From: Zygnema cylindricum
Lineage: Eukaryota; Streptophyta; Zygnematophyceae; Zygnematales; Zygnemataceae
Length of the DNA stretch: 64,000 nucleotides
Direction: 5' to 3'
Assembly: GCA_037447655.1 (NCBI GenBank)
Contig: JBBHKE010001261.1
Span: 1 to 64,000 of the forward strand
Position numbers and translations under genes: made by a program. Below are positions 1 through 64,000 of the stretch, piece after piece; within the stretch, counting starts at the first letter, position 1; each line of letters begins with the position of its first letter. Under the pieces are notes generated by a model, which saw only the letters and a list, made by a program, of their open reading frames with translations, was not told the DNA's origin and searched no databases.

Positions 1-509
1 AAATCAAAAAAAAAAAAAAAAAAACATACCAACTCTTTTACATAAAATCACAACTATAAAAGTAAAGAAAAAAAATACCTTGTTTAAAGTCAAAAGGGGT
101 AAACTTTTAAATAACTTCATTCTACTAAGTTGGGATTTTAATTAGGGTTAGGGTTTTTTTTAAATACCATGATTTATAGTTAAACGACAGATTATGTTCC
201 ATAAATTATATACCTTGTAGCCCGCAAAGTGTATTTCCAAATGTCCTTAAAACGGATTAAAGAATATCAAGTCAAAAAAAATAATGTTGCGAAGATATGA
301 TGAATAATATATGTTTTAAAAAAAGTTGCATAGTGATGGTAACTAGATTGGAGTTAATTGTAGGCAAAGGGGGAAGAAAAAAAAAACGAATTGGTCAATA
401 GGAGGGACCAAAGAAAAAAGATAGGTGACATGAAAGAAGAGGTGTACTTTAGCGAGGGAGCAGAGGAGAATGGGGGGGGCGAAAGGGAAGAGGGGGACGT
501 ATTATTAAG
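1..509. other. AT-rich non-coding flank
   Basis: No coding signal, RNA gene or clear repeat boundary is visible. The stretch has A/T homopolymers and a purine-rich tract (about 365-500) just before the repeat that starts near 510. Confidence 0.5.
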
Positions 510-1151
510 TTGAAAAACTCTAGGTTTGTTTTTGCGCCTATGTTCGATGACGTCGAGGCGTGTGACGTGTCACAAGACCTCTTCAATCGGAGTTACGTGC
601 CAAAATTTTGGTGTGAACAAGACCTTTTTTCCGATGAGTTACGGGAAAATCATTGGAATGGGCAAATAGTTACAAATGCTCCGGTGGGAATAGGCTATCA
701 TAGCCTATTCCCACCGGAAAAAAAAATCACTTCCGCAATGGACGGGTGTTTGAATAATGTACGCTTTTCCGTGCACCGACTTTGTTGATTACAAAAGTTC
801 CCGGAAAACCGTACAAACGAACTTCCTCAAAGTATTTGAGGATATTGAAGTCAGGTTAAAGTTGCGTCTTTCTTTGAAACAGGCCAACGGTAAACCCAAA
901 AGCTGACGAAGCAAAAACAACACCCGAACGGCTATTTCATTGTTTTCGAGCGAAAAAACTGTCCAACTTTGAACCACCGTCGTCGTCCTTCAAACTAGTA
1001 AGTTTGAAAACCTGCAGGTTTGTTTTAGCGCCTATGTTTGATGACGTCGAAGCGTGTGACGTGTCACGGGACCTCTTCAATCGGAGTTACGTGGCAAAAT
1101 TTTGGTGTGAACAAGACCCGTTTTCTGATGATATGAAAATCGTCGGAATAC
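510..1151. repeat. ~494-bp direct duplication, second unit interrupted by a solo LTR
   Basis: The segment from 510 is repeated from 1004 with only scattered changes; both units carry the same GATGACGTCGA and GTGACGTGTCAC words. The second unit stops at 1151, where a solo LTR begins, and its continuation (ACAAATGCTCCGGTGGGAAT) resumes after 2664, matching 671-690 of unit one. This is seen directly. The short reading frames inside are not conserved between units, so I do not call a gene. The pair may be part of an old DNA transposon, but no terminal repeats were recognised. Confidence 0.7.
681..717. repeat. Perfect 37-bp palindrome
   Basis: Two 18-nt arms (681-698 and 700-717) are exact reverse complements around a single central C. 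The left arm begins CCGGTGGGAATAGG. The same left-arm word recurs without its partner at about 2690, in the interrupted second unit of the duplication. The function is unknown; foldback-type transposon centres often look like this. Confidence 0.8.
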
Positions 1152-2664
1152 TGTCGAGCGTGCATGGGAAACATAACATTAGGGCCCGCGGCCCAAAGAG
1201 GTTTGCATAGGTGTCATGCAGATGACCCCAGATGCCGATGCTTTCGTGGATAGTGGGAATGCCCATTTCTGCCCCCATCCCTCCCGAAGACATGAATGCA
1301 AACCATAGGAGAAGATACGACCAGGGTGAGTGAATGCGTGGGCCGGTGAAAAAAGATACCCCCTTCCCTCTCCCTTTTCCCATTAGGTCGGGGAAAAAGG
1401 GGTGAGGTTCGATTATCGGGCTGATACACCAACCCCCCCCCCCCTTTCTCTTTGTTAGGACACTACTTATCCGCCAAAACACTACTTATCCGCCAAAAGT
1501 TTGACAAATGCTACTCAAAAACCCCTCCCTTGTCGCAGAGGTTCTGACAATCTACTCCAACTTCAATACCTCCGAAGCCAAAACATCCACCAACAAGTAC
1601 ACAAATGAATTTCCACGCAGAGATATAGGAAACAAAAAAATAGTCCGATTCAAAATTAACAATATCAACTTGCCCCAAAAAATAGAATGAAAGATAAAAT
1701 TATGAATGAATGGCAAAGCAAGCTCAACATACCCGAGAAATCAACGATGACAGAGAGAAAAGACGAAATCTCTCCTAATGGTACCGAAAACAGGTAGGAT
1801 CCTCTTTAACCCACTGGTTTCCGCAGCACGGACCCGACAAGACTCTTCTTGGTTTTAACAGCAAAAAGTTAAAATCGCTCTAAAGGGTTGATAGTGCCAA
1901 CTACCCGCCCAAACGACAATTTCCACAAAAGACAGATTCACAAATATAGATGGCAATCGAGTCACACACACACAAGACAAAATTTCTCCAACAAAAGGTT
2001 TGTTTGGATTTTTTGGGGGTTTTATCAGGAGATAGTACTGAAAAAGCAACATGTCTCTTTTAGACCCAAGTGTCGTATACATCAAAGTTTGTCCAGTTTC
2101 AAGTCCAATAGGTCAACGCAATGCAAGTAGCCAATGAGCGGAGAGCAAATGCTATTGAAGTGACATAGGACAAAGTAAGCCGTACTACATTTGGGGCAAA
2201 AAGTTATACTCCCGACTACGGCTAGATCCGCGGCCGAAAGTCAAAAAATTTGCTCTACTATTATGTGACAAAATACTGAAGTGACGCGAAAACGCCAAAC
2301 TTTGGCCTAAGGTAATTAATTGACTAGAAGTCGGTTGGACCTGAACTGAAGTCCTACTGACGTCTAACAGCATAATCTAGATTACAATCCTAAATGTTAC
2401 GTGGATTTCCACAATGTTCCCCTCGCTAGGGCTGATGGAAACTGGTCCCATGTAATGAAACCGTAATCTTTGGGGCAGAATAACTTTGTCGTCCGACCTT
2501 CGTTAGGTGTGAACTAGAGTGCGTCGCGCTCAGTGTTGGGAACACAGGAAGACGGTCCGGTTTTGCGCCTTCCCTCTCCGTACCCTTAGGACCGTACAGG
2601 GTTGAAAAGGGCCTGAAAATCCGGGATAAATGAGGGTGTACCGAAAATGCACACGAGCTTGACA
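1152..2664 (-). mobile_element. Solo LTR of the gypsy-like F family
   Basis: The segment starts TGTCGAGCGTGC and ends GAGCTTGACA, the same termini as the outer ends of element F (23543 and 52228). It aligns along its length with the F LTR at 23543-25008, with many differences, so it is old. No internal retrotransposon sequence follows, so this is a solo LTR, presumably left by LTR-LTR recombination. The flanking 4-mers (ATAC, ATGA) do not match, so the target duplication has decayed or recombination was between two elements. It interrupts the second unit of the 510-1151 duplication. Confidence 0.8.
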
Positions 2665-3060
2665 ATGAGGAAAAAGTTACAAATGCTCCGGTGGGAATAG
2701 GGTATGAGACAGAGCCAAAATGGAAAGATTGCTTTGCGAATGAGGACACCAACATAATCGGACGGTCATTATTGGCCCTTGGACCCTTGGAGAATCTCGG
2801 CCGGATCTTATGTTATGCTGTTTTTCAAAAAAAACCGTAAAAAAACCTAAAAACCCTATTCATTGCTTCGCGGATGAGGACCTAAATAAAATCGGACTGT
2901 CTATATTGGCCCCCAGACCCTTGGAGAATCTCGGCCGGATCTTTTGTATTGCTGTTTTTCAAAAATTAAAAAAAAAATGTACGAATTAGTACGGCAAAGC
3001 ATGAAATTCTGTACACAACCTCACTGTTTGCTTGGTGGAATCATAAAACCCCAAGCATAT
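2665..3060. repeat. Decayed repeat with an internal ~135-bp direct duplication
   Basis: A block beginning near ATTGCTTYGCGRATGAGGAC occurs at about 2727 and again at about 2862, each followed by CTTGGAGAATCTCGGCCGGA. A related block lies inside the Harbinger-like element at 17905-18060. This suggests that 2665-3060 is a remnant of the same family, but its terminal repeat is not recognisable here. Confidence 0.5.
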
Positions 3061-4025
3061 GGAAAAAGAAAGGGAAAAAGACAAAAGTTCATTTGGATCC
3101 ACGAGAATTCCGGGAACACGGGAAATGAGCATAGAACATGAGTTTCAGCGTGAATGTCGGCCGGCGCCTCTTTCCCCACCGCTTGGTGATAGGAAACACG
3201 TAGATACCACGTAGACAATATAGTTGCTAGCGTGGCATCGACTTAATCTCCAAAAGCTGAGCTCCGTTAGGGTTTGTTACTTTTTCTGGCTCAAACAAAT
3301 GTAGCATCATAGCAAATCCTAGCCGTCCGATTCATACATATTACTGATTGAACGGCCGACAATTGATTGTCATTTTGTTTGAAGTTGGCGCAATATTATT
3401 GGCTCGGATGGACGTTGACCCTGGCAGTTGCGGCCGTGATTATGTTTTTAAAATTCATGTTGTCGTATCTGCGTCCTTATTATGTACGGAGATTCGTAAG
3501 ATTTGTCCACGTGACTTCGCGGCTTCACTTGTCGCCCAATGGGTTCACCGGTCTGAAAATTCATTTCAGCCGTTATATAAAAGATACGCACATTTCGATA
3601 TTATTTTAGATTTTAATTTTTTCAATACGAAAGCGACGACAAACAACTTGACGCAAGTTAATATTCAACATCCTTAGGGTTTTTTAGGGTTTACACTGCA
3701 GTCCAGGGAGGGCGGTATTCCGTTACCGTACAGTAACTAAATGGAATAATTAAGGGAATTGAATTCCAGATTTTGGCTTGCTGTGTTTTTTCTCCCTTCC
3801 TGCAAGTGCATACGGTACAGGCTTTTTCTGATTCCGTACGGTTTAGACATTCATGATACACATTTATCAGAATTTGACGGCGAGCACTTTAACGACTACA
3901 GTTCTGTACTAAATCTTGCAACTTTTTGGCCTCCAGGGGTGCCGAAGGCGTCCGCGACCGCTCGTTTAGGGTTTATTTTTTCGGTTTTTGTGTTTTTTTA
4001 TTAAAAAAACCACCCAAACCCTAAA
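3061..4025. other. No supported gene
   Basis: One frame stays open for about 110 codons near 3348-3677, but it shows no domain, intron signal or relative. The stretch ends in two telomere-type AAACCCT units (about 4014-4029) bordering the inverted repeat. I see nothing else. Confidence 0.4.
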
Positions 4026-4392
4026 CCCTATATCTCGTACCCAATCCCAAGAGGTGCCGAATGTCGGCGCGAGGTGCCGCGGAGTGCCGAAGGTCCCACA
4101 CTTGTATGGGCGCTTGTTCGATACCCATACTAGTTCTGGGCGCTAGTTCTGTACTGTACCGTACCTTTCCATAAAGCGAGTCTGTCACTTCATGCAAAGT
4201 TTGCAAACATCATTGTTAATGTAACGGATGTATCGCGGTGGACGTGCCACTGATTTTGTTTTGCCGGTCAGCAGGAAAGTAACGGTAAGGCAAGTATCGA
4301 ACAAGCGCCCATACAAGTGTGGGACCTTCGGCACTCCGCGGCACCTCGCGCCGACATTCGGCACCTCTTGGGATTGGGTACGAGAAATAGGG
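4026..4392. repeat. Long inverted repeat (99-bp arms, ~170-bp spacer)
   Basis: The arm at 4026-4124 is the reverse complement of 4294-4392 with at most two mismatches (TATATC versus AAATAG near the outer end). The spacer (4125-4293) carries TACGGTACAG-type words. Near-perfect arms imply a recent origin or gene conversion. It could be a foldback transposon or MITE, or a source of hairpin RNA. No target duplication was identified. Confidence 0.85.
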
Positions 4393-5924
4393 TTGGTACG
4401 GTACAGTACAGTACTGCACTTTTTATGCGATTTGCACAGTACACCAATGGGAATCCTTGACGAAGATATGGATACCGTACGCTCTCATCAACCTCACATC
4501 CATGCCGTCCGTTCCGATCTCCTCAATCTTTTTTTTATGTGCCCGGCCCGCTTATAATAATTGACATTATGTTAACGAATTTTTTTATTTTTTTCCAAAA
4601 TCGCGACATTATGTCCACGCGTCAGTTCGTAGTTGTGAACGAGATGCATTGAACCGCAAGCTGCTTTTTCAGTGGCTTTTTAGGGTTTCTTAGGTATTTG
4701 TAGGTTTTCTTACTCTAAAATGCCCTAAAGAGAAAGAAAGAAAAACCTTAAACCCTAAAAAACCCGTCAACGTCAGAACAAGGCAACGGCCGACAAATTA
4801 GACGTTTAGAAAAGGCGTGACAAATGTTATGCCGTTGATTTTAAGTCATATATCTGACGCAAGGTACCTACAGTTTATAAAATGTACGATTGGACAAAAT
4901 CTGTACCTAACGACATTTGCACCTGCAAGTAGAAAACAATGATGAAGTGAGGTAGAAAGTAGAAACCCTACTGCAAACTTTTATTGTCGCTAGTCACCTA
5001 CGTAATTTGTAGTTTTGTACTCATCCAAAGATTTGTAGAAAAGCCGTACGTTTTTTAGTCATGCCTCATGTCATGGTAGACAAGAGATATGGGAACTGCA
5101 GTACAATTTTTTGCGCCTCATTTTTTGCTGCCCGTTTAGAAAGAAATTGAAAATATAATCTCGCCCGCCACGTCGAGCCCTGCGACATATTTGTCGATTG
5201 GTTTTCTCATGGTTGTCGTGATTTTGGTTTCAAGTTTTTTTTTATACACGACAAATATTTCGAACGCCGATAATTTGTCCGACGCATATTACAAGTGGCT
5301 ATGCATAAGCTTACACGTGTCGGTCTGGTTAAAAGACGATACCTCTGGTTTTCGACGTTTACGCTTTTGTATTCTGAATGTTAGGTACAGAAAGTACAGT
5401 ACTGTACTGTACTGAACCAGCTCGTTTGTCGTGTAGGAGGAAAATCTTGCCTCTGTCGATATATTTTCCCCGTTTGAAAAACGCGACGTCACTCAAAAAT
5501 ATGCCTTGAAAATTCTCAGTGACTAGGAATCAGGTTTGGGGGAGAAGGGGGGGGGAAAGGACCTGCTATTCTATTGCGCGTGCAATGTACGGAAGAAGAT
5601 AAAATCCGGATACACCGAAATTTTCCTTTAAAATTTTGAGAAACGTCCTTGGCCTTCGCAAAACATAAAATTTGATTCGCCCAATTGGGGAGGCCGGAGT
5701 TCATCCCGAAAAAAGAATTAGGCGCGTAAAATAGCGGGAAAAATAGATTTTTCACATATTTCTGTCCTTTCCGCCAGACTTTTTTTTTTTTTTTTTTTCC
5801 CAGGCTGTTTTAAAAATGTCCAATGTTGTAACCCGGTCCATGCATGTCGTACATTACGCATGTAAAGATTGTAAGTCGCCTTCGCATATCGCTTGTACGG
5901 AATATCGTATGCTGTAAAGTACAG
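4393..5924. other. No supported gene; GTACAG-rich non-coding DNA
   Basis: The stretch has many TACGGTACAGTAC-type words and poly-T runs. Frames up to about 90 codons occur but none carries a recognisable domain or splice pattern. Confidence 0.4.
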
Positions 5925-6132
5925 TACAGTACACCGTGAATCGCTATTAGCGTTAATGTCTTGTACGTCTCTTAAAACATCTTTTCTCCGTACATGCATG
6001 TCTAGGTCTGACGGTTGCGATTGAAAAGTAAGATTCTCAGCTTCCGATTGACGGTCTCAAATTGATAATCGGACAAATGTATTAAGTGGCGAAAAAAATA
6101 TTAACCCTAATAGCGATACACGGTGTACTGTA
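5925..6132. mobile_element. Small TIR element (MITE), TACAGTACACCG termini
   Basis: The left end TACAGTACACCGTGAATCGC and the right end (reverse complement TACAGTACACCGTGTATCGC) form a near-perfect terminal inverted repeat of about 20 bp or more around a 208-bp non-coding body. Related but more decayed copies lie near 8998-9150, 10180-10335 and 10600-10737. The superfamily cannot be assigned from this window. Confidence 0.65.
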
Positions 6133-6137
6133 TTTTA

Positions 6138-7017
6138 TAGTGTTGTGTATCGGTAAGGATTTGCCGATAACCGATATGGGCCTTTTTTCGGGTATCCGAT
6201 AATCGATATATTGGTACGATATATCGACATCGGTCTTATCGCCGATAAGTAGCCGATAATATCGGGTACTTAACGGCGATAATGCCGATAACGATAGTTA
6301 TCGGCGATATCTGTACGGACCGTACAGATAAATGTACGGCCTGTACACTCAACTGTACGTCTTGTTCTCCGGACGTGTACAAGCACAGAAAGTACAGTAG
6401 CCGCCATGAGATCTGTACGGTTTTGATACGGATCCAGTAAAAACGATGTACCTTTCACATCCGACGCCATGGCTTTGTCCCTTTATTCCTTGAGATCCAC
6501 TGGGGACCTGCCACGTGCCAAACTGTCGACTTTTTTGGCATAAGCTGCCAAAAGAGCCATTCCGGGATGCCGGCGCTCACGCTGGCCCGTCCGCTCGTGT
6601 TTTCTCATTCCAAGTCGTCCTTTCGATTCCGGTGGCGCGCAGAATGTTATTTTGCGTCCGTTGTACTTTTGTGTACGCCGTCCTTTTACAGTTCCATGTT
6701 CACCAGTTTTTGGTAAAATTACGTACGTCGGCGTAAAATTTTTGTTCAGTTAACCGGCCAACATTTATATGCTGCGCTGTCCGTAATAAATTGCAGCTAA
6801 ACGGTAACGGAACAGATTTTTATACGTGGCATGCCACGCTATATAAAATCAATAAAATAATACAGTATGTTTATGCATACTATATATTTTTAAAGTTATC
6901 GCCGATATGGAATTTGTTGGTCCCAGACCGATATATCGGAATCTCTGACCGTTCGATAACCGATAACTATCGGTATCGGTGTTATCGCGATAAGTTTTTT
7001 ACCAATACACAACACAA
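6138..7017. mobile_element. Non-autonomous hAT-type element, 8-bp TSD
   Basis: The termini TAGTGTTGTGTATCGG and (reverse complement) TTGTGTTGTGTATTGG form an inverted repeat. The element is flanked by exact 8-bp duplications GTATTTTA (6130-6137 and 7018-7025). Eight-base duplications are characteristic of the hAT superfamily. The 880-bp body has many CGATAT/TATCGG words near both ends (subterminal repeats that could bind transposase) and no transposase. Relatives are at 23027-23415 and, split by element F, at 23472-52524. Confidence 0.8.
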
Positions 7018-7152
7018 GTATTTTACCATATATCGAGTCCTAATGTCTCAAAGCAAATTCGATACTAACAAATACTGTCGATAACGCAGATTTTTTCATG
7101 AAAAAAAGCCAGTATCGGCTCATCACCACTTTATTTACTGTCGAATGACTTA

Positions 7153-7959
7153 GGGTACTTTCGCATGTGTTAAAGCTAAATTATTTCGTGTCGTTTTCCT
7201 TCATAACTTAGAAAAAAACGAGAAAATCCGCAGCCGTACGAAAAAAAATGAAATTATCACCTTACAAGTTGCATTACCGTGAAACTTTATACGTACAGTA
7301 GTATGTCGTTTAGCGCGATGCAATTTGTCGTTTAGCGCATTTCGACCCATTTTCGCGTCCTTCCATCACATGTTCAAACTTTACATCAAATCACCTCGCG
7401 AGGTGATTTTAAATATAGTCCAAAAAGGTGAGCGAATAGACTGTTGCTATCGCACGTGTAGGAAGTTTTTTCAATTTTTGGGCGCGGAGTACCAAAAAAA
7501 AACACACTGCAAGTTTCCAGCCTGTGCGTAATGTTTTGCGTGCGCTGATTTCCGTACAGGTGCCGTCTCTCTCAAAAACACGTCTTCACACATACGCGTA
7601 TGAAAAATATTGGCCACTTGTAGGCAAGTGGGAAGACGAAAAACGAAACCGCAAATTCTGTGCGACAGCGAAAGGTATTTTAGGGTTTCGACACGTCGAC
7701 AATGTGGCGTACACCATTACGAAGTCACAAAAATTGTACAGCGTGCGACGAAATGCCTCAAATTGAAGCCGAGTGTAAGTTTCGCCTCATTTTATGTACC
7801 ACTTCATCTGTCACAATTCTTTGTACATGTCTACGTAAGTCACTTTTTTAAGTGACAAGTTATATGCGTTTACATCCGAATGCTCTGAAATATGTACGGA
7901 GAATCTTCGCTATAAAACAAAGTAGCAAGACTAAGTTTCGGTTACATGCGAAAGTACCC
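7153..7959. mobile_element. PIF/Harbinger-like MITE, copy 1
   Basis: The terminal inverted repeats GGGTACTTTCGCATGT and ACATGCGAAAGTACCC are flanked by TTA on both sides (7150-7152 and 7960-7962). A 3-bp TTA duplication with G-rich termini is the usual signature of PIF/Harbinger or Tourist-like elements. The body carries a 22-bp palindrome around CACCTCGCGAGGTG (7388-7409) and no long reading frame. Other copies are at 10795-11603, 19417-20286 and, inverted, 52544-53506. Confidence 0.8.
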
Positions 7960-8919
7960 TTATTGTTGTTGCCGACGGTTGCAGAAATCAGACAGAAACG
8001 ACATCTAATCCACGCTATAGACATTCACATGAAAGGAAAAGGGAATAATGCCAAAATTTAAAAACCGATTCGTTGGCGCATCAACTAAAATCTGACACGT
8101 GTACTTCTATAAGGATAGTCGAATTACGGAAATGAAGCAATTCCAGCTGTTAGCTTGTCCACACAAATTCCGAACCAAAGATTCTTTGTTCCAATCGGCG
8201 ATTTAGGGAGCGTTGGGAACGACTGTCCTTATTAGATCCAGCCAAAAAATGACACATCATTATTCTGGCGTTAAAGATTTGCCGTACGTTATCCGCTCTA
8301 GATTTTGTCGAGTGTTACCTATCACCGCTGACGACTAACCGGTATTCTGTTAGCTGCTTGCCGACTGGCGAGAAAAGCTGGGATAACCGACAAAGCAAAC
8401 AGTCAAAAAAACTATAAAGGATACACTCCTTTATGGAAGTACGAACAACACGTGTGGGACATTTCAAGGCTTGCTCTGGTTTTAGTAGGGTTCAGAGGAG
8501 TAAACTCTATATATGATTTCTTATTTCCTTTCTAGACAAGGTTTCCACGTGTATCATAAACCTTCGACTTGCCATTATAACGACAAATTTTGCGGTTCAA
8601 CATAGAAAACGACAAATAAAAACAGTACACCGTCCAAACTACAGTCCTGTAATTTAAGCTTTATCCTAAGTGACGTAGCGCCTTGTAAAACGACAAAAAA
8701 ATTGGATGAAATTCGTACACCTCCTGTCCACATCCACATCTATCACGCCACGTGTGGCAGTTAATTCTTCCAAATCCCGCGGCTGTTTTAAAAGACGAAC
8801 GAGCCAGCTGGCCAGGCCCTTAAACATACCTCCCGTACCCAGCCATGAGAAGAGAAAAAAAACAACCATTTCTATATATAAGTTTTCGGCCGCCATCATT
8901 TTCAAATATTTTCGAAGTT
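7153..8919. repeat. 1.77-kb duplicated block, copy 1 (MITE plus orphan promoter-like DNA)
   Basis: This block is almost identical to 10795-12560. The differences I could find are 1-2 nt indels (for example near 7180, 7585, 8407, 8470 and 8857), with no clear substitution. It includes the Harbinger-like MITE and about 960 bp that in copy 2 forms the upstream region of the 12682 gene, including the TATATATAA box (here about 8873-8881). After 8919 the two copies diverge at once, so copy 1 is a promoter-like sequence without its gene. Confidence 0.9.
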
Positions 8920-9581
8920 GCAAACGTCAGAGTGACGATAAACTGTACGTTTTGTCAGATTTTGTACCAATACCTAATTTACAATAGAGATATTCAGCGA
9001 GTCAAATTATAATACTTAAATAAATTAGAGTAAATTCCTTTTTGAAAAGTTTTATCACACAAATTAGAGTTCATAACTCTAATTATTTTTTTCTCTTTTT
9101 TTACTCTAATATTTTCTTTACTCTAATTACGATTCGCGGTGTACGTGTTGTTTGTTCTAACATTTGAAATTTTGAACTTTTGAACTTTTGACAACATGAC
9201 ATTAATGGATTTTAACTTTGCGTCGTTTTGATTACAAAAAGTATAGGAAAACGTAGGCGGGAAGTGGGGTGGGGCTGAGCGGGGTATGTTTTGGTGGAAA
9301 GCATATTGTCATCGTACGGCGAGTTAACTTGATTTTTTCGAACTTTGACTTCTATTAAACTCAAATCGCTTGTTAGGTGGATGTAGTTACATTGCAGTCA
9401 GTAATACTGTCTGTTATTGTTGTAACGACTTCACTAATGAAAAATTTCATAACGAGTTTGTACTTAGTAATTGGTTTTTAAAGTCTTTTGAAAATCCACC
9501 ATTAGGTCCCTTGCCGGCTTGTCGTCTAGCGTCACGTCATTAGGTCAATTCCAAAAAAACTCTGGTTGGGTCGATACTACG
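8920..9581. other. Non-coding, with a decayed small TIR repeat
   Basis: About 8998-9150 is rich in TTAGAGTAAA/TACTCTAATT words and ends in GATTCGCGGTGTAC, resembling the small MITE at 5925-6132 and the stretches at 10180-10335 and 10600-10737. No gene is seen. Confidence 0.45.
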
Positions 9582-9589
9582 GTGTCGGG

Positions 9590-9855
9590 CATAGTTCAAA
9601 AGTAGGTGAAAGTAGGCCCATACAATATGCATATTGTACGCAAAACATACAATATGACCTTAAGACCCATATTGTATTGGTCGCAAAATGAAAAAAAGAA
9701 GTAACACCGTTGAGTTGCACATCGTTCAATAGAGAATTAAACGTCATCGGACGGTCGCTGATCAAAGTAGCGATCTAAGAAGATCACATGAAAAGCCCAT
9801 AACACAACGTGCGCCTACAAAAGGCCTACCATAAAACGCCTACTTTTGAACTATG
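9590..9855. mobile_element. hAT-like MITE with exact 8-bp TSD
   Basis: The termini CATAGTTCAAAAGTAGG and CCTACTTTTGAACTATG are perfect inverted repeats of 17 bp. Flanking GTGTCGGG is present at 9582-9589 and 9856-9863. The 266-bp body carries subterminal GTAGGCC and CGCCTAC words and a CATATTGTATG motif repeated several times. The 8-bp duplication points to hAT. No coding capacity. Confidence 0.85.
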
Positions 9856-10179
9856 GTGTCGGGGGAACTCAGGGCCATCATTCGCCTTAAACGCATACGG
9901 TAATGTAGTACTGTACTGTATAGTTCAACTGTGCGAGAGCAGTTCAAAACACCCGGGTACCTTACATTTTTCTTTAGGGTTTTTTAGTGTTTTTGTTTTT
10001 TTTAATAAAAAAAAACAGGAATGAGAAAAAAATTATGAACATGTTTAATTATTTATGCACACGACGTCCGCGCGACGCGGCGCGTCGTAAAACGAAATGA
10101 AGTGGGGGCGACGTGGACGCGTGCACCGCCTCCTCTCACCACTCTCACCGTTTGTCCGTAGCGCGAAAATTGCTCGGTT

Positions 10180-10737
10180 CAGTACACCGCTAATCGCTAT
10201 TAGAGTAAATAACGCTAATTCGGTGCCCTTTAAAAAAAAAAAAAACTGAAATACAATCCATAATTCTATTTTTCCCATTATTCTAATTAGGGATTTTTTT
10301 CAATTAGCGTTAATAATGGAAGTACACTGCGATGGAAATAGTGTGGCGTACGGACAGGGTATATCCGTATGAAATGGTACTTTTTTAATTACAAATGCAT
10401 CAAAAGACACTTAGCATTATTGTTCACACATGTGAATGTGCACTGGAAGAAAAAGACACAAACTCGTCGACAAAAATCACGTTCTCATATGTTCGTGCGT
10501 CGACCGTGTGAACAGCGCGACGACGTACGAATTGTCAGATTTTGTACGCTACACATACTACTGTAGACATCGAAAGGGCGGGTATTTATTATTCAGGACA
10601 ACCCAAATTACAATTAGGGATTAATTAGTATATATATTTTTTTTCAAAATAAAAAAATCCCAATTAGTGTTTATAACACTAATTGTTTTTTACGCTATTT
10701 ATTCCTTTACTCTAATAGCGATTGACGGTGTACTGTA
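10180..10737. repeat. Two relics of the small TACACCG-TIR family
   Basis: About 10180-10335 begins CAGTACACCGCTAATCGC and ends near TTAATAATGGAAGTACACTG, an imperfect inverted repeat. About 10600-10737 ends in ATAGCGATTGACGGTGTAC. Both resemble the element at 5925-6132. The intervening DNA and the stretch to 10794 show no gene. Confidence 0.5.
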
Positions 10738-10794
10738 CGGTATCTTGCAAATGGTGAGAGTAACGCCGTTTTTGAGTGTAAAATACGACTCCCA

Positions 10795-11603
10795 GGGTAC
10801 TTTCGCATGTGTTAAAGCTACAATTATTTCGTGTCGTTTTCCTTCATAACTTAGAAAAAAACGAGAAAATCCGCAGCCGTACGAAAAAAATGAAATTATC
10901 ACCTTACAAGTTGCATTACCGTGAAACTTTATACGTACAGTAGTATGTCGTTTAGCGCGATGCAATTTGTCGTTTAGCGCATTTCGACCCATTTTCGCGT
11001 CCTTCCATCACATGTTCAAACTTTACATCAAATCACCTCGCGAGGTGATTTTAAATATAGTCCAAAAAGGTGAGCGAATAGACTGTTGCTATCGCACGTG
11101 TAGGAAGTTTTTTCAATTTTTGGGCGCGGAGTACCAAAAAAAAACACACTGCAAGTTTCCAGCCTGTGCGTAATGTTTTGCGTGCGCTGATTTCCGTACA
11201 GGTGCCGTCTCTCTCAAAAACACGTGTCTTCACACATACGCGTATGAAAAATATTGGCCACTTGTAGGCAAGTGGGAAGACGAAAAACGAAACCGCAAAT
11301 TCTGTGCGACAGCGAAAGGTATTTTAGGGTTTCGACACGTCGACAATGTGGCGTACACCATTACGAAGTCACAAAAATTGTACAGCGTGCGACGAAATGC
11401 CTCAAATTGAAGCCGAGTGTAAGTTTCGCCTCATTTTATGTACCACTTCATCTGTCACAATTCTTTGTACATGTCTACGTAAGTCACTTTTTTAAGTGAC
11501 AAGTTATATGCGTTTACATCCGAATGCTCTGAAATATGTACGGAGAATCTTCGCTATAAAACAAAGTAGCAAGACTAAGTTTCGGTTACATGCGAAAGTA
11601 CCC
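10795..11603. mobile_element. PIF/Harbinger-like MITE, copy 2
   Basis: It is the same element as 7153-7959, with the same GGGTACTTTCGCATGT terminal repeats. The right flank is TTA as in copy 1, but the left flank is CCA, so the target duplication is missing on the left. The left end of the MITE is also the left breakpoint of the larger duplicated block. Confidence 0.8.
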
Positions 11604-12513
11604 TTATTGTTGTTGCCGACGGTTGCAGAAATCAGACAGAAACGACATCTAATCCACGCTATAGACATTCACATGAAAGGAAAAGGGAATAATGCCAAAA
11701 TTTAAAAACCGATTCGTTGGCGCATCAACTAAAATCTGACACGTGTACTTCTATAAGGATAGTCGAATTACGGAAATGAAGCAATTCCAGCTGTTAGCTT
11801 GTCCACACAAATTCCGAACCAAAGATTCTTTGTTCCAATCGGCGATTTAGGGAGCGTTGGGAACGACTGTCCTTATTAGATCCAGCCAAAAAATGACACA
11901 TCATTATTCTGGCGTTAAAGATTTGCCGTACGTTATCCGCTCTAGATTTTGTCGAGTGTTACCTATCACCGCTGACGACTAACCGGTATTCTGTTAGCTG
12001 CTTGCCGACTGGCGAGAAAAGCTGGGATAACCGACAAAGCAAACAGTCAAAAAACTATAAAGGATACACTCCTTTATGGAAGTACGAACAACACGTGTGG
12101 GACATTTCAAGGCTGCTCTGGTTTTAGTAGGGTTCAGAGGAGTAAACTCTATATATGATTTCTTATTTCCTTTCTAGACAAGGTTTCCACGTGTATCATA
12201 AACCTTCGACTTGCCATTATAACGACAAATTTTGCGGTTCAACATAGAAAACGACAAATAAAAACAGTACACCGTCCAAACTACAGTCCTGTAATTTAAG
12301 CTTTATCCTAAGTGACGTAGCGCCTTGTAAAACGACAAAAAAATTGGATGAAATTCGTACACCTCCTGTCCACATCCACATCTATCACGCCACGTGTGGC
12401 AGTTAATTCTTCCAAATCCCGCGGCTGTTTTAAAAGACGAACGAGCCAGCTGGCCAGGCCCTTAAACATACCTCCCGTACCCAGCCATGAGAAGAGAAAA
12501 AAACAACCATTTC

Positions 12514-12522
12514 TATATATAA
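12514..12522 (+). promoter_or_regulatory. Probable TATA box of the root-cap-like gene
   Basis: TATATATAA lies 160 bp upstream of the first ATG. At the usual 25-35 bp spacing, transcription would begin near 12545-12560, close to the right edge of the duplicated block. An identical box is in the orphan copy near 8873. This is a prediction from spacing only. Confidence 0.55.
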
Positions 12523-12681
12523 GTTTTCGGCCGCCATCATTTTCAAATATTTTCGAAGTTCACAAATTTTCAGACCGACCAAAGTGTGTCAGAAAGTCTG
12601 CCCTAACATTTAACCTAATCCTGCCCTAATTCGGCCCTAATTTTGACCTAATTTCGACATTTCTTTCTCGTTTTTCCACCA

Positions 12682-15224
12682 ATGAAGCTCATTTTTGTCG
12701 CATTTTTATTATTTTTTCCATATCTAATCCTATCTGAGGCTTCAGAAGCTGCCAGCTGTCAGAAATGCACTTATTTTACATGTTTTAACGGAAATTTTCA
12801 GAAAATCGGCGCTATAAACGCTGGAAAAACCGATAACTCTGTTCCTTTTTTAGCCGCTCAGAGTCCAGAGGAGTGTTGCTGGAAATGTGGTGTGACGCGT
12901 GGCTGCGGAGGATGGGAGTGGCGCTCAGAAAAGTCAACGTAAGTCAAACTTGTTCCTTGTTTCTTTAAAATCATTTAAATAATTATCATAATAATCGTTA
13001 TAATAATTATTATAAGTCAGGTTGCTGGTAATTCCCCTTCTTTTTTTTCTGTTCTCTTGTTTCTTTGGCAAGTGAAAACTGTTGGTTCTTTTTGTTTTTA
13101 TTTTTCTGTACTTTTTTTTTGCATGAATTTGCTTGGGATAGATAATATTTGCCACGTGGCATGTCAGGATTGACTGAATAGCTAAACGACAGAAACGACA
13201 AGGCGACAGACTTGACTTTGACTTTGACTTGGGGAGAATATTCTGCCACGTCGCATGTCAAGATTGGCTGGCTGGCTGGCTAAAGAGAAAAAAGGGATGT
13301 CTTCTTTTTTTTGTTTGCAGGAAGTGCTACATCTCGAAGGATAACAAGTGCCACGTGGCAGAAAGCTCAAAAATTGAGAGGTGAGAGATGCCACATGGTC
13401 GGGAAGGAGGGAGGGAGGGAGGGAATCCCGTGAAATTCTGTTTATTTATGTGTTTATTTTTCTTTTTCAAGGTTCTTGAAAGGTTTTTGTGATTTGTTCT
13501 GATAATTAGCCGTGCTTTTGTAATCCTTGAAAAGCGTTTTGACGATCTTTATTTCCCCTCCTACCCTCTCTTTCCCTCTCTCCTCCTCTTCCTTCCCCTC
13601 TCCCTCCCTCCTTACAGTAATCCGTACATCGGTGGTTCTTGCGATCCAACCACGGAGCTTCAAGAACTTCAACCACATTTTTTCGGAGCTTACGGTACCC
13701 CTTTTAATTTTAATTCTCGTCCGGGAAATGTTCTTTGTCTTCTTTCCGACGATTCTGTTCATATTAACGGAAAACTGGGAGGGTACACGACGCATGTTTC
13801 TCCCGTATTAGGCGACGGAGTATTTAAGACGAGAATGGACTATGACGAAAACTATCTATCCGAAAGTCAAATGGCGAATGGGGGTGGAGGGAAAGGGGAG
13901 GAATTGCAAGAAAAATCTCATTGGATGAGAGTTTTCGCTCCGTCGACGACATGGATTCGTGAAATTGGGATTGTTTGGATGGAAAACGACAAAGAACATT
14001 CGATGAAAGGGGTTGCGGGAATGGGAAAGGAACTAGAGATAGGCCATGGATTCCTCAATTTTTGCGAAGTCGACGGAAAAGTTCTTCCGAAATTGAGAGT
14101 GGGAGAGGAATTTCGTGCGGATGGAGGATTTCATATTACCTTTTCTAAAGTTGAACAAGTGGGAGAATTCGACATCGAGACGTATTCTCTGAGTGTCGCG
14201 TCACGGATGAATGTGACTTTGAGATTTCAAATCGCTCCTTCTCTTCTCCAAGAGGAAGGAGAGGCAGAAACTCATATCAATATGGCGGTCACTCATATTA
14301 AAGTGAGTTTTCTTGGGATTGGTTTGACATTGGACCTTGGAATGATGAAAAATGTGGGGTTCTGGATATAGAGGGGGATGAAAATAGAATCGACTTCAGT
14401 TTTGATCTTTATGTGGACCTAGAAACTTCATAAAACCGCAAACGTTAAAAAGACGATCATGGAAATGCGTTGAGAACCTTTAGCTTTTTTACGAATCTTG
14501 AAATTTTGCATACTAATAATGGATGATGATTATGTTTTGGACGTCCTGTTGATGCAATGAAAGTGTTTCTACACTCTGAAAATCAAAAGTTTGAGATTTA
14601 CACATTCACATTTGGCAAGAAACTTTTGAAGAAAATTTTACTGAAGTGGACAAGGGAAATAGGACTTACTTAAATTACAGGCTTTTTAATAATTATAACC
14701 TGAATGTTTTAAAATGTAGGTTTAACCATTTTTAACCATTTTTTAATTAGATAAATCAGATGTAACTTGAAATATGCTTTGCTTGCCTGAAAGTTCTATA
14801 AGCATGATTCAACGTTTGGAGGATTTTTAAATTTTGCGATAGTTTGTAATATTGAACGTCCAACATATGACATTGGATACTGGATTTTGAACATTGAATA
14901 TCGGACATCGCAACTAACATTTTTCCAATGTTGTGATTTCAGGCAAGCGAATCAATGGGCGGTCTTCTCGGTCAAACTTACCAGTATTCTCATTACGAGC
15001 GATCGAACGAATATTCTGAATTGGCCGATTCAATGAAACGACCCATTGAAGCTGACGGAGAATCAGGAGCCGGCTTTCTCGACGGACAACCCGACGACTA
15101 CATTTCCACGAAGCTTTTGAGTCCAGATTGTAAAATGAGTGTGTATGGAAAGAAACGTTCAGAACAATTAGTTATGCATTCCGAGAATGTCGATAAAACT
15201 GGGTCGTCGGTGGAAAGTACGTAA
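12682..15224 (+). CDS. Secreted root-cap/LEA-related-like protein, 4 exons
   Basis: The predicted exons are 12682-12938, 13321-13380, 13618-14302 and 14943-15224, giving 427 residues. All introns are GT-AG (donors GTAAGT, GTGAGA, GTGAGT; acceptors TTGCAG, TTACAG, TTTCAG) and the phase is kept throughout. Residues 1-20 form a hydrophobic signal peptide (MKLIFVAFLLFFPYLIL). Residues 26-96 are cysteine-rich (C26, C29, C34, C65, C66, C69, C75, C88, C96), reminiscent of a PAN/Apple-type module. Residues about 109-345 resemble the plant Root_cap domain: YIGGSCDP, a LCLLSDDSVHING stretch, THINMAVTHIK, then GGLLGQTY. The C-terminal DYISTKLLSPDC matches the family's usual Y-x-TP-SL-x-C ending. Function is unknown, probably extracellular or cell-wall. 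Intron 3 readthrough would stop at 14371. A GTACGT at 15215 could be a further donor, so the 3' end is less certain. Family assignment is from remembered motifs. Confidence 0.8.
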
Positions 15225-16867
15225 ATGTTTGCAAAATAGGAGGAGAGAAGGGGGAATTACGAGAAGTGAGAGAGATAGGAGAAAGAGGATTAAAATTGTG
15301 AATATAGAGTTTTGTTGTACAGAGAAAATTGCAACTAAAGGAGAGAGTGTTTGACCAGTTTTAGTCGTTTTTTTATTTACGGTTTACCTTTCCCTGGTTT
15401 GGTTTCAACGCCAACACAACTCAGGAACCAGTCTTCATTTTTATAAGAAGATCCACACTTTTTAATGTTCGCAATATGAACACAGCCAAAATCCTTCCTG
15501 CTGCTTTAAGGTTTTTTTTTCTTTTTAGCTCATTGCATTTGTAAAATAGGTTACCATTTAACTCTTGTTTACGCGCTCACTTTTTTGCACTTAGATTTTA
15601 GTCTACAGTAGAAAGGAAACAGGTTTTGACTACGACTATTTCTTTAGTTGAGCTAGAAATGAAAATGTTTCTCCGAGAAAATAAAGTTTTTTTTTTTGTT
15701 GTTTATCAATTCTGGTTTTAACTTTGAATTTGTACATCCACGGTAAATTGATTTCAAACAAACAAAAGAATCTAAAAGAAGAAAAAAAAAAGGAACAGTA
15801 AAGGATACTACATGTTAAAATCTCCAACTGTCGTTTTACTTCAAACGAAATAGTGTGTATGAATTTAGGAAAAGCATGAAATTATGGATTTAAAGGCGTT
15901 GAAATGATACACAACCAAATTTCAAGTTTGTCTTTCAAAAATGGTATTTTCATTTGTCAATTTAATTTGTGTACATTGTCAGGAAAGTGTCCTTTGTAAA
16001 CGGAGACTGTATTTTTTTTTGGGAAATGCCGCTATAATTTTGTGTGAAAAGCGAGAATTAAAATTGGAATTAAAATATAAAGTGGAATCCATATCAGGGG
16101 AAAAAAAAAGATGACGAGGATGTTTTGCTCTTGGAAAAAAAATGATGGTTAAATTGTTAATCATTTTCTAAACCTTTCTTTCCCACTCCTAACATTGTAA
16201 GTTTTGATTGTGCGCCCAGAGAAAGATAAGATATAAAAGATAACATATAACCCTTTAATAATGCTCAAGACTTAAGTACATCTGTTTTTTTATGCCTAAA
16301 AATCATTCTTTTCTGAATTTTTGCATTTTACAAAGCTTTGCAATTTCTTCCAATAATTTGCGGAGGTCTGTTATTTTGTAATGTAGACATTAGAATAGGC
16401 TCTTAAAGGAGGTGAGAAAAGAAAAAAAGAAAAAGAAAATGCTAGGTTTGAGTCTAGCCGTGGTTAGGTACACCAGGACATAGAGACCCTAAAAACAGTC
16501 TAAAAAGTAAAAACCCTAAAAACAGTATCAGTTTCTCCTGAACGTCTCCGTACAATTTCAGTTCATTGACCGCAAATGTTTCGTTTGGGACTCCGTCCTT
16601 TCGGTCCTCCACGTCACACTTGAACTTTTGTAAATTTTCGTATACCGCAATACACTTTTAATCGTATCCTTTTGGTTAAATTCTAAATAGAAAGTGGTCT
16701 AATGCTCGATTCACTTCTCTACACGTGGCCTCGCCTCCCAATCTTCTTTACAAATAGAAGAAAGTGTTGGGCATGTGTACAAAATCTATTAATTTAGTTC
16801 GAGCTTTTGTTTATACCATATAGTTGTTCAAACCGTATTTTCCTCACGATTCAATCGAGCGAATTAT
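15225..16867. other. 3' flank of the gene; no further gene seen
   Basis: The stretch is AT-rich with long T runs. An AATAAA occurs near 15679 and could serve polyadenylation, but this is not testable here. No domain-bearing frame or convincing splice pair was found. Confidence 0.4.
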
Positions 16868-17228
16868 ACGTAAGTCAGAGGTCGCAAACGGTCAACCGAA
16901 ACCGTGACCGACCGTTAACCGACCGCCCGCGCCGGATCCGGAACGGATTCGGTTGCCAAATTTTGGGGGTCGGGCGGTTACGGTCGGTTGACTCACCAAG
17001 AAAAAAAAAACGGTCAGTTACGGTCGGTCAAACAAAAAACCAAAAAAAAAGAAAAAATTGTACTTTTTTTTCCAACATTATTGTTCTTTGTACTTTTGGT
17101 ATCGTGGAAGTACGTGGCAAATCTGACACGGTACGAACACTATCCATTTCGCGAATCTTACAAAAAGATAATCCAACATTCATGATCTTTGTACTCTTTG
17201 GCATCGTGGAAGTACGTGACATCATGAT

Positions 17229-17424
17229 TAGCGTCGCAAATCTGACACGGTACTGTAGTAAGCTATTTATTTCGCAAATCACAGGGAACGCGACAAAGCG
17301 TCGCAAATCTGACACGGTAGTACACTATTCATTTCGCAAATCTTAGGCAACGCGACAAAGCGTCGTAAATCTAACACAGTAGTACACTATTCATTTCGCA
17401 AATCTTAGGGAACGCGACAAATTG
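17229..17424. repeat. Three ~63-bp tandem repeats
   Basis: A unit containing CGTCGCAAATCTGACACGGT and CATTTCGCAAATCTTAGG is repeated three times in tandem (67, 62 and 62 bp). A more divergent partial unit lies upstream near 17115-17160. All are inside the hAT element. Confidence 0.8.
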
Positions 17425-17438
17425 TAATTATTGGCTTA

Positions 17439-18103
17439 CGGCATGGTTACATCAGGAGGTCTCTGTAATAGTACGGACAGCAAAATTTCTGTATTACAGA
17501 GGCCTCGGTTACATCGCGTATCGTCTGTAAACAAGTTTCTACATACGTGTTCGGATTTTATTGGTTCCACGTAAGTCGACGATCAAATCTCTAGAATAGT
17601 TAAAGATTTGGCAACCGACCATTTTCGTACGAATCCGTACTTGCGTATGACGTACGTGTACTTCGCAAGTGTACCGCGTCAATGTACCTCAGAGATCTCC
17701 TTCACTCTGCCGACTTTCAGGGAAAAACCGTATTTCTTTTCGGCAAAGATTTTACGGTCACCTTATCCGAAGGCACTTGACTTTGGGGGCGTGTGAAAAA
17801 TTTCATTTTTCATCGACGCACGTGTCTATCGTCCAGGTGTAGCGAAATGACTAGTTCTGTATTGGTGAACCTACCTCCGCGAGGTGGGTTCACCAATACA
17901 GAGGCCTATGAAGCGATTGCTTCGCAGATGAAGACCAAAATGTAATCGGACGGTCGACGTCTTCTCCCGGATACTTGGAGAATCGTAATCCTATTTTCTG
18001 TAATGTTGTTTGCAAGAAACTCACGAAAATATAGTACGGTATGGTACGGGCAAGTACAAAATTCTGTATTAAACCTCACTTTTCGTCTGATGTAACCATA
18101 CCC
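17439..18103. mobile_element. Harbinger-like element nested in the hAT element
   Basis: The terminal repeats CGGCATGGTTACATCAG and (reverse complement) GGGTATGGTTACATCAG are flanked by TTA (17436-17438 and 18104-18106). Inside are a near-perfect palindrome around CCTCCGCGAGG (about 17858-17902) and hairpin-forming CTCTGTAAT/ATTACAGAG words. It encodes nothing recognisable. The internal stretch 17905-18060 resembles the decayed repeat at 2665-3060. Confidence 0.8.
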
Positions 18104-18339
18104 TTATTCCGTCATACATTGATTAATTTTGTACTTTTTCGGTTACGGGCGGGCACGGTTAATCGCGAAAAATCAAGATTCGGTTAATTTTTTTTTTCGT
18201 AAACGACGGTCGGTTAACGGTTAACAATTTTGCAGCGTGACAAAACTCGGTCGGGCATCGGTTACTCAGATTTTGAAAAAAAAAAAACGGTCGGTTTCGG
18301 GTATGATTTTTTTTGACTTTTGCGACCTCTGACGTAAGT

Positions 18340-19416
18340 AACGCATTGAACGATGTGAAAAAATCGTTAAAATCGTTAATGATTTTGTATCCATATTATT
18401 CCATACTAGTTCCGTACAATCGTACATAATTCAAACTTACCGCGCGCCAATGGTACAACACTGCAACCATAGTTGTTAAAAACGCATTTTACGCACAATT
18501 CAAACGCGCGTACAATACGTAGAAACCAGAGAGGTCGATTTTAAAAAATCGTTAAAATCGTTAATGATTTTTTGTCCGTATAATTTCCTACATGTTAGTA
18601 CGTTCGTACACATTTCAAACTTACCCCGCGCAAATAGTGTGACGTTGCAACGTCTCTTTTCGAAATTGTCTGTACATGAACGATAAAAATTCGTACGTTA
18701 TCCGTGAAATTTCTGTTCAGTTTACCAGACAAAAAGTACTAATACATGCAACGTAACTTTTCGTCAAATTCCGTATATTTCCCGTAAAAAACCGTACAGT
18801 TACCGTAAACTACCGTACATTTCCCATTTAGTTTAGCGGACAGAAAGTAAATCGCGTTTTTTTGTGATCTTTTCAAAAGTCACCTACAATACGTAGAAAC
18901 TGGAAAAAATGAAAAAATCGCGCGATTTGAACAACCAGGACTGCAACGTCTCTTTTCGTAAAAGTTCGTACATTTTCGGTAAAATTTCGTACGTTTCCGT
19001 AATATTTCGTACATTTCCCGTAAAATTTATGTTCAGTTTACCGAATACAAAGTACTAAGAGGTGCAACGTATCTTTTCGTCAAAGTCCGTACATTTCCCG
19101 TAAAACACCGTACACTTCCCGTAAAATATCGTACATTTCTATAATTTTTCCGTTCAGTTTACCGGACAAAAGGTAATCTGCGTTTTTTTGCGATTTTTTC
19201 AAAAGTCACGAATTATACGTATAAATTGCAAAAACTGAAAAAAATGGCACGATTTGAACAACAACGGTTCATACATTGAACTGCATGAAATTTCATTTAA
19301 AGTATGATGTCAAAATAAAAATTACTCACCGTAAGTAAAAAAAAGACGAATCACTTTATTTGCGAAATATTGTCGTCTACATGATCGAACAAACGGTCGT
19401 GGATAAGGGCACTTTA
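18340..19416. repeat. Dispersed repeat with reiterated CGTACATTTCCCGTAAAA words
   Basis: The words CGTACATTTCCCGTAAAA, GTTCAGTTTACCGGACAAA and GCAACGTCTCTTTTCG recur two to four times at irregular spacing from about 18660 to 19160. A reverse-complement relative lies at about 53610-53880. Both end near GATTTGAACAACA (19250-19263). No frame or terminal repeats were identified, so the class is open. Confidence 0.6.
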
Positions 19417-20286
19417 CCATGTGATAAAGTAAGGATTTTTATTTGTCATTTTCCTCCAAACTTAGACCGCAACGAGAAAATCCGCATCCGTACCAGAAAA
19501 ATGAAATTTCAACACAATGTAGTTCAATTTGTCGTTTAGCGCGTTTCCACCCACTCTCGCGTCCCTCCAGCACATCTTAAAACTCCTACTCAAACCGTTA
19601 TGATTTTAATTAAAGTTTCATGATGCGCACGAATAGACAAAGGTTTCCGCACGCGTCGGAGGTTTTCAAAAACATTTCTACCAAAAATAAAACCCACTGA
19701 ACGTTTCCAGCTTGTGTGTGTATTTTTTTCCAAACAGGGGTCGTGGAGGGGTCTCGACCAACGGACACCATTTCATCAAAAGCGAAGTCCGTGAAGACGC
19801 CTCTTTCTATTTCCCTCTCCCATTACCGCGTCTGTCTCACAATGCTTGCAATGAAAACGGACAATAATGGTATAAAATAAAGATCTCTGAAAAATATTAC
19901 TTTTGACTATCTTTGGGCATATTTTGATTGCAAGTAGAGTTAGAAAGGATGAAAAAACAAAACAGTGAAACCATGGCATAAAGTTTTGGAATTAGTGACG
20001 TCGACGCTATCATAAGTGAGCGTGACGTCAAAATGTCACAAACCCTAAACATCTCCAATGTCATAAGAGGCTAGACGCCTACAACCATCGTTGTTTGTAA
20101 ACGTCATCAATTGTCGCAAGTTTTGTAGTTGTCTATTACGGTCACAAATTACATCCATGTCTACATCCATTATAATTTAAAGTAACAATTTATTGCGTTA
20201 CAACAGATTGCTTTGAAAGTAGTACGCAAAATCTTTGCTATAAAAAAAAGTATTAAGAGAAGTTCCGATTATATGGGAAAGTGCCC
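19417..20286. mobile_element. PIF/Harbinger-like MITE, copy 3 (diverged)
   Basis: The ends GGGCACTTTACCATGT and ATATGGGAAAGTGCCC correspond to those of the 7153 and 10795 copies, and the internal order of homologous blocks is the same. The flanking triplets (TAA, TTG) no longer match. The right half matches the inverted copy at 52544-53506 better than the 7153 copy, so two subfamilies exist. Confidence 0.7.
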
Positions 20287-23026
20287 TTGAACATGCGCCT
20301 ACTTTTCGAAACTTCAAAATATTCTTGCAAAATTTACAATGTAAAAAACATCAGGGTCCAGAGGGGGTTATAAAAAAAAAGGCATTCATGACTAAACTCC
20401 CCCAATTCAACAATCGTCATTGTCCACTCAAGCGCTTTTACCCGTTGAAGCCCAAGATAAAGTTTTCGCGTGATCTTCATCTTCCCTCGTCACCATAACT
20501 CACTCACAGGTGCAATAACATATCGCCGATGATGGTTAATTTAGGGACCTACTTGAGGCACGCCATACGATAAACAAAGTGTCGATGTCAATGTTGTCGA
20601 GGGCCAAAGATAGAGGCTTGTTTTGTTCCTACACCAATTTTTGCCTCACATCGATTACCTTCTCCTTTCACTTACAGATCGACTTGCCACACCCTTCCCT
20701 TTTAGGCAAGCGTCATCACATTTTTAGTCAACCTATAGACAAGCAAGGCGCCCTTACTTCAATGCTCGCACAGTGAGGAGCGATCAGGAGCACACAACAT
20801 GGTACGAGATGCAATCGGTGCCATGGGTAGCGGAGCAGGATACTTAGTCAAACATGAAGTGTCACGTACACTCCCGACACGTTCTTAGTTTAGGGGTACA
20901 TTTGGCATTTGTGTAAATCATATGTGTTTACACGGAGCGGTGAAAAAGTTAGATGAGGTAGTTCTCACAAATCCTACAAAAAAACATGTTTCCTCACGCA
21001 CAACAATGCATATTGGTGTTGCGGTTCACGATGTGGCTACCTTCGAAGGGCGCGATTACGCACACTGATACCCTTCTAACAATTTCATACCAGCGCTTGG
21101 GAGATCTTTGGGAATTGAAGGCTCTTCATTTGAGAAAAATATACGTGATTGCTCTCGAGGATCTTCTCGAGGAACACGATCTTGCAACCCTTCTCCCACT
21201 CTCGTGTCGGCTTTCTACCACTAACATATCCCAATCGCTCTTCATCGTTCCTAAGCTTCAGCCCTTATCCGATAGAACACAGTGGTGAATGATGGTCAAA
21301 GATTGAGAGTCTAACCCTCGCGCCACTTGGCGCATATAGACGATATTCGTAATTCTAACTTGTAGTGTCGTACAGTTCTTAGCTTTGGGCCAACGACCCC
21401 CTTCTATTTTGTAATTAGTGTATAAGGTTAATTTTAGTGTTTGTACGGTTGAATTATGGTTATACAATATGATGTCATTCCTTCCTCGTTTAGGCTTATA
21501 TTGTTGTTTAACTTTTAGCTATTAATCTTTAGGAATTTTCATCTTTTACTTTTGATGGGTATTTAACAATTTTAAGTTACGATCATGTTTTATAGTTCAA
21601 TAGTTTTACCGTCACGTGTTTGATGATAAAATCCTCTTCTCACTAATGACTATGTTCAAATTTATCGTTCCAAGCACAAACTTACAAATAGTACACAAAT
21701 ACATGGAACCTTTCGATTGTTCGCATATACCATCCTTTAGTACACAATGTTGTTTGAACAACGTTCATAACGAGCTTCTTTGTTGGAAAAAGGTCGGATT
21801 AAACACTAAAAAAACCCATACAAAATACTGATTCCCTTTGTTAAAAACAAAGGCGACTTTTTCCGTATGTATGTGGAAGTCTGTTCAATATACAAACAAA
21901 AAAATTAAAAACTGTACGATTTTTTTGAAATTTATAAGTTGATGGCTCTGTTAATGGTGCATGTGGCACCTCCCTTGACTTGATATAGGTTAATTAAAAG
22001 TATCACATACTCGACGGGGATTTTCCAAAATATGGGCTTTAAACGTTGATCGATCATTTTCAGTTTAAGGTTTTCTCTTTGGGTTTAACCAAGAGTATGA
22101 CAACCTTATAAAATGTGATGGAATATATGATGTGCCCATTGTTCGAGAGATTTATACGACTTTATTTTGATGAAATTTGTATATTTATTCGAGATTTAGA
22201 GGATTATTCAACGAATGTTCTCAAGCAATTAGGACTCATCAGACAAAGAGAACACCACACCAAATAGGACAATCTTTACTAATAGTAAAACATGCCTTCA
22301 CTCCTTTAACGGGTTAATGCTCGTGCCAAAAGAAAGTAGTTAACATGAAGCCATATTTAGAGTTTTAAGCTTCTACGTTAATGGTTAAATGGGTACAAAA
22401 ACAACCGCAAAATACACACAACAATTGTTCATTTCACTGTCATTGTCGATAGACGTTAAGCGATCCGTATACACTTGTGGTACGCGTCCACTCAAAATAC
22501 CCACAATTTTTTTTAAATCATGATTAATAATACATTTGTAACTTTGTAGGTTTTGACACAACAGTGGTCTATTGCACCATGGGTTTTATATCACGTAGTC
22601 GACACTTTCATGGCAAAGACATTCCGTGGTATTAAGGCGATATTGAATCTTGTTTAACAGTAACATTCTACAACTTTCGAGTCACTGCTACCATTAATCG
22701 GTTTAAACGTCAAGTAGAACTTGTTGAAGGCAAAATAAAAAAACTAAGACAATGACGATATAAAATATAGGAATGAGTGGATGGAGGGTGTTATGTGTGT
22801 AAATTAACATTTTTTTTTTGGCTTGAAGTCCTTAACCCATAAAACGTATAATAAGATTTGGTTTCATTACACTATTATTTTGTTTACACTAATAACATTT
22901 CATGGTGTACCGTACAACTTATACAATGGGAAAGTACGCTTGTACAAAACTTATGTTCGGGTCAAACTCTTTCAGTGGCACTAATAGAAATCCTAAAAGT
23001 AGCCTACGTTGTACCATCCTATCAAG
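20287..23026. other. No gene or repeat recognised
   Basis: Frames of up to about 100 codons (for example 20986-21288) show no domain, conserved repeat or splice pattern. The composition is AT-rich. This is the longest stretch of the window that I cannot explain. Confidence 0.4.
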
Positions 23027-23415
23027 TAGTAATGTGTATTGACAAGGTTTTGTTGATAATCGAAATGTGCCTTTTTTTGGCTTTGCCGATAATCAATACA
23101 TTGGTACGATATATCGACATCGGTTTATCGCCGATAAAAAACCGATAATATCGGTTTTTAATTGCGAAAACACCGGTATGGATAACCATCGGCGATAATT
23201 GTACGGTTCATACCGTACCATGCTATATATTGTTAAAAATATAATACAGTAAATTATAAAGTATTATTATATAGTGTACTATATTTTTTCGACTTATCGC
23301 CGATAAAGAATTTGATGGTCTCGGAGCGATATATCGGGACCCCTCACCGTTCGTTAACCGATAACAATCGATATCGATGTTATCGTGAGAAATTTCTTGC
23401 GACTACACAACACTA
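23027..23415. mobile_element. Diverged hAT-type MITE of the TGTTGTGTAT family
   Basis: It begins TAGTAATGTGTATTGACAAGG and ends GACTACACAACACTA, a decayed version of the TAGTGTTGTGTATCGG terminal repeat. It shares the GATATATCGACATCGG and CGATATATCGGGA blocks with the 6138-7017 element. The target duplication is no longer clear. Confidence 0.65.
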
Positions 23416-23542
23416 CGAATAAGGCCCTTATGCGAGGGTTATTTGAATGGCACAACTTGATGGAAAATTGCTAGTGTTGTGTATCGGTAGCCATTTGTCA
23501 ATAGCCGATATGCACCTTTTTTTGACGTAACGATAATCATAT

Positions 23543-25008
23543 TGTCGAGCGTGCTTGAGAAACATGAGAGAAGGGCCCACTGCCCGGAGTAGTCGGCATC
23601 AGAGTCCTGCAAATAACCCCCAAAATGCGAATGCTCTAAAAATATGATTATGCCCACTACTGCCCAAATCCCTCCCATATACATCCATGCAAAATAGGGG
23701 AGACAATCAGACAGGTAATAGGAATGAGCGCATGGGATGGCGAAAATATATCTCCTCCCCCTTCTTTTCCCCACCTGGCCGGGGAAAGGGATTGGGTTCT
23801 TGGTAATTAAACCGGTGTCCCAATTTAGTTCTAATCCGCTGGAAGTAAGCCAAATGTGTCCTCAAAACCTAGTGTTATGGTACAAATGATTCTACAAGTC
23901 TGTTCCGGCGGGATTGCCACCGAAGCAAAAGGAACTAGCAAAGAGGATCAAATAAACTTCCATGCAGAAAATAATAAAAATAAATAGAATTGGCTGTTTC
24001 AGATTTAACAATATCACCTTGCCCCAAAAAATGGAATGGACGATAAAATTAATAATGATAGCAAAGCAAGCTCAACATTCCCCGGAAAGCCAAGGTGACA
24101 CAAAGAGAAGACGAAATATCCCCCTGTGCCACGAATGACATGTATGATCCTCCTTCACACCTCGATTTTCGTAGATCGGAACCGACTTGACTCTTCTCAA
24201 TTTCAATGGCAAATGTCAAGATCGCCCAAAAGGATGGATAGTGCAAACTAACCGCCCGAACTACGACCTCCAAACAAGACAGATCCAAACCAAGATGGCA
24301 ATACAGTCAAGCACTCAAACAAGACACAGATTCTCCAAAAAAAGGTTTGTTTGGAATTTTCTGAGGGTTTTCACAGGAGATAGTACTGAAAAGCAACGTG
24401 TCTCCTTCGGCCCCAAGTGCCTTATACATCAAAGTTTGTCAAATCGTAGGTCCAAAAGTCAAAGCTGTTCTACTAGCCAATGAGCGACAAGCAAGTGTAA
24501 TGGAACTGACTTGAGACAAATTAATCCGTACTACGCTTGGGGCAAAAGGTTATGCACCGGACTGCGGCTAGATTCGCGGCCGGAAGTAATTATTTGTTCC
24601 ACTATTATAAGACAAAGAACTAAGAAAGACATAAAAGTGCCAGACGTTGACCTAAGGTAATAAATGGACCAAAAATCAGCTGAACCTGAACTGAATTCCT
24701 ATTGACAGCTAACAGCATAATTTGACAACAATCTGGAAGTTTACGTGGCAATCCACAATGTACCCCCCACTAGGGTAGGTGTAACTGGTCCCATGTAACG
24801 GAATTGCAATCTGGGAGAGGGAATAGCTTGGTTGTCCGACCTCCGTTACGCGTGAAATAAAGTGCGTTTTGCTTAGTTTAGGAAATATAAGAATCTCGTC
24901 CGACTGGGTACACTCCTTCCTCCGTACTTTGATGACCGTACAGGGGAGAAAGGGTCCGAAAATCCTTGGTGATATAAAGGTGTGCCTGTAAAGCACACGA
25001 GCTTGACA
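23543..25008 (-). repeat. 3' LTR of element F
   Basis: The 1466-bp LTR runs TGTCGAGC to GCTTGACA on the plus strand. About 23840-25008 aligns with the right LTR (51050-52228). The first ~290 bp, absent from the right LTR, are present in the solo LTR at 1152-2664. Confidence 0.8.
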
Positions 25009-25010
25009 GC

Positions 25011-25306
25011 TATCGAGCGTGCCCGAGAAACATGAGAGAAGGGCCCAGAGCCTGGAGTAGTCGGCATCGAAGTCTTGCAAATAACCTCCAAAATGCAAAT
25101 GCTTCCCATAAAAATGATTTTGCCCACTGTTACCCGCATCCCTCCCATAGACATGCATGCAAAATAGGGGAGACAATCGGACACGTAATAGGAATGAGTG
25201 CATGGGATGGCGAAAAGATATCTCCTCCCCCTTCCTTTCCCCACCTAGCCGGGGAAAGTGATTGGATTCTTGGTAATTAAACTAGTGTCCCAATTTCCCC
25301 CCCTCT
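25011..25306 (-). repeat. Extra partial F LTR plus polypurine tract
   Basis: 25011-25294 repeats the first ~285 bp of the adjacent LTR (TCGAGCGTGC, then GGGCCC, ending in TTGGTAATTAAAC). Next to it, TTTCCCCCCCCTCTT (25294-25308), purine-rich on the minus strand, fits the polypurine tract. A normal element has one LTR here, so this is a rearrangement, perhaps a collapsed tandem LTR. Confidence 0.6.
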
Positions 25307-25421
25307 TAGGCAACTCTAACTAAGACATAAGAATAATTACCCGCCTAATTCGCAGTTCTTACAGAACCAGGCTGGGGGGTAGAGTGCGTGGTTCCCACGA
25401 GGAGGGGAGACAGGCGGGATG

Positions 25422-26150
25422 CTAACACTGACCGCACTCATGGCGGATCAAGACATTGCCCAGCTGAGAGGACACGCTGATTGTTGAGGAACACAAAGGA
25501 GGGTCGGCAAAGTAAGTGAAGTGAAAAGTGGGTTCGTATTCCAATCCCCGAAGATGGCAAGGTGCCACATTGATCTGATTCTCCTTAATTTTCCGACCAT
25601 CCTTTCCCTCTTGTGTTAGAACTCCCTTGTTGGAAACTTCTATCACTTTCAAAATCACCCGCCCTACAGAAATATCAAGCGTAATCTTCTTTTGTTGCAT
25701 CCAATATATAAAGTCCCTTGGCATAAATCTTCGCTGCCTGGGCACATTATTCCTGCTCCGTCGCTGAGAATACCACAGCTGATCCCTGTGTTGAGCCGCC
25801 AGCAAATTCCGCATAGCGAGAGACATCTATTGGTGGAAGATCTTGGCTATATCGGCGATGATTTTCGACCGTTCCCTTGTCATCCATCTCCGAGAGGACC
25901 AGCGCTTGGGCGAAGGCAGCCCTGAGCAGGATGGGATGCCGTCCGAATAAAATGAAGTAAGGGCTATAAGAGTGCAGAGAAGCTTGTCTGCTAAATCTGT
26001 ATCCCATGGCGGTCCAAGGCACCATTCGGTCCCATTCTCCCAAATCTTCTTCCACTGCATATTTACGTAGTGACCTCTACAGTGTCTGTACGCAACTTGG
26101 TCGCCTCTCCTAGAGAGCATCTTGTATAAATGGCTAACTTTGGGCAGCCA
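25422..26150 (-). pseudogene. Element F integrase C-terminal fragment
   Basis: On the minus strand, broken frames give EEDLGEWDRMVPWTAMGYRF, then SRQASLHSYSPYFILFGRHP, followed after a frameshift by a tail with DFIYWMQQKKITLDISVGRV and VLTQEGKDGRKIKENQ, ending NVAPCHL. The first block is the end of a gypsy-type integrase core (W..PW..MGYR...SPY...FGR.P). The tail resembles the extended C-termini of gypsy-like polyproteins in green-lineage genomes, with a V(G)R-type module and GKDG turn. At least two frame breaks separate these pieces. The zinc-binding domain and DDE catalytic residues are absent, lost with the reverse transcriptase. Confidence is good for the family and low for exact ends. 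Confidence 0.75.
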
Positions 26151-26164
26151 TAACTATCAATTTC

Positions 26165-26499
26165 TTGACCATTTTTAGTGATTATTTTTGCTGCGGACTC
26201 AAGGGAGTCCAAGCTACACAAAGGTGTAGTCGGTGAGAGTTTTTGTTTGCCAGGTTGGCTGCATTTCTAAGGGAAAGTCAAAGTGGGTGAATGTGTCCAA
26301 ATCTCATATTCAAACTTTGCATTCTGTGGTGGAACCGAGCACACAGAAAGTGTTATTTCACAGGGGTGAATATATATTGGAGTTCTGACTGTCAAGGGGT
26401 CAGTCATTTGGGTTTATATCAACTTGGAGTCGGCACTATCTAGATTAGCTTCTTTTGGATATGCTTACTCTGAGGGCCAATGGAGGTCTCAGAGTTTCA
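26165..26499 (+). mobile_element. 5'-truncated copia LTR fragment inside F
   Basis: The segment aligns with the U5-side part of the copia E LTR (reverse complement of about 29646-29990): GACTC/GAGTC hairpin, GCACACAGAAAG, ACTTGGAGTCGGCAC. It ends exactly at the LTR terminus, with an ATG 20 nt before the end as in the other copia LTRs. The rest of the copia element is missing. It marks the junction where F lost its reverse transcriptase and integrase core, so an insertion followed by a deletion is likely. Confidence 0.75.
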
Positions 26500-26694
26500 C
26501 TGACAACTTCCGCTAAGTTGTTGCAATATGAGCCGCCGCCCCCCCCCCCCACTGGGAAAACCTGTTGTGGTGAAATGTGAATTTTTCTTCTCCTTTCTCT
26601 CCCCTCCTCAAGCTGCAAAGTTGCCTACATAGCTAACAACTGAGGAGCTTGAAGGTAGGTAGCACTTGACTTTTTGGATTGGAGACTGGAAAAG

Positions 26695-27690
26695 GCAAGA
26701 GCATGCTTTACCATCCAGGTGATTGCATTCAAATCCATGCTTTGCCCTATTAAGTTGCACCTCTAGATGTTTGAAATACTTGATGCGGCTGTGGTTCCCG
26801 CATTTAATCCCATGGCCTGCTCTCGTTCTGTGATTTTCGGTGTCGTCCCGATTTTTGCTGCACTATCGTAGATCATTCCAGTTGCTCCTTTCCGATATGT
26901 GTGACTATGAGGAAAGGAAACTAATATAAGAAGTGCTCTGCGTGGACTTCTTGGTTGGTTGCATTAGAAGAACGGAGGACAGTATTTTTTCGTCATGGGT
27001 GTTGCCATTCGCCCTTTTCGAGGATTTGCTACACAGAGTTTTGCGAGTCTGGGATTTGCCTTTCCAAGATTTTGTTGAGTGTTGGAAGCGAGATTAAATT
27101 GGTCCAGTAAGATCGGACTCTGTGTGCGCAAGATCCCATCTGTGCTGCATCAAAGACCAATGGAGCCCCTAAAATCTGGGTGACCAGATTCTTGTTGTCG
27201 GCCACATGTCTTCGTTTATCATCTGTTGGGTGAACATTTTCTAAGACGTACCCCACTGGTGTGTTTTGGAGCTGTTGTAACTATGATTTTAACTGCACCA
27301 TTGTAAAACATGTTTTACCCCTCCGATCGTGATGCCCTTTTCTTTGTCTTGCTAGGGAGTATCCTTGACAAGGCCATCTTGCCACCACCAAATGTACTCT
27401 TCCCAAACTGGTCAGATGAGGTGTCATGATATTTTCCACATTATGTGGGAGACTTCGGTGAGCTTTGGAAATTGCCGACACTGGAAGCTGTTGAGGATAT
27501 AGGTTGTGAAGGTGTTGGAGGCGATATTGGCTGACAACTCGTGCTTCGGGTGATATCTCAACGGCTGTATACAATTCTACCGGATATCATGCTTTCAAAA
27601 CGGCTTCCAGATCAGAAGTGAATCAAAAAAAATATAGATAAAACCCGGAGGCCTGAATCGGGAACAGTCAATGACACCACTTGTCGGTTG
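26695..27690 (-). pseudogene. DNA (cytosine-5) methyltransferase domain of element F, decayed
   Basis: Reading leftward from about 27690, the C5-methyltransferase motifs appear in canonical order: RVLSIF (motif I, then a frame break), DLEAVLKA, TAVEISPEARVV (motif II), RWPCQGYSLARQRKG (motif IV with the catalytic cysteine), GYVLENVHP (motif VI, catalytic glutamate), AHRVRSYWTNL (motif VIII), EREQAMGLNAGTTAA (motif IX) and LIGQSMDLNAITW (motif X). The short span between VIII and IX and the AHR.R.YWTNL block resemble DNMT3/DRM-type enzymes more than DNMT1. Lesions include a stop in place of a glycine before YPVELYTAVE, a TAG after MVQLKS, a frameshift after about 27030 and a stop before motif X. 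It sits between the protease region and the integrase fragment, so it was part of the retrotransposon polyprotein. Inactive now; the active ancestor is inferred. Confidence 0.85.
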
Positions 27691-27723
27691 AATTTTTCGT
27701 GTTCGGATATGGTCCCGGAAACA

Positions 27724-28602
27724 TCAGACCGGAGGTTTGAAACTGTTTCCTGTAGTGATAAAGCTGAGAATGTCTGATCCACTCCCCGCCGGAGTTTTGC
27801 CACGTCTATTAATCTGTTTTTGTATTCCTCTTCCTAGCGCTTGGTAATACGGAATTGCTAGATCTCCTTTGCTATATCTTTGTAGCTGGCAAAAAGTTCC
27901 GCCGGAAAAGAAGTTGCATACACCGGGTAGCAACCAGACATCGTGACATTGGTCTTCCCCCAGTTCCATAAGTTGAAAGGAACCACCACTTTGGTTCCTT
28001 CCGGATCCCGGGGTCCCGAACAGTACATTGTTCTTCCACACGCTTAACCCCATATTCAGCCATGTCCATGTGGTCATTCCCAACAAAATTTCAAATTGAG
28101 TTATTTCAAACCTTAAGAATGGAAACTCAATTTTCAATTGTTCGCCTGCGTTATTGGAGAATTCAATTTTCATGGCTTTGATAATCGTATTGACTAGCTG
28201 ACTACCGCTGCTTACCGTGCTCAGGCAGATGTTGCTTAGGCAGATTTCTGGCCGGAGTTCTTTGGGCATTTTCTGTAAAGCGAGGTCGGTGGTGAGGTTG
28301 GGGAGCGCTTCGGTGTCGACAACAACGTCTTGATATCCTCCGTTCCCGTTGTGTATGAAATTTCCCGTTTGGTTTAGTATAATAGCCACTGATAAAGTTT
28401 TGTAGTCCCTATCCACCATAGGGATTTTCGGATCAGTAGACAAAAAGACGATTGTCGGTGGAGCTGCTTCGTCGACTCTCTCTTTCCCAGAGTGTATCTC
28501 TTCTCCCAATGCCTGAATGAGGATTTCTTCGGGCAGGTTGTGGGAGGATGCCAGAGTTTTGACGTGGGTTAGAGCGTAGGGCATGAGGTGCCGAACTAGC
28601 AT
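27724..28602 (-). pseudogene. Element F retropepsin-like region
   Basis: An open frame of 292 codons. Around residues 125-190 it contains ICLSTVSSGSQLVNT followed by FLRFEITQFEILLGMTTW, the layout of a retroviral-type aspartic protease (active-site loop, then a flap and an ILLG..-type strand). The usual D-S/T-G is SSG here, so the catalytic aspartate appears lost. The frame begins 7 nt past the stop of the upstream 254-codon frame, suggesting one polyprotein broken by a frameshift. Immediately downstream lies the methyltransferase. Alternative: a gag-derived region with only chance similarity. The protease call is moderate. Confidence 0.55.
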
Positions 28603-28608
28603 GATATC

Positions 28609-29645
28609 CTACTTGGAAGAAGGAAGTAGAGCTTTTGGTGAAGATGTTGGGGAATATGGTTCCTGCTGATTCTGCATTTTTCCTTCCTTTTTATCACCAT
28701 CGGAGCCAGAATTTGGTGTCGGTGGAGTTTGAGGAGTGTCACCGTCGGGGCATTCTGCCATATATCTCTCAAACCAATCCTTATTGCTTTGTTTTTCTCT
28801 TTCCAGTGACTCTTTTTCCAGCTGCTGTTTCTCAATCTTGTAGTTTTCGAAATCGAGAGGCAGTTTAGGTTTAGTAGGAAGAAATGACGGATGTGTGGGT
28901 TTAATTCCAAGGTCGATGTTGCTGTTGAGGATCACCTCCCGGGGAGTGAATGAGAAAGGCGCAGTAGCCTTCCGGTTGTGGTCCTTTTGACCCATTCGCT
29001 TTTTGTCTTTTCTTTGTCGACGGTTATCTCCCACCCCTACATTATAAGCTCCATACAGGAAAGTTCGTCCATGGTGGGCATTTAGGGGTTCCCTATCCCA
29101 GCCCAATATGTCGTCATCATTAGCACCCGCTTTGCTTTGAAGCTCAAGCTTGGCAAGCTTTTGTAACAACTCTTGCTTCTGTTTTTGGAGTCTTTGTGCT
29201 GAAGTGAGTGGTGCAGCGTGTGATGTGAATCCCAAGCGGAGGGCGGCCAATCCTCCGGCCATTGCGGCCAGCTGCTGGCTCTGCTGCTGAATAATGGTTC
29301 TGGGGTAAGCCTTGTCGGAGCAACCGGTGCTCTTTCTGGTTCCTCTTGAGTGAGCAGAACTCTGCGTCACCAAGGGTAAAGAAGTTTAAGTGGGAGAGGG
29401 TTAACGACAGTTTCTCCTTCTCTAGTGAACACGGCAAACTGCATCATTTCTTTGGGTATTCTATTGTTGCGGAAGCATTGCCCTTCATTATGCCCCATGA
29501 AACCACAAGCCTCGGATTTCTATCCTTTGGAGGTATATTTGCTGCGAATTTCATTTGATATTTGGGCGTCATCAAACTTTGGAAGTTTGATTAGCCGCAG
29601 TTGGGATTGGGACATTTTAGATGTTTCGCTCTGGGGAGTTGGACG
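28609..29645 (-). pseudogene. Element F gag/linker region
   Basis: A 254-codon frame (29373-28609) encodes a low-complexity, charged protein: Q-rich near residue 30, then a K/Q/E-rich coiled-coil-like stretch (QRLQKQKQELLQKLAKLELQ) and a P/S/T-rich C-terminus. Upstream (29645-29374) broken frames include ACGFMGHNEGQCF, a relic of a second zinc-knuckle-like motif. These join the gag sequence at 34949 once element E is removed. No catalytic domain is seen. Confidence 0.55.
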
Positions 29646-30467
29646 TGAAATTCTATGGTCTCCATTGCCACACTGAAATCGCAGATCCAAAGAAGCTTAT
29701 CTAGAAAGTGCCGACTCCAAGTTGATACAAACCCAAATGACTAACACCCTGACAGTCAGAACCCCAATACAGATTCACCATTGTGAAAACAAGACCTTCT
29801 GTGTGCTCAGTTCCACCACGGAATGCAAACCTTGAAAAGGTGATTTGGGCAATATTCCACACTTTGACTTTCCCTTATAAATACCGCCACCTTGGCAGGC
29901 AAAATCTTTTATCGACTACACCCCTGTCTAGCCTGGACTCCCCTGAGTTCGCAGCAAAAAGAATCACTGAAATTGCTCACCCGAGCATTAAGTTTTGGCC
30001 GGCCAAAGATGGCCTATAAGTACATAAGCACTCTGGGAGAGAGGCGGTTACCTTGATTTTTTTCTAAGTCCTAAGCTCCCTCTCTAAACCTACTACTTGT
30101 GTACCCTAACCAATCAAATGATTGTAAGGTACAAGAAAGTACAGGTACCGCTGTACTTCTTGTACGGCCATAGTACGACATGGCCGCTCCGCTGACGCGT
30201 GTCAGTTCATGAGCTGTAGTTGCTCCCCTCGTAATATCCGCTATCTAACCATATCATGCCACGTGTCGTCTGCCGACATTGGCTTGCAAACCGCCAAATG
30301 TCCACTTCGGTGCTTCGGCCCCACTGTGAGACGTCGGATATGAAACCGACAAGTAATCGCGTCCGTTCAAATAGAGTGTCGTTTTGTTTCGTAATCCGCG
30401 AAATAGAGTATGTAGATTGGTACCACATTTAAATACAATTAGAACTCAGAATATATATCGTTTTGTT

Positions 30468-30538
30468 TAGCTTTAGTGGATAAGGTTAAGTGCTACATCA
30501 CTCTGTAGACCTAGGTTCAAATCCCACTAAGGTCACCA
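30468..30538 (+). other. tRNA-like module, antisense in the E LTR
   Basis: Reading plus: TAGTGGATAAGGTTAAGTG (box A/D-arm-like), then CTACA-TCACTC-TGTAG (5-bp anticodon-like stem), then GGTTCAAATCC (exact box B/T-loop type) and a tail ending GGTCACCA. The cloverleaf is imperfect and the position is inside an LTR, so this is not a cellular tRNA gene. Comparable modules occur in the other copia LTRs. Confidence 0.6.
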
Positions 30539-30931
30539 ATACATTTTAGATTACACTTGTCAATATCTCTATCTCCCTCTTTGCGTGGTAATTATTTATA
30601 TTGAAAAAACCCATCATCTTTATCTCTCGATCTACACATATAGGTTAGTTCTTTCGTCTATATGACCAATCCACAGACCCCGGTTCAATTTCAGTTTTTT
30701 GTGTATATATTTTGGCAGACTATCATCTTAACCCTCTTGCTTGTCTCCCTGACTATCTGAGGGCAGCCATAGAGTTTCTTCTGTCTCTTAGTGACTACGA
30801 CAAGTTTATAGAGATAGAAGTATTTCTAGGCACCATGTAGAAACTTTGAAAAACCTTTTAATACTATTTGTCAAACACATAGAAAAATACAGACCTAGGA
30901 AATACATAAATTTTAACACTCCCCTTATTTT

Positions 30932-31795
30932 CTAGTCAACTTTTCTTTCAACTCCAACCAAAAACATTTCCTTTTTTTTTTTTCCTTTCTCCTCATAAAA
31001 CTTTGATTGAATACCCTCGTTTTTAAAGAAGTGTATTAGATGAGCCGAAATAAATATTGCATCTTGTTGATCATACATGCCACTTTTCATAAATCCGAGC
31101 TTTTGGAGCAAGGATTTTATTAACCTCATCCCTTTTTCATCCGAGCAAAAACCAATTTTCCGCTTGCAATTCAAAAAGCCAGCCCCATCCCCAACTTGCA
31201 ACACATACCCAGATGTGAACCCTTTTACAGGCACACCTTCATAAATGGCATCACTCCCTTTAGTGATGTCAAATCCATTAACCCCTAAATTTATCCCTAA
31301 ATCAAAAGTCCCCACTAAGTTCCTCATAAAATCTACATCTACTGTACTCATATATTTGTCCAAGATAATTACCCCATTTTCTAAACTTCCCTCACTCTCT
31401 CCCATGGAATTCTTTCCACTATCACTTTCTATTTTGATTCCCAATAAATATTTCTCCTCCTCTAAACTTTTCATTAAATATTCCTCCTCTCCCCTATCGT
31501 TTAAAACCCCCTCTAGATTTACTTCTCCCCTTTCCTCGGAATCCGTTGAAGTCTCCCTTTCCGACCAGTTTTCTCTTTCCAAAATATCTATAAAATTATC
31601 CTCAATATTTTTATTTTTCCCTTTTTCAATTAAGGATCTTAGATCTGTCTTTCTCATTTCTAAGTCATACTTTCTACACCCCTTGACATCCTCATCATGT
31701 CTAACTCTCTCAAATACCTCCCTTCCCTTTACTTCCCTTATACCACCAAAAGCACACTGTTGCTTTCGTGGAATCTTTGTGTTGTCATGCCGCAT
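30932..31795 (-). CDS. Chimeric, internally deleted copia pol ORF of element E
   Basis: 287 uninterrupted codons stitched from distant parts of a copia polyprotein. It opens with IPRKQQCAFGG (the gag-protease junction, IPRRQKCAYGG in element B), then DEDVKGCRKYDLEM (end of integrase), EEEKYLLGIKIESD (reverse transcriptase thumb), ENGVIILDKYMS, GFTSGYVLQVGDGAG (RNase H) and a long C-terminus equivalent to LL.ELG..K.GV..IFC, but without DNQA. Catalytic residues of all enzymes are missing. A frame this long after several deletions could be chance or may reflect selection for a small product. It ends just before the 3' LTR. Confidence 0.6.
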   Translation of the reverse strand: MRHDNTKIPRKQQCAFGGIREVKGREVFERVRHDEDVKGCRKYDLEMRKTDLRSLIEKGKNKNIEDNFIDILERENWSERETSTDSEERGEVNLEGVLNDRGEEEYLMKSLEEEKYLLGIKIESDSGKNSMGESEGSLENGVIILDKYMSTVDVDFMRNLVGTFDLGINLGVNGFDITKGSDAIYEGVPVKGFTSGYVLQVGDGAGFLNCKRKIGFCSDEKGMRLIKSLLQKLGFMKSGMYDQQDAIFISAHLIHFFKNEGIQSKFYEEKGKKKKEMFLVGVERKVD

Positions 31796-31799
31796 CTCG

Positions 31800-33450
31800 T
31801 CGGCTATTTTAGTTGTTTATATTTGGGTGTTAGGACGGGCAGCCGCTACACTAATTTGTATTTGGGTATTATTTGGGTTTCGCAAGACCGTACGACGTGT
31901 ACCGTACGACCTACATTTTCCGTGATTTCCGGGATGGCGATTTGGATCGTACCCGCGGTCCTACCGTACGACGTATAATTTCCGCGATTTCCGTCGACGG
32001 CGGATTTGACTATTTCGCGTCGACCGTACGACTTACGGCGACCGAAATTCCCGGGGCCACAAATTGGACCGTACTTGCGGTCCTGCCGTACTTATTTATT
32101 TTTTCTGGATTTCTTGCCGACGACACATTTTCGAATTGCGTCAAGACAAACAAACTTACCGTACTATATATATTTTGCGCGATTCTCGCCGACGGTAGCT
32201 TCGATCATTTCACGTCGACCGTACGACTTATATTTTCCGGAATTCGCGCGACGACAAAGTGGCCCGTATCTGCGGTCCTACCGTACAAGCTTTCATTTCC
32301 TTGAATCCCGGCCGACAGCAAAACTTAATCATTTTGCGTGGAGTAGCATCTCGACCGTCGACACAAAGTATGCGATTTTTGTAATATCACATCTGGACCG
32401 TCGACGCAAGTGACAGACAAATCGACTGTCAATTCTGACGAAGCGACGTCATTGGACTATTTAAAGTCGTGAACCATTTGGAGGTTCACGCATTCACATG
32501 TAGATAGGAAGGGTTTTAATCCGTAGGTTATAGATTCTGTAACGTAGGGCATAGGATTTCGGCTTCCTATTGGCTGAATCCAAACTAGACGCAAATATTT
32601 ACATAGCACGCTGTACTCTGATTGGCTTGTTTTTGCTAGGCGTAGTTTTGGTTACTTAGTTCATTTCGCATCATTTCTTGCACACAATTTTCAAGTGCAG
32701 GAATTATTCATTTGATTTATTTTCAGTATTGAGGATTCTCTGCAGCCATCTATTCATTTGTAAAATTGTCCGGACAGCTTAGAGGCGATTTTCTGCCTTT
32801 GCGTGAAGTGTCTAGTTTTCTATTACATTATCAATATCTTGTAAAGCCTTACAAATTAATCTATACGGCTTCGGCCAAAACCTACACGGTTTCCCTTCAC
32901 TTTTCTCGTCCTTTTGAGTGGATTTCGGCCGTGTTCTCACTACACAAACCTCTTTTCCCGGCTGTGGCTGAGCTTTTATTAGTGTGGAAGTTGCATGTTG
33001 GGATTATTGATTTGTTTTTTTTATTTCTTGAGATTGTGTATTTATTTCTATTTGGCTTATGCGCATCTTTTGAGTTTGGCTATCTCAAACTTCATAAGTG
33101 TCGTGCATATTGTCATTTTCGATTTTTATTTATCTTTCTCGGTTGTTTATGCTTTGATTTATTTTATTTAAGTATAAATTCAGATTATCCTTGATAAGAT
33201 AACTCCTGCAAGGAATATAAATAGACCGTGGGGCCTAGTGGTCATCCATGGGCTTAGTGGGGGATAAACCGACCTAACCATAACCAGCTAAGTCGTTGAC
33301 CTTTCTTTTTCTTCCACCTTGCCTGTTGTTGTATTTACCCATTTTTACTTTTATGATTTATTTCATTTCCGATATCTCGCTATCATTTGAGTTTAAGTTG
33401 AGCAGAGTTGATGATATTGCATGCATCTTCATGTTATTTGACACATGCAC
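31800..33450. repeat. Foreign insert in E with degenerate GACCGTACGAC tandem repeats
   Basis: The copia sequence breaks off between the acidic segment after the zinc knuckle (about 33480) and the gag-protease junction (about 31780). The intervening DNA has no retroelement similarity. From about 31886 to 32420 it holds degenerate tandem units beginning GTCGACCGTACGACTTA at 32020 and 32215, with CGGTCCTACCGTAC words. 32766-33194 has a 142-codon plus-strand frame rich in hydrophobic residues with no recognised domain. Terminal repeats were not found. Confidence 0.55.
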
Positions 33451-34610
33451 GACAGTGTGCTTTTCTCTCTTCTCCATTCTACCGATGCGGAGAAGCTCCA
33501 AAATATCTTCATCCTCTTTCTCCTCTCCCCCTTCTTCCTCCTCATTCACATTCCAACTTCTAAGTTCTTCCAAATAAGGGCATTCCTCCATATAGTGACC
33601 CGGTTCCCTACAAAATAAGCAAAGCAAACCCCTCCTTTCGAAGCTCCTCCTTCTTTTCCTTTCCGTCTCTTTCCACCAAAGTTACGATAGGGTTTACCTT
33701 TGTTTTTTTTCTTGTCATTACGCTACCGCCAGTCACCATTATTTCTCTCATCACGCTACCGCCTGTCACCACCATTTTTATATCACGCTTTCGCCAATCA
33801 CCACCAGCTCTCGATGCATTCACCATGTCACTTCCCTACGAAGCTCCAAAATGCTTTCCCTCACAAGAATCATCCCAATGGTAATGCTCCAAGTCGATGA
33901 GGAGCCATCTTTTTCCTGCATACGGTTAATTATGTTTTCGTACTCATTTGGGAGTTTCATTATTAGTGTGTTAATCTTTCTCTCCTCAAATTCTACATAC
34001 CCTACACTAGCAAGCTCAACATACAACGCAACAATATCATTTCAAAACTCTATCATGCTACCATTTTTATAAACATAGGCCTTTATTTCATGTTTTACTT
34101 ATTGCTGCCTATATATAGTCTCACTCTTATAAATCTGAATTAGTGTTTCCCATATCTTTGCGGACTTGGTTAAGTTTATAAGAGTGATAGCTATGGACTT
34201 AGACACGTTTCTAAGTATGAGATGTTTTGCTATAATGTTTTTGTATTCCCATATTTTTATGTCATTTTCTTCAGTTTTTGGTTCAGTTATAACCCCTACA
34301 AGTGAAGTTGTAGCCGAGAGCCTAGCTCCCCTCACCATAGGTGTTCCTTTTCCCTTTTCTATTTTTTCCCTCTTCCATGGCAATGATTTTCTCTTCACCT
34401 TCTATTACATCTGATCCCCGGTTGGTTTTCTGGAAAGCCCCAGATGAATCTCCATAGTGAGTTCCACCAAAGCCGGGTGGCCGACATCTCACTTGTCTCG
34501 AAACAATTCCCCACAAGTGTTTTTCGAAAAGCAATCCCTCCATTGTAAATTCCAAATAAGTTAAGTCTGTTCCATCAAACATAGGCACCCTAGATGGTGG
34601 GCCCATAACC
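33358..34610 (-). pseudogene. Copia E gag, broken
   Basis: The minus strand reads MGPPSRVPMFDGTDLTYLEF from within the primer site at 34606. Broken frames then give IWEYKNIIAKHLILRN, INTLIMKLPNEYENIINRMQ and TIGMILVRESILELRR, then the knuckle CLFCREPGHYMEEC (CX2CX4HX4C). The order matches element B residues 9-313. Several frameshifts and stops disable it. The LTR-borne ATG is CTG in this copy, which removes the first of the two in-frame starts. Confidence 0.8.
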
Positions 34611-34948
34611 TAAAATTCTATAGGCTCCAGATCCAAAGAGCTTATCTAGATAGTGTTGACTCCAAGTTTATACAAACCCGAATGATTGACACCCTGACAG
34701 TTAGAACTCCAATACAGATTCACACTTGTGAAAACAAGACCTTCTGTGTGCTCAGTTCCACCACAGAATGCAGTTGACTATCTAAGGGCAACCATGGAGT
34801 TTCTTTTTTCTCTCAGTGACTACGACAAGTTTATAGAGATAGAAGTATTTCCAAGCACCAAGGAAAAACTTTGAAAAACCTTTTAATACTATCAGTCAGA
34901 CATATAGAAAAATACAGACCTAGAAAATACATAAATTTCAACAGGATG

Positions 34949-36624
34949 GTAGGTGTCTTTGGTCACGGGTGTTTTCTCTCCCCCCCCCCTTCTCCTTTGA
35001 GCCGTTCCTGTTGTTTCCTAGTCTTTTCGGCTCTTTCTTTCTCCCACTCTTTTTGCTTGAGTGCGAGTTTTGGTTTGAGTTTCCGGGGGCAGATTTTCCA
35101 CCCGTGGCGTGTTTGCTGGCAATTCAGGCAATTAAACAAAATCATCCTGTCATCAGCCCCCATGGCTCGTTCTGATCCGCTATCAGCCACCTGTTTAACT
35201 TTAAGCTTCCGCAAAGCTTGAAGTTCTTCTTGTTCTTGGTTGCTTAAAGAAGTTTCTCCGACAAATATGGTGAAGTTTGCTCTAGCCTTGCCGGTGACAA
35301 CCTTTTCCCGAGCCTCGTTGTGGACGAAATGGTCGTACAATTTTATGGCCACCGGGGAGATTTCCTTAACCAAGGGATTAATGTCTTAGATTGCCTTCCC
35401 TACAATCGAATTATCTAGAGAAGGTTGCCCCGTAGGTTCGAACGAATTTCAGACAGCGATGAAATATTTGGTTGCCATTGCAGGAAGGTCAATAGTTGAC
35501 AGTTTTGTCTCCTATAAGAGGCTGGAGAGCCTTTTTAAAAGTGTTTGCGGGGTCTCATTTTTCAAACATCGGAATTCCGTGAACTTTTTAATGGTGGACT
35601 TGTTCCTCTCGGTGTAGAGGAGTCTCCATCTGTTAAGCAGAGTAGTAAAAGGGTAAGGAATTGCGACCTTGCGAGTTGCAGCCTGGGCTGCCTGAATGGC
35701 TTGCAGATGATTGACATAGGCGGTTCCCTGTGCTTGTAGTTTCATGTCTGCTGTAAAGGTGTGCTTGTAGTTTCATGTCTGGTGTAAAGGTGGAAGACAC
35801 AGGGGTCTCCCCTGCCGCAGCCAAGTCAGCCTCCGCTTGTAAAATCGCCGCATCGAGAGCTGGATCCGAGATCTTGATGCTATGAGCCATCAAGAGTGGC
35901 TGTCCCTCCTTGTAGTCTGCCAACGCCCTTCCAAAAAGGTAGTTGACCATCATAGGAAAAAAGGAGGTTTCATAATCATCTGGAATGGCCCCTCCCCTGT
36001 ATTTGTTGATTTCAGATTGTGTGAAAGATTTCTACAGCAACTCAAAATCAGAAAAGGCGATCCCCGAGCTATCTCTGGTGAAGATCTTGACGTCCCCCAT
36101 TTCCTTTTCCTCCTCTGCAAGGTTGGTGCACTCTGGAGAGGCTGGTTTGGTGGGGCTGATAAACTAAGCCGGTGAAATTGCTCTGGGATCTGCCCCTTCT
36201 AGATTTAAACCTGTTTCTCCTCTGGGTGAAACAGATGGGACCCCCCCCCCCCCCCACTGAGGATGGTCTTGCTGTCAAAGGAGGTGTAGAATCTCTTACT
36301 CCTCTATATCCAGGAGAGTATGGTTCCTCTCTTAGAACTGTCTCCAACGATAGGATATGGAGACGAGGTCTGTTCAGAGGTGTTGGTGGAATGGACGGTG
36401 GCAGAGACGGGGATAGAGACTACTGGGGCCCGGTTGGATAAGGCGTGTGTCTCTGTGTTCGCCTTTTTGGATGTCTCGAGAGGTGGAGTTCTGGAGCTGG
36501 TGGAAAGAGAACGCTTCTGAGGAGGGGAGTAGGCGGGAAAGTCGTATTTGTAGGGTAACTCAGGTGGGTTAGGTGACCCACGGACTGCTGCAGCAAGAGA
36601 ATAAGAGGGCGAAGGAGAGGAGGA
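34949..36624 (-). pseudogene. Element F gag, middle part with zinc knuckle
   Basis: Minus-strand frames from about 35953 to 34963 give an alanine-rich, alpha-helical-looking segment (AAILQAEADLAAAGET), a segment with KKFTEFRCLKNETPQTLLKRL typical of retroelement capsid regions, then CLNCQQTRHGWKIC (about 35130-35089), a CX2CX4HX4C nucleic-acid-binding knuckle, followed by a K/E/R-rich tail. It is broken by frameshifts. The right part (36000-36620) is P/S/T-rich and poorly conserved. The sequence continues at 42942 and 49664 beyond the D and A insertions. Confidence 0.65.
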
Positions 36625-36821
36625 TGTTGAAAATAAGTATTTTCTAGGTCTAAATTAGATAAAAAATGAAGAGAGCACAAGCAGTCTCTCTCCACCTCTC
36701 TCTCCATCCCCTATACTTGTTGTAGTCAATGAAGGAGAGAGAGAGAGAGAGTAGTGGAGCCATGGCTGCCTCAGCTCAACTTGTGCAGGACTAAAGAGTG
36801 ACCTTAGTCACTCTCAACAAA

Positions 36822-36895
36822 AGGTTCGTCCGGCATGACTCGAACCCCCGACCGGCAGAGGATGGCGTAGCCGTCAGCTCTAACCGGTCTATCGT
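36822..36895 (-). other. tRNA-like module, antisense in the D LTR
   Basis: The reverse strand reads ACCGGTTAGAGCTGACGGCT (D-arm/box A-like), CCATCCTCTGCCGGTC, then GGGGGTTCGAGTCATGC (T-arm/box B) and CCGGAC. The copy in the 3' LTR is at about 42149-42226. It is the most tRNA-like of the modules in primary sequence, but the T-stem does not fully pair. Confidence 0.6.
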
Positions 36896-37589
36896 AGAAG
36901 TTTGCTAGAGTATATAAGGTTTGATAAATACTTAAATAGTGTTACGGTAGTTAAATACAGACATAAGTACATGGAGCGGATTAAATACAGTACGAATATG
37001 ATTCCGCACGAAATATGATTCCGCACGAAACAAATGAATCAGACATTTATTTTGAGGGTTGAGATCAAATACGAAATTCTATCCTACGACGCACGTCATC
37101 GCCGCGATCCCGGAATGGTCACTTTGGCATTTAGTGACGTGGCATGAACTAGCGCCACGTGGAGACATAACATTCGGTCGCGGGAATTCCGACGAACGTA
37201 CGGACGAGTGAAAAGTGGACACGCGTCCACTTAATATCCTTGTCGTACATAGGCCATACAAAAGGTATACAGGCAGTAGTACTTTTTGGTACAGTACAGT
37301 ATTGTGATTGGTATGTACTTCAGTAGATAGGAGTTATTAGAGGGAATCAGGATTTTGGTAGGCAATCACCTCTCTCTTTGAGAGTTTGTACAAATTGGCA
37401 TTTTTATTGCCTCAGAACTTATTGCCTGGTTGGGCGTTTTTACAGATTCTTTTTCCTACGGACTTAGGGGAGCCCAAGCTGCACAAGGGTGCAGTCAAGG
37501 TGTTTGCTTGTGTGATTGGGTAGCAGTGGTTGCTATTGAAAGTTGGTTAGTTAGTAACTATCTAGAGGCTTCTTAAATTCTGTAGTCCA

Positions 37590-40500
37590 ATGGAGGACAC
37601 AAAATTGCAGGTTATGGGCCCACCCTCTAGGGTGCCCATCTTCAATGGATCGGGGTTTATCTATTGGGAAGCCATGATGAGAGGGGCTTTGTGTGAAAAA
37701 CGATACTGGAGTATTGTTAGTGGACAAGTGAAACTTCCACCTCAAGGAACACCACCGGGATTTGGTGGAATAAGGTTTTTTGTACCAACAACAGATGCAG
37801 CAAAGGAGGCAGATGATGGGGACAACAATGTGTCTGAAAAGGGGAAAGAAAAGGAGACACCTCTTACTCCTATTGCTCCTATTCCCACGACACCCGGAGC
37901 GGCGATCGTGAAGACCGTGGAGACCGACACTTAAATGTGGGAAGACACCAACATGGCTGCCAAGAACTTCATTCTCAGACACCTCACACATGCTTTGGCA
38001 ACTCCTCGCCTTCATGTTTACAAGGCCGAGGAGTTGTGGGTGAGTTTGATAGAGATCTATAGAGCATGTACAATTCAAGAGCTTTAGTTGGCAGAACAAA
38101 AGTTGGGAAATTATACTTACAAAGGGGGAAAGATGTTAGACTACTACAATGATCTTTCTTGTTTGTATATAGAGTGGAGAGTGCCGGGTAGACAGATACA
38201 ATGAAGATGAAGGTTAACACTCTCATCATGAAAATACCCGCCGAGTATAAGAATATAGTGTTCAAAGTACAAGAAATAACTGATAGTTCATAGAAGTGGA
38301 ATACAGTGGTCCGCATGATAGTTGTGTAAGAGAACACGATTGAAATCAGGATAGGAGGAAAGAGCATTCAAGCTCTAACCGCCGAAGGGGACAAGTAGAA
38401 ACCGGACCCGCAAAAACCATACAAAGGAGAAAGAGTTCAGCCGAGAATACCGAGGCCCCCAAATAGCCTATGTCATTTTTGCAAAAAGTCGAACACTTTA
38501 TCACGGATTGTGTCAAGCTATCGGAGCTGAGGCTCCAAGAGAACTATGGAGAAGGTTCTTCCGGAGGGAAGAAAAAGACACTTTTGATCACAAAGGTGAC
38601 AGAGAGATCGAGGACGAGTCCTCTGAGGAGGATGGGGAACTTCTTCTTAACGAGAGTCTAGAGGAGAAGGAGATCCCTTAGAGACAAATGTGTGCCCTTG
38701 GAGCAATTCGGGAAGCTCCAGAGGAAAGATGGATCATCAACTTAGGTGCATCCATGGATATGTGTCGTGACAAGGACCTCTTCACTAAGCTAAGGAAAAT
38801 CCCTACTATAGAAATAGAGTATGGGGATGGGAGAGTGGTTACTACAGATCTAGTGGGATCAGTAGATCTGAAAGTCTTAGTAGAGGATAAGACTTCTAAA
38901 CTCACTTTCTCAGATGTGCTCTATATTCCTGAGCTGAGTAAAAATCTTGTCTCTACATCTGTGTTAAATGACAAAGAGTTTGATATCTTCACTAGAAAAG
39001 GAGTCTTTACAGCTAAGCATGGGGATGAAGTTTACTTCACTGTAGATAAGGGAAGCCAAGGAACATTTAGGCTTAACCTGAGTAATGAAAAGAAGAATGC
39101 TTACTATGTTAGTGTACCAAAATTGATGATTTGGCATAAGCGATTGGGGCATGTGAATTTTGATAGGTTGAGGGAAATCAAAAAAACTTGGTGAAGTAGA
39201 AGGCATTCAGTTCACTTATAATGAAATGGTGAATGATTCTAGTGGTTGTGCCCAAGGTAAAGCTCACAAACTTCCTTTCCCTAAAGCCGCCACATATAGG
39301 GGAGAAAAGGTACTAGATTTGATCCACACAGATATCTGGGGACCAGCAAGGGTACCATCACTAGGAGGGAAGAGGTATATGTTGACAATTACTAATGACT
39401 AGGCCAGATATTCTAGAGTCTACTTCCTAAGATCCAAGTCTGAAACACCAACTTACTTCAAAGAATATAAAGCCTAGAGTGAGAAGTTGCATGGAACCCC
39501 CAATAAAAGAATAAGGAGTGATAACGGGGGAGAATATAACTCTTACCAGTTTGAGGAATACTTGAGAGATGAGGGAGTTTAGCACCAAAAAGTTGTACCA
39601 CATAATCCACATCAAAATGTAGCTGAGAGGTTAAACCGAACACGAAGAGATAGTGTAAGCAATATGTTGGATGACAAGAAAATATGAAAGAGATTTTGGG
39701 CAGAAGCCATGAACTGTGCCAACTATATTAAGAATAGAGTCCTTACCTCAGCAGTCAAAGGTATGACACCTTATGAGAGATGGGTTGGAAAGAAATCGGA
39801 TATCTCTCACCTTAAAGTATTTGGTAGCCAAGTTTACATACTAGATACGGATAATAAAAACTGCAAACTTGATGCTAAGGGAAAACCCTGATATTTTGTA
39901 GGATATGATGAGGATGTCAAGGGACATAGAGTATATGTCTTAGCAAAGCAAGATATCTTTTTGCTCAAACACCTAGTTGTCATCGATGAAGGAAAGTCAA
40001 TTGACCCCTTCAAATATACCAAAAAGATAAGAATCAGGTTTGAGTCCGAAAGTGAACTCTGTTTTTCTAGAAAAGGACATGAGTGAGACAGTGATTGCAG
40101 ATTCAGCGGAGATTTAAGAAAAAGGAAAGTTACCGGATACCTCACATATTCCTATGGACTTGGAGGAGACAGAAGTGGAGAAACCGGACCCAACTTCCGT
40201 GGTTAAAGGAGACGATAAAACAGTAAGGAGAAACCGAAAAATTCCCTCTATTCCAACCTCAGAGTTTGATGGAGGAAGAAGGAGCAGCAAAAGGATACAA
40301 GAGAAACAAGTTGCTCGTAAGGTAACAAAGCTATCTCATCCTGAAGAGCCTCAGTCATACTTAGAGGCAGTGAACAGCGCAAAAAAAGACAGATGGATTA
40401 GAGCCATAAATGATGAGATGGCTTCCATCATGGAAGCAAATACTTGGGAGCTAGCAGATTGTCTTCCAGACAGAAAAACTATTGGCTGTAAATGGGTATT

Positions 40501-41875
40501 TAAACAAAAACTGAACCTAGATAATACCATTGAAAGATATAAGGCTCGTTTGGTAGCAAATGGGTTCACCCAAAAGGAGGGGATTGACTATGAGGAGACG
40601 TTTGCTCCAGTTGTTCGGTTCCCATCAGTAAGGATTCTCCTTAGTCTGGCAGCAGCGGATGACATGGAAATACATCAAATGGACATTAAGACCGCTTTCC
40701 TCAATGGTGAGTTAGTGGAAGAAATCTTCATGCGGCAACCGGAAGGGTTTGTGGAGAATGAGGAAGAGAGCAAAGTTTGTAGGCTGATAAAGTCATTATA
40801 TGGACTTAAGCAGGCTCCCCGACAGTGGAATAAGAAACTAGATGAGTTTCTTACTAGTCTAGGATATATTCGGGTCAGCTCTGACCATTCTATCTATATG
40901 TTTGAAGATGAGGATGGTGTGATTTTTATTGCAATTTATGTGGATGATCTGCTGGTGTTAAGTAAATCTTTGGAAAAGATCAATAAGTTAAAGAAATATC
41001 TTAGAAGCAAATTTGACATGAAGGATTTAGGGGAGGCAAGATATATATTTGGGGATCCAAACGGAAAGAGATAGGGGGAAAAAGATCGTTAGACTCACTC
41101 ACAAAGAAGCAATAGGAAATATGCTTGAGAAATTCTAGATGGAGAGAGCAAACAGTTGTACCACTCCCATGGACTTGAAAAAAGTAAGTGATGGGAGTGT
41201 AGAAGGAGTGATAATCTTAGATGATCAGATGAGTCCAGAGGAGAGAGAGTTAATAAAGTCTATTTCTTACAAACAGGTCGTAGGAAGATTGATAAACTTT
41301 ATGAACTATATATGACCGAACATAGCGGCAGCAGTACAATTCCTCAGTAGGAGTCTTAATGATCCTAGAAAGAGGGATAGGGAGGTTGCCAAGAGAATCA
41401 TGAGATATCGGGTAGAAACCAGAGAGTTGTGGATGCATTTGGGAAGAGAGCACACTGATATCACCACTTGGAGTGATGCGAGTAATGGGGATGCACATAT
41501 AAGAAGATGCACTTCTGGATATGTTCTGTATGTGGGTGAAGGTGATTGCTGTTGGAACAATAAGCAACAAAAGGTGGTTGCTCAGTCTACTATGGAGGCT
41601 GAGTATATGGCCTCTTGTTCTGTTGTAAAAGAATTTATGTGGGTCAAGTCATTATTGTAACAACTGGGGTATATGAAGGAGGGAGTGTATGAAGTCTTTT
41701 GCAATAATCAAGCTGCAATTGCAATTGCAGCCAATCCAAAACATCATTTCAAAGCTAAACATATGGACATAAGATTGAGCTTCGTGAGAGAAAAAGTTGA
41801 AAATATAATTTTAAATCTTGTGTATAGACTTGATGAAGAAATGGTGGCTGACATGATGACCTAACCTGTGCCCTC
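37590..41875 (+). pseudogene. Copia D gag-pol, many stops
   Basis: It begins MEDTKLQVMGPPSRVPIFNG with the ATG inside the LTR. A stop follows TVETDT at 37934. Later pieces: protease/linker and integrase N-terminus with HKRLGHVNFDRLREIKK (38688-39194), integrase core fragments (about 39240-39700), the integrase tail (39709-39891), reverse transcriptase with MDIKTAFLNGELVEEIFMRQ and YVDDLLVLSK (40154-41074), RNase H with WSDASNGD and STMEAEYMAS (41400-41660), and CNNQAAIAIAANPKHHFKAK (41673-41864). Many point stops (TAG/TGA) and frameshifts make it non-functional. It is closest to elements C and B. Confidence 0.9.
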
Positions 41876-42941
41876 TCCTAAACTAAATATTGTACGGAAA
41901 AATGCGGGTTGAAAGAAAAATTAAAACTAGACTAGAAAATAAGGGGAATGTTGAAAATAGGTATTTTCTAGGTCTAAATTAGATAAAAAGTGAAGAGAGC
42001 GCAAGCAGTTTGTCTCCACCTCTCTCTCTCCATCCCCTATACTTGTTGTAATCACTAAAGGAGAAAGAGAGAGAGAGTAGTGAAGCCATGGCTGCCTCAG
42101 CTCCACTTGCGCAGGACTAAAGAGTGACCTATGTCACTCTCAACAAAAGGTTGAGTCCGGCAGAACTCGAACCCCCGACCGGCAGAGGATGGCGTAGACG
42201 TTAGCTCTAACTGGTCTCTCGTAGAAGTTCGCTAGAGTATATATGGTTTGATAAATACTTAAACAGTGTTACGGTAGTTATTCGGATTAACGGAAATACA
42301 GACATAAGTACATGGAGCGGATTAAATACAGTACGAATATGATTCCGCACGAAACAAATGAATCAAACATTTGTTTAGACGATTAAGATCAAATACGAAA
42401 TTCTATCTACGGTGCACGTCATCGCCAAGATCCCAAAATGGTCACTTTGGCATTTAGTGACGTGGCATGACCTGGCGCCATGTGGAAAGATAACATTCGG
42501 TCGCGAGAATTCCGAGGAACGTACGGACAAGTAAAAAGTGGACACGCGGTCGCTTAATAGCCTTGTCCTACATAGACTGTACAAAAGGTACACCGGCAGT
42601 AGTAATTTTTGGTACAGTACAGTATTCTAATTGGTCCGTACTTCAGTAGATAGGAGTTATCAGAGGGAATCAGGACTTGGTAAATTTTGGTAGGCAGTCA
42701 CCTCTCTCTTTGTGAGTTTGTACAAATTGGCATTTTTATTGCCTCATAACTTATTGCCTTGTTGGGCGTTTTCAGAGATTCTTTTTCCTACAGACTCAGG
42801 GGAGTCCAAGCTGCACAAAGGTGCAATTAGATTGTCTGTTTATGTGCTTGGATAGTAGTGGTTGCCATTGATAGTGGGTTAGTTAATAATTATCTAGATG
42901 CTTCCAGAATTCTGTAGTCCAATGGAATACACAGAATTGCA

Positions 42942-43214
42942 GAGGCGTGAGGTGATGATGGTGGAGATTGTCAAGCAAGAGAAGCGAGAGGAGTGGATGG
43001 CCTCAAGGGAATGTGAATCCTTTTATCAAGTAGTAATACCACCAAGGCTTCCACTGCTAAAGCGTCCTCCACCGAAATTACAATTTACGCTCCACGAGAA
43101 GAAGCATCAATGTCAAGAAGTATAGCTGCACCCAAACCCTTCTCATTAGGTCTTCTGGTTTCACCCCCTTCCCGATGAAAAGGGGTATCCAGGTTTGTCT
43201 CCGAGGGAGGCATC
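42942..43214 (-). pseudogene. Element F gag piece between copia D and A
   Basis: This 273-bp host piece is bounded by the D target duplication on the left and the A duplication GCATC (43210-43214) on the right. It has no domain of its own. Its place between 36624 and 49664 puts it in the N-terminal half of gag. Confidence 0.6.
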
Positions 43215-43423
43215 TGTAGAAACTAATGGTTTTATTAGTATTTTCTAGGTCTGAAAAGAAATATAGAAGTCGAGGCAGTCTATCTCTAACTTCTCTCTCC
43301 AACTCTCAAACTTGTCGCAGTCACTGAGAAATTTGAGAGGAAGCTAGAGCCATGGCTACCTTGGCTATCCTGAGGTTTACAGGAATTTTATATTAGGGTT
43401 TATATATTTAATTAAAATGTATG

Positions 43424-43508
43424 TGCCGGCGGCAGGATTTGATCCTTGTACCTGCCGGCCGGCAGACACAATGTAGCCGGTAGCCTTAGCCGTTTCATCT
43501 AGCGGTAG
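43424..43508 (-). other. tRNA-like module, antisense in the A LTR
   Basis: The reverse strand reads AGATGAAACGGCTAAGGCTA (box A-like), CCGGCTACATTGTG, CTGCCGGCCGGCAG and GGATCAAATCCTGCC (box B). The copy in the 3' LTR is at 48824-48908. It is flanked by a GC-rich self-complementary CTGCCGGCCGGCAG. Confidence 0.55.
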
Positions 43509-44104
43509 TGTTACCTAGCATATAGTTTGATAATTATTTAGATATGTATACAAGCGATAAACCATTTAACTAGAATTAATTACGGGATACATAGATCCAG
43601 TAATATGTAATGTACGACTTACGGTACGGACATAAATCAGTTCCGCGCATTTGTTTTGTAAATGAAACAAATACCGCGCATGTATTTATTACGGCTACGA
43701 TTAAAGCCGAATTTAATCGGACGGCCGGAATTAGCGCCGAGATCGCGGAGGAAGATTTCGGCGGTTTGTGGCCATCGCCACATCGGATGACGCGTGGCAA
43801 AATTCCGTTGGATTGTGGAAACTCCGGAGATTATGGCACCGAATCCGGATTTGACATGTGTCGACATTTTGGCCATGTCGTACAATATCCGTACATAAAG
43901 TACACCGACAGCTGTACTTTTGCGTACGGAACTCAATTCTGATTGGTTCCGTACATCAGTAGATAGAGTCTGTGAGAGAGATAGGACTTAGAAAAATTAG
44001 AAGATAGGACCCTCTCTCCCAGAGAGCTTCTGTACAAAAGGTCAACTTTGACCCTCCATAACTTACTGCTCAGGGGAGCAAATTCAGAGATTCTTTTTGC
44101 TATC

Positions 44105-44170
44105 GACTCAGGGGAGTCTTGTCTTCACAGGGGTGAAGTTGGTCAGAGTTTTTGTCTGCCAGGGTGGCAG
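44105..44170 (+). promoter_or_regulatory. Three consecutive AGGG-loop hairpins in the LTR leader end
   Basis: GACTC-AGGG-GAGTC (44105-44118), CTTCAC-AGGG-GTGAAG (44123-44138) and CTGCC-AGGGT-GGCAG (44156-44170). The same trio is in the 3' LTR (49505-49570) and in B (56983-57048 and 62384-62449, inverted). D, C and E keep the first two with compensatory changes. The position, ~90 nt before the primer site, is that of a genomic RNA leader. A packaging or dimerisation role is an inference. Confidence 0.6.
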
Positions 44171-44243
44171 TTATTTTTGCTTAAACACAAAGGGGTCAGG
44201 ATTATCCTAGAGGCTTCTTGGAAGCTGTCCGCTCTGAGGACTT

Positions 44244-46820
44244 ATGGAGGTCTCAGAGTTTCAGGTTAGGGGCCCACCCTCTAGGGTGCCAATATTTAAT
44301 GGAACTGGCTTCATATACTGGGAAAGTATGATGATAGGAGCTCTATGCGAAAAAAGGTTTTGGGGGATAGTGAGTGGACGATTGGGGCGTCCATCAAGTC
44401 TTGGAATTCCTCCAGGGTTTAAAGGAAGCAGATTCACCAGGAAAGAGGATTCACCTTCAACGGAGGAAACAAAGGAAGGAGAGGTGGTGGACAAAGGAAA
44501 GGAGAAGGAGGCGACCACACCAATAGCAACTGGTTTAGCATTCATGTCACCTATTCCGAGGAACGAGGAGAATGATACTGAAACCTGGGACTTCAACAAT
44601 ATGGCGGCAAAGCACTTCATCCTACGCCATCTCACTCAAGGACTTGCATGTCCTCATTTGCAGGTAGAGAGGGCATCCGATCTTTGGATGGCTCTCATAG
44701 AGATGTACCGAAGTGGTACGATTCAGCAACAACAGTTGGCTGATCAGAAAGTTAAGGAGTATGTATACAAAGGGGGAAATATGTTGGATTTTTGCAATGA
44801 GCTTGCTACACTCTTCATGGAGCTAGAGAGTGCGGGTAAAATTTTTAGTGAAAAAGAAAAAGTTAACTGTTTACTAATGAAGTTACCTGATGAGTTCGAG
44901 AACATAGTCAACCGTGTGCAGGACTTGCCGGACTCAAGGTGGATATGGAACTCAGTGGTAGGGATGATTCTCGTTCGAGAGAATACGATTGAGATCCGAA
45001 GGGGAGGAAAGAGTGGCCAAGCCTTGGCAACAGCGACCGATTGGAGGAACAAGGATTCCCGGAAACCAGTCAGAAACTATGGGGGTAGGGAGCGGGAAAA
45101 ACAGGTTGGCGAGTTCGAACCAAGGGCTCCCAAAGGTTTATGTCATTTTTGTAAGAAACCTGGGCACTATATGGCAGAGTGCACCAAGCTAACCGAGCTT
45201 CGGTTAAAGGAGGGGCAGACCGGTGGAACCCCGAGAGGAAAGAAAAAGGCCCTTGTCACACAGGTACTTGAGGCGGAATCCGAGGACGAGGACGATGAGC
45301 TCCTTTTGGATGAGGAGTTGGAGGCGAAAACTGAGGTTGAAATTCCACGAAGGCAGAAATGTGCTTACGGTGGATTGAAAGGTGAAGCAGGCTGGATTAT
45401 AGATTCAGGTGCCTCAATGCACATGTGTAAGGATAGACACCTGTTCACTAAGATAAGAAAGATTCCCACCGTAGAGATAGAGTACGGGGATGGGAGGATA
45501 GTCACCACTACTCTTGTAGGATCGGTAGATCTGAAAGTGTTAGTTGAAGGAAAGACATCCATATTAACATTCTCCGATGTATTGTTTATTCCGGAGCTGA
45601 ACAAAAACCTTATCTCTACATCAGTATTAGATGATAAGGGTTTTTTCACTAGCACTAGGGAAGGAGTCTTTACTGCTAGTTTTGAGGAGGATGTCTATTT
45701 CATTGCTGAAAAAGGTAGCCATGGGATGTTTAGGCTGATCTTAAGTAATGAAACGAAGAAACTTTATTATGCTGGTGTTTATGATATTATGATGTGGCAT
45801 AAGAGGCTTGGGCATGTGAATCTAGATAAGTTAAGAGAGATGAAAAAGATGGGAGTGGTGGAAGGGATTCAGTTCAGTGAGAGTGATGATATAAGTGATT
45901 GTAGTGGGTGTGCTCAAGGTAAAGCACACAGATTACCCTTTCCTAAAACAACCGCCTACAATGGAGAAAAACTTCTAAATCTAGTACACACAGATATTTG
46001 GGGACCGGCTAGAGTGCCCTCACCGGGCGGGAAGAGATTTATGATGACTATAACTGATGATTGGTCTGAGTATTCTCGGGTGAATTTTTTGAAAAACAAG
46101 TCAGAAGCTGAGGATTGTTTTAGACAATATAAAGCATGGAGCGAAAAACTCCATGAAACTCCAATCAAGAGAGTAAGAAGTGACAATGGTGGAGAATATA
46201 CTTCTAACCAATTTGAGGATTTTTTGAGGGAAGATGGGGTTCAACACCAAAAGATAGTTCCAGAAAATCCGGAACAGAATGGGGTAGCTGAAAGGTTAAA
46301 TAGAACACTAAGTGATAGTGCTAGAAGTATGTTGTCGGATAAGAAGATAGGAAAAAGGTTTTGGGCAGAAGCAATGAACTGTGCTAATTACCTAAAAAAT
46401 AGAGTTCTTACTTCAGCTATAAAAGATCAAACACCTTATGAGAGATGGACAGGCCGGAAACCAGACTTATCTCATTTAAAGGTTTTCGGCAGTCAAGTAT
46501 TCAGTCTAGATATTGATCGGTCCAATTGGAAGCTAGATCCTAAAGGAAAACCGGGATACTTATTAGGATATGATGAGGATGTTAAAGGATATAGAGTTTA
46601 TGATCTAAAAAGAGAAGATATAATCTTAGTAAAGCATCTAGTAGTTATGGATGAAGGAAAGTCTGTGGATCCCTTCAAATATACAAAGTCAGTAAAAATC
46701 AGATTTGAGTCAGAAAATTCTGATGCTTTGAGCTTCCTAACTATCCAGGTTTTAGAGACGATGACATTCTTGCAGGAACAAATCAGACCGAAAAGGACAC
46801 GGCTGTGGAAACTCCAGTGA
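44244..46820 (+). CDS. Copia A gag-protease-integrase, frameshifted before reverse transcriptase
   Basis: 858 codons. It contains gag with knuckle CHFCKKPGHYMAEC (residues 300-313), protease WIIDSGASMHM, the integrase HHCC motif (HKRLGHVNL...CSGCAQGK) and catalytic residues in HTDIWGP, RSDNGGEY and the E of VAERLNRTL. The start ATG is 20 nt inside the 5' LTR. The second in-frame Met, encoded by the primer site, is changed (QVRGPP instead of QVMGPP). After FESENS (about 46720) a one-base deletion relative to B shifts the frame; translation ends at 46820 after 30-odd aberrant residues. Also differs from B at integrase residues (EYSRVNF versus RYSRVYF). Confidence 0.9.
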   Translation: MEVSEFQVRGPPSRVPIFNGTGFIYWESMMIGALCEKRFWGIVSGRLGRPSSLGIPPGFKGSRFTRKEDSPSTEETKEGEVVDKGKEKEATTPIATGLAFMSPIPRNEENDTETWDFNNMAAKHFILRHLTQGLACPHLQVERASDLWMALIEMYRSGTIQQQQLADQKVKEYVYKGGNMLDFCNELATLFMELESAGKIFSEKEKVNCLLMKLPDEFENIVNRVQDLPDSRWIWNSVVGMILVRENTIEIRRGGKSGQALATATDWRNKDSRKPVRNYGGREREKQVGEFEPRAPKGLCHFCKKPGHYMAECTKLTELRLKEGQTGGTPRGKKKALVTQVLEAESEDEDDELLLDEELEAKTEVEIPRRQKCAYGGLKGEAGWIIDSGASMHMCKDRHLFTKIRKIPTVEIEYGDGRIVTTTLVGSVDLKVLVEGKTSILTFSDVLFIPELNKNLISTSVLDDKGFFTSTREGVFTASFEEDVYFIAEKGSHGMFRLILSNETKKLYYAGVYDIMMWHKRLGHVNLDKLREMKKMGVVEGIQFSESDDISDCSGCAQGKAHRLPFPKTTAYNGEKLLNLVHTDIWGPARVPSPGGKRFMMTITDDWSEYSRVNFLKNKSEAEDCFRQYKAWSEKLHETPIKRVRSDNGGEYTSNQFEDFLREDGVQHQKIVPENPEQNGVAERLNRTLSDSARSMLSDKKIGKRFWAEAMNCANYLKNRVLTSAIKDQTPYERWTGRKPDLSHLKVFGSQVFSLDIDRSNWKLDPKGKPGYLLGYDEDVKGYRVYDLKREDIILVKHLVVMDEGKSVDPFKYTKSVKIRFESENSDALSFLTIQVLETMTFLQEQIRPKRTRLWKLQ

Positions 46821-48601
46821 CAACTCTACTCGAAGCGGAAGACGTGGTGGAAATTGATTCGGAATCAAGGGATAGGGGAGAAGCCGAGTTTGTTCGAAAG
46901 AATCCACGAGAACCATCTATTCCGGCCTCAGATTTTGAGGGAGGGAGGAGAAGTAGCAAAAGACTGCAAGAAAAACAGGTTAATAACAAGGTAACTAAAC
47001 TATCTCATCAAGATGAACCTCAAACTTATCGAGAGGCGATGACTTGTCCAGAAAGAAACCGGTGGAAGACAGCCATCAATGAGGAGATGGCTTCAATCAT
47101 GGCAGCCGATACTTGGGAGCTGGTGGACTGTCCACCTAACCGAAAACCAATCGGTTGTAAGTGGGTTTTCAAACTGAAACTAAACCCAGATAACACAATC
47201 GAGCGCTACAAGGCCAGATTAGTGGCAAAGGGATTTACACAAAAGGAAGGAATTGACTACGAGGAAACCTTTGCCCCGGTGGTCAGATTTCCCTCCGTCC
47301 GCATACTTCTCAGTTTAGCAGCGGCGGAAGACATGGAAGTGCACCAGATGGACATCAAAATAGCCTTTTTGCATGGAGAATTAGAAGAGGAGATCTTCAT
47401 GCGACAACCCGAAGGGTTTGTGGAAGAAGGAGAGGAGAGTAAGGTATGCCGGCTGATTAAATCTCTTTATGGTTTGAAACAGGCGCCCCGACAGTGGAAT
47501 AAGAAGCTTGATGAGTTTCTTACCGGTCTAGGATATATTCGGATCAGCTCAGATCACTCAATCTATGTTTTCGAAGATGAGGAAGGTTTTATATTTATTG
47601 CAATTTATGTTGATGATTTGCTTGTTTTAAGTAAATCAATGGAAAAAATTAATAAACTGAAAACCGATCTTAAGGGGAGATTTGAAATGAACGATATGGG
47701 GGAAGCAAAATATATTTTGGGAATTCAAGTAGAGAGAGACCGAAAAAGAAAAATTATAAGATTGACTCAAAAGGAAGCAATAGGAAACATGCTTGAAAAA
47801 TTTCAAATGGATAAAGCTAATAGTTGCACAACTCCAATGGAATTGAAGAAGGGAAGTGAGGGGAGTGAGGAAGAAGGAGTCATAGTCTTAGACGAGGAAT
47901 TATCTCCTGAAGAACAGAAGTTCATGCAGACTATTCCTTACAGGCAAGTAGTGGGAAGTCTAATCTATTTTATGAATTGTACCCGGCCGGATTTAGCTGC
48001 AGCTGTAGGAGTGCTGAGTAGAAGTCTAAATGCTCCCACTAAGAAGGATTGGGAGGCAGCTAAGAGAGTCCTTAGATACTTGGTAGGAACTAGAGATCTA
48101 TGGTTGCATTTGGGTGGGGAGAATACTGACATCACTACTTGGAGTGATGCCAGTTATGGTGATGCTCCGATGAGGAGATGTACTTCTGGATATGTATTAT
48201 ATGTGGGTGATGGGGCTTGCTGTTGGAGTAGCAAACAGCAAAAGGTTATTGCTCAGTCCACCATGGAGGCTGAGTATATGGCCTCTTGCTCTGCTGTAAA
48301 AGAATTGATGTGGGTCAAGTCTTTGCTTGGTGAGCTTGGTCACCTTAAGAGTGGTGTGCAGAAAATATTTTGTGATAATCAGGCAGCAATCGCTATTTCT
48401 GCCAATCCTAAACACCATTTTAAAGCCAAACACATGGACATCAGACTCAGCTTTGTTAGAGAGAAAGTAGAAAACAAAATAATCAGTTTAGAGTACAGAC
48501 CAGATAGTGAGATGGTAGCAGATATGATGACCAAACCTGTGCCTTCCCCTAAGCTAAATTTTTGCAGGGAGAAGTGTGGTCTGAAATTAAAGATTGACTA
48601 G
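46805..48601 (+). CDS. Copia A reverse transcriptase-RNase H, out of frame with gag
   Basis: 598 codons in the next frame, overlapping the first ORF by 16 nt. It contains the reverse transcriptase (MDIKIAFLHGELEEEIFMRQ, then YVDDLLVLSK) and RNase H (WSDASYGD, STMEAEYMAS, FCDNQAAIA, HHFKAKHMDIRLS), ending KCGLKLKID just before the polypurine tract. The MDIKT of B is MDIKI here. The overlap looks like a programmed frameshift site, but comparison with intact B shows a simple 1-nt loss upstream, so this half has no start of its own. Confidence 0.9.
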   Translation: METPVTTLLEAEDVVEIDSESRDRGEAEFVRKNPREPSIPASDFEGGRRSSKRLQEKQVNNKVTKLSHQDEPQTYREAMTCPERNRWKTAINEEMASIMAADTWELVDCPPNRKPIGCKWVFKLKLNPDNTIERYKARLVAKGFTQKEGIDYEETFAPVVRFPSVRILLSLAAAEDMEVHQMDIKIAFLHGELEEEIFMRQPEGFVEEGEESKVCRLIKSLYGLKQAPRQWNKKLDEFLTGLGYIRISSDHSIYVFEDEEGFIFIAIYVDDLLVLSKSMEKINKLKTDLKGRFEMNDMGEAKYILGIQVERDRKRKIIRLTQKEAIGNMLEKFQMDKANSCTTPMELKKGSEGSEEEGVIVLDEELSPEEQKFMQTIPYRQVVGSLIYFMNCTRPDLAAAVGVLSRSLNAPTKKDWEAAKRVLRYLVGTRDLWLHLGGENTDITTWSDASYGDAPMRRCTSGYVLYVGDGACCWSSKQQKVIAQSTMEAEYMASCSAVKELMWVKSLLGELGHLKSGVQKIFCDNQAAIAISANPKHHFKAKHMDIRLSFVREKVENKIISLEYRPDSEMVADMMTKPVPSPKLNFCREKCGLKLKID

Positions 48602-49663
48602 AAAATAAGGGGAGTGTAGAAACTAATGGTTTTATTAGTATTTTCTAGGTCTGAAAAGAAATATAGAAGTCGAGGCAGTCTATCTCTAACTTCTCTCTCC
48701 AACTCTCAAACTTGTCGCAGTCACTGAGAAATTGGAGAGGAAGCTAGAGCCATGGCTACCTTGGCTATCCTGAGGTTTACGGGAATTTTATATTAGGGTT
48801 TATATATTTAATTAAAATGTATGTGCCGGCGGCAGGATTTGATCCTTGTACCTGCCGGCCGGCAGACACAATGTAGCCGGTAGCCTTAGCCGTTTCATCT
48901 AGCGGTAGAGTTACCTAGCATATAGTTTGATAATTATTTAGATATGTATACAAGCGATAAACCATTTAACTAGAATTAATTACGGGATACATAGATCCAG
49001 TAATATGTAATGTACGACTTACGGTACAGACATAAATCAGTACCGCGCATTTGTTTCGTAAATGAAACAAATACCGCGCATGTATTTATTACGGCTACGA
49101 TTAAAGCCGAATTTAATCGGACGGCCGGAATTAGCGCCGAGATCGCGGAGGAAGATTTCGGCGGTTTGTGGCCATCGCCACATCGGATGACGCGTGGCAA
49201 AATTCCGTTGGATTGTGGAAACTCCGGAGATTATGGCACCGAATCCGGATTTGACATGTGTCGACATTTTGGCCATGTCGTACAATATCCGTACATAAAG
49301 TACACCGGCAGCTGTACTTTTGCGTACGGAACTCAATTCTGATTGGTTCCGTACATCAGTAGATAGAGTCTGTGAGAGAGATAGGACTTAGAAAAATTAG
49401 AAGATAGGACCCTCTCTCCCAGAGAGCTTCTGTACAAAAGGTCAACTTTGACCCTCCATAACTTACTGCTCAGGGGAGCAAATTCAGAGATTCTTTTTGC
49501 TATCGACTCAGGGGAGTCTTGTCTTCACAGGGGTGAAGTTGGTCAGAGTTTTTGTTTGCCAGGGTGGCAGTTATTTTTGCTTAAACACAAAGGGGTCAGG
49601 ATTATCCTAGAGGCTTCTTGGAAGCTGTCCACTCTGAGGACTTATGGAGGTCTCAGAGTTTCA

Positions 49664-51049
49664 GCATCCCTAGCGGCGTTTTTCTAAGATAGAGGTGATT
49701 TCATGAACAGGTGCACCGGGATCTGGTCTTGTCCCAAGAGAAGTGAACATGTGCCTGCTGAGAAGTCCACTAGACCTACGCCTCGCTACCCGAATAAGGT
49801 TCAACTCGTGTTCCCAAAGATTCCGCCTTTATACCTCTAAGGCCTCCGAATCTACTGTGGCGGGTCCGTCCCCCGCCGTAGCCTTGCCCCAAGATTTTGG
49901 AATTGTCAGTAGTTCTTGGGTCTTGTCAACTTCACTAGTCAGATCCGCTATCCCCATACCCGGAATTTATGGGTCATTAGGCCTATTCCTCCATAATCCT
50001 TTAGGCAAATCTTCTAGTCCTGTACCGGGAACCTCTGGATTAGTGGGTTCGAATTGCCAGAGCCCTCTAGCAGGGTGGACACGTGGTGCTGTTGGGGAAG
50101 GTCTCTCGGTTGAGACTGACGCTGGAGTGGGGGAGATCTCTTCCTTTGGAAGAGAAGCGAATCTTCCCTTGTTGTCCCTATGGTTAAACCTCTTCCCTCT
50201 CAATGGATCTCGGGCTTCCCTCTCGCTACCTCCTTCTCCCCTACAAGACCTCGAAGTGTCGCATCCGCGAGAAGGCCTACTGGCTGCAATGTCTTGGGAG
50301 GAAGTTGGAGGAGGACGAAAATATAGAGCCCTCCGGGAACGGTTTTGCACCGATTGTGAAGAACTACTCTCCGAAGAACTGCTTAAGATCTCCACCATCC
50401 CTCCCACAGGTCTAACCACCCTGGCTCGATCTGTCCGAGCCACTCTCTGAACCATCTCCCTTTTCACCTTCCGCTCATGAAGGTTGTGAAGGGCAAGGAG
50501 TTCCTTACGACCAGGGCGAAGTGGATCTTCCAAAACTACGGGGTCAATCAGAATCTCAGCCCTGGGTACCTTAGATCGGGTATAAAGCCCGACCTTCGGA
50601 AGAGGACCCAAATGGGGCTCCTTATGAGCTAGCCTTTTTGGCCGGGCCCGGGAGACACTCTTTTCCTTTCCTTGGCCTGGGCTTGGTCGTCCTTCCTTTC
50701 CTCAGCTTGAGCCCTGGCGGCCTCATCCAATGATGGGTAATGTTCGGGAGTTAAGTTAGGAGGTGGTGGAGGAGATGGAACCACAGATGGGTCTTTGGCC
50801 GGAGAATCAAAGACGGCCTCCACAGGTACGGATTCCTCGGACATCTGTGACCGATCTTGCGGTATTGGCTTCTCATACTTACCCTGCTCTCCAGATCCGA
50901 TATCTAGAGTTTCTCCTCCTCCTATGATGGTAGTGGAAAGGGAAAAGAAATATAAAGTGAAAACGTTGCTCCCTTCCAAAAAGAGAACTTCCACAGTAAA
51001 AGCTTCTATTCCCTCTAATCCGAGCGGAAAGGTGGCTTTTCAGTACTGT
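49664..51049 (-). pseudogene. Element F gag N-terminal region
   Basis: Two minus-strand frames, 50994-50629 (121 codons) and 50611-49967 (214 codons), are separated by a break. The first includes a proline run (VVPSPPPPPNLTPEHYPSL) and an A/Q/E/R-rich helix. The second has PLRPGRKELLALHNLHERKV, then serine-rich and arginine-rich stretches. No catalytic domain is seen; position next to the 5' LTR indicates gag. The LTR-gag junction, with the primer-binding site, appears deleted because LTR homology begins abruptly at about 51050. Confidence 0.6.
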
Positions 51050-52228
51050 TCAAATCCGATGGAAGTAGGCCAAATGTGTCATCAAAACCCACAATTTTGG
51101 TACAAGTGATTCTAGAAGTCTGTTCCGGTCGGACTACCACCGAAGCAAAAGGAATTAGCAAAGAGGATCAAATAAACTTCCACGCAGAAATAATAAAAAT
51201 AAATAGAATTAGTTGTTTCAGATTTAACAATATCACCTTGCCCCAGAAAATGGAATGAAAGATAAAATTAATAATGATAGCAAAGCAAGCTCAACATACA
51301 CCGAAAAGCCAAGCTGACACAAAGAGAAGACGAAATATCCCCCGGTGCCACCAATGACATGTATGATCCTCCTTCACACCTCGATTTCCGTAGATCGGAA
51401 CCGACTGGACTCTTCTCAGTTTCAATGTCAAAAGTCAAGATCGCCCAAAAAGATGGATAGTGCCAACTAACCGCCCGATTTACGACCTCCAAACAAGACA
51501 GATCCAAACCAAGATGGCAATAGAGTCAAACACTCAAACAAGACAAAGATTCTCCAAAAGAAGGTTTGTTTGGAATTTTATAAGGGTTTTCACAGAAGAC
51601 AGTACTGAAAAACAACTTGTCTCCTTCGGCCCCAAGTGCCTTATTCATCAAAGTTTGTCAAATCGTAAGTCCAAAAGTCAAAGCTGTACTACTAGCCAAT
51701 GAGCGGCAAGCAAGTGTAATAGAATTGAATTGAGACAAATTAATCCGTACTACACTTGGGGCAAAAGGTTATGCACCGGACTGCGACTAGATCCGTGGCC
51801 AGAAGTAATTATTTGTTTCACTATTATAAGACAAAGAACTAAGAAGGACACAAAAGTGCTAGACGTTGACCTAAGGTAATTAATGGACCAAAAATCAGCT
51901 GATCTGAACTGAATTCCTATTGATAACTAACATCATAATCTAGACGACAATCCGAAAGTTTACGTGGCAATCGGCAATGTACCCCCCACGAGGGTTGGTA
52001 TAAAATGGTCCCATGTAACGACATTGCAATCTGCGAGACGTAATAACTTGGTTGTCGGGCCTCCGTTAGGCGCGAAATAAAGTGTGTTTTGTTTAGTTTA
52101 GGAAATAGAAGAATCTCGTCCGGCTGGGTTCACTCCTTCCTCCGTACTCTGTTGACCATACTGGGGAGAAAGGGTCCGGAAATCCTTGGTGATATAAAGG
52201 TGTGCCTCTAAAGCACACAAGCTTGACA
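51050..52228 (-). repeat. 5' LTR of element F, truncated on its inner side
   Basis: It aligns with 23840-25008, ends GCTTGACA at 52228 and is followed by the ATAT duplication. It lacks the ~290 bp that begin the left LTR (TGTCGAGC...). Confidence 0.8.
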
Positions 52229-52543
52229 ATATTGGTTCGATATATTCGTAAAGGAATTATCGTGATCGGACTGATAACTCTTGACTCTGTTATGAAGAAG
52301 AATCTAGTATCTCCTCCCCTCGCGATATCATCTTACTCATTTCTTTTTTTTTAGAGTACGATAATTTCATACTCCTTGTACGGACGACCCCTCCAAACGA
52401 TAATTATCGGCGATACTTTAGTTTTATTGGTGCCGGAGTGATATATCGGAGCTCCACACCGTTTGATAACCGATAATAACAATTATCGGATTCATCTCGA
52501 TATATTCTCCGATACACAACACTAAAAAATTGCTTGAGAGTAA

Positions 52544-53506
52544 CTGTACTTTTGCATATAATCGAAACTTTAGTCTTGTAATTTTGTTTTTAACGATGAT
52601 TCTCTGTACTACATTCAGAGCATTCGTATGTAAAGAAATGAAATCGCTACTTTAAATTGTGACGGATGTAGACGTGGGTGTAATTAGTGACGGTTGTAGA
52701 CGACTACAAAATTGGCGACAATTGATGACGTTAACAAATTAGCGACGATTGTAGACGTCTGACTACTTTTGACATTGTAGATGTTTAGGGTTTGTGACAT
52801 TTTGACGTCACACTCAAATTATGACAGCGTCGACGTCACAAATTCTAAAACTTTCCGCCATGGTTTCTCGATTTTGTTTTTTAGTCTTTTCTCCCTCTAC
52901 TTGCTATCAAAATACGCCCAAAGATAGTAAAAAGCAATCATTTTTAGAGATCTTTCATTTTATACCATTATTGACTTTTTTCATTGCAAGAATTATGAGA
53001 TAGACGCGGTAGTGGGAGAGGGAAAAAGAGAGAGAGGCGCTTTTACGGACTTCGCTTTTGCCAAATAGCGTCTGTTGGTCAAGACCCCCTCCACGACCCT
53101 TGTACCAAAAAAAGCGCACGAAAAAAGTCACGCACAGGCTAGAAACGTGCAATGGGTTTTTTTTTTGTACTTTGCACACAAAAATTGTCAAAAACTTTTG
53201 ACACGTACAACAACATCTGCCTATTCGCTCGCCTCATGGAACTTTTCATAAAATCACCTCGTGAGGTGATTTTATGTAAAGTTTGAAGATGGGCTGGAAA
53301 GACGCCAAAGTGGGTCGAAATGCGCTACACGACAAATTGCATTGCGTTAGACAACAAACTGTAGCACATATAAAGTTTCAACGTATCGCAACTTGTATAG
53401 TGGTAATTTCAATTTTTCTTTAAGCTTGCAGATTTTGTCGTTTTTTTCTAAGTTATGGAGGAAAACGATAGAAAATAACTGTAACTTTAACCTACCAAAG
53501 TACCTT
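52544..53506. mobile_element. PIF/Harbinger-like MITE, copy 4 (inverted)
   Basis: Relative to the 7153 and 19417 copies it is reversed: CTGTACTTTTGCATAT at 52544 and CCAAAGTACCT near 53506 are its decayed terminal repeats. It keeps the CACCTCGTGAGGTG palindrome (about 53255) and the CGACAAATTGCATTGCG block. The left half carries TGTAGACG and GACGTCAC words shared with 19980-20200. Confidence 0.7.
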
Positions 53507-53609
53507 TAATTACAAGCAATCCATACATTACAGCCAACTCTTGATGAAAAGTCACCCTAATCCGATTGTAACGTTATTGCTTCCAGTTTTTTACAGAACC
53601 AGCCAACCA

Positions 53610-53880
53610 CTTCACAGCAGTGTTGTTCAAATCGTGCGAATTTTTCACTTTTTACGATTGAAATGTATAATTTGTGACTGTTGAATAAATCGCGAAAAAG
53701 CGCGCTGTACTTTCTGTCCGGTAAACTAAACTAACCATTTACAGGAAAAGTACAATATTTTTCGTAAAATGTATGTTTTTTTACGGAAATGTACAGAATT
53801 TGAGGAAAAGTTATGTCGCAGTTATAAGTACTTTCTGTCCATTGGACTGAACAGAAAAATCACAGAGCATGAACGTCATT
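53610..53880. repeat. Reverse-oriented copy of the 18340-19416 dispersed repeat
   Basis: TTGTTCAAATCGTGCGAA, CTTTCTGTCCGGTAAACT and ACGGAAATGTACAGAA are reverse complements of words in 18840-19263. It precedes the hAT transposase remnant. No coding signal. Confidence 0.55.
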
Positions 53881-54105
53881 TCATCAAAAATGTACGGACC
53901 TTTTCGAAAAAGAGACATTGAAAGGTCACAAAATTTTTCGCGCAGTAAGTTTGAAAACTGTATGGGCGTCTTTTCAATTTTTTTTGAAAGAAAACACCAT
54001 AGAATGTTGAAAACGAAACCGCAAGGAAGCCGCCTCGCTATATCCTACCCTTCTCCCTCCCAAGCTTTTTACTATCTTCTCCTCCACACTTCGACAAAAG
54101 CAACC

Positions 54106-54768
54106 ATGCCCAGAAATCGAGGAGAGGAGTGGGAGCACATGAAGGCTGCAGACGGTGGGATTCTTGTGGCCAACCGATTGCAGACGGTGGGATTCTTGTG
54201 GCCAACCAATTATGCGTCTGTATTTACTGCAACTTCGAATATAACGCCCAAGCGAGGAGGATCATAAATTATCTCATTGGAAACGTCAAGAGTGCAGGGA
54301 TTAGAGCTTGCACGATGTGTCCAGACAAGGTGAAGCAGGAATTTCGTGCATCGGAAAACCAGATATCTGCATATTCCTCTCAAAAACATGTAATGTGCGA
54401 CTTGCATGAACTCAAAAACAGTTTTCCACCGATTCCGAATACCAAAGTATGAGGTGTACAGACAATAATATAAAATGCATTTAATTGGCATAATGAGAAA
54501 GAGGTATATTTAGCATGGGCCACGGCTTTCTTCGCCGATGTATTGCCATTCAGACTTTTAGAGGATCCATATTTCAAAGAAGCGGTGAAGAAGATCGGTG
54601 ATATAGGTGGATCTTACAAGTTACCAATCCGTAGTGCGATGAGAAATCCTTTCCTATAAAAGACAAAGGCAAAGGTGAAGAAAGATTTGGCAAGTTAGAG
54701 GAAGCTATTTATGTCACCGGTGCCACGATTACATCAGACGCGTGGACGACAACAGACGACAAACCTCT
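54106..54768 (+). pseudogene. hAT transposase remnant: BED zinc finger and DUF659-like region
   Basis: From ATG 54106, the first frame breaks at a 32-bp tandem duplication. The following frame gives CIYCNFEYNAQARRIINYLI, then GNVKSAGIRACTMCPDKV, which matches the plant BED finger of hAT transposases (C..C...HL...C), with the expected HL changed to YL. Further on (54486-54656) ATAFFADVLPFRLLEDPYF and SYKLPIRSAMRN, and after a frameshift (54660-54768) YVTGATITSDAWTTTDDKPL, match the DUF659 layout (F..GLPF...SPYF; G.TI.SD.WT). Copia C is inserted right after KPL. The dimerisation domain would lie beyond C, outside this window. Inactive: at least two frameshifts, a stop and a lost zinc ligand. 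Confidence 0.75.
54148..54211. repeat. 32-bp perfect-but-one tandem duplication
   Basis: GCAGACGGTGGGATTCTTGT plus 12 nt (54148-54179) is repeated at 54180-54211 with one change. Because 32 is not a multiple of three, it shifts the frame at the start of the BED finger. Confidence 0.9.
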
Positions 54769-55521
54769 TGCAATTCTGTGTCCTCCATTAGACTACAGAA
54801 TACAGGAAGCCTCTAGATAGTATTTAACTAACCCACTTCAAGCCAAAACCACTGCTGTCAAAGAAGGCAATCTGACAATTTGACTGCACCCTTGTGTAGC
54901 CTGGACTCCCCTGAGTCCGTAGAAAAAAGAATCACTGAAAAAGGCCAACCAGGCGATTAGTTATGAGGCAGTAAAAATGCCAATTTGTACAAACTCTCAA
55001 AGGGAGAGGTGACCACCTACCAAAATTTTCTAAGTCCTGATTCTCTCTAATAACTCCTATCTACTGAAGTACGGACCAATCAGATTACTGTATCGTACAC
55101 AAAAGTACTACTGCCGATGTACCTTTTGTACGGCCTATGTACGACAAGGCTATTAAATGGACGCGTGTCCGCTTTTCACTCGTCCGTACGTTCCTCGGAA
55201 TTCCTATGACCGAATGTCATCTCTCCACGTGGCTCCAGGTCATGCCACGTCACAAAACGCCAAAGTGACCACTCCGGGATTTCGGCGATGATGTGCGCCG
55301 TTGGATTTTATGCGAAACGCAATCTTAGCCGTAATAAATACTTGTGCGATATTTGTTCCGATGTCGAAATAAAATGCGCGGTATCCGTTTTGAATTAGCG
55401 TCGTACGACGTACTATATAAAACTGAATCTATGTGCGTCGTACACAGTTCCAGTTAAATGGATTTAATTCTCCCTAACTAAATATATATCTATCACATAC
55501 CATAGCATTTAGCATTGGTCC

Positions 55522-55605
55522 TAGTCTATTAGGATAAAGCTGACCGCTACCGGTCAACTTGACGAACCGTAGGTACCGGGATCAAATCTCTGGTCCGTCA
55601 AGGAT
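55522..55605 (+). other. tRNA-like module, antisense in the C LTR
   Basis: Plus strand: ATAAAGCTGACCGCTACCGG, GACGAACCGTAGG and GGGATCAAATCTCTGG (box B-like), then TCCGTCAAGG. It is weaker than in D or E but in the same place and orientation relative to the element. Confidence 0.5.
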
Positions 55606-55815
55606 ATTTTTAGTAACCTACTAAAAATAGCTGTCTGTTGAACTAAAGGCAGCCATGGATCAACCTCTCTCTCTTACCTTCAGTGACTACAACAAGTATG
55701 GAAGCTAGAGAGCGGAGGTGGATGCAGGCTGTCCGTCCTTTTTCCTTTTATAAAAACATATTTAAACCTAGAAAATACTATAAAAATCTATAAATTTCAA
55801 CACTCCCCTTATTTT

Positions 55816-56889
55816 CTAGTCTAATTTTAATTTTTCTTTCAACCCACATTTTTCCCGACAATATTTTAGTTTAGGAGAGGGCACAGGTTTGGTCATCATG
55901 TCAGCCACCATTTCTTCATCAGGTCTATACACAAGATTTAAAATTTTGTTTTCAACTTTTTCTCTTACGAAGCTTAATCTTATGTCCATATGTTTTGCTT
56001 TGAAATGATGTTTTGGATTGGCTGCGATTGCGATTGCAGCTTGATTATCGCAAAAGATTTCATGCACTCCCTCCTTCATATATCCCAGTTCTTGCAATAA
56101 TGACTTCACCCACATTAGTTCTTTCACAGCAGAACAAGACGCCATATACTCAGCCTCCATAGTAGACTGAGCAACCACCTTTTGTTGCTTACTGCTCCAA
56201 CAGCAAGCACCTTCCCCAACATACAACACATACCCAGAAGTGCATCGTCTCATAGGTGCGTCCCCATAACTGGCATCACTCCAAGTAGTGATGTCAGTGT
56301 GCTCCCCTCCCAAATGCAACCATAACTCTCTAGTTCCCACCAGATATCTCATGACTCTCTTGGCTGCCTCCCAATCCCTCTTCCTAAGATCATTAAGACT
56401 CCTACTGAGTACACCAACTGCCGCCGCTATGTCCGGCCTGGTACAGTTCATAAAATAGATTAAGCTTCCTACGACCTGTCTATAAGGGATAGACTTCATG
56501 AACTCTCTCTCCTCTGGACTCATCTGATCGTCTAAGATCATCACTCCTCCTTCTACACTCCCATCACTTCCTTTTTTCAAGTCCATGGGAGTGGTACAAC
56601 TGTTAGCATTTTCCATCTGGAATTTCTCAAGCATATTACCTATTGCTTCTTTCTGAGTAAGTCTGATAATCTTCTTCCCCCTATCTCTCTCCATTTGGAT
56701 CCCCAAAATATATTTTGCCTCCCCTAAATCCTTCATATCAAATCTGCCCCTAAGATCTTTCTTTAGCCTATTGATATTCTCTAAAGACTTACTTAACACA
56801 AGCAGATCATCCACATAAATTGCAATAAAAATGACACCATTCTCATCTTCAAACATATAGATAGAATGGTCAGAGCTGATCCGGATGTA
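55816..56889 (-). CDS. Copia C reverse transcriptase C-terminus and RNase H (3' part of split pol)
   Basis: Starting at the insertion site on the minus strand: IRISSDHSIYMFEDENGVIF, then YVDDLLVLSK (reverse transcriptase active site), CTTPMDLKKGSDG, IPYRQVVGSLIYFMNCTRPD, RNase H with WSDASYGD, STMEAEYMAS, FCDNQAAIAIAANPKHHFKAK and HMDIRLSF, ending KEKLKLD. There are no stops. The open frame continues upstream into the B LTR only by chance. The matching N-terminal part lies at 63344-64000. Confidence 0.9.
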   Translation of the reverse strand, partial: YIRISSDHSIYMFEDENGVIFIAIYVDDLLVLSKSLENINRLKKDLRGRFDMKDLGEAKYILGIQMERDRGKKIIRLTQKEAIGNMLEKFQMENANSCTTPMDLKKGSDGSVEGGVMILDDQMSPEEREFMKSIPYRQVVGSLIYFMNCTRPDIAAAVGVLSRSLNDLRKRDWEAAKRVMRYLVGTRELWLHLGGEHTDITTWSDASYGDAPMRRCTSGYVLYVGEGACCWSSKQQKVVAQSTMEAEYMASCSAVKELMWVKSLLQELGYMKEGVHEIFCDNQAAIAIAANPKHHFKAKHMDIRLSFVREKVENKILNLVYRPDEEMVADMMTKPVPSPKLKYCREKCGLKEKLKLD

Positions 56890-57644
56890 TGAAACTCTGA
56901 GACCTCCATAGGTCCTCAGAGTGGACAGCTTCCAAGAAGCCTCTAGGATAATCCTGACCCCTTTGTGTTTAAGCAAAAATAACTGCCACCCTGGCAGACA
57001 AAAACTCTGACCAACTTCACCCCTGTGAAGACAAGACTCCCCTGAGTCGATAGCAAAAAGAATCTCTGAATTTGCTCCCCTGAGCAGTAAGTTATGGAGG
57101 GTCAAAGTTGACCTTTTGTACAGAAGCTCTCTGGGAGAGAGGGTCCTATCTTCTAATTTTTCTAAGTCCTATCTCTCTCACAGACTCTATCTACTGATGT
57201 ACGGAACCAATCAGAATTGAGTTCCGTACGCAAAAGTACAGCTGCCGGTGTACTTTATGTACGGATATTGTACGACATGGCCAAAATGTCGACACATGTC
57301 AAATCCGGATTCGGTGTCATAATCTCCGGGGTTTCCACAATCCAACGGAATTTTGCCACGCGTCATCCGATGTGGCGATGGCCACAAACCGCCGAAATCT
57401 TCCTCCGCGATCTCGGCGCTAATCCCGGCCGTCCGATTAAATTCGGCTTTAATCGTAGCCGTAATAAATACATGCGCGGTATTTGTTTCATTTACGAAAC
57501 AAATGCGCGGTACTGATTTATGTCCGTACCGTAAGTTGTACATTACATATTACTGGATCTATGTATCCCGTAATTAATTCTAGTTCAATGGTTTATCGCT
57601 TGTATACATGTTTAAATAATTATCAAACTATATGCTAGGTAACA

Positions 57645-57729
57645 GTACCGCTAGATGAAACGGCTAAGGCTACCGGCTACTTCCTATCTCCCGGCCGGCA
57701 GGTTCAAGGATCAAATCCTGCCGCCGGCA
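57645..57729 (+). other. tRNA-like module, antisense in the B LTR
   Basis: Plus strand: CGCTAGATGAAACGGCTAAG, GCTACCGGCTAC, GGCCGGCAGG, GGATCAAATCCTGCC. The copy in the other LTR is at about 63045-63129; the two differ by an indel in the middle (ACTTCCTATC versus ACTCTTATC). Confidence 0.55.
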
Positions 57730-57951
57730 TATACATTTTAATTAAATATATAAACCCTAATATAAAATTCCCGTAAACCTCAGGATAGCCAAGGTAGCCA
57801 TGGCTCTAGCTTCCTCTCCAATTTCTCAGTGACTGCGACAAGTTTGAGAGTTGGAGAGAGAAGTTAGAGATAGACTGCCTCGACTTCTATATTTCTTTTC
57901 AGACCTAGAAAATACTAATAAAACCATTAGTTTCTACACTCCCCTTATTTT

Positions 57952-60900
57952 CTAGTCAATCTTTAATTTCAGACCACACTTCTCCCTGCAAAAAATTAGT
58001 TTAGGGGAAGGCACAGGTTTGGTCATCATATCTGCTACCATCTCACTATCTGGTCTGTACTCTAAACTGATTATTTTGTTTTCTACTTTCTCTCTAACAA
58101 AGCTGAGTCTGATGTCCATGTGTTTGGCTTTAAAATGGTGTTTAGGATTGGCAGAAATAGCGATTGTTGCCTGATTATCACAAAATATTTTCTGCACTCC
58201 ACTCTTAAGGTGACCAAGCTCACCAAGCAAAGACTTGACCCACATCAATTCTTTTACAGCAGAGCAAGAGGCCATATACTCAGCCTCCATGGTGGACTGA
58301 GCAATAACCTTTTGCTGTTTGCTACTCCAACAGCAAGCCCCATCACCCACATATAATACATATCCAGAAGTACATCTCCTCATCGGAGCATCACCATAAC
58401 TGGCATCACTCCAAGTAGTGATGTCAGTATTCTCCCCACCCAAATGCAACCATAGATCTCTAGTTCCTACCAAGTATCTAAGGACTCTCTTAGCTGCCTC
58501 CCAATCCTTCTTAGTGGGAGCATTTAGACTTCTACTCAGCACTCCTACAGCTGCAGCTAAATCCGGCCGGGTACAATTCATAAAATAGATTAGACTTCCC
58601 ACTACTTGCCTGTAAGGAATAGTCTGCATGAACTTCTGTTCTTCAGGAGATAATTCCTCGTCTAAGACTATGACTCCTTCTTCCTCACTCCCCTCACTTC
58701 CCTTCTTCAATTCCATTGGAGTTGTGCAACTATTAGCTTTATCCATTTGAAATTTTTCAAGCATGTTTCCTATTGCTTCCTTTTGAGTCAATCTTATAAT
58801 TTTCCTTTTTCGGTCTCTCTCTACTTGAATTCCCAAAATATATTTTGCTTCCCCCATATCCTTCATTTCAAATCTCCCCTTAAGATCGGTTTTCAGTTTA
58901 TTAATTTTTTCCATTGATTTACTTAAAACAAGCAAATCATCAACATAAATTGCAATAAATATAAAACCTTCCTCATCTTCGAAAACATAGATTGAGTGAT
59001 CTGAGCTGATCCGAATATATCCTAGACCGGTAAGAAACTCATCAAGCTTCTTATTCCACTGTCGGGGCGCCTGTTTCAAACCATAAAGAGATTTAATCAG
59101 CCGGCATACCTTACTCTCCTCTCCTTCTTCCACAAACCCTTCGGGTTGTCGCATGAAGATCTCCTCTTCTAATTCTCCATGCAAAAAGGCTGTTTTGATG
59201 TCCATCTGGTGCACTTCCATGTCTTCCGCCGCTGCTAAACTGAGAAGTATGCGGACGGAGGGAAATCTGACCACCGGGGCAAAGGTTTCCTCGTAGTCAA
59301 TTCCTTCCTTTTGTGTAAATCCCTTTGCCACTAATCTGGCCTTGTAGCGCTCGATTGTGTTATCTGGGTTCAGTTTCAGTTTGAAAACCCACTTACAACC
59401 GATTGGTTTTCGGTTAGGTGGACAGTCCACCAGCTCCCAAGTATCGGCTGCCATGATTGAAGCCATCTCCTCATTGATGGCTGTCTTCCACCGGTTTCTT
59501 TCTGGACAAGTCATCGCCTCTCGATAAGTTTGAGGTTCATCTTGATGAGATAGTTTAGTTACCTTGTTATTAACCTGTTTTTCTTGCAGTCTTTTGCTAC
59601 TTCTCCTCCCTCCCTCAAAATCTGAGGCCGGAATAGATGGTTCTCGTGGATTCTTTCGAACAAACTCGGCTTCTCCCCTATCCCTTGATTCCGAATCAAT
59701 TTCCACCACGTCTTCCGCTTCGAGTAGAGTCGTCACTGGAGTTTCCACAGCCGAGTCCTTTTCGGTCTGATTTGTTCCTGCAAGAATGTCATCGTCTCTA
59801 AAACCTGGATAGTTAGGAAGCTCAAAGTCACCAGAATTTTCTGACTCAAATCTGATTTTTACTGACTTTGTATATTTGAAGGGATCCACAGACTTTCCTT
59901 CATCCATAACTACTAGATGCTTTACTAAGATTATATCTTCTCTTTTTAGATCATAAACTCTATATCCTTTAACATCCTCATCATATCCTAATAAGTATCC
60001 CGGTTTTCCTTTAGGATCTAGCTTCCAATTGGACCGATCAGTATCTAGACTGAATACTTGACTGCCGAAAACCTTTAAATGAGATAAGTCTGGTTTCCGG
60101 CCTGTCCATCTCTCATAAGGTGTTTGATCTTTTATAGCTGAAGTAAGAACTCTATTTTTGAGGTAATTAGCACAGTTCATTGCTTCTGCCCAAAACCTTT
60201 TTCCTATCTTCTTATCCGACAACATACTTCTAGCACTATCACTTAGTGTTCTATTTAACCTTTCAGCTACCCCATTCTGTTCAGGATTTTCTGGCACTGT
60301 CTTTTGATGTTGAACCCCATCTTCCCTCAAAAAATCCTCAAACTGGTTAGAAGTATACTCTCCACCATTGTCACTCCTTACTCTCTTGATTGGAGTTTCA
60401 TGGAGTTTTTCGCTCCATGCTTTATATTGTCTAAAACAGTCCTCAGCTTCTGACTTGTTTTTCAAAAAATATACTCGGGAATACCGAGACCAATCATCAG
60501 TTATAGTCATCATAAATCTCTTCCCCCCCGGTGAGGGCACTCTAGCCGGTCCCCAAATATCTGTGTGTACTAGATCTAGAAGTTTTTCTCCCTTGTAGGT
60601 GGCTGTTTTTGGAAAGGGTAATCTGTGTGCTTTACCTTGAGCACACCCACTACAATCACTTATATCATCACTCTCACTGAACTGAATCCCTTCCACCACT
60701 CCCATCTTTTTCATCTCTCTTAACTTATCTAGATTCACATGCCCAAGCCTCTTATGCCACATCATAATATCATGAACACCAGCATAATAAAGTTTCTTCG
60801 TTTCATTACTTAAGATCAGCCTAAACATCCCATGGCTACCTTTCTCAGCAATGAAATAGACATCCTCCTCAAAACTAGCAGTAAAGACTCCTTCCCTAGT

Positions 60901-62310
60901 GCTAGTGAAAAAACCCTTATCATCTAATACTGATGTAGAGATAAGGTTTTTGTTCAGCTCCGGAATAAACAATACATCGGAGAATGTTAATATGGATGTC
61001 TTTCCTTCAACTAACACTTTCAGATCTACCGATCCTACAAGAGTAGTGGTGACTATCCTCCCATCCCCGTACTCTATTTCTACGGTGGGAATCTTTCTTA
61101 TCTTAGTGAACAGGTGTCTATCCTTACACATGTGCATTGAGGCACCTGAATCTATAATCCAGCCTGCTTCACCTTTCAATCCACCGTAAGCACATTTCTG
61201 CCTTCGTGGAATTTCAACCTCAGTTTTCGCCTCCAACTCCTCATCCAAAAGGAGCTCATCGTTCTCGTCCTCGGATTCCGCCTCAAGTACCTGTGTGACA
61301 AGGGCCTTTTTCTTTCCTCTCGGGGTACCACCGGTCTGCCCCTCCTTTAACCGAAGCTCGGTTAGCTTGGTGCACTCTGCCATATAGTGCCCAGGTTTCT
61401 TACAAAAATGACATAAACCTTTGGGAGCCCTTGGTTCGAACTCGTCAACCTGTTTTTCCCGCTCCCTACCCCCATAGTTTCTGACTGGTTTCCGGGAATC
61501 CTTGTTCCTCCAATCGGTCGCTGTTGCCAAGGCTTGGCCACTCTTTCCTCCCCTTCGGATCTCAATCGTATTCTCTCGAACGAGAATCATCCCTACCACT
61601 GAGTTCCATATCCACCTTGAGTCCGGCAAGTCCTGCACACGGTTGACTATGTTCTCGAACTCATCAGGTAACTTCATTAGTAAACAGTTAACTTTTTCTT
61701 TTTCACTAAAAACTTTACCCGCACTCTCTAGCTCCATGAAGAGTGTAGCAAGCTCATTGCAAAAATCCAACATATTTCCCCCTTTGTATACATACTCCTT
61801 AACTTTCTGATCAGCCAACTGTTGTTGCTGAATCGTACCACTTCGGTACATCTCTATGAGAGCCATCCAAAGATCGGATGCCCTCTCTACCTGCAAATGA
61901 GGACATGCAAGTCCTTGAGTGAGATGGCGTAGGATGAAGTGCTTTGCCGCCATATTGTTGAAGTCCCAGGTTTCAGTATCATTCTCCTCGTTCCTCGGAA
62001 TAGGTGACATGAATGCTAAACCAGTTGCTATTGGTGTGGTCGCCTCCTTCTCCTTTCCTTTGTCCACCACCTCTCCTTCCTTTGTTTCCTCCGTTGAAGG
62101 TGAATCCTCTTTCCTGGTGAATCTGCTTCCTTTAAACCCTGGAGGAATTCCAAGACTTGATGGACGCCCCAATCGTCCACTCACTATCCCCCAAAACCTT
62201 TTTTCGCATAGAGCTCCTATCATCATACTTTCCCAGTATATGAAGCCAGTTCCATTAAATATTGGCACCCTAGAGGGTGGGCCCATAACCTGAAACTCTG
62301 AGACCTCCAT
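57952..62310 (-). CDS. Copia B gag-pol polyprotein, intact
   Basis: 1452 codons without interruption. Gag (residues 1-~310) ends with knuckle CHFCKKPGHYMAEC (300-313). Protease: WIIDSGASMHM (D387). Integrase: zinc-binding H519, H524, C553, C556; catalytic D584, D647 and E683 (35 residues apart, the standard DD35E). Reverse transcriptase: MDIKTAFLHGE (D1037) and YVDD (1122-1125). RNase H: D1302, E1344, D1378, D1399. The order protease-integrase-reverse transcriptase-RNase H defines Ty1/copia. All catalytic residues are present. The start is ATG 62310, 20 nt inside the 5' LTR; a second in-frame ATG (62286) lies in the primer site. Gag and pol share one frame, so no frameshift signal separates them; stoichiometry must be controlled another way. 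Confidence 0.97.
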   Translation of the reverse strand: MEVSEFQVMGPPSRVPIFNGTGFIYWESMMIGALCEKRFWGIVSGRLGRPSSLGIPPGFKGSRFTRKEDSPSTEETKEGEVVDKGKEKEATTPIATGLAFMSPIPRNEENDTETWDFNNMAAKHFILRHLTQGLACPHLQVERASDLWMALIEMYRSGTIQQQQLADQKVKEYVYKGGNMLDFCNELATLFMELESAGKVFSEKEKVNCLLMKLPDEFENIVNRVQDLPDSRWIWNSVVGMILVRENTIEIRRGGKSGQALATATDWRNKDSRKPVRNYGGREREKQVDEFEPRAPKGLCHFCKKPGHYMAECTKLTELRLKEGQTGGTPRGKKKALVTQVLEAESEDENDELLLDEELEAKTEVEIPRRQKCAYGGLKGEAGWIIDSGASMHMCKDRHLFTKIRKIPTVEIEYGDGRIVTTTLVGSVDLKVLVEGKTSILTFSDVLFIPELNKNLISTSVLDDKGFFTSTREGVFTASFEEDVYFIAEKGSHGMFRLILSNETKKLYYAGVHDIMMWHKRLGHVNLDKLREMKKMGVVEGIQFSESDDISDCSGCAQGKAHRLPFPKTATYKGEKLLDLVHTDIWGPARVPSPGGKRFMMTITDDWSRYSRVYFLKNKSEAEDCFRQYKAWSEKLHETPIKRVRSDNGGEYTSNQFEDFLREDGVQHQKTVPENPEQNGVAERLNRTLSDSARSMLSDKKIGKRFWAEAMNCANYLKNRVLTSAIKDQTPYERWTGRKPDLSHLKVFGSQVFSLDTDRSNWKLDPKGKPGYLLGYDEDVKGYRVYDLKREDIILVKHLVVMDEGKSVDPFKYTKSVKIRFESENSGDFELPNYPGFRDDDILAGTNQTEKDSAVETPVTTLLEAEDVVEIDSESRDRGEAEFVRKNPREPSIPASDFEGGRRSSKRLQEKQVNNKVTKLSHQDEPQTYREAMTCPERNRWKTAINEEMASIMAADTWELVDCPPNRKPIGCKWVFKLKLNPDNTIERYKARLVAKGFTQKEGIDYEETFAPVVRFPSVRILLSLAAAEDMEVHQMDIKTAFLHGELEEEIFMRQPEGFVEEGEESKVCRLIKSLYGLKQAPRQWNKKLDEFLTGLGYIRISSDHSIYVFEDEEGFIFIAIYVDDLLVLSKSMEKINKLKTDLKGRFEMKDMGEAKYILGIQVERDRKRKIIRLTQKEAIGNMLEKFQMDKANSCTTPMELKKGSEGSEEEGVIVLDEELSPEEQKFMQTIPYRQVVGSLIYFMNCTRPDLAAAVGVLSRSLNAPTKKDWEAAKRVLRYLVGTRDLWLHLGGENTDITTWSDASYGDAPMRRCTSGYVLYVGDGACCWSSKQQKVIAQSTMEAEYMASCSAVKELMWVKSLLGELGHLKSGVQKIFCDNQATIAISANPKHHFKAKHMDIRLSFVREKVENKIISLEYRPDSEMVADMMTKPVPSPKLIFCREKCGLKLKID
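62276..62290 (-). promoter_or_regulatory. Primer-binding site of copia B
   Basis: Immediately after the 5' LTR, GGTTATGGGCCCACC is the exact complement of the anticodon-arm stretch GGTGGGCCCATAACC of plant initiator tRNA-Met (from memory of that tRNA). This is the internal, half-tRNA priming known from Drosophila copia. D and E have the same 15 nt; A has one mismatch. It is inside the gag frame and encodes V-M-G-P. Confidence 0.8.
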
Positions 62311-63343
62311 AGGTCCTCAGAGTGGACAGCTTCCAAGAAGCCTCTAGGATAATCCTGACCCCTTTGTGTTTAAGCAAAAATAACTGCCACCCTGGCAGAC
62401 AAAAACTCTGACCAACTTCACCCCTGTGAAGACAAGACTCCCCTGAGTCGATAGCAAAAAGAATCTCTGAATTTGCTCCCCTGAGCAGTAAGTTATGGAG
62501 GGTCAAAGTTGACCTTTTGTACAGAAGCTCTCTAGGAGAGAGGGTCCTATCTTCTAATTTTTCTAAGTCCTATCTCTCTCACAGACTCTATCTACTGATG
62601 TACGGAACCAATCAGAATTGAGTTCCGTACGCAAAAGTACAGCTGCCGGTGTACTTTATGTACGGATATTGTACGACATGGCCAAAATGTCGACACATGT
62701 CAAATCCGGATTCGGTGTCATAATCTCCGGAGTTTCCACAATCCAACGGAATTTTGCCACGCGTCATCCGATGTGGCGATGGCCACAAACCGCCGAAATC
62801 TTCCTCCGCGATCTCGGCGCTAATCCCGGCCGTCCGATTAAATTCGGCTTTAATCGTAGCCGTAATAAATACATGCGCGGTATTTGTTTCATTTACGAAA
62901 CAAATGCGCGGTACTGATTTATGTCCGTACCGTAAGTTGTACATTACATATTACTGGATCTATGTATCCCGTAATTAATTCTAGTTCAATGGTTTATCGC
63001 TTGTATACATGTTTAAATAATTATCAAACTATATGCTAGGTAACAGTACCGCTAGATGAAACGGCTAAGGCTACCGGCTACTCTTATCTCCCGGCCGGCA
63101 GGTTCAAGGATCAAATCCTGCCGCCGGCATATACATTTTAATTAAATATATAAACCCTAATATAAAATTCCCGTAAACCTCAGGATAGCCAAGGTAGCCA
63201 TGGCTCTAGCTTCCTCTCCAATTTCTCAGTGACTGCGACAAGTTTGAGAGTTGGAGAGAGAAGTTAGAGATAGACTGCCTCGACTTCTATATTTCTTTTC
63301 AGACCTAGAAAATACTAATAAAACCATTAGTTTCTACAATGTA

Positions 63344-64000
63344 TCCCAGATCGGTGAGAAACTCATCTAGTTTCTTATTCCACTGTCGGGGAGCCTGTTT
63401 CAGTCCATATAAGGACTTTATGAGCCTGCACACTTTGCTCTCTTCTCCTTCTTCCACAAACCCCTCGGGTTGCCTCATAAAAATTTCTTCCTCTAACTCA
63501 CCATTAAGAGAAGCAGTCTTAATATCCATCTGGTGAATTTCCATGTCTTCCGCTGCGGCCAGACTGAGGAGAATCCTTACTGATGGGAACCGAACAACTG
63601 GAGCAAAGGTCTCCTCATAGTCAATCCCCTCTTTTTGGGTGAACCCCTTCGCTACCAATCGAGCCTTATACCTCTCAATTGTATTATCTGGGTTCAGTTT
63701 TAGTTTAAATACCCATTTACATCCAATAGGTTTTCTGTCTGGAGGGCAATCCGCTAGTTCCCAAGTATTTGCTTCCATGATAGAAGCCATCTCATCATTT
63801 ATGGCCCTAATCCATCTTTCTTTCTCTAGACTATTCACTGCCTCTAAGTAAGACTGAGGCTCATCTGGGTGAGATAGCTTAGTTACCTTATGGGCAGCTT
63901 GTTTTTCCTGTATCCTTTTGCTGCTCCTCCTTCCTCCCTCAAACTCCGAAGCTGGAATGGATGGAAGTCTTGGATTTCTTCTCACTGTCTCATCGGCTCC
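63344..64000 (-). CDS. Copia C pol, upstream part of split reverse transcriptase (partial)
   Basis: Read from the window edge: ADETVRRNPRLPSIPASEFE, GGRRSSKRIQEKQ, then the reverse transcriptase N-terminus with CKWVFKLKLNPDNTIERYKA, YEETFAPVVRFPSVRILLSL, MDIKTASLNGELEEEIFMRQ and LYGLKQAPRQWNKKLDEFL, ending DLGYI at the B insertion. It corresponds to B residues about 880-1099. One change, MDIKTAS for MDIKTAF, is near the first catalytic Asp. The frame is open at 64000. Confidence 0.9.

Follow-up and report, generated by a model that had tools for sequence, protein, structure and literature searches.

A DNMT3-like cytosine-5 methyltransferase in the Pol region of a Ty3/gypsy-type retrotransposon family of Zygnema cylindricum

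1. Introduction

How a cytosine methyltransferase domain comes to lie inside a retrotransposon, and what it might do there, is the question raised by a locus of the streptophyte alga Zygnema cylindricum. A transposon bearing the type of enzyme with which its host silences transposons inverts a common idea of genome defence. According to the accessible text of de Mendoza et al. (2018, PMC5890265), methyltransferase-bearing retrotransposons have been described in one charophyte and in dinoflagellates, the very precedents that an earlier note on this DNA, made from the letters alone, had named. That note had described a C5-methyltransferase within an LTR element, here called F, of the window, by which we mean the whole 64,000-nucleotide stretch of contig JBBHKE010001261.1 (C946 in our numbering) that was analysed. 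We conclude that F, now decayed, belongs to a large Ty3/gypsy-type family whose Pol carries a DNMT3-like cytosine-5 methyltransferase between the protease and the reverse transcriptase (RT); our probability of about 0.9 covers this identification alone, and not what is proposed below on cDNA methylation or circular intermediates.

2. A Broken Methyltransferase Domain in Element F

The minus strand of the window encodes, at 26607-27692, a broken DNMT3-like C5 cytosine methyltransferase domain. Frame-aware alignment, which the earlier note had named as one of two tests able to refute its claim, finds homology at E = 7e-133: in tblastn, the domain of an open copy from contig C161, 363 residues long, is matched over its residues 2-363 by 27692-26607. 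The three segments of this match, with 90, 67 and 68% identity, contain 0, 4 and 3 in-frame stops (7 in total), with two frame changes. The domain does lie where it had been placed, at 26695-27690, and extends slightly further on both sides. The Pfam profile PF00145 scores 21.7 bits (E = 1.5e-4; cut-off 22) on the minus-strand frame when stops are read as X; on single pieces of F it gives E = 0.0012 for one piece and no match for the next. The motifs PCQG, ENV and R.RSYWTN and the motif IX/X stretch, all listed beforehand, are found in the minus-strand translation of 26600-27751, where they are spread across two frames, with the IX/X stretch in the second.

Element F spans 23543-52228 on the minus strand, about 28.7 kb between the ATAT target-site duplications at 52229-52232 (5′ end) and 23539-23542 (3′ end), which agree with the matched duplication noticed earlier; F is this long because other elements are nested within it. 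Following the ATAT, F starts at 52228 with TGTCAAGC, the beginning of the 5′ terminal repeat A1 (51048-52228), which is 91.2% identical to a second copy, A2, and is matched by repeat A of the family copy C1214 over 51137-52228 at 73%. The first part of gag (49805-50946; 36-66% identity in tblastn with the C1214 gag frames) is followed by the first of three nested elements that break F, a plus-strand copia-type element at 43215-49664 (left end also put at 43193) with LTRs 99.1% identical and the duplication GCATC. A gag piece at 42989-43216, recognized by tblastn with family frames, separates it from the second (36618-42942, plus strand), copia-like by DNA similarity alone, whose terminal repeat pair is 86% identical. 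Further parts of gag (34981-36597; 60-84% identity in tblastn) precede the third, a minus-strand copia-type element between gag and protease (29657-34943, end approximate) with an internally deleted 5′ LTR and the duplication CATCC/CGTCC, in which 4 of 5 bases agree. The end of gag, zinc-knuckle-like by eye, and the aspartic protease region (27861-29645; 58-74% identity in tblastn, the protease matches in two family copies being under the Pfam cut-off) then lead to the methyltransferase domain.

On the other side of the domain lie a truncated, oppositely oriented copia-type LTR (26122-26499, plus strand, left end approximate), an inverted 78% match to 29634-30041, and the C-terminal part of the integrase with a PHD-like tail (25340-26121, minus strand; 65-86% tblastn identity to C1214 and C1374). 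F is devoid of RT, RNase H and most of the integrase, about 840 residues being missing between methyltransferase and integrase tail, and this gap coincides with the truncated LTR. The gag and protease pieces upstream and the integrase tail downstream, which the note had named as neighbours, belong by tblastn to the same family as the domain. The 3′ end of F comprises, all on the minus strand, the G7 run of a polypurine tract (AAGAGGGGGGG; 25297-25303), repeat B1 (25011-25296; 74% identical to family B and 88% to B2), repeat A2 (23828-25008), recognized by the family A match and by comparison with A1 and joined to B1 through GC, and repeat B2 (23543-23826), recognized by the family B match and ending with CTCGACA at 23543 before the ATAT. 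No primer-binding site of F was identified, and the window contains neither tRNA genes nor Rfam families at gathering score.

Two other readings of this layout were rejected. An inverted repeat of about 408 bp flanking the domain, considered as a sign of separate insertion, consists of two copia LTR pieces. An origin of the integrase tail from another element than the methyltransferase was discarded since the main segments of the tail match the family at 76-86%. Apart from this, the window holds two near-identical (98.6%) copia elements in inverted orientation, at 43193-49663 and at 56890-63362, with the duplications GCATC and TACAT, and the third nested element contains a 294-residue open frame at 30935-31816 (minus strand).

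3. The Family Across the Genome

The assembly searched has 2,689 contigs and a total length of 352.8 Mb. A genome-wide search with the motif VI-VIII piece of F yielded 1,017 candidates at first look, and all 150 that were scored, the window included, match at E < 1e-26; a PF00145 search gave 782 candidates, with 123 of 123 scored over the cut-off. Nine copies were fetched with about 18 kb each. Eight have long open frames; the ninth, C1357, is closest to F by the query piece and proved to be a methyltransferase fragment among other repeats, with neither A nor B. The copies were selected by methyltransferase match, so how frequently the domain is absent is not readable from them.

In C1374, a 1,520-residue open frame at the methyltransferase runs through RT, RNase H and a DDE integrase. 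The Pfam order in this copy is protease (22.3 bits, under cut-off), PF00145 (50.7), RVT_1 (101), RNase H (123), integrase zinc (56) and integrase core (46); with RVT_1, RNase H, integrase zinc and rve over the cut-off, this is the Gypsy order RT-RNase H-integrase with a DDE core. C2026 has the protease before the domain and RT after it, and in several more copies the domain lies in an open frame that continues into the Pol sequence downstream. These copies bear on whether F merely happens to hold the pseudogene of a host methyltransferase, or a sequence inserted independently at a later time, in a family otherwise without it. Such an accident would suit an element broken by several nested insertions, with a domain that is itself frame-broken; yet in other copies the domain occupies the same position and shares an open frame with the Pol sequence that follows, and F matches these copies collinearly on either side of the domain, through the protease upstream and the integrase downstream. 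Because of the collinear copies, a chance insertion is already refuted and deserves next to no credence. As the earlier note had held, the domain belongs to F, C1374 and C2026 having it at the same place, and is an inherited part of the element.

Twenty shorter loci were also fetched, most for their long open frames; eight of these surround copies of the first set. By pattern match, 18 of the twenty contain an open frame that has the ENV motif and two do not; the whole 363-residue domain is open in 11, 9 of which are distinct. More than one type of enzyme is represented. A second type, with ECQG for PCQG in motif IV, is 37% identical to the first, has DNMT3A as its best match (8.1e-11) and occurs at L062 (contig C1344) and L063 (C1407) in open frames of 2,395 and 1,757 residues; at L062 a single 1,137-residue frame joins a zinc knuckle and a protease (both under cut-off), the methyltransferase and the start of RT. 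A third subtype, 55% identical, is found at L065/L050. The PHD-like finger that ends the integrase scores 17.8 (C1374), 23 and 19 bits in the three tails tested, against a cut-off of 24 (loci L025:5252-6055, L012:3270-3791 and L010:3-3875); it could guide integration toward certain chromatin. Among the 20 loci listed from the PF00145 search, the only clearly host-type methyltransferase is L054, a chromomethylase-like exon whose best PDB matches are 9mvy, 7ubu and 4fsx (3.4e-29 to 3.7e-29), the last of which we take to be maize ZMET2; the next group, presumably animal DNMT1, follows at 1.2e-12. Such an exon speaks for a host of the plant lineage.

4. Affinity of the Domain

Profile and fold comparison support a predicted placement of the domain with DNMT3. 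A PDB search with a nine-copy profile puts DNMT3A first (1.3e-11), followed by 3C and 3B, then HhaI (9.4e-5) and 4onj (0.0022), the latter being, we assume, tobacco DRM. A first AlphaFold model (pLDDT 43) was too poor for use. The second, built from 16 sequences, has a mean pLDDT of 61.8 and a pTM of 0.66, with residues 180-246 below 50; in a fold search with it the best 50 of 1,267 matches consist entirely of DNMT3 structures and complexes (lowest E 1.5e-8), in superpositions that are loose (TM to query 0.45-0.51, rmsd 7.5-11.9 Å). Motifs I, IV, VI, VIII, IX and X follow the canonical order, and a circular permutation of the DRM type was not found. The DNMT3/DRM affinity suggested beforehand is thus supported for DNMT3, and DRM is less close.

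A capture from a phage or bacterial methyltransferase, rather than from a eukaryotic DNMT3, would be compatible with motif IV of the domain, as PCQG or ECQG is found there in many bacterial enzymes, with NCBIfam dcm superfamily matches of 45 and 55 bits (cut-off 100.65), and with five relatives in IMG/VR that are 30-57% identical over short stretches. By eye, these five resemble ordinary Dcm-like enzymes. A first scan with the pieces of F itself, made on the question of phage origin, gave 0 relatives among 10 stretches, and a scan of bacterial and archaeal genomes with two peptide patterns found no relative. The E-value for DNMT3A is nearly seven orders of magnitude below that for HhaI, and the best 50 fold matches, all DNMT3, likewise argue against such a capture, as does the grouping of the equivalents from Klebsormidium nitens with Dnmt3, in a divergent clade, in the accessible text of de Mendoza et al. 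(PMC5890265). We consider a prokaryotic or viral source improbable, and a eukaryotic DNMT3 affinity remains the preferred reading.

5. Selection on the Domain

Low dN/dS indicates that the domain is probably under purifying selection. Of the 55 pairs that the 11 full domains (9 distinct) form, 39 were usable by the NG86 method, with a median dN/dS of 0.12 (range 0.06-0.42); the other 16 pairs were dropped for a dS too low, too high or undefined. These values are biased low because the copies were picked for open frames, and the pairs are mutually non-independent. The median is 0.07 between subfamilies (18 pairs) and 0.24 within them (21 pairs), where constraint is weaker, with values up to 0.42. 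RT, with a median of 0.02 (4 copies, 5 of 6 pairs), is more constrained than the methyltransferase. All 16 sequences aligned, drawn from three types, share the catalytic Cys, the EN of motif VI and the two Arg of RxR without change; open copies thereby keep the catalytic motifs, and catalysis on DNA is predicted.

CpG depletion was rejected as a sign of self-methylation, being non-specific: the observed/expected ratio is 0.62, with 0.61 in the F region and 0.88 in the window, and a copia frame has 0.50. The domain is not required for spread here, since the twin of the first nested element at 56890-63362, which lies outside F and on which the copia identity was checked by Pfam (RVT_2, 283 bits), has an intact-looking open frame of 1,454 residues without it.

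6. Split Terminal Repeats and Integration

The order of parts in F is A1 - coding - polypurine tract - B1 - GC - A2 - B2. An ordinary LTR pair was not found: the 5′ end has A only, and B occurs at the 3′ end only. Ends were examined in ten copies (the nine fetched and F) and both ends were seen in seven, C665, C1662 and C1357 being incomplete. The full split form A-coding-B-A-B, flanked by matching 4-bp duplications, is present in F (ATAT), C886 (ATCA) and C1214 (GAAT), and a single-unit form A-coding-B in C161 (CAGG), C2439 (GAGG) and C2026 (GCAC/ACAC, 3 of 4 bases); C1374 has a split 3′ end with an extra B copy and no matching duplication. Identity between A1 and A2 amounts to 91.2% in F, 91.8% in C1214, 96.7% in C886 and 97.4% in C1374 (part), and F is therefore not among the youngest copies.

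The B-A junction CTCGACAGCTGTCAAG, which contains the palindrome GACAGCTGTC, occurs 129 times genome-wide, and its reversed control 0 times; in F's own junction one base is changed. Among 100 junctions listed, 40 have, on the same strand and no more than 20 kb upstream, one of 272 listed methyltransferase matches, which come from two overlapping lists (149 + 123); 26 of these 40 lie 3.8-4.4 kb 3′ of such a match. The control (other strand or downstream) gave 6. Ends of the form A-coding-B-A-B, as in F, are also known from PAT/Kangaroo-type split-direct-repeat elements, which use a tyrosine recombinase and are not known to make a target duplication. By Pfam, the C1374 frame contains a DDE integrase and no tyrosine recombinase, which sets it apart from DIRS elements. 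How split repeats go together with a DDE integrase is a separate puzzle.

One conceivable solution, which we put forward tentatively and consider rather doubtful, is that the DDE-integrase elements of this family integrate from circular DNA cut at the B-GC-A palindrome. Classical reverse transcription would yield a linear molecule whose LTR is B-GC-A, and the joining of its ends would produce one- or two-LTR circles. The integrase would then cut the internal palindrome GACA-GC-TGTC at the B-GC-A junction. Insertions of the A-coding-B or the A-coding-B-A-B form, flanked by 4-bp duplications, would follow, and the circular intermediate might be what the methyltransferase marks. Were this so, integration would have a third route, intermediate between the linear ends of retroviruses and the circles used by tyrosine recombinases. 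A good deal can be said for an alternative in which the single-unit form arises later, through recombination of B1 with B2, and the split repeats reflect an unusual template jump: B1 and B2 are direct repeats, whose recombination would keep the duplication and give exactly A-coding-B. The A2-B2 joint, however, varies by a base or so among the 4 copies read, as ligated circle ends would, even if mutation after insertion could also account for this variation. We rate this alternative a serious possibility, slightly short of an even chance.

7. Relation to Known Elements

The charophyte K. nitens has a genome of about 100 Mb. Its element KnitGypsy-Dnmt3 is described as a Gypsy element, intronless, with a Dnmt3-type domain in Pol, a Ka/Ks below 0.2 and repeats as in DIRS, in the order A-coding-B-A-B (de Mendoza et al. 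2018, PMC5890265, Fig. 4c legend for the repeats). By description only, the family of F is alike in its Gypsy domain set, Dnmt3-type domain in Pol, lack of introns, purifying selection and A-coding-B-A-B ends; every feature that the accessible text gives for KnitGypsy-Dnmt3 and that was tested here agrees, and the family is therefore counted with that already described kind. The Gypsy-Dnmt3 kind has thus been known since 2018, and here it is strongly amplified in another genome: the family numbers more than 1,000 candidates in 353 Mb, and such elements are less numerous in K. nitens (PMC5890265). The 4-bp duplications, single-unit A-coding-B copies, palindromic junction and PHD-like tail seen here do not appear for KnitGypsy in the accessible text of that paper, the main text of which does not contain the word PHD.

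The dinoflagellate elements of the same source are more distant. SymbioDIRS-Dnmt3 resembles the family of F in having Dnmt3 in Pol and split repeats, but integrates by a tyrosine recombinase, whereas the family of F has a DDE integrase and 4-bp duplications. SymbioLINE-Dnmt shares the presence of a methyltransferase on a retrotransposon and differs in its LINE architecture and orphan methyltransferase lineage (PMC5890265). In the open-licence literature, the name KnitGypsy was found only in PMC5890265, no text from 2018 on was found to join Gypsy, Dnmt3, retrotransposon and streptophyte, and the accessible text of PMC8566409 features no retrotransposon.

8. Putative Role of the Enzyme

The strong amplification, the presence of at least two diverged methyltransferase types, the many open copies and a host with a plant-type chromomethylase exon distinguish the present case, and as a result the role of the enzyme is testable through the methylation of young and old copies. 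It may be envisaged that the methyltransferase is translated within the Pol polyprotein, accompanies RT and integrase, and methylates newly synthesized cDNA ahead of integration or at about that time. New insertions would then resemble the host's own methylated DNA or be quiet from the outset. We give this putative self-methylation of element cDNA about an even chance; F itself is now incapable of any of these steps. Alternatively, the enzyme might act on RNA or on host chromatin, or mainly restrain the element to spare the host. The PHD-like integrase tail, at the scores given above, could bind histones, which would fit an action on chromatin; the place of the domain in Pol beside RT, however, suggests cDNA as the target, and relatives of DNMT3 act on DNA. 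As possibilities, de Mendoza et al., who proposed cDNA self-methylation for the DIRS types, discuss methylation of RNA, in the case of the LINE type, as well as restraint; a test in yeast of the K. nitens relative saw no methylation and was inconclusive according to its authors (all in the accessible text of PMC5890265). An action on RNA or chromatin, or a restraint of the element, is conceivable and on the unlikely side, and cDNA remains the target that we favour.

9. Other Repeats in the Window

An older relative of A and B lies in one piece at 1152-2664, with a polypurine-like tract between the two. It is a relic of F's family from which the coding part has been deleted, and its flanks, TCAT and GTAT, agree in 2 of 4 bases. 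A direct repeat of 1.77 kb with 99.6% identity (7152-8919 and 10794-12560) is perhaps a young terminal repeat pair or a duplication.
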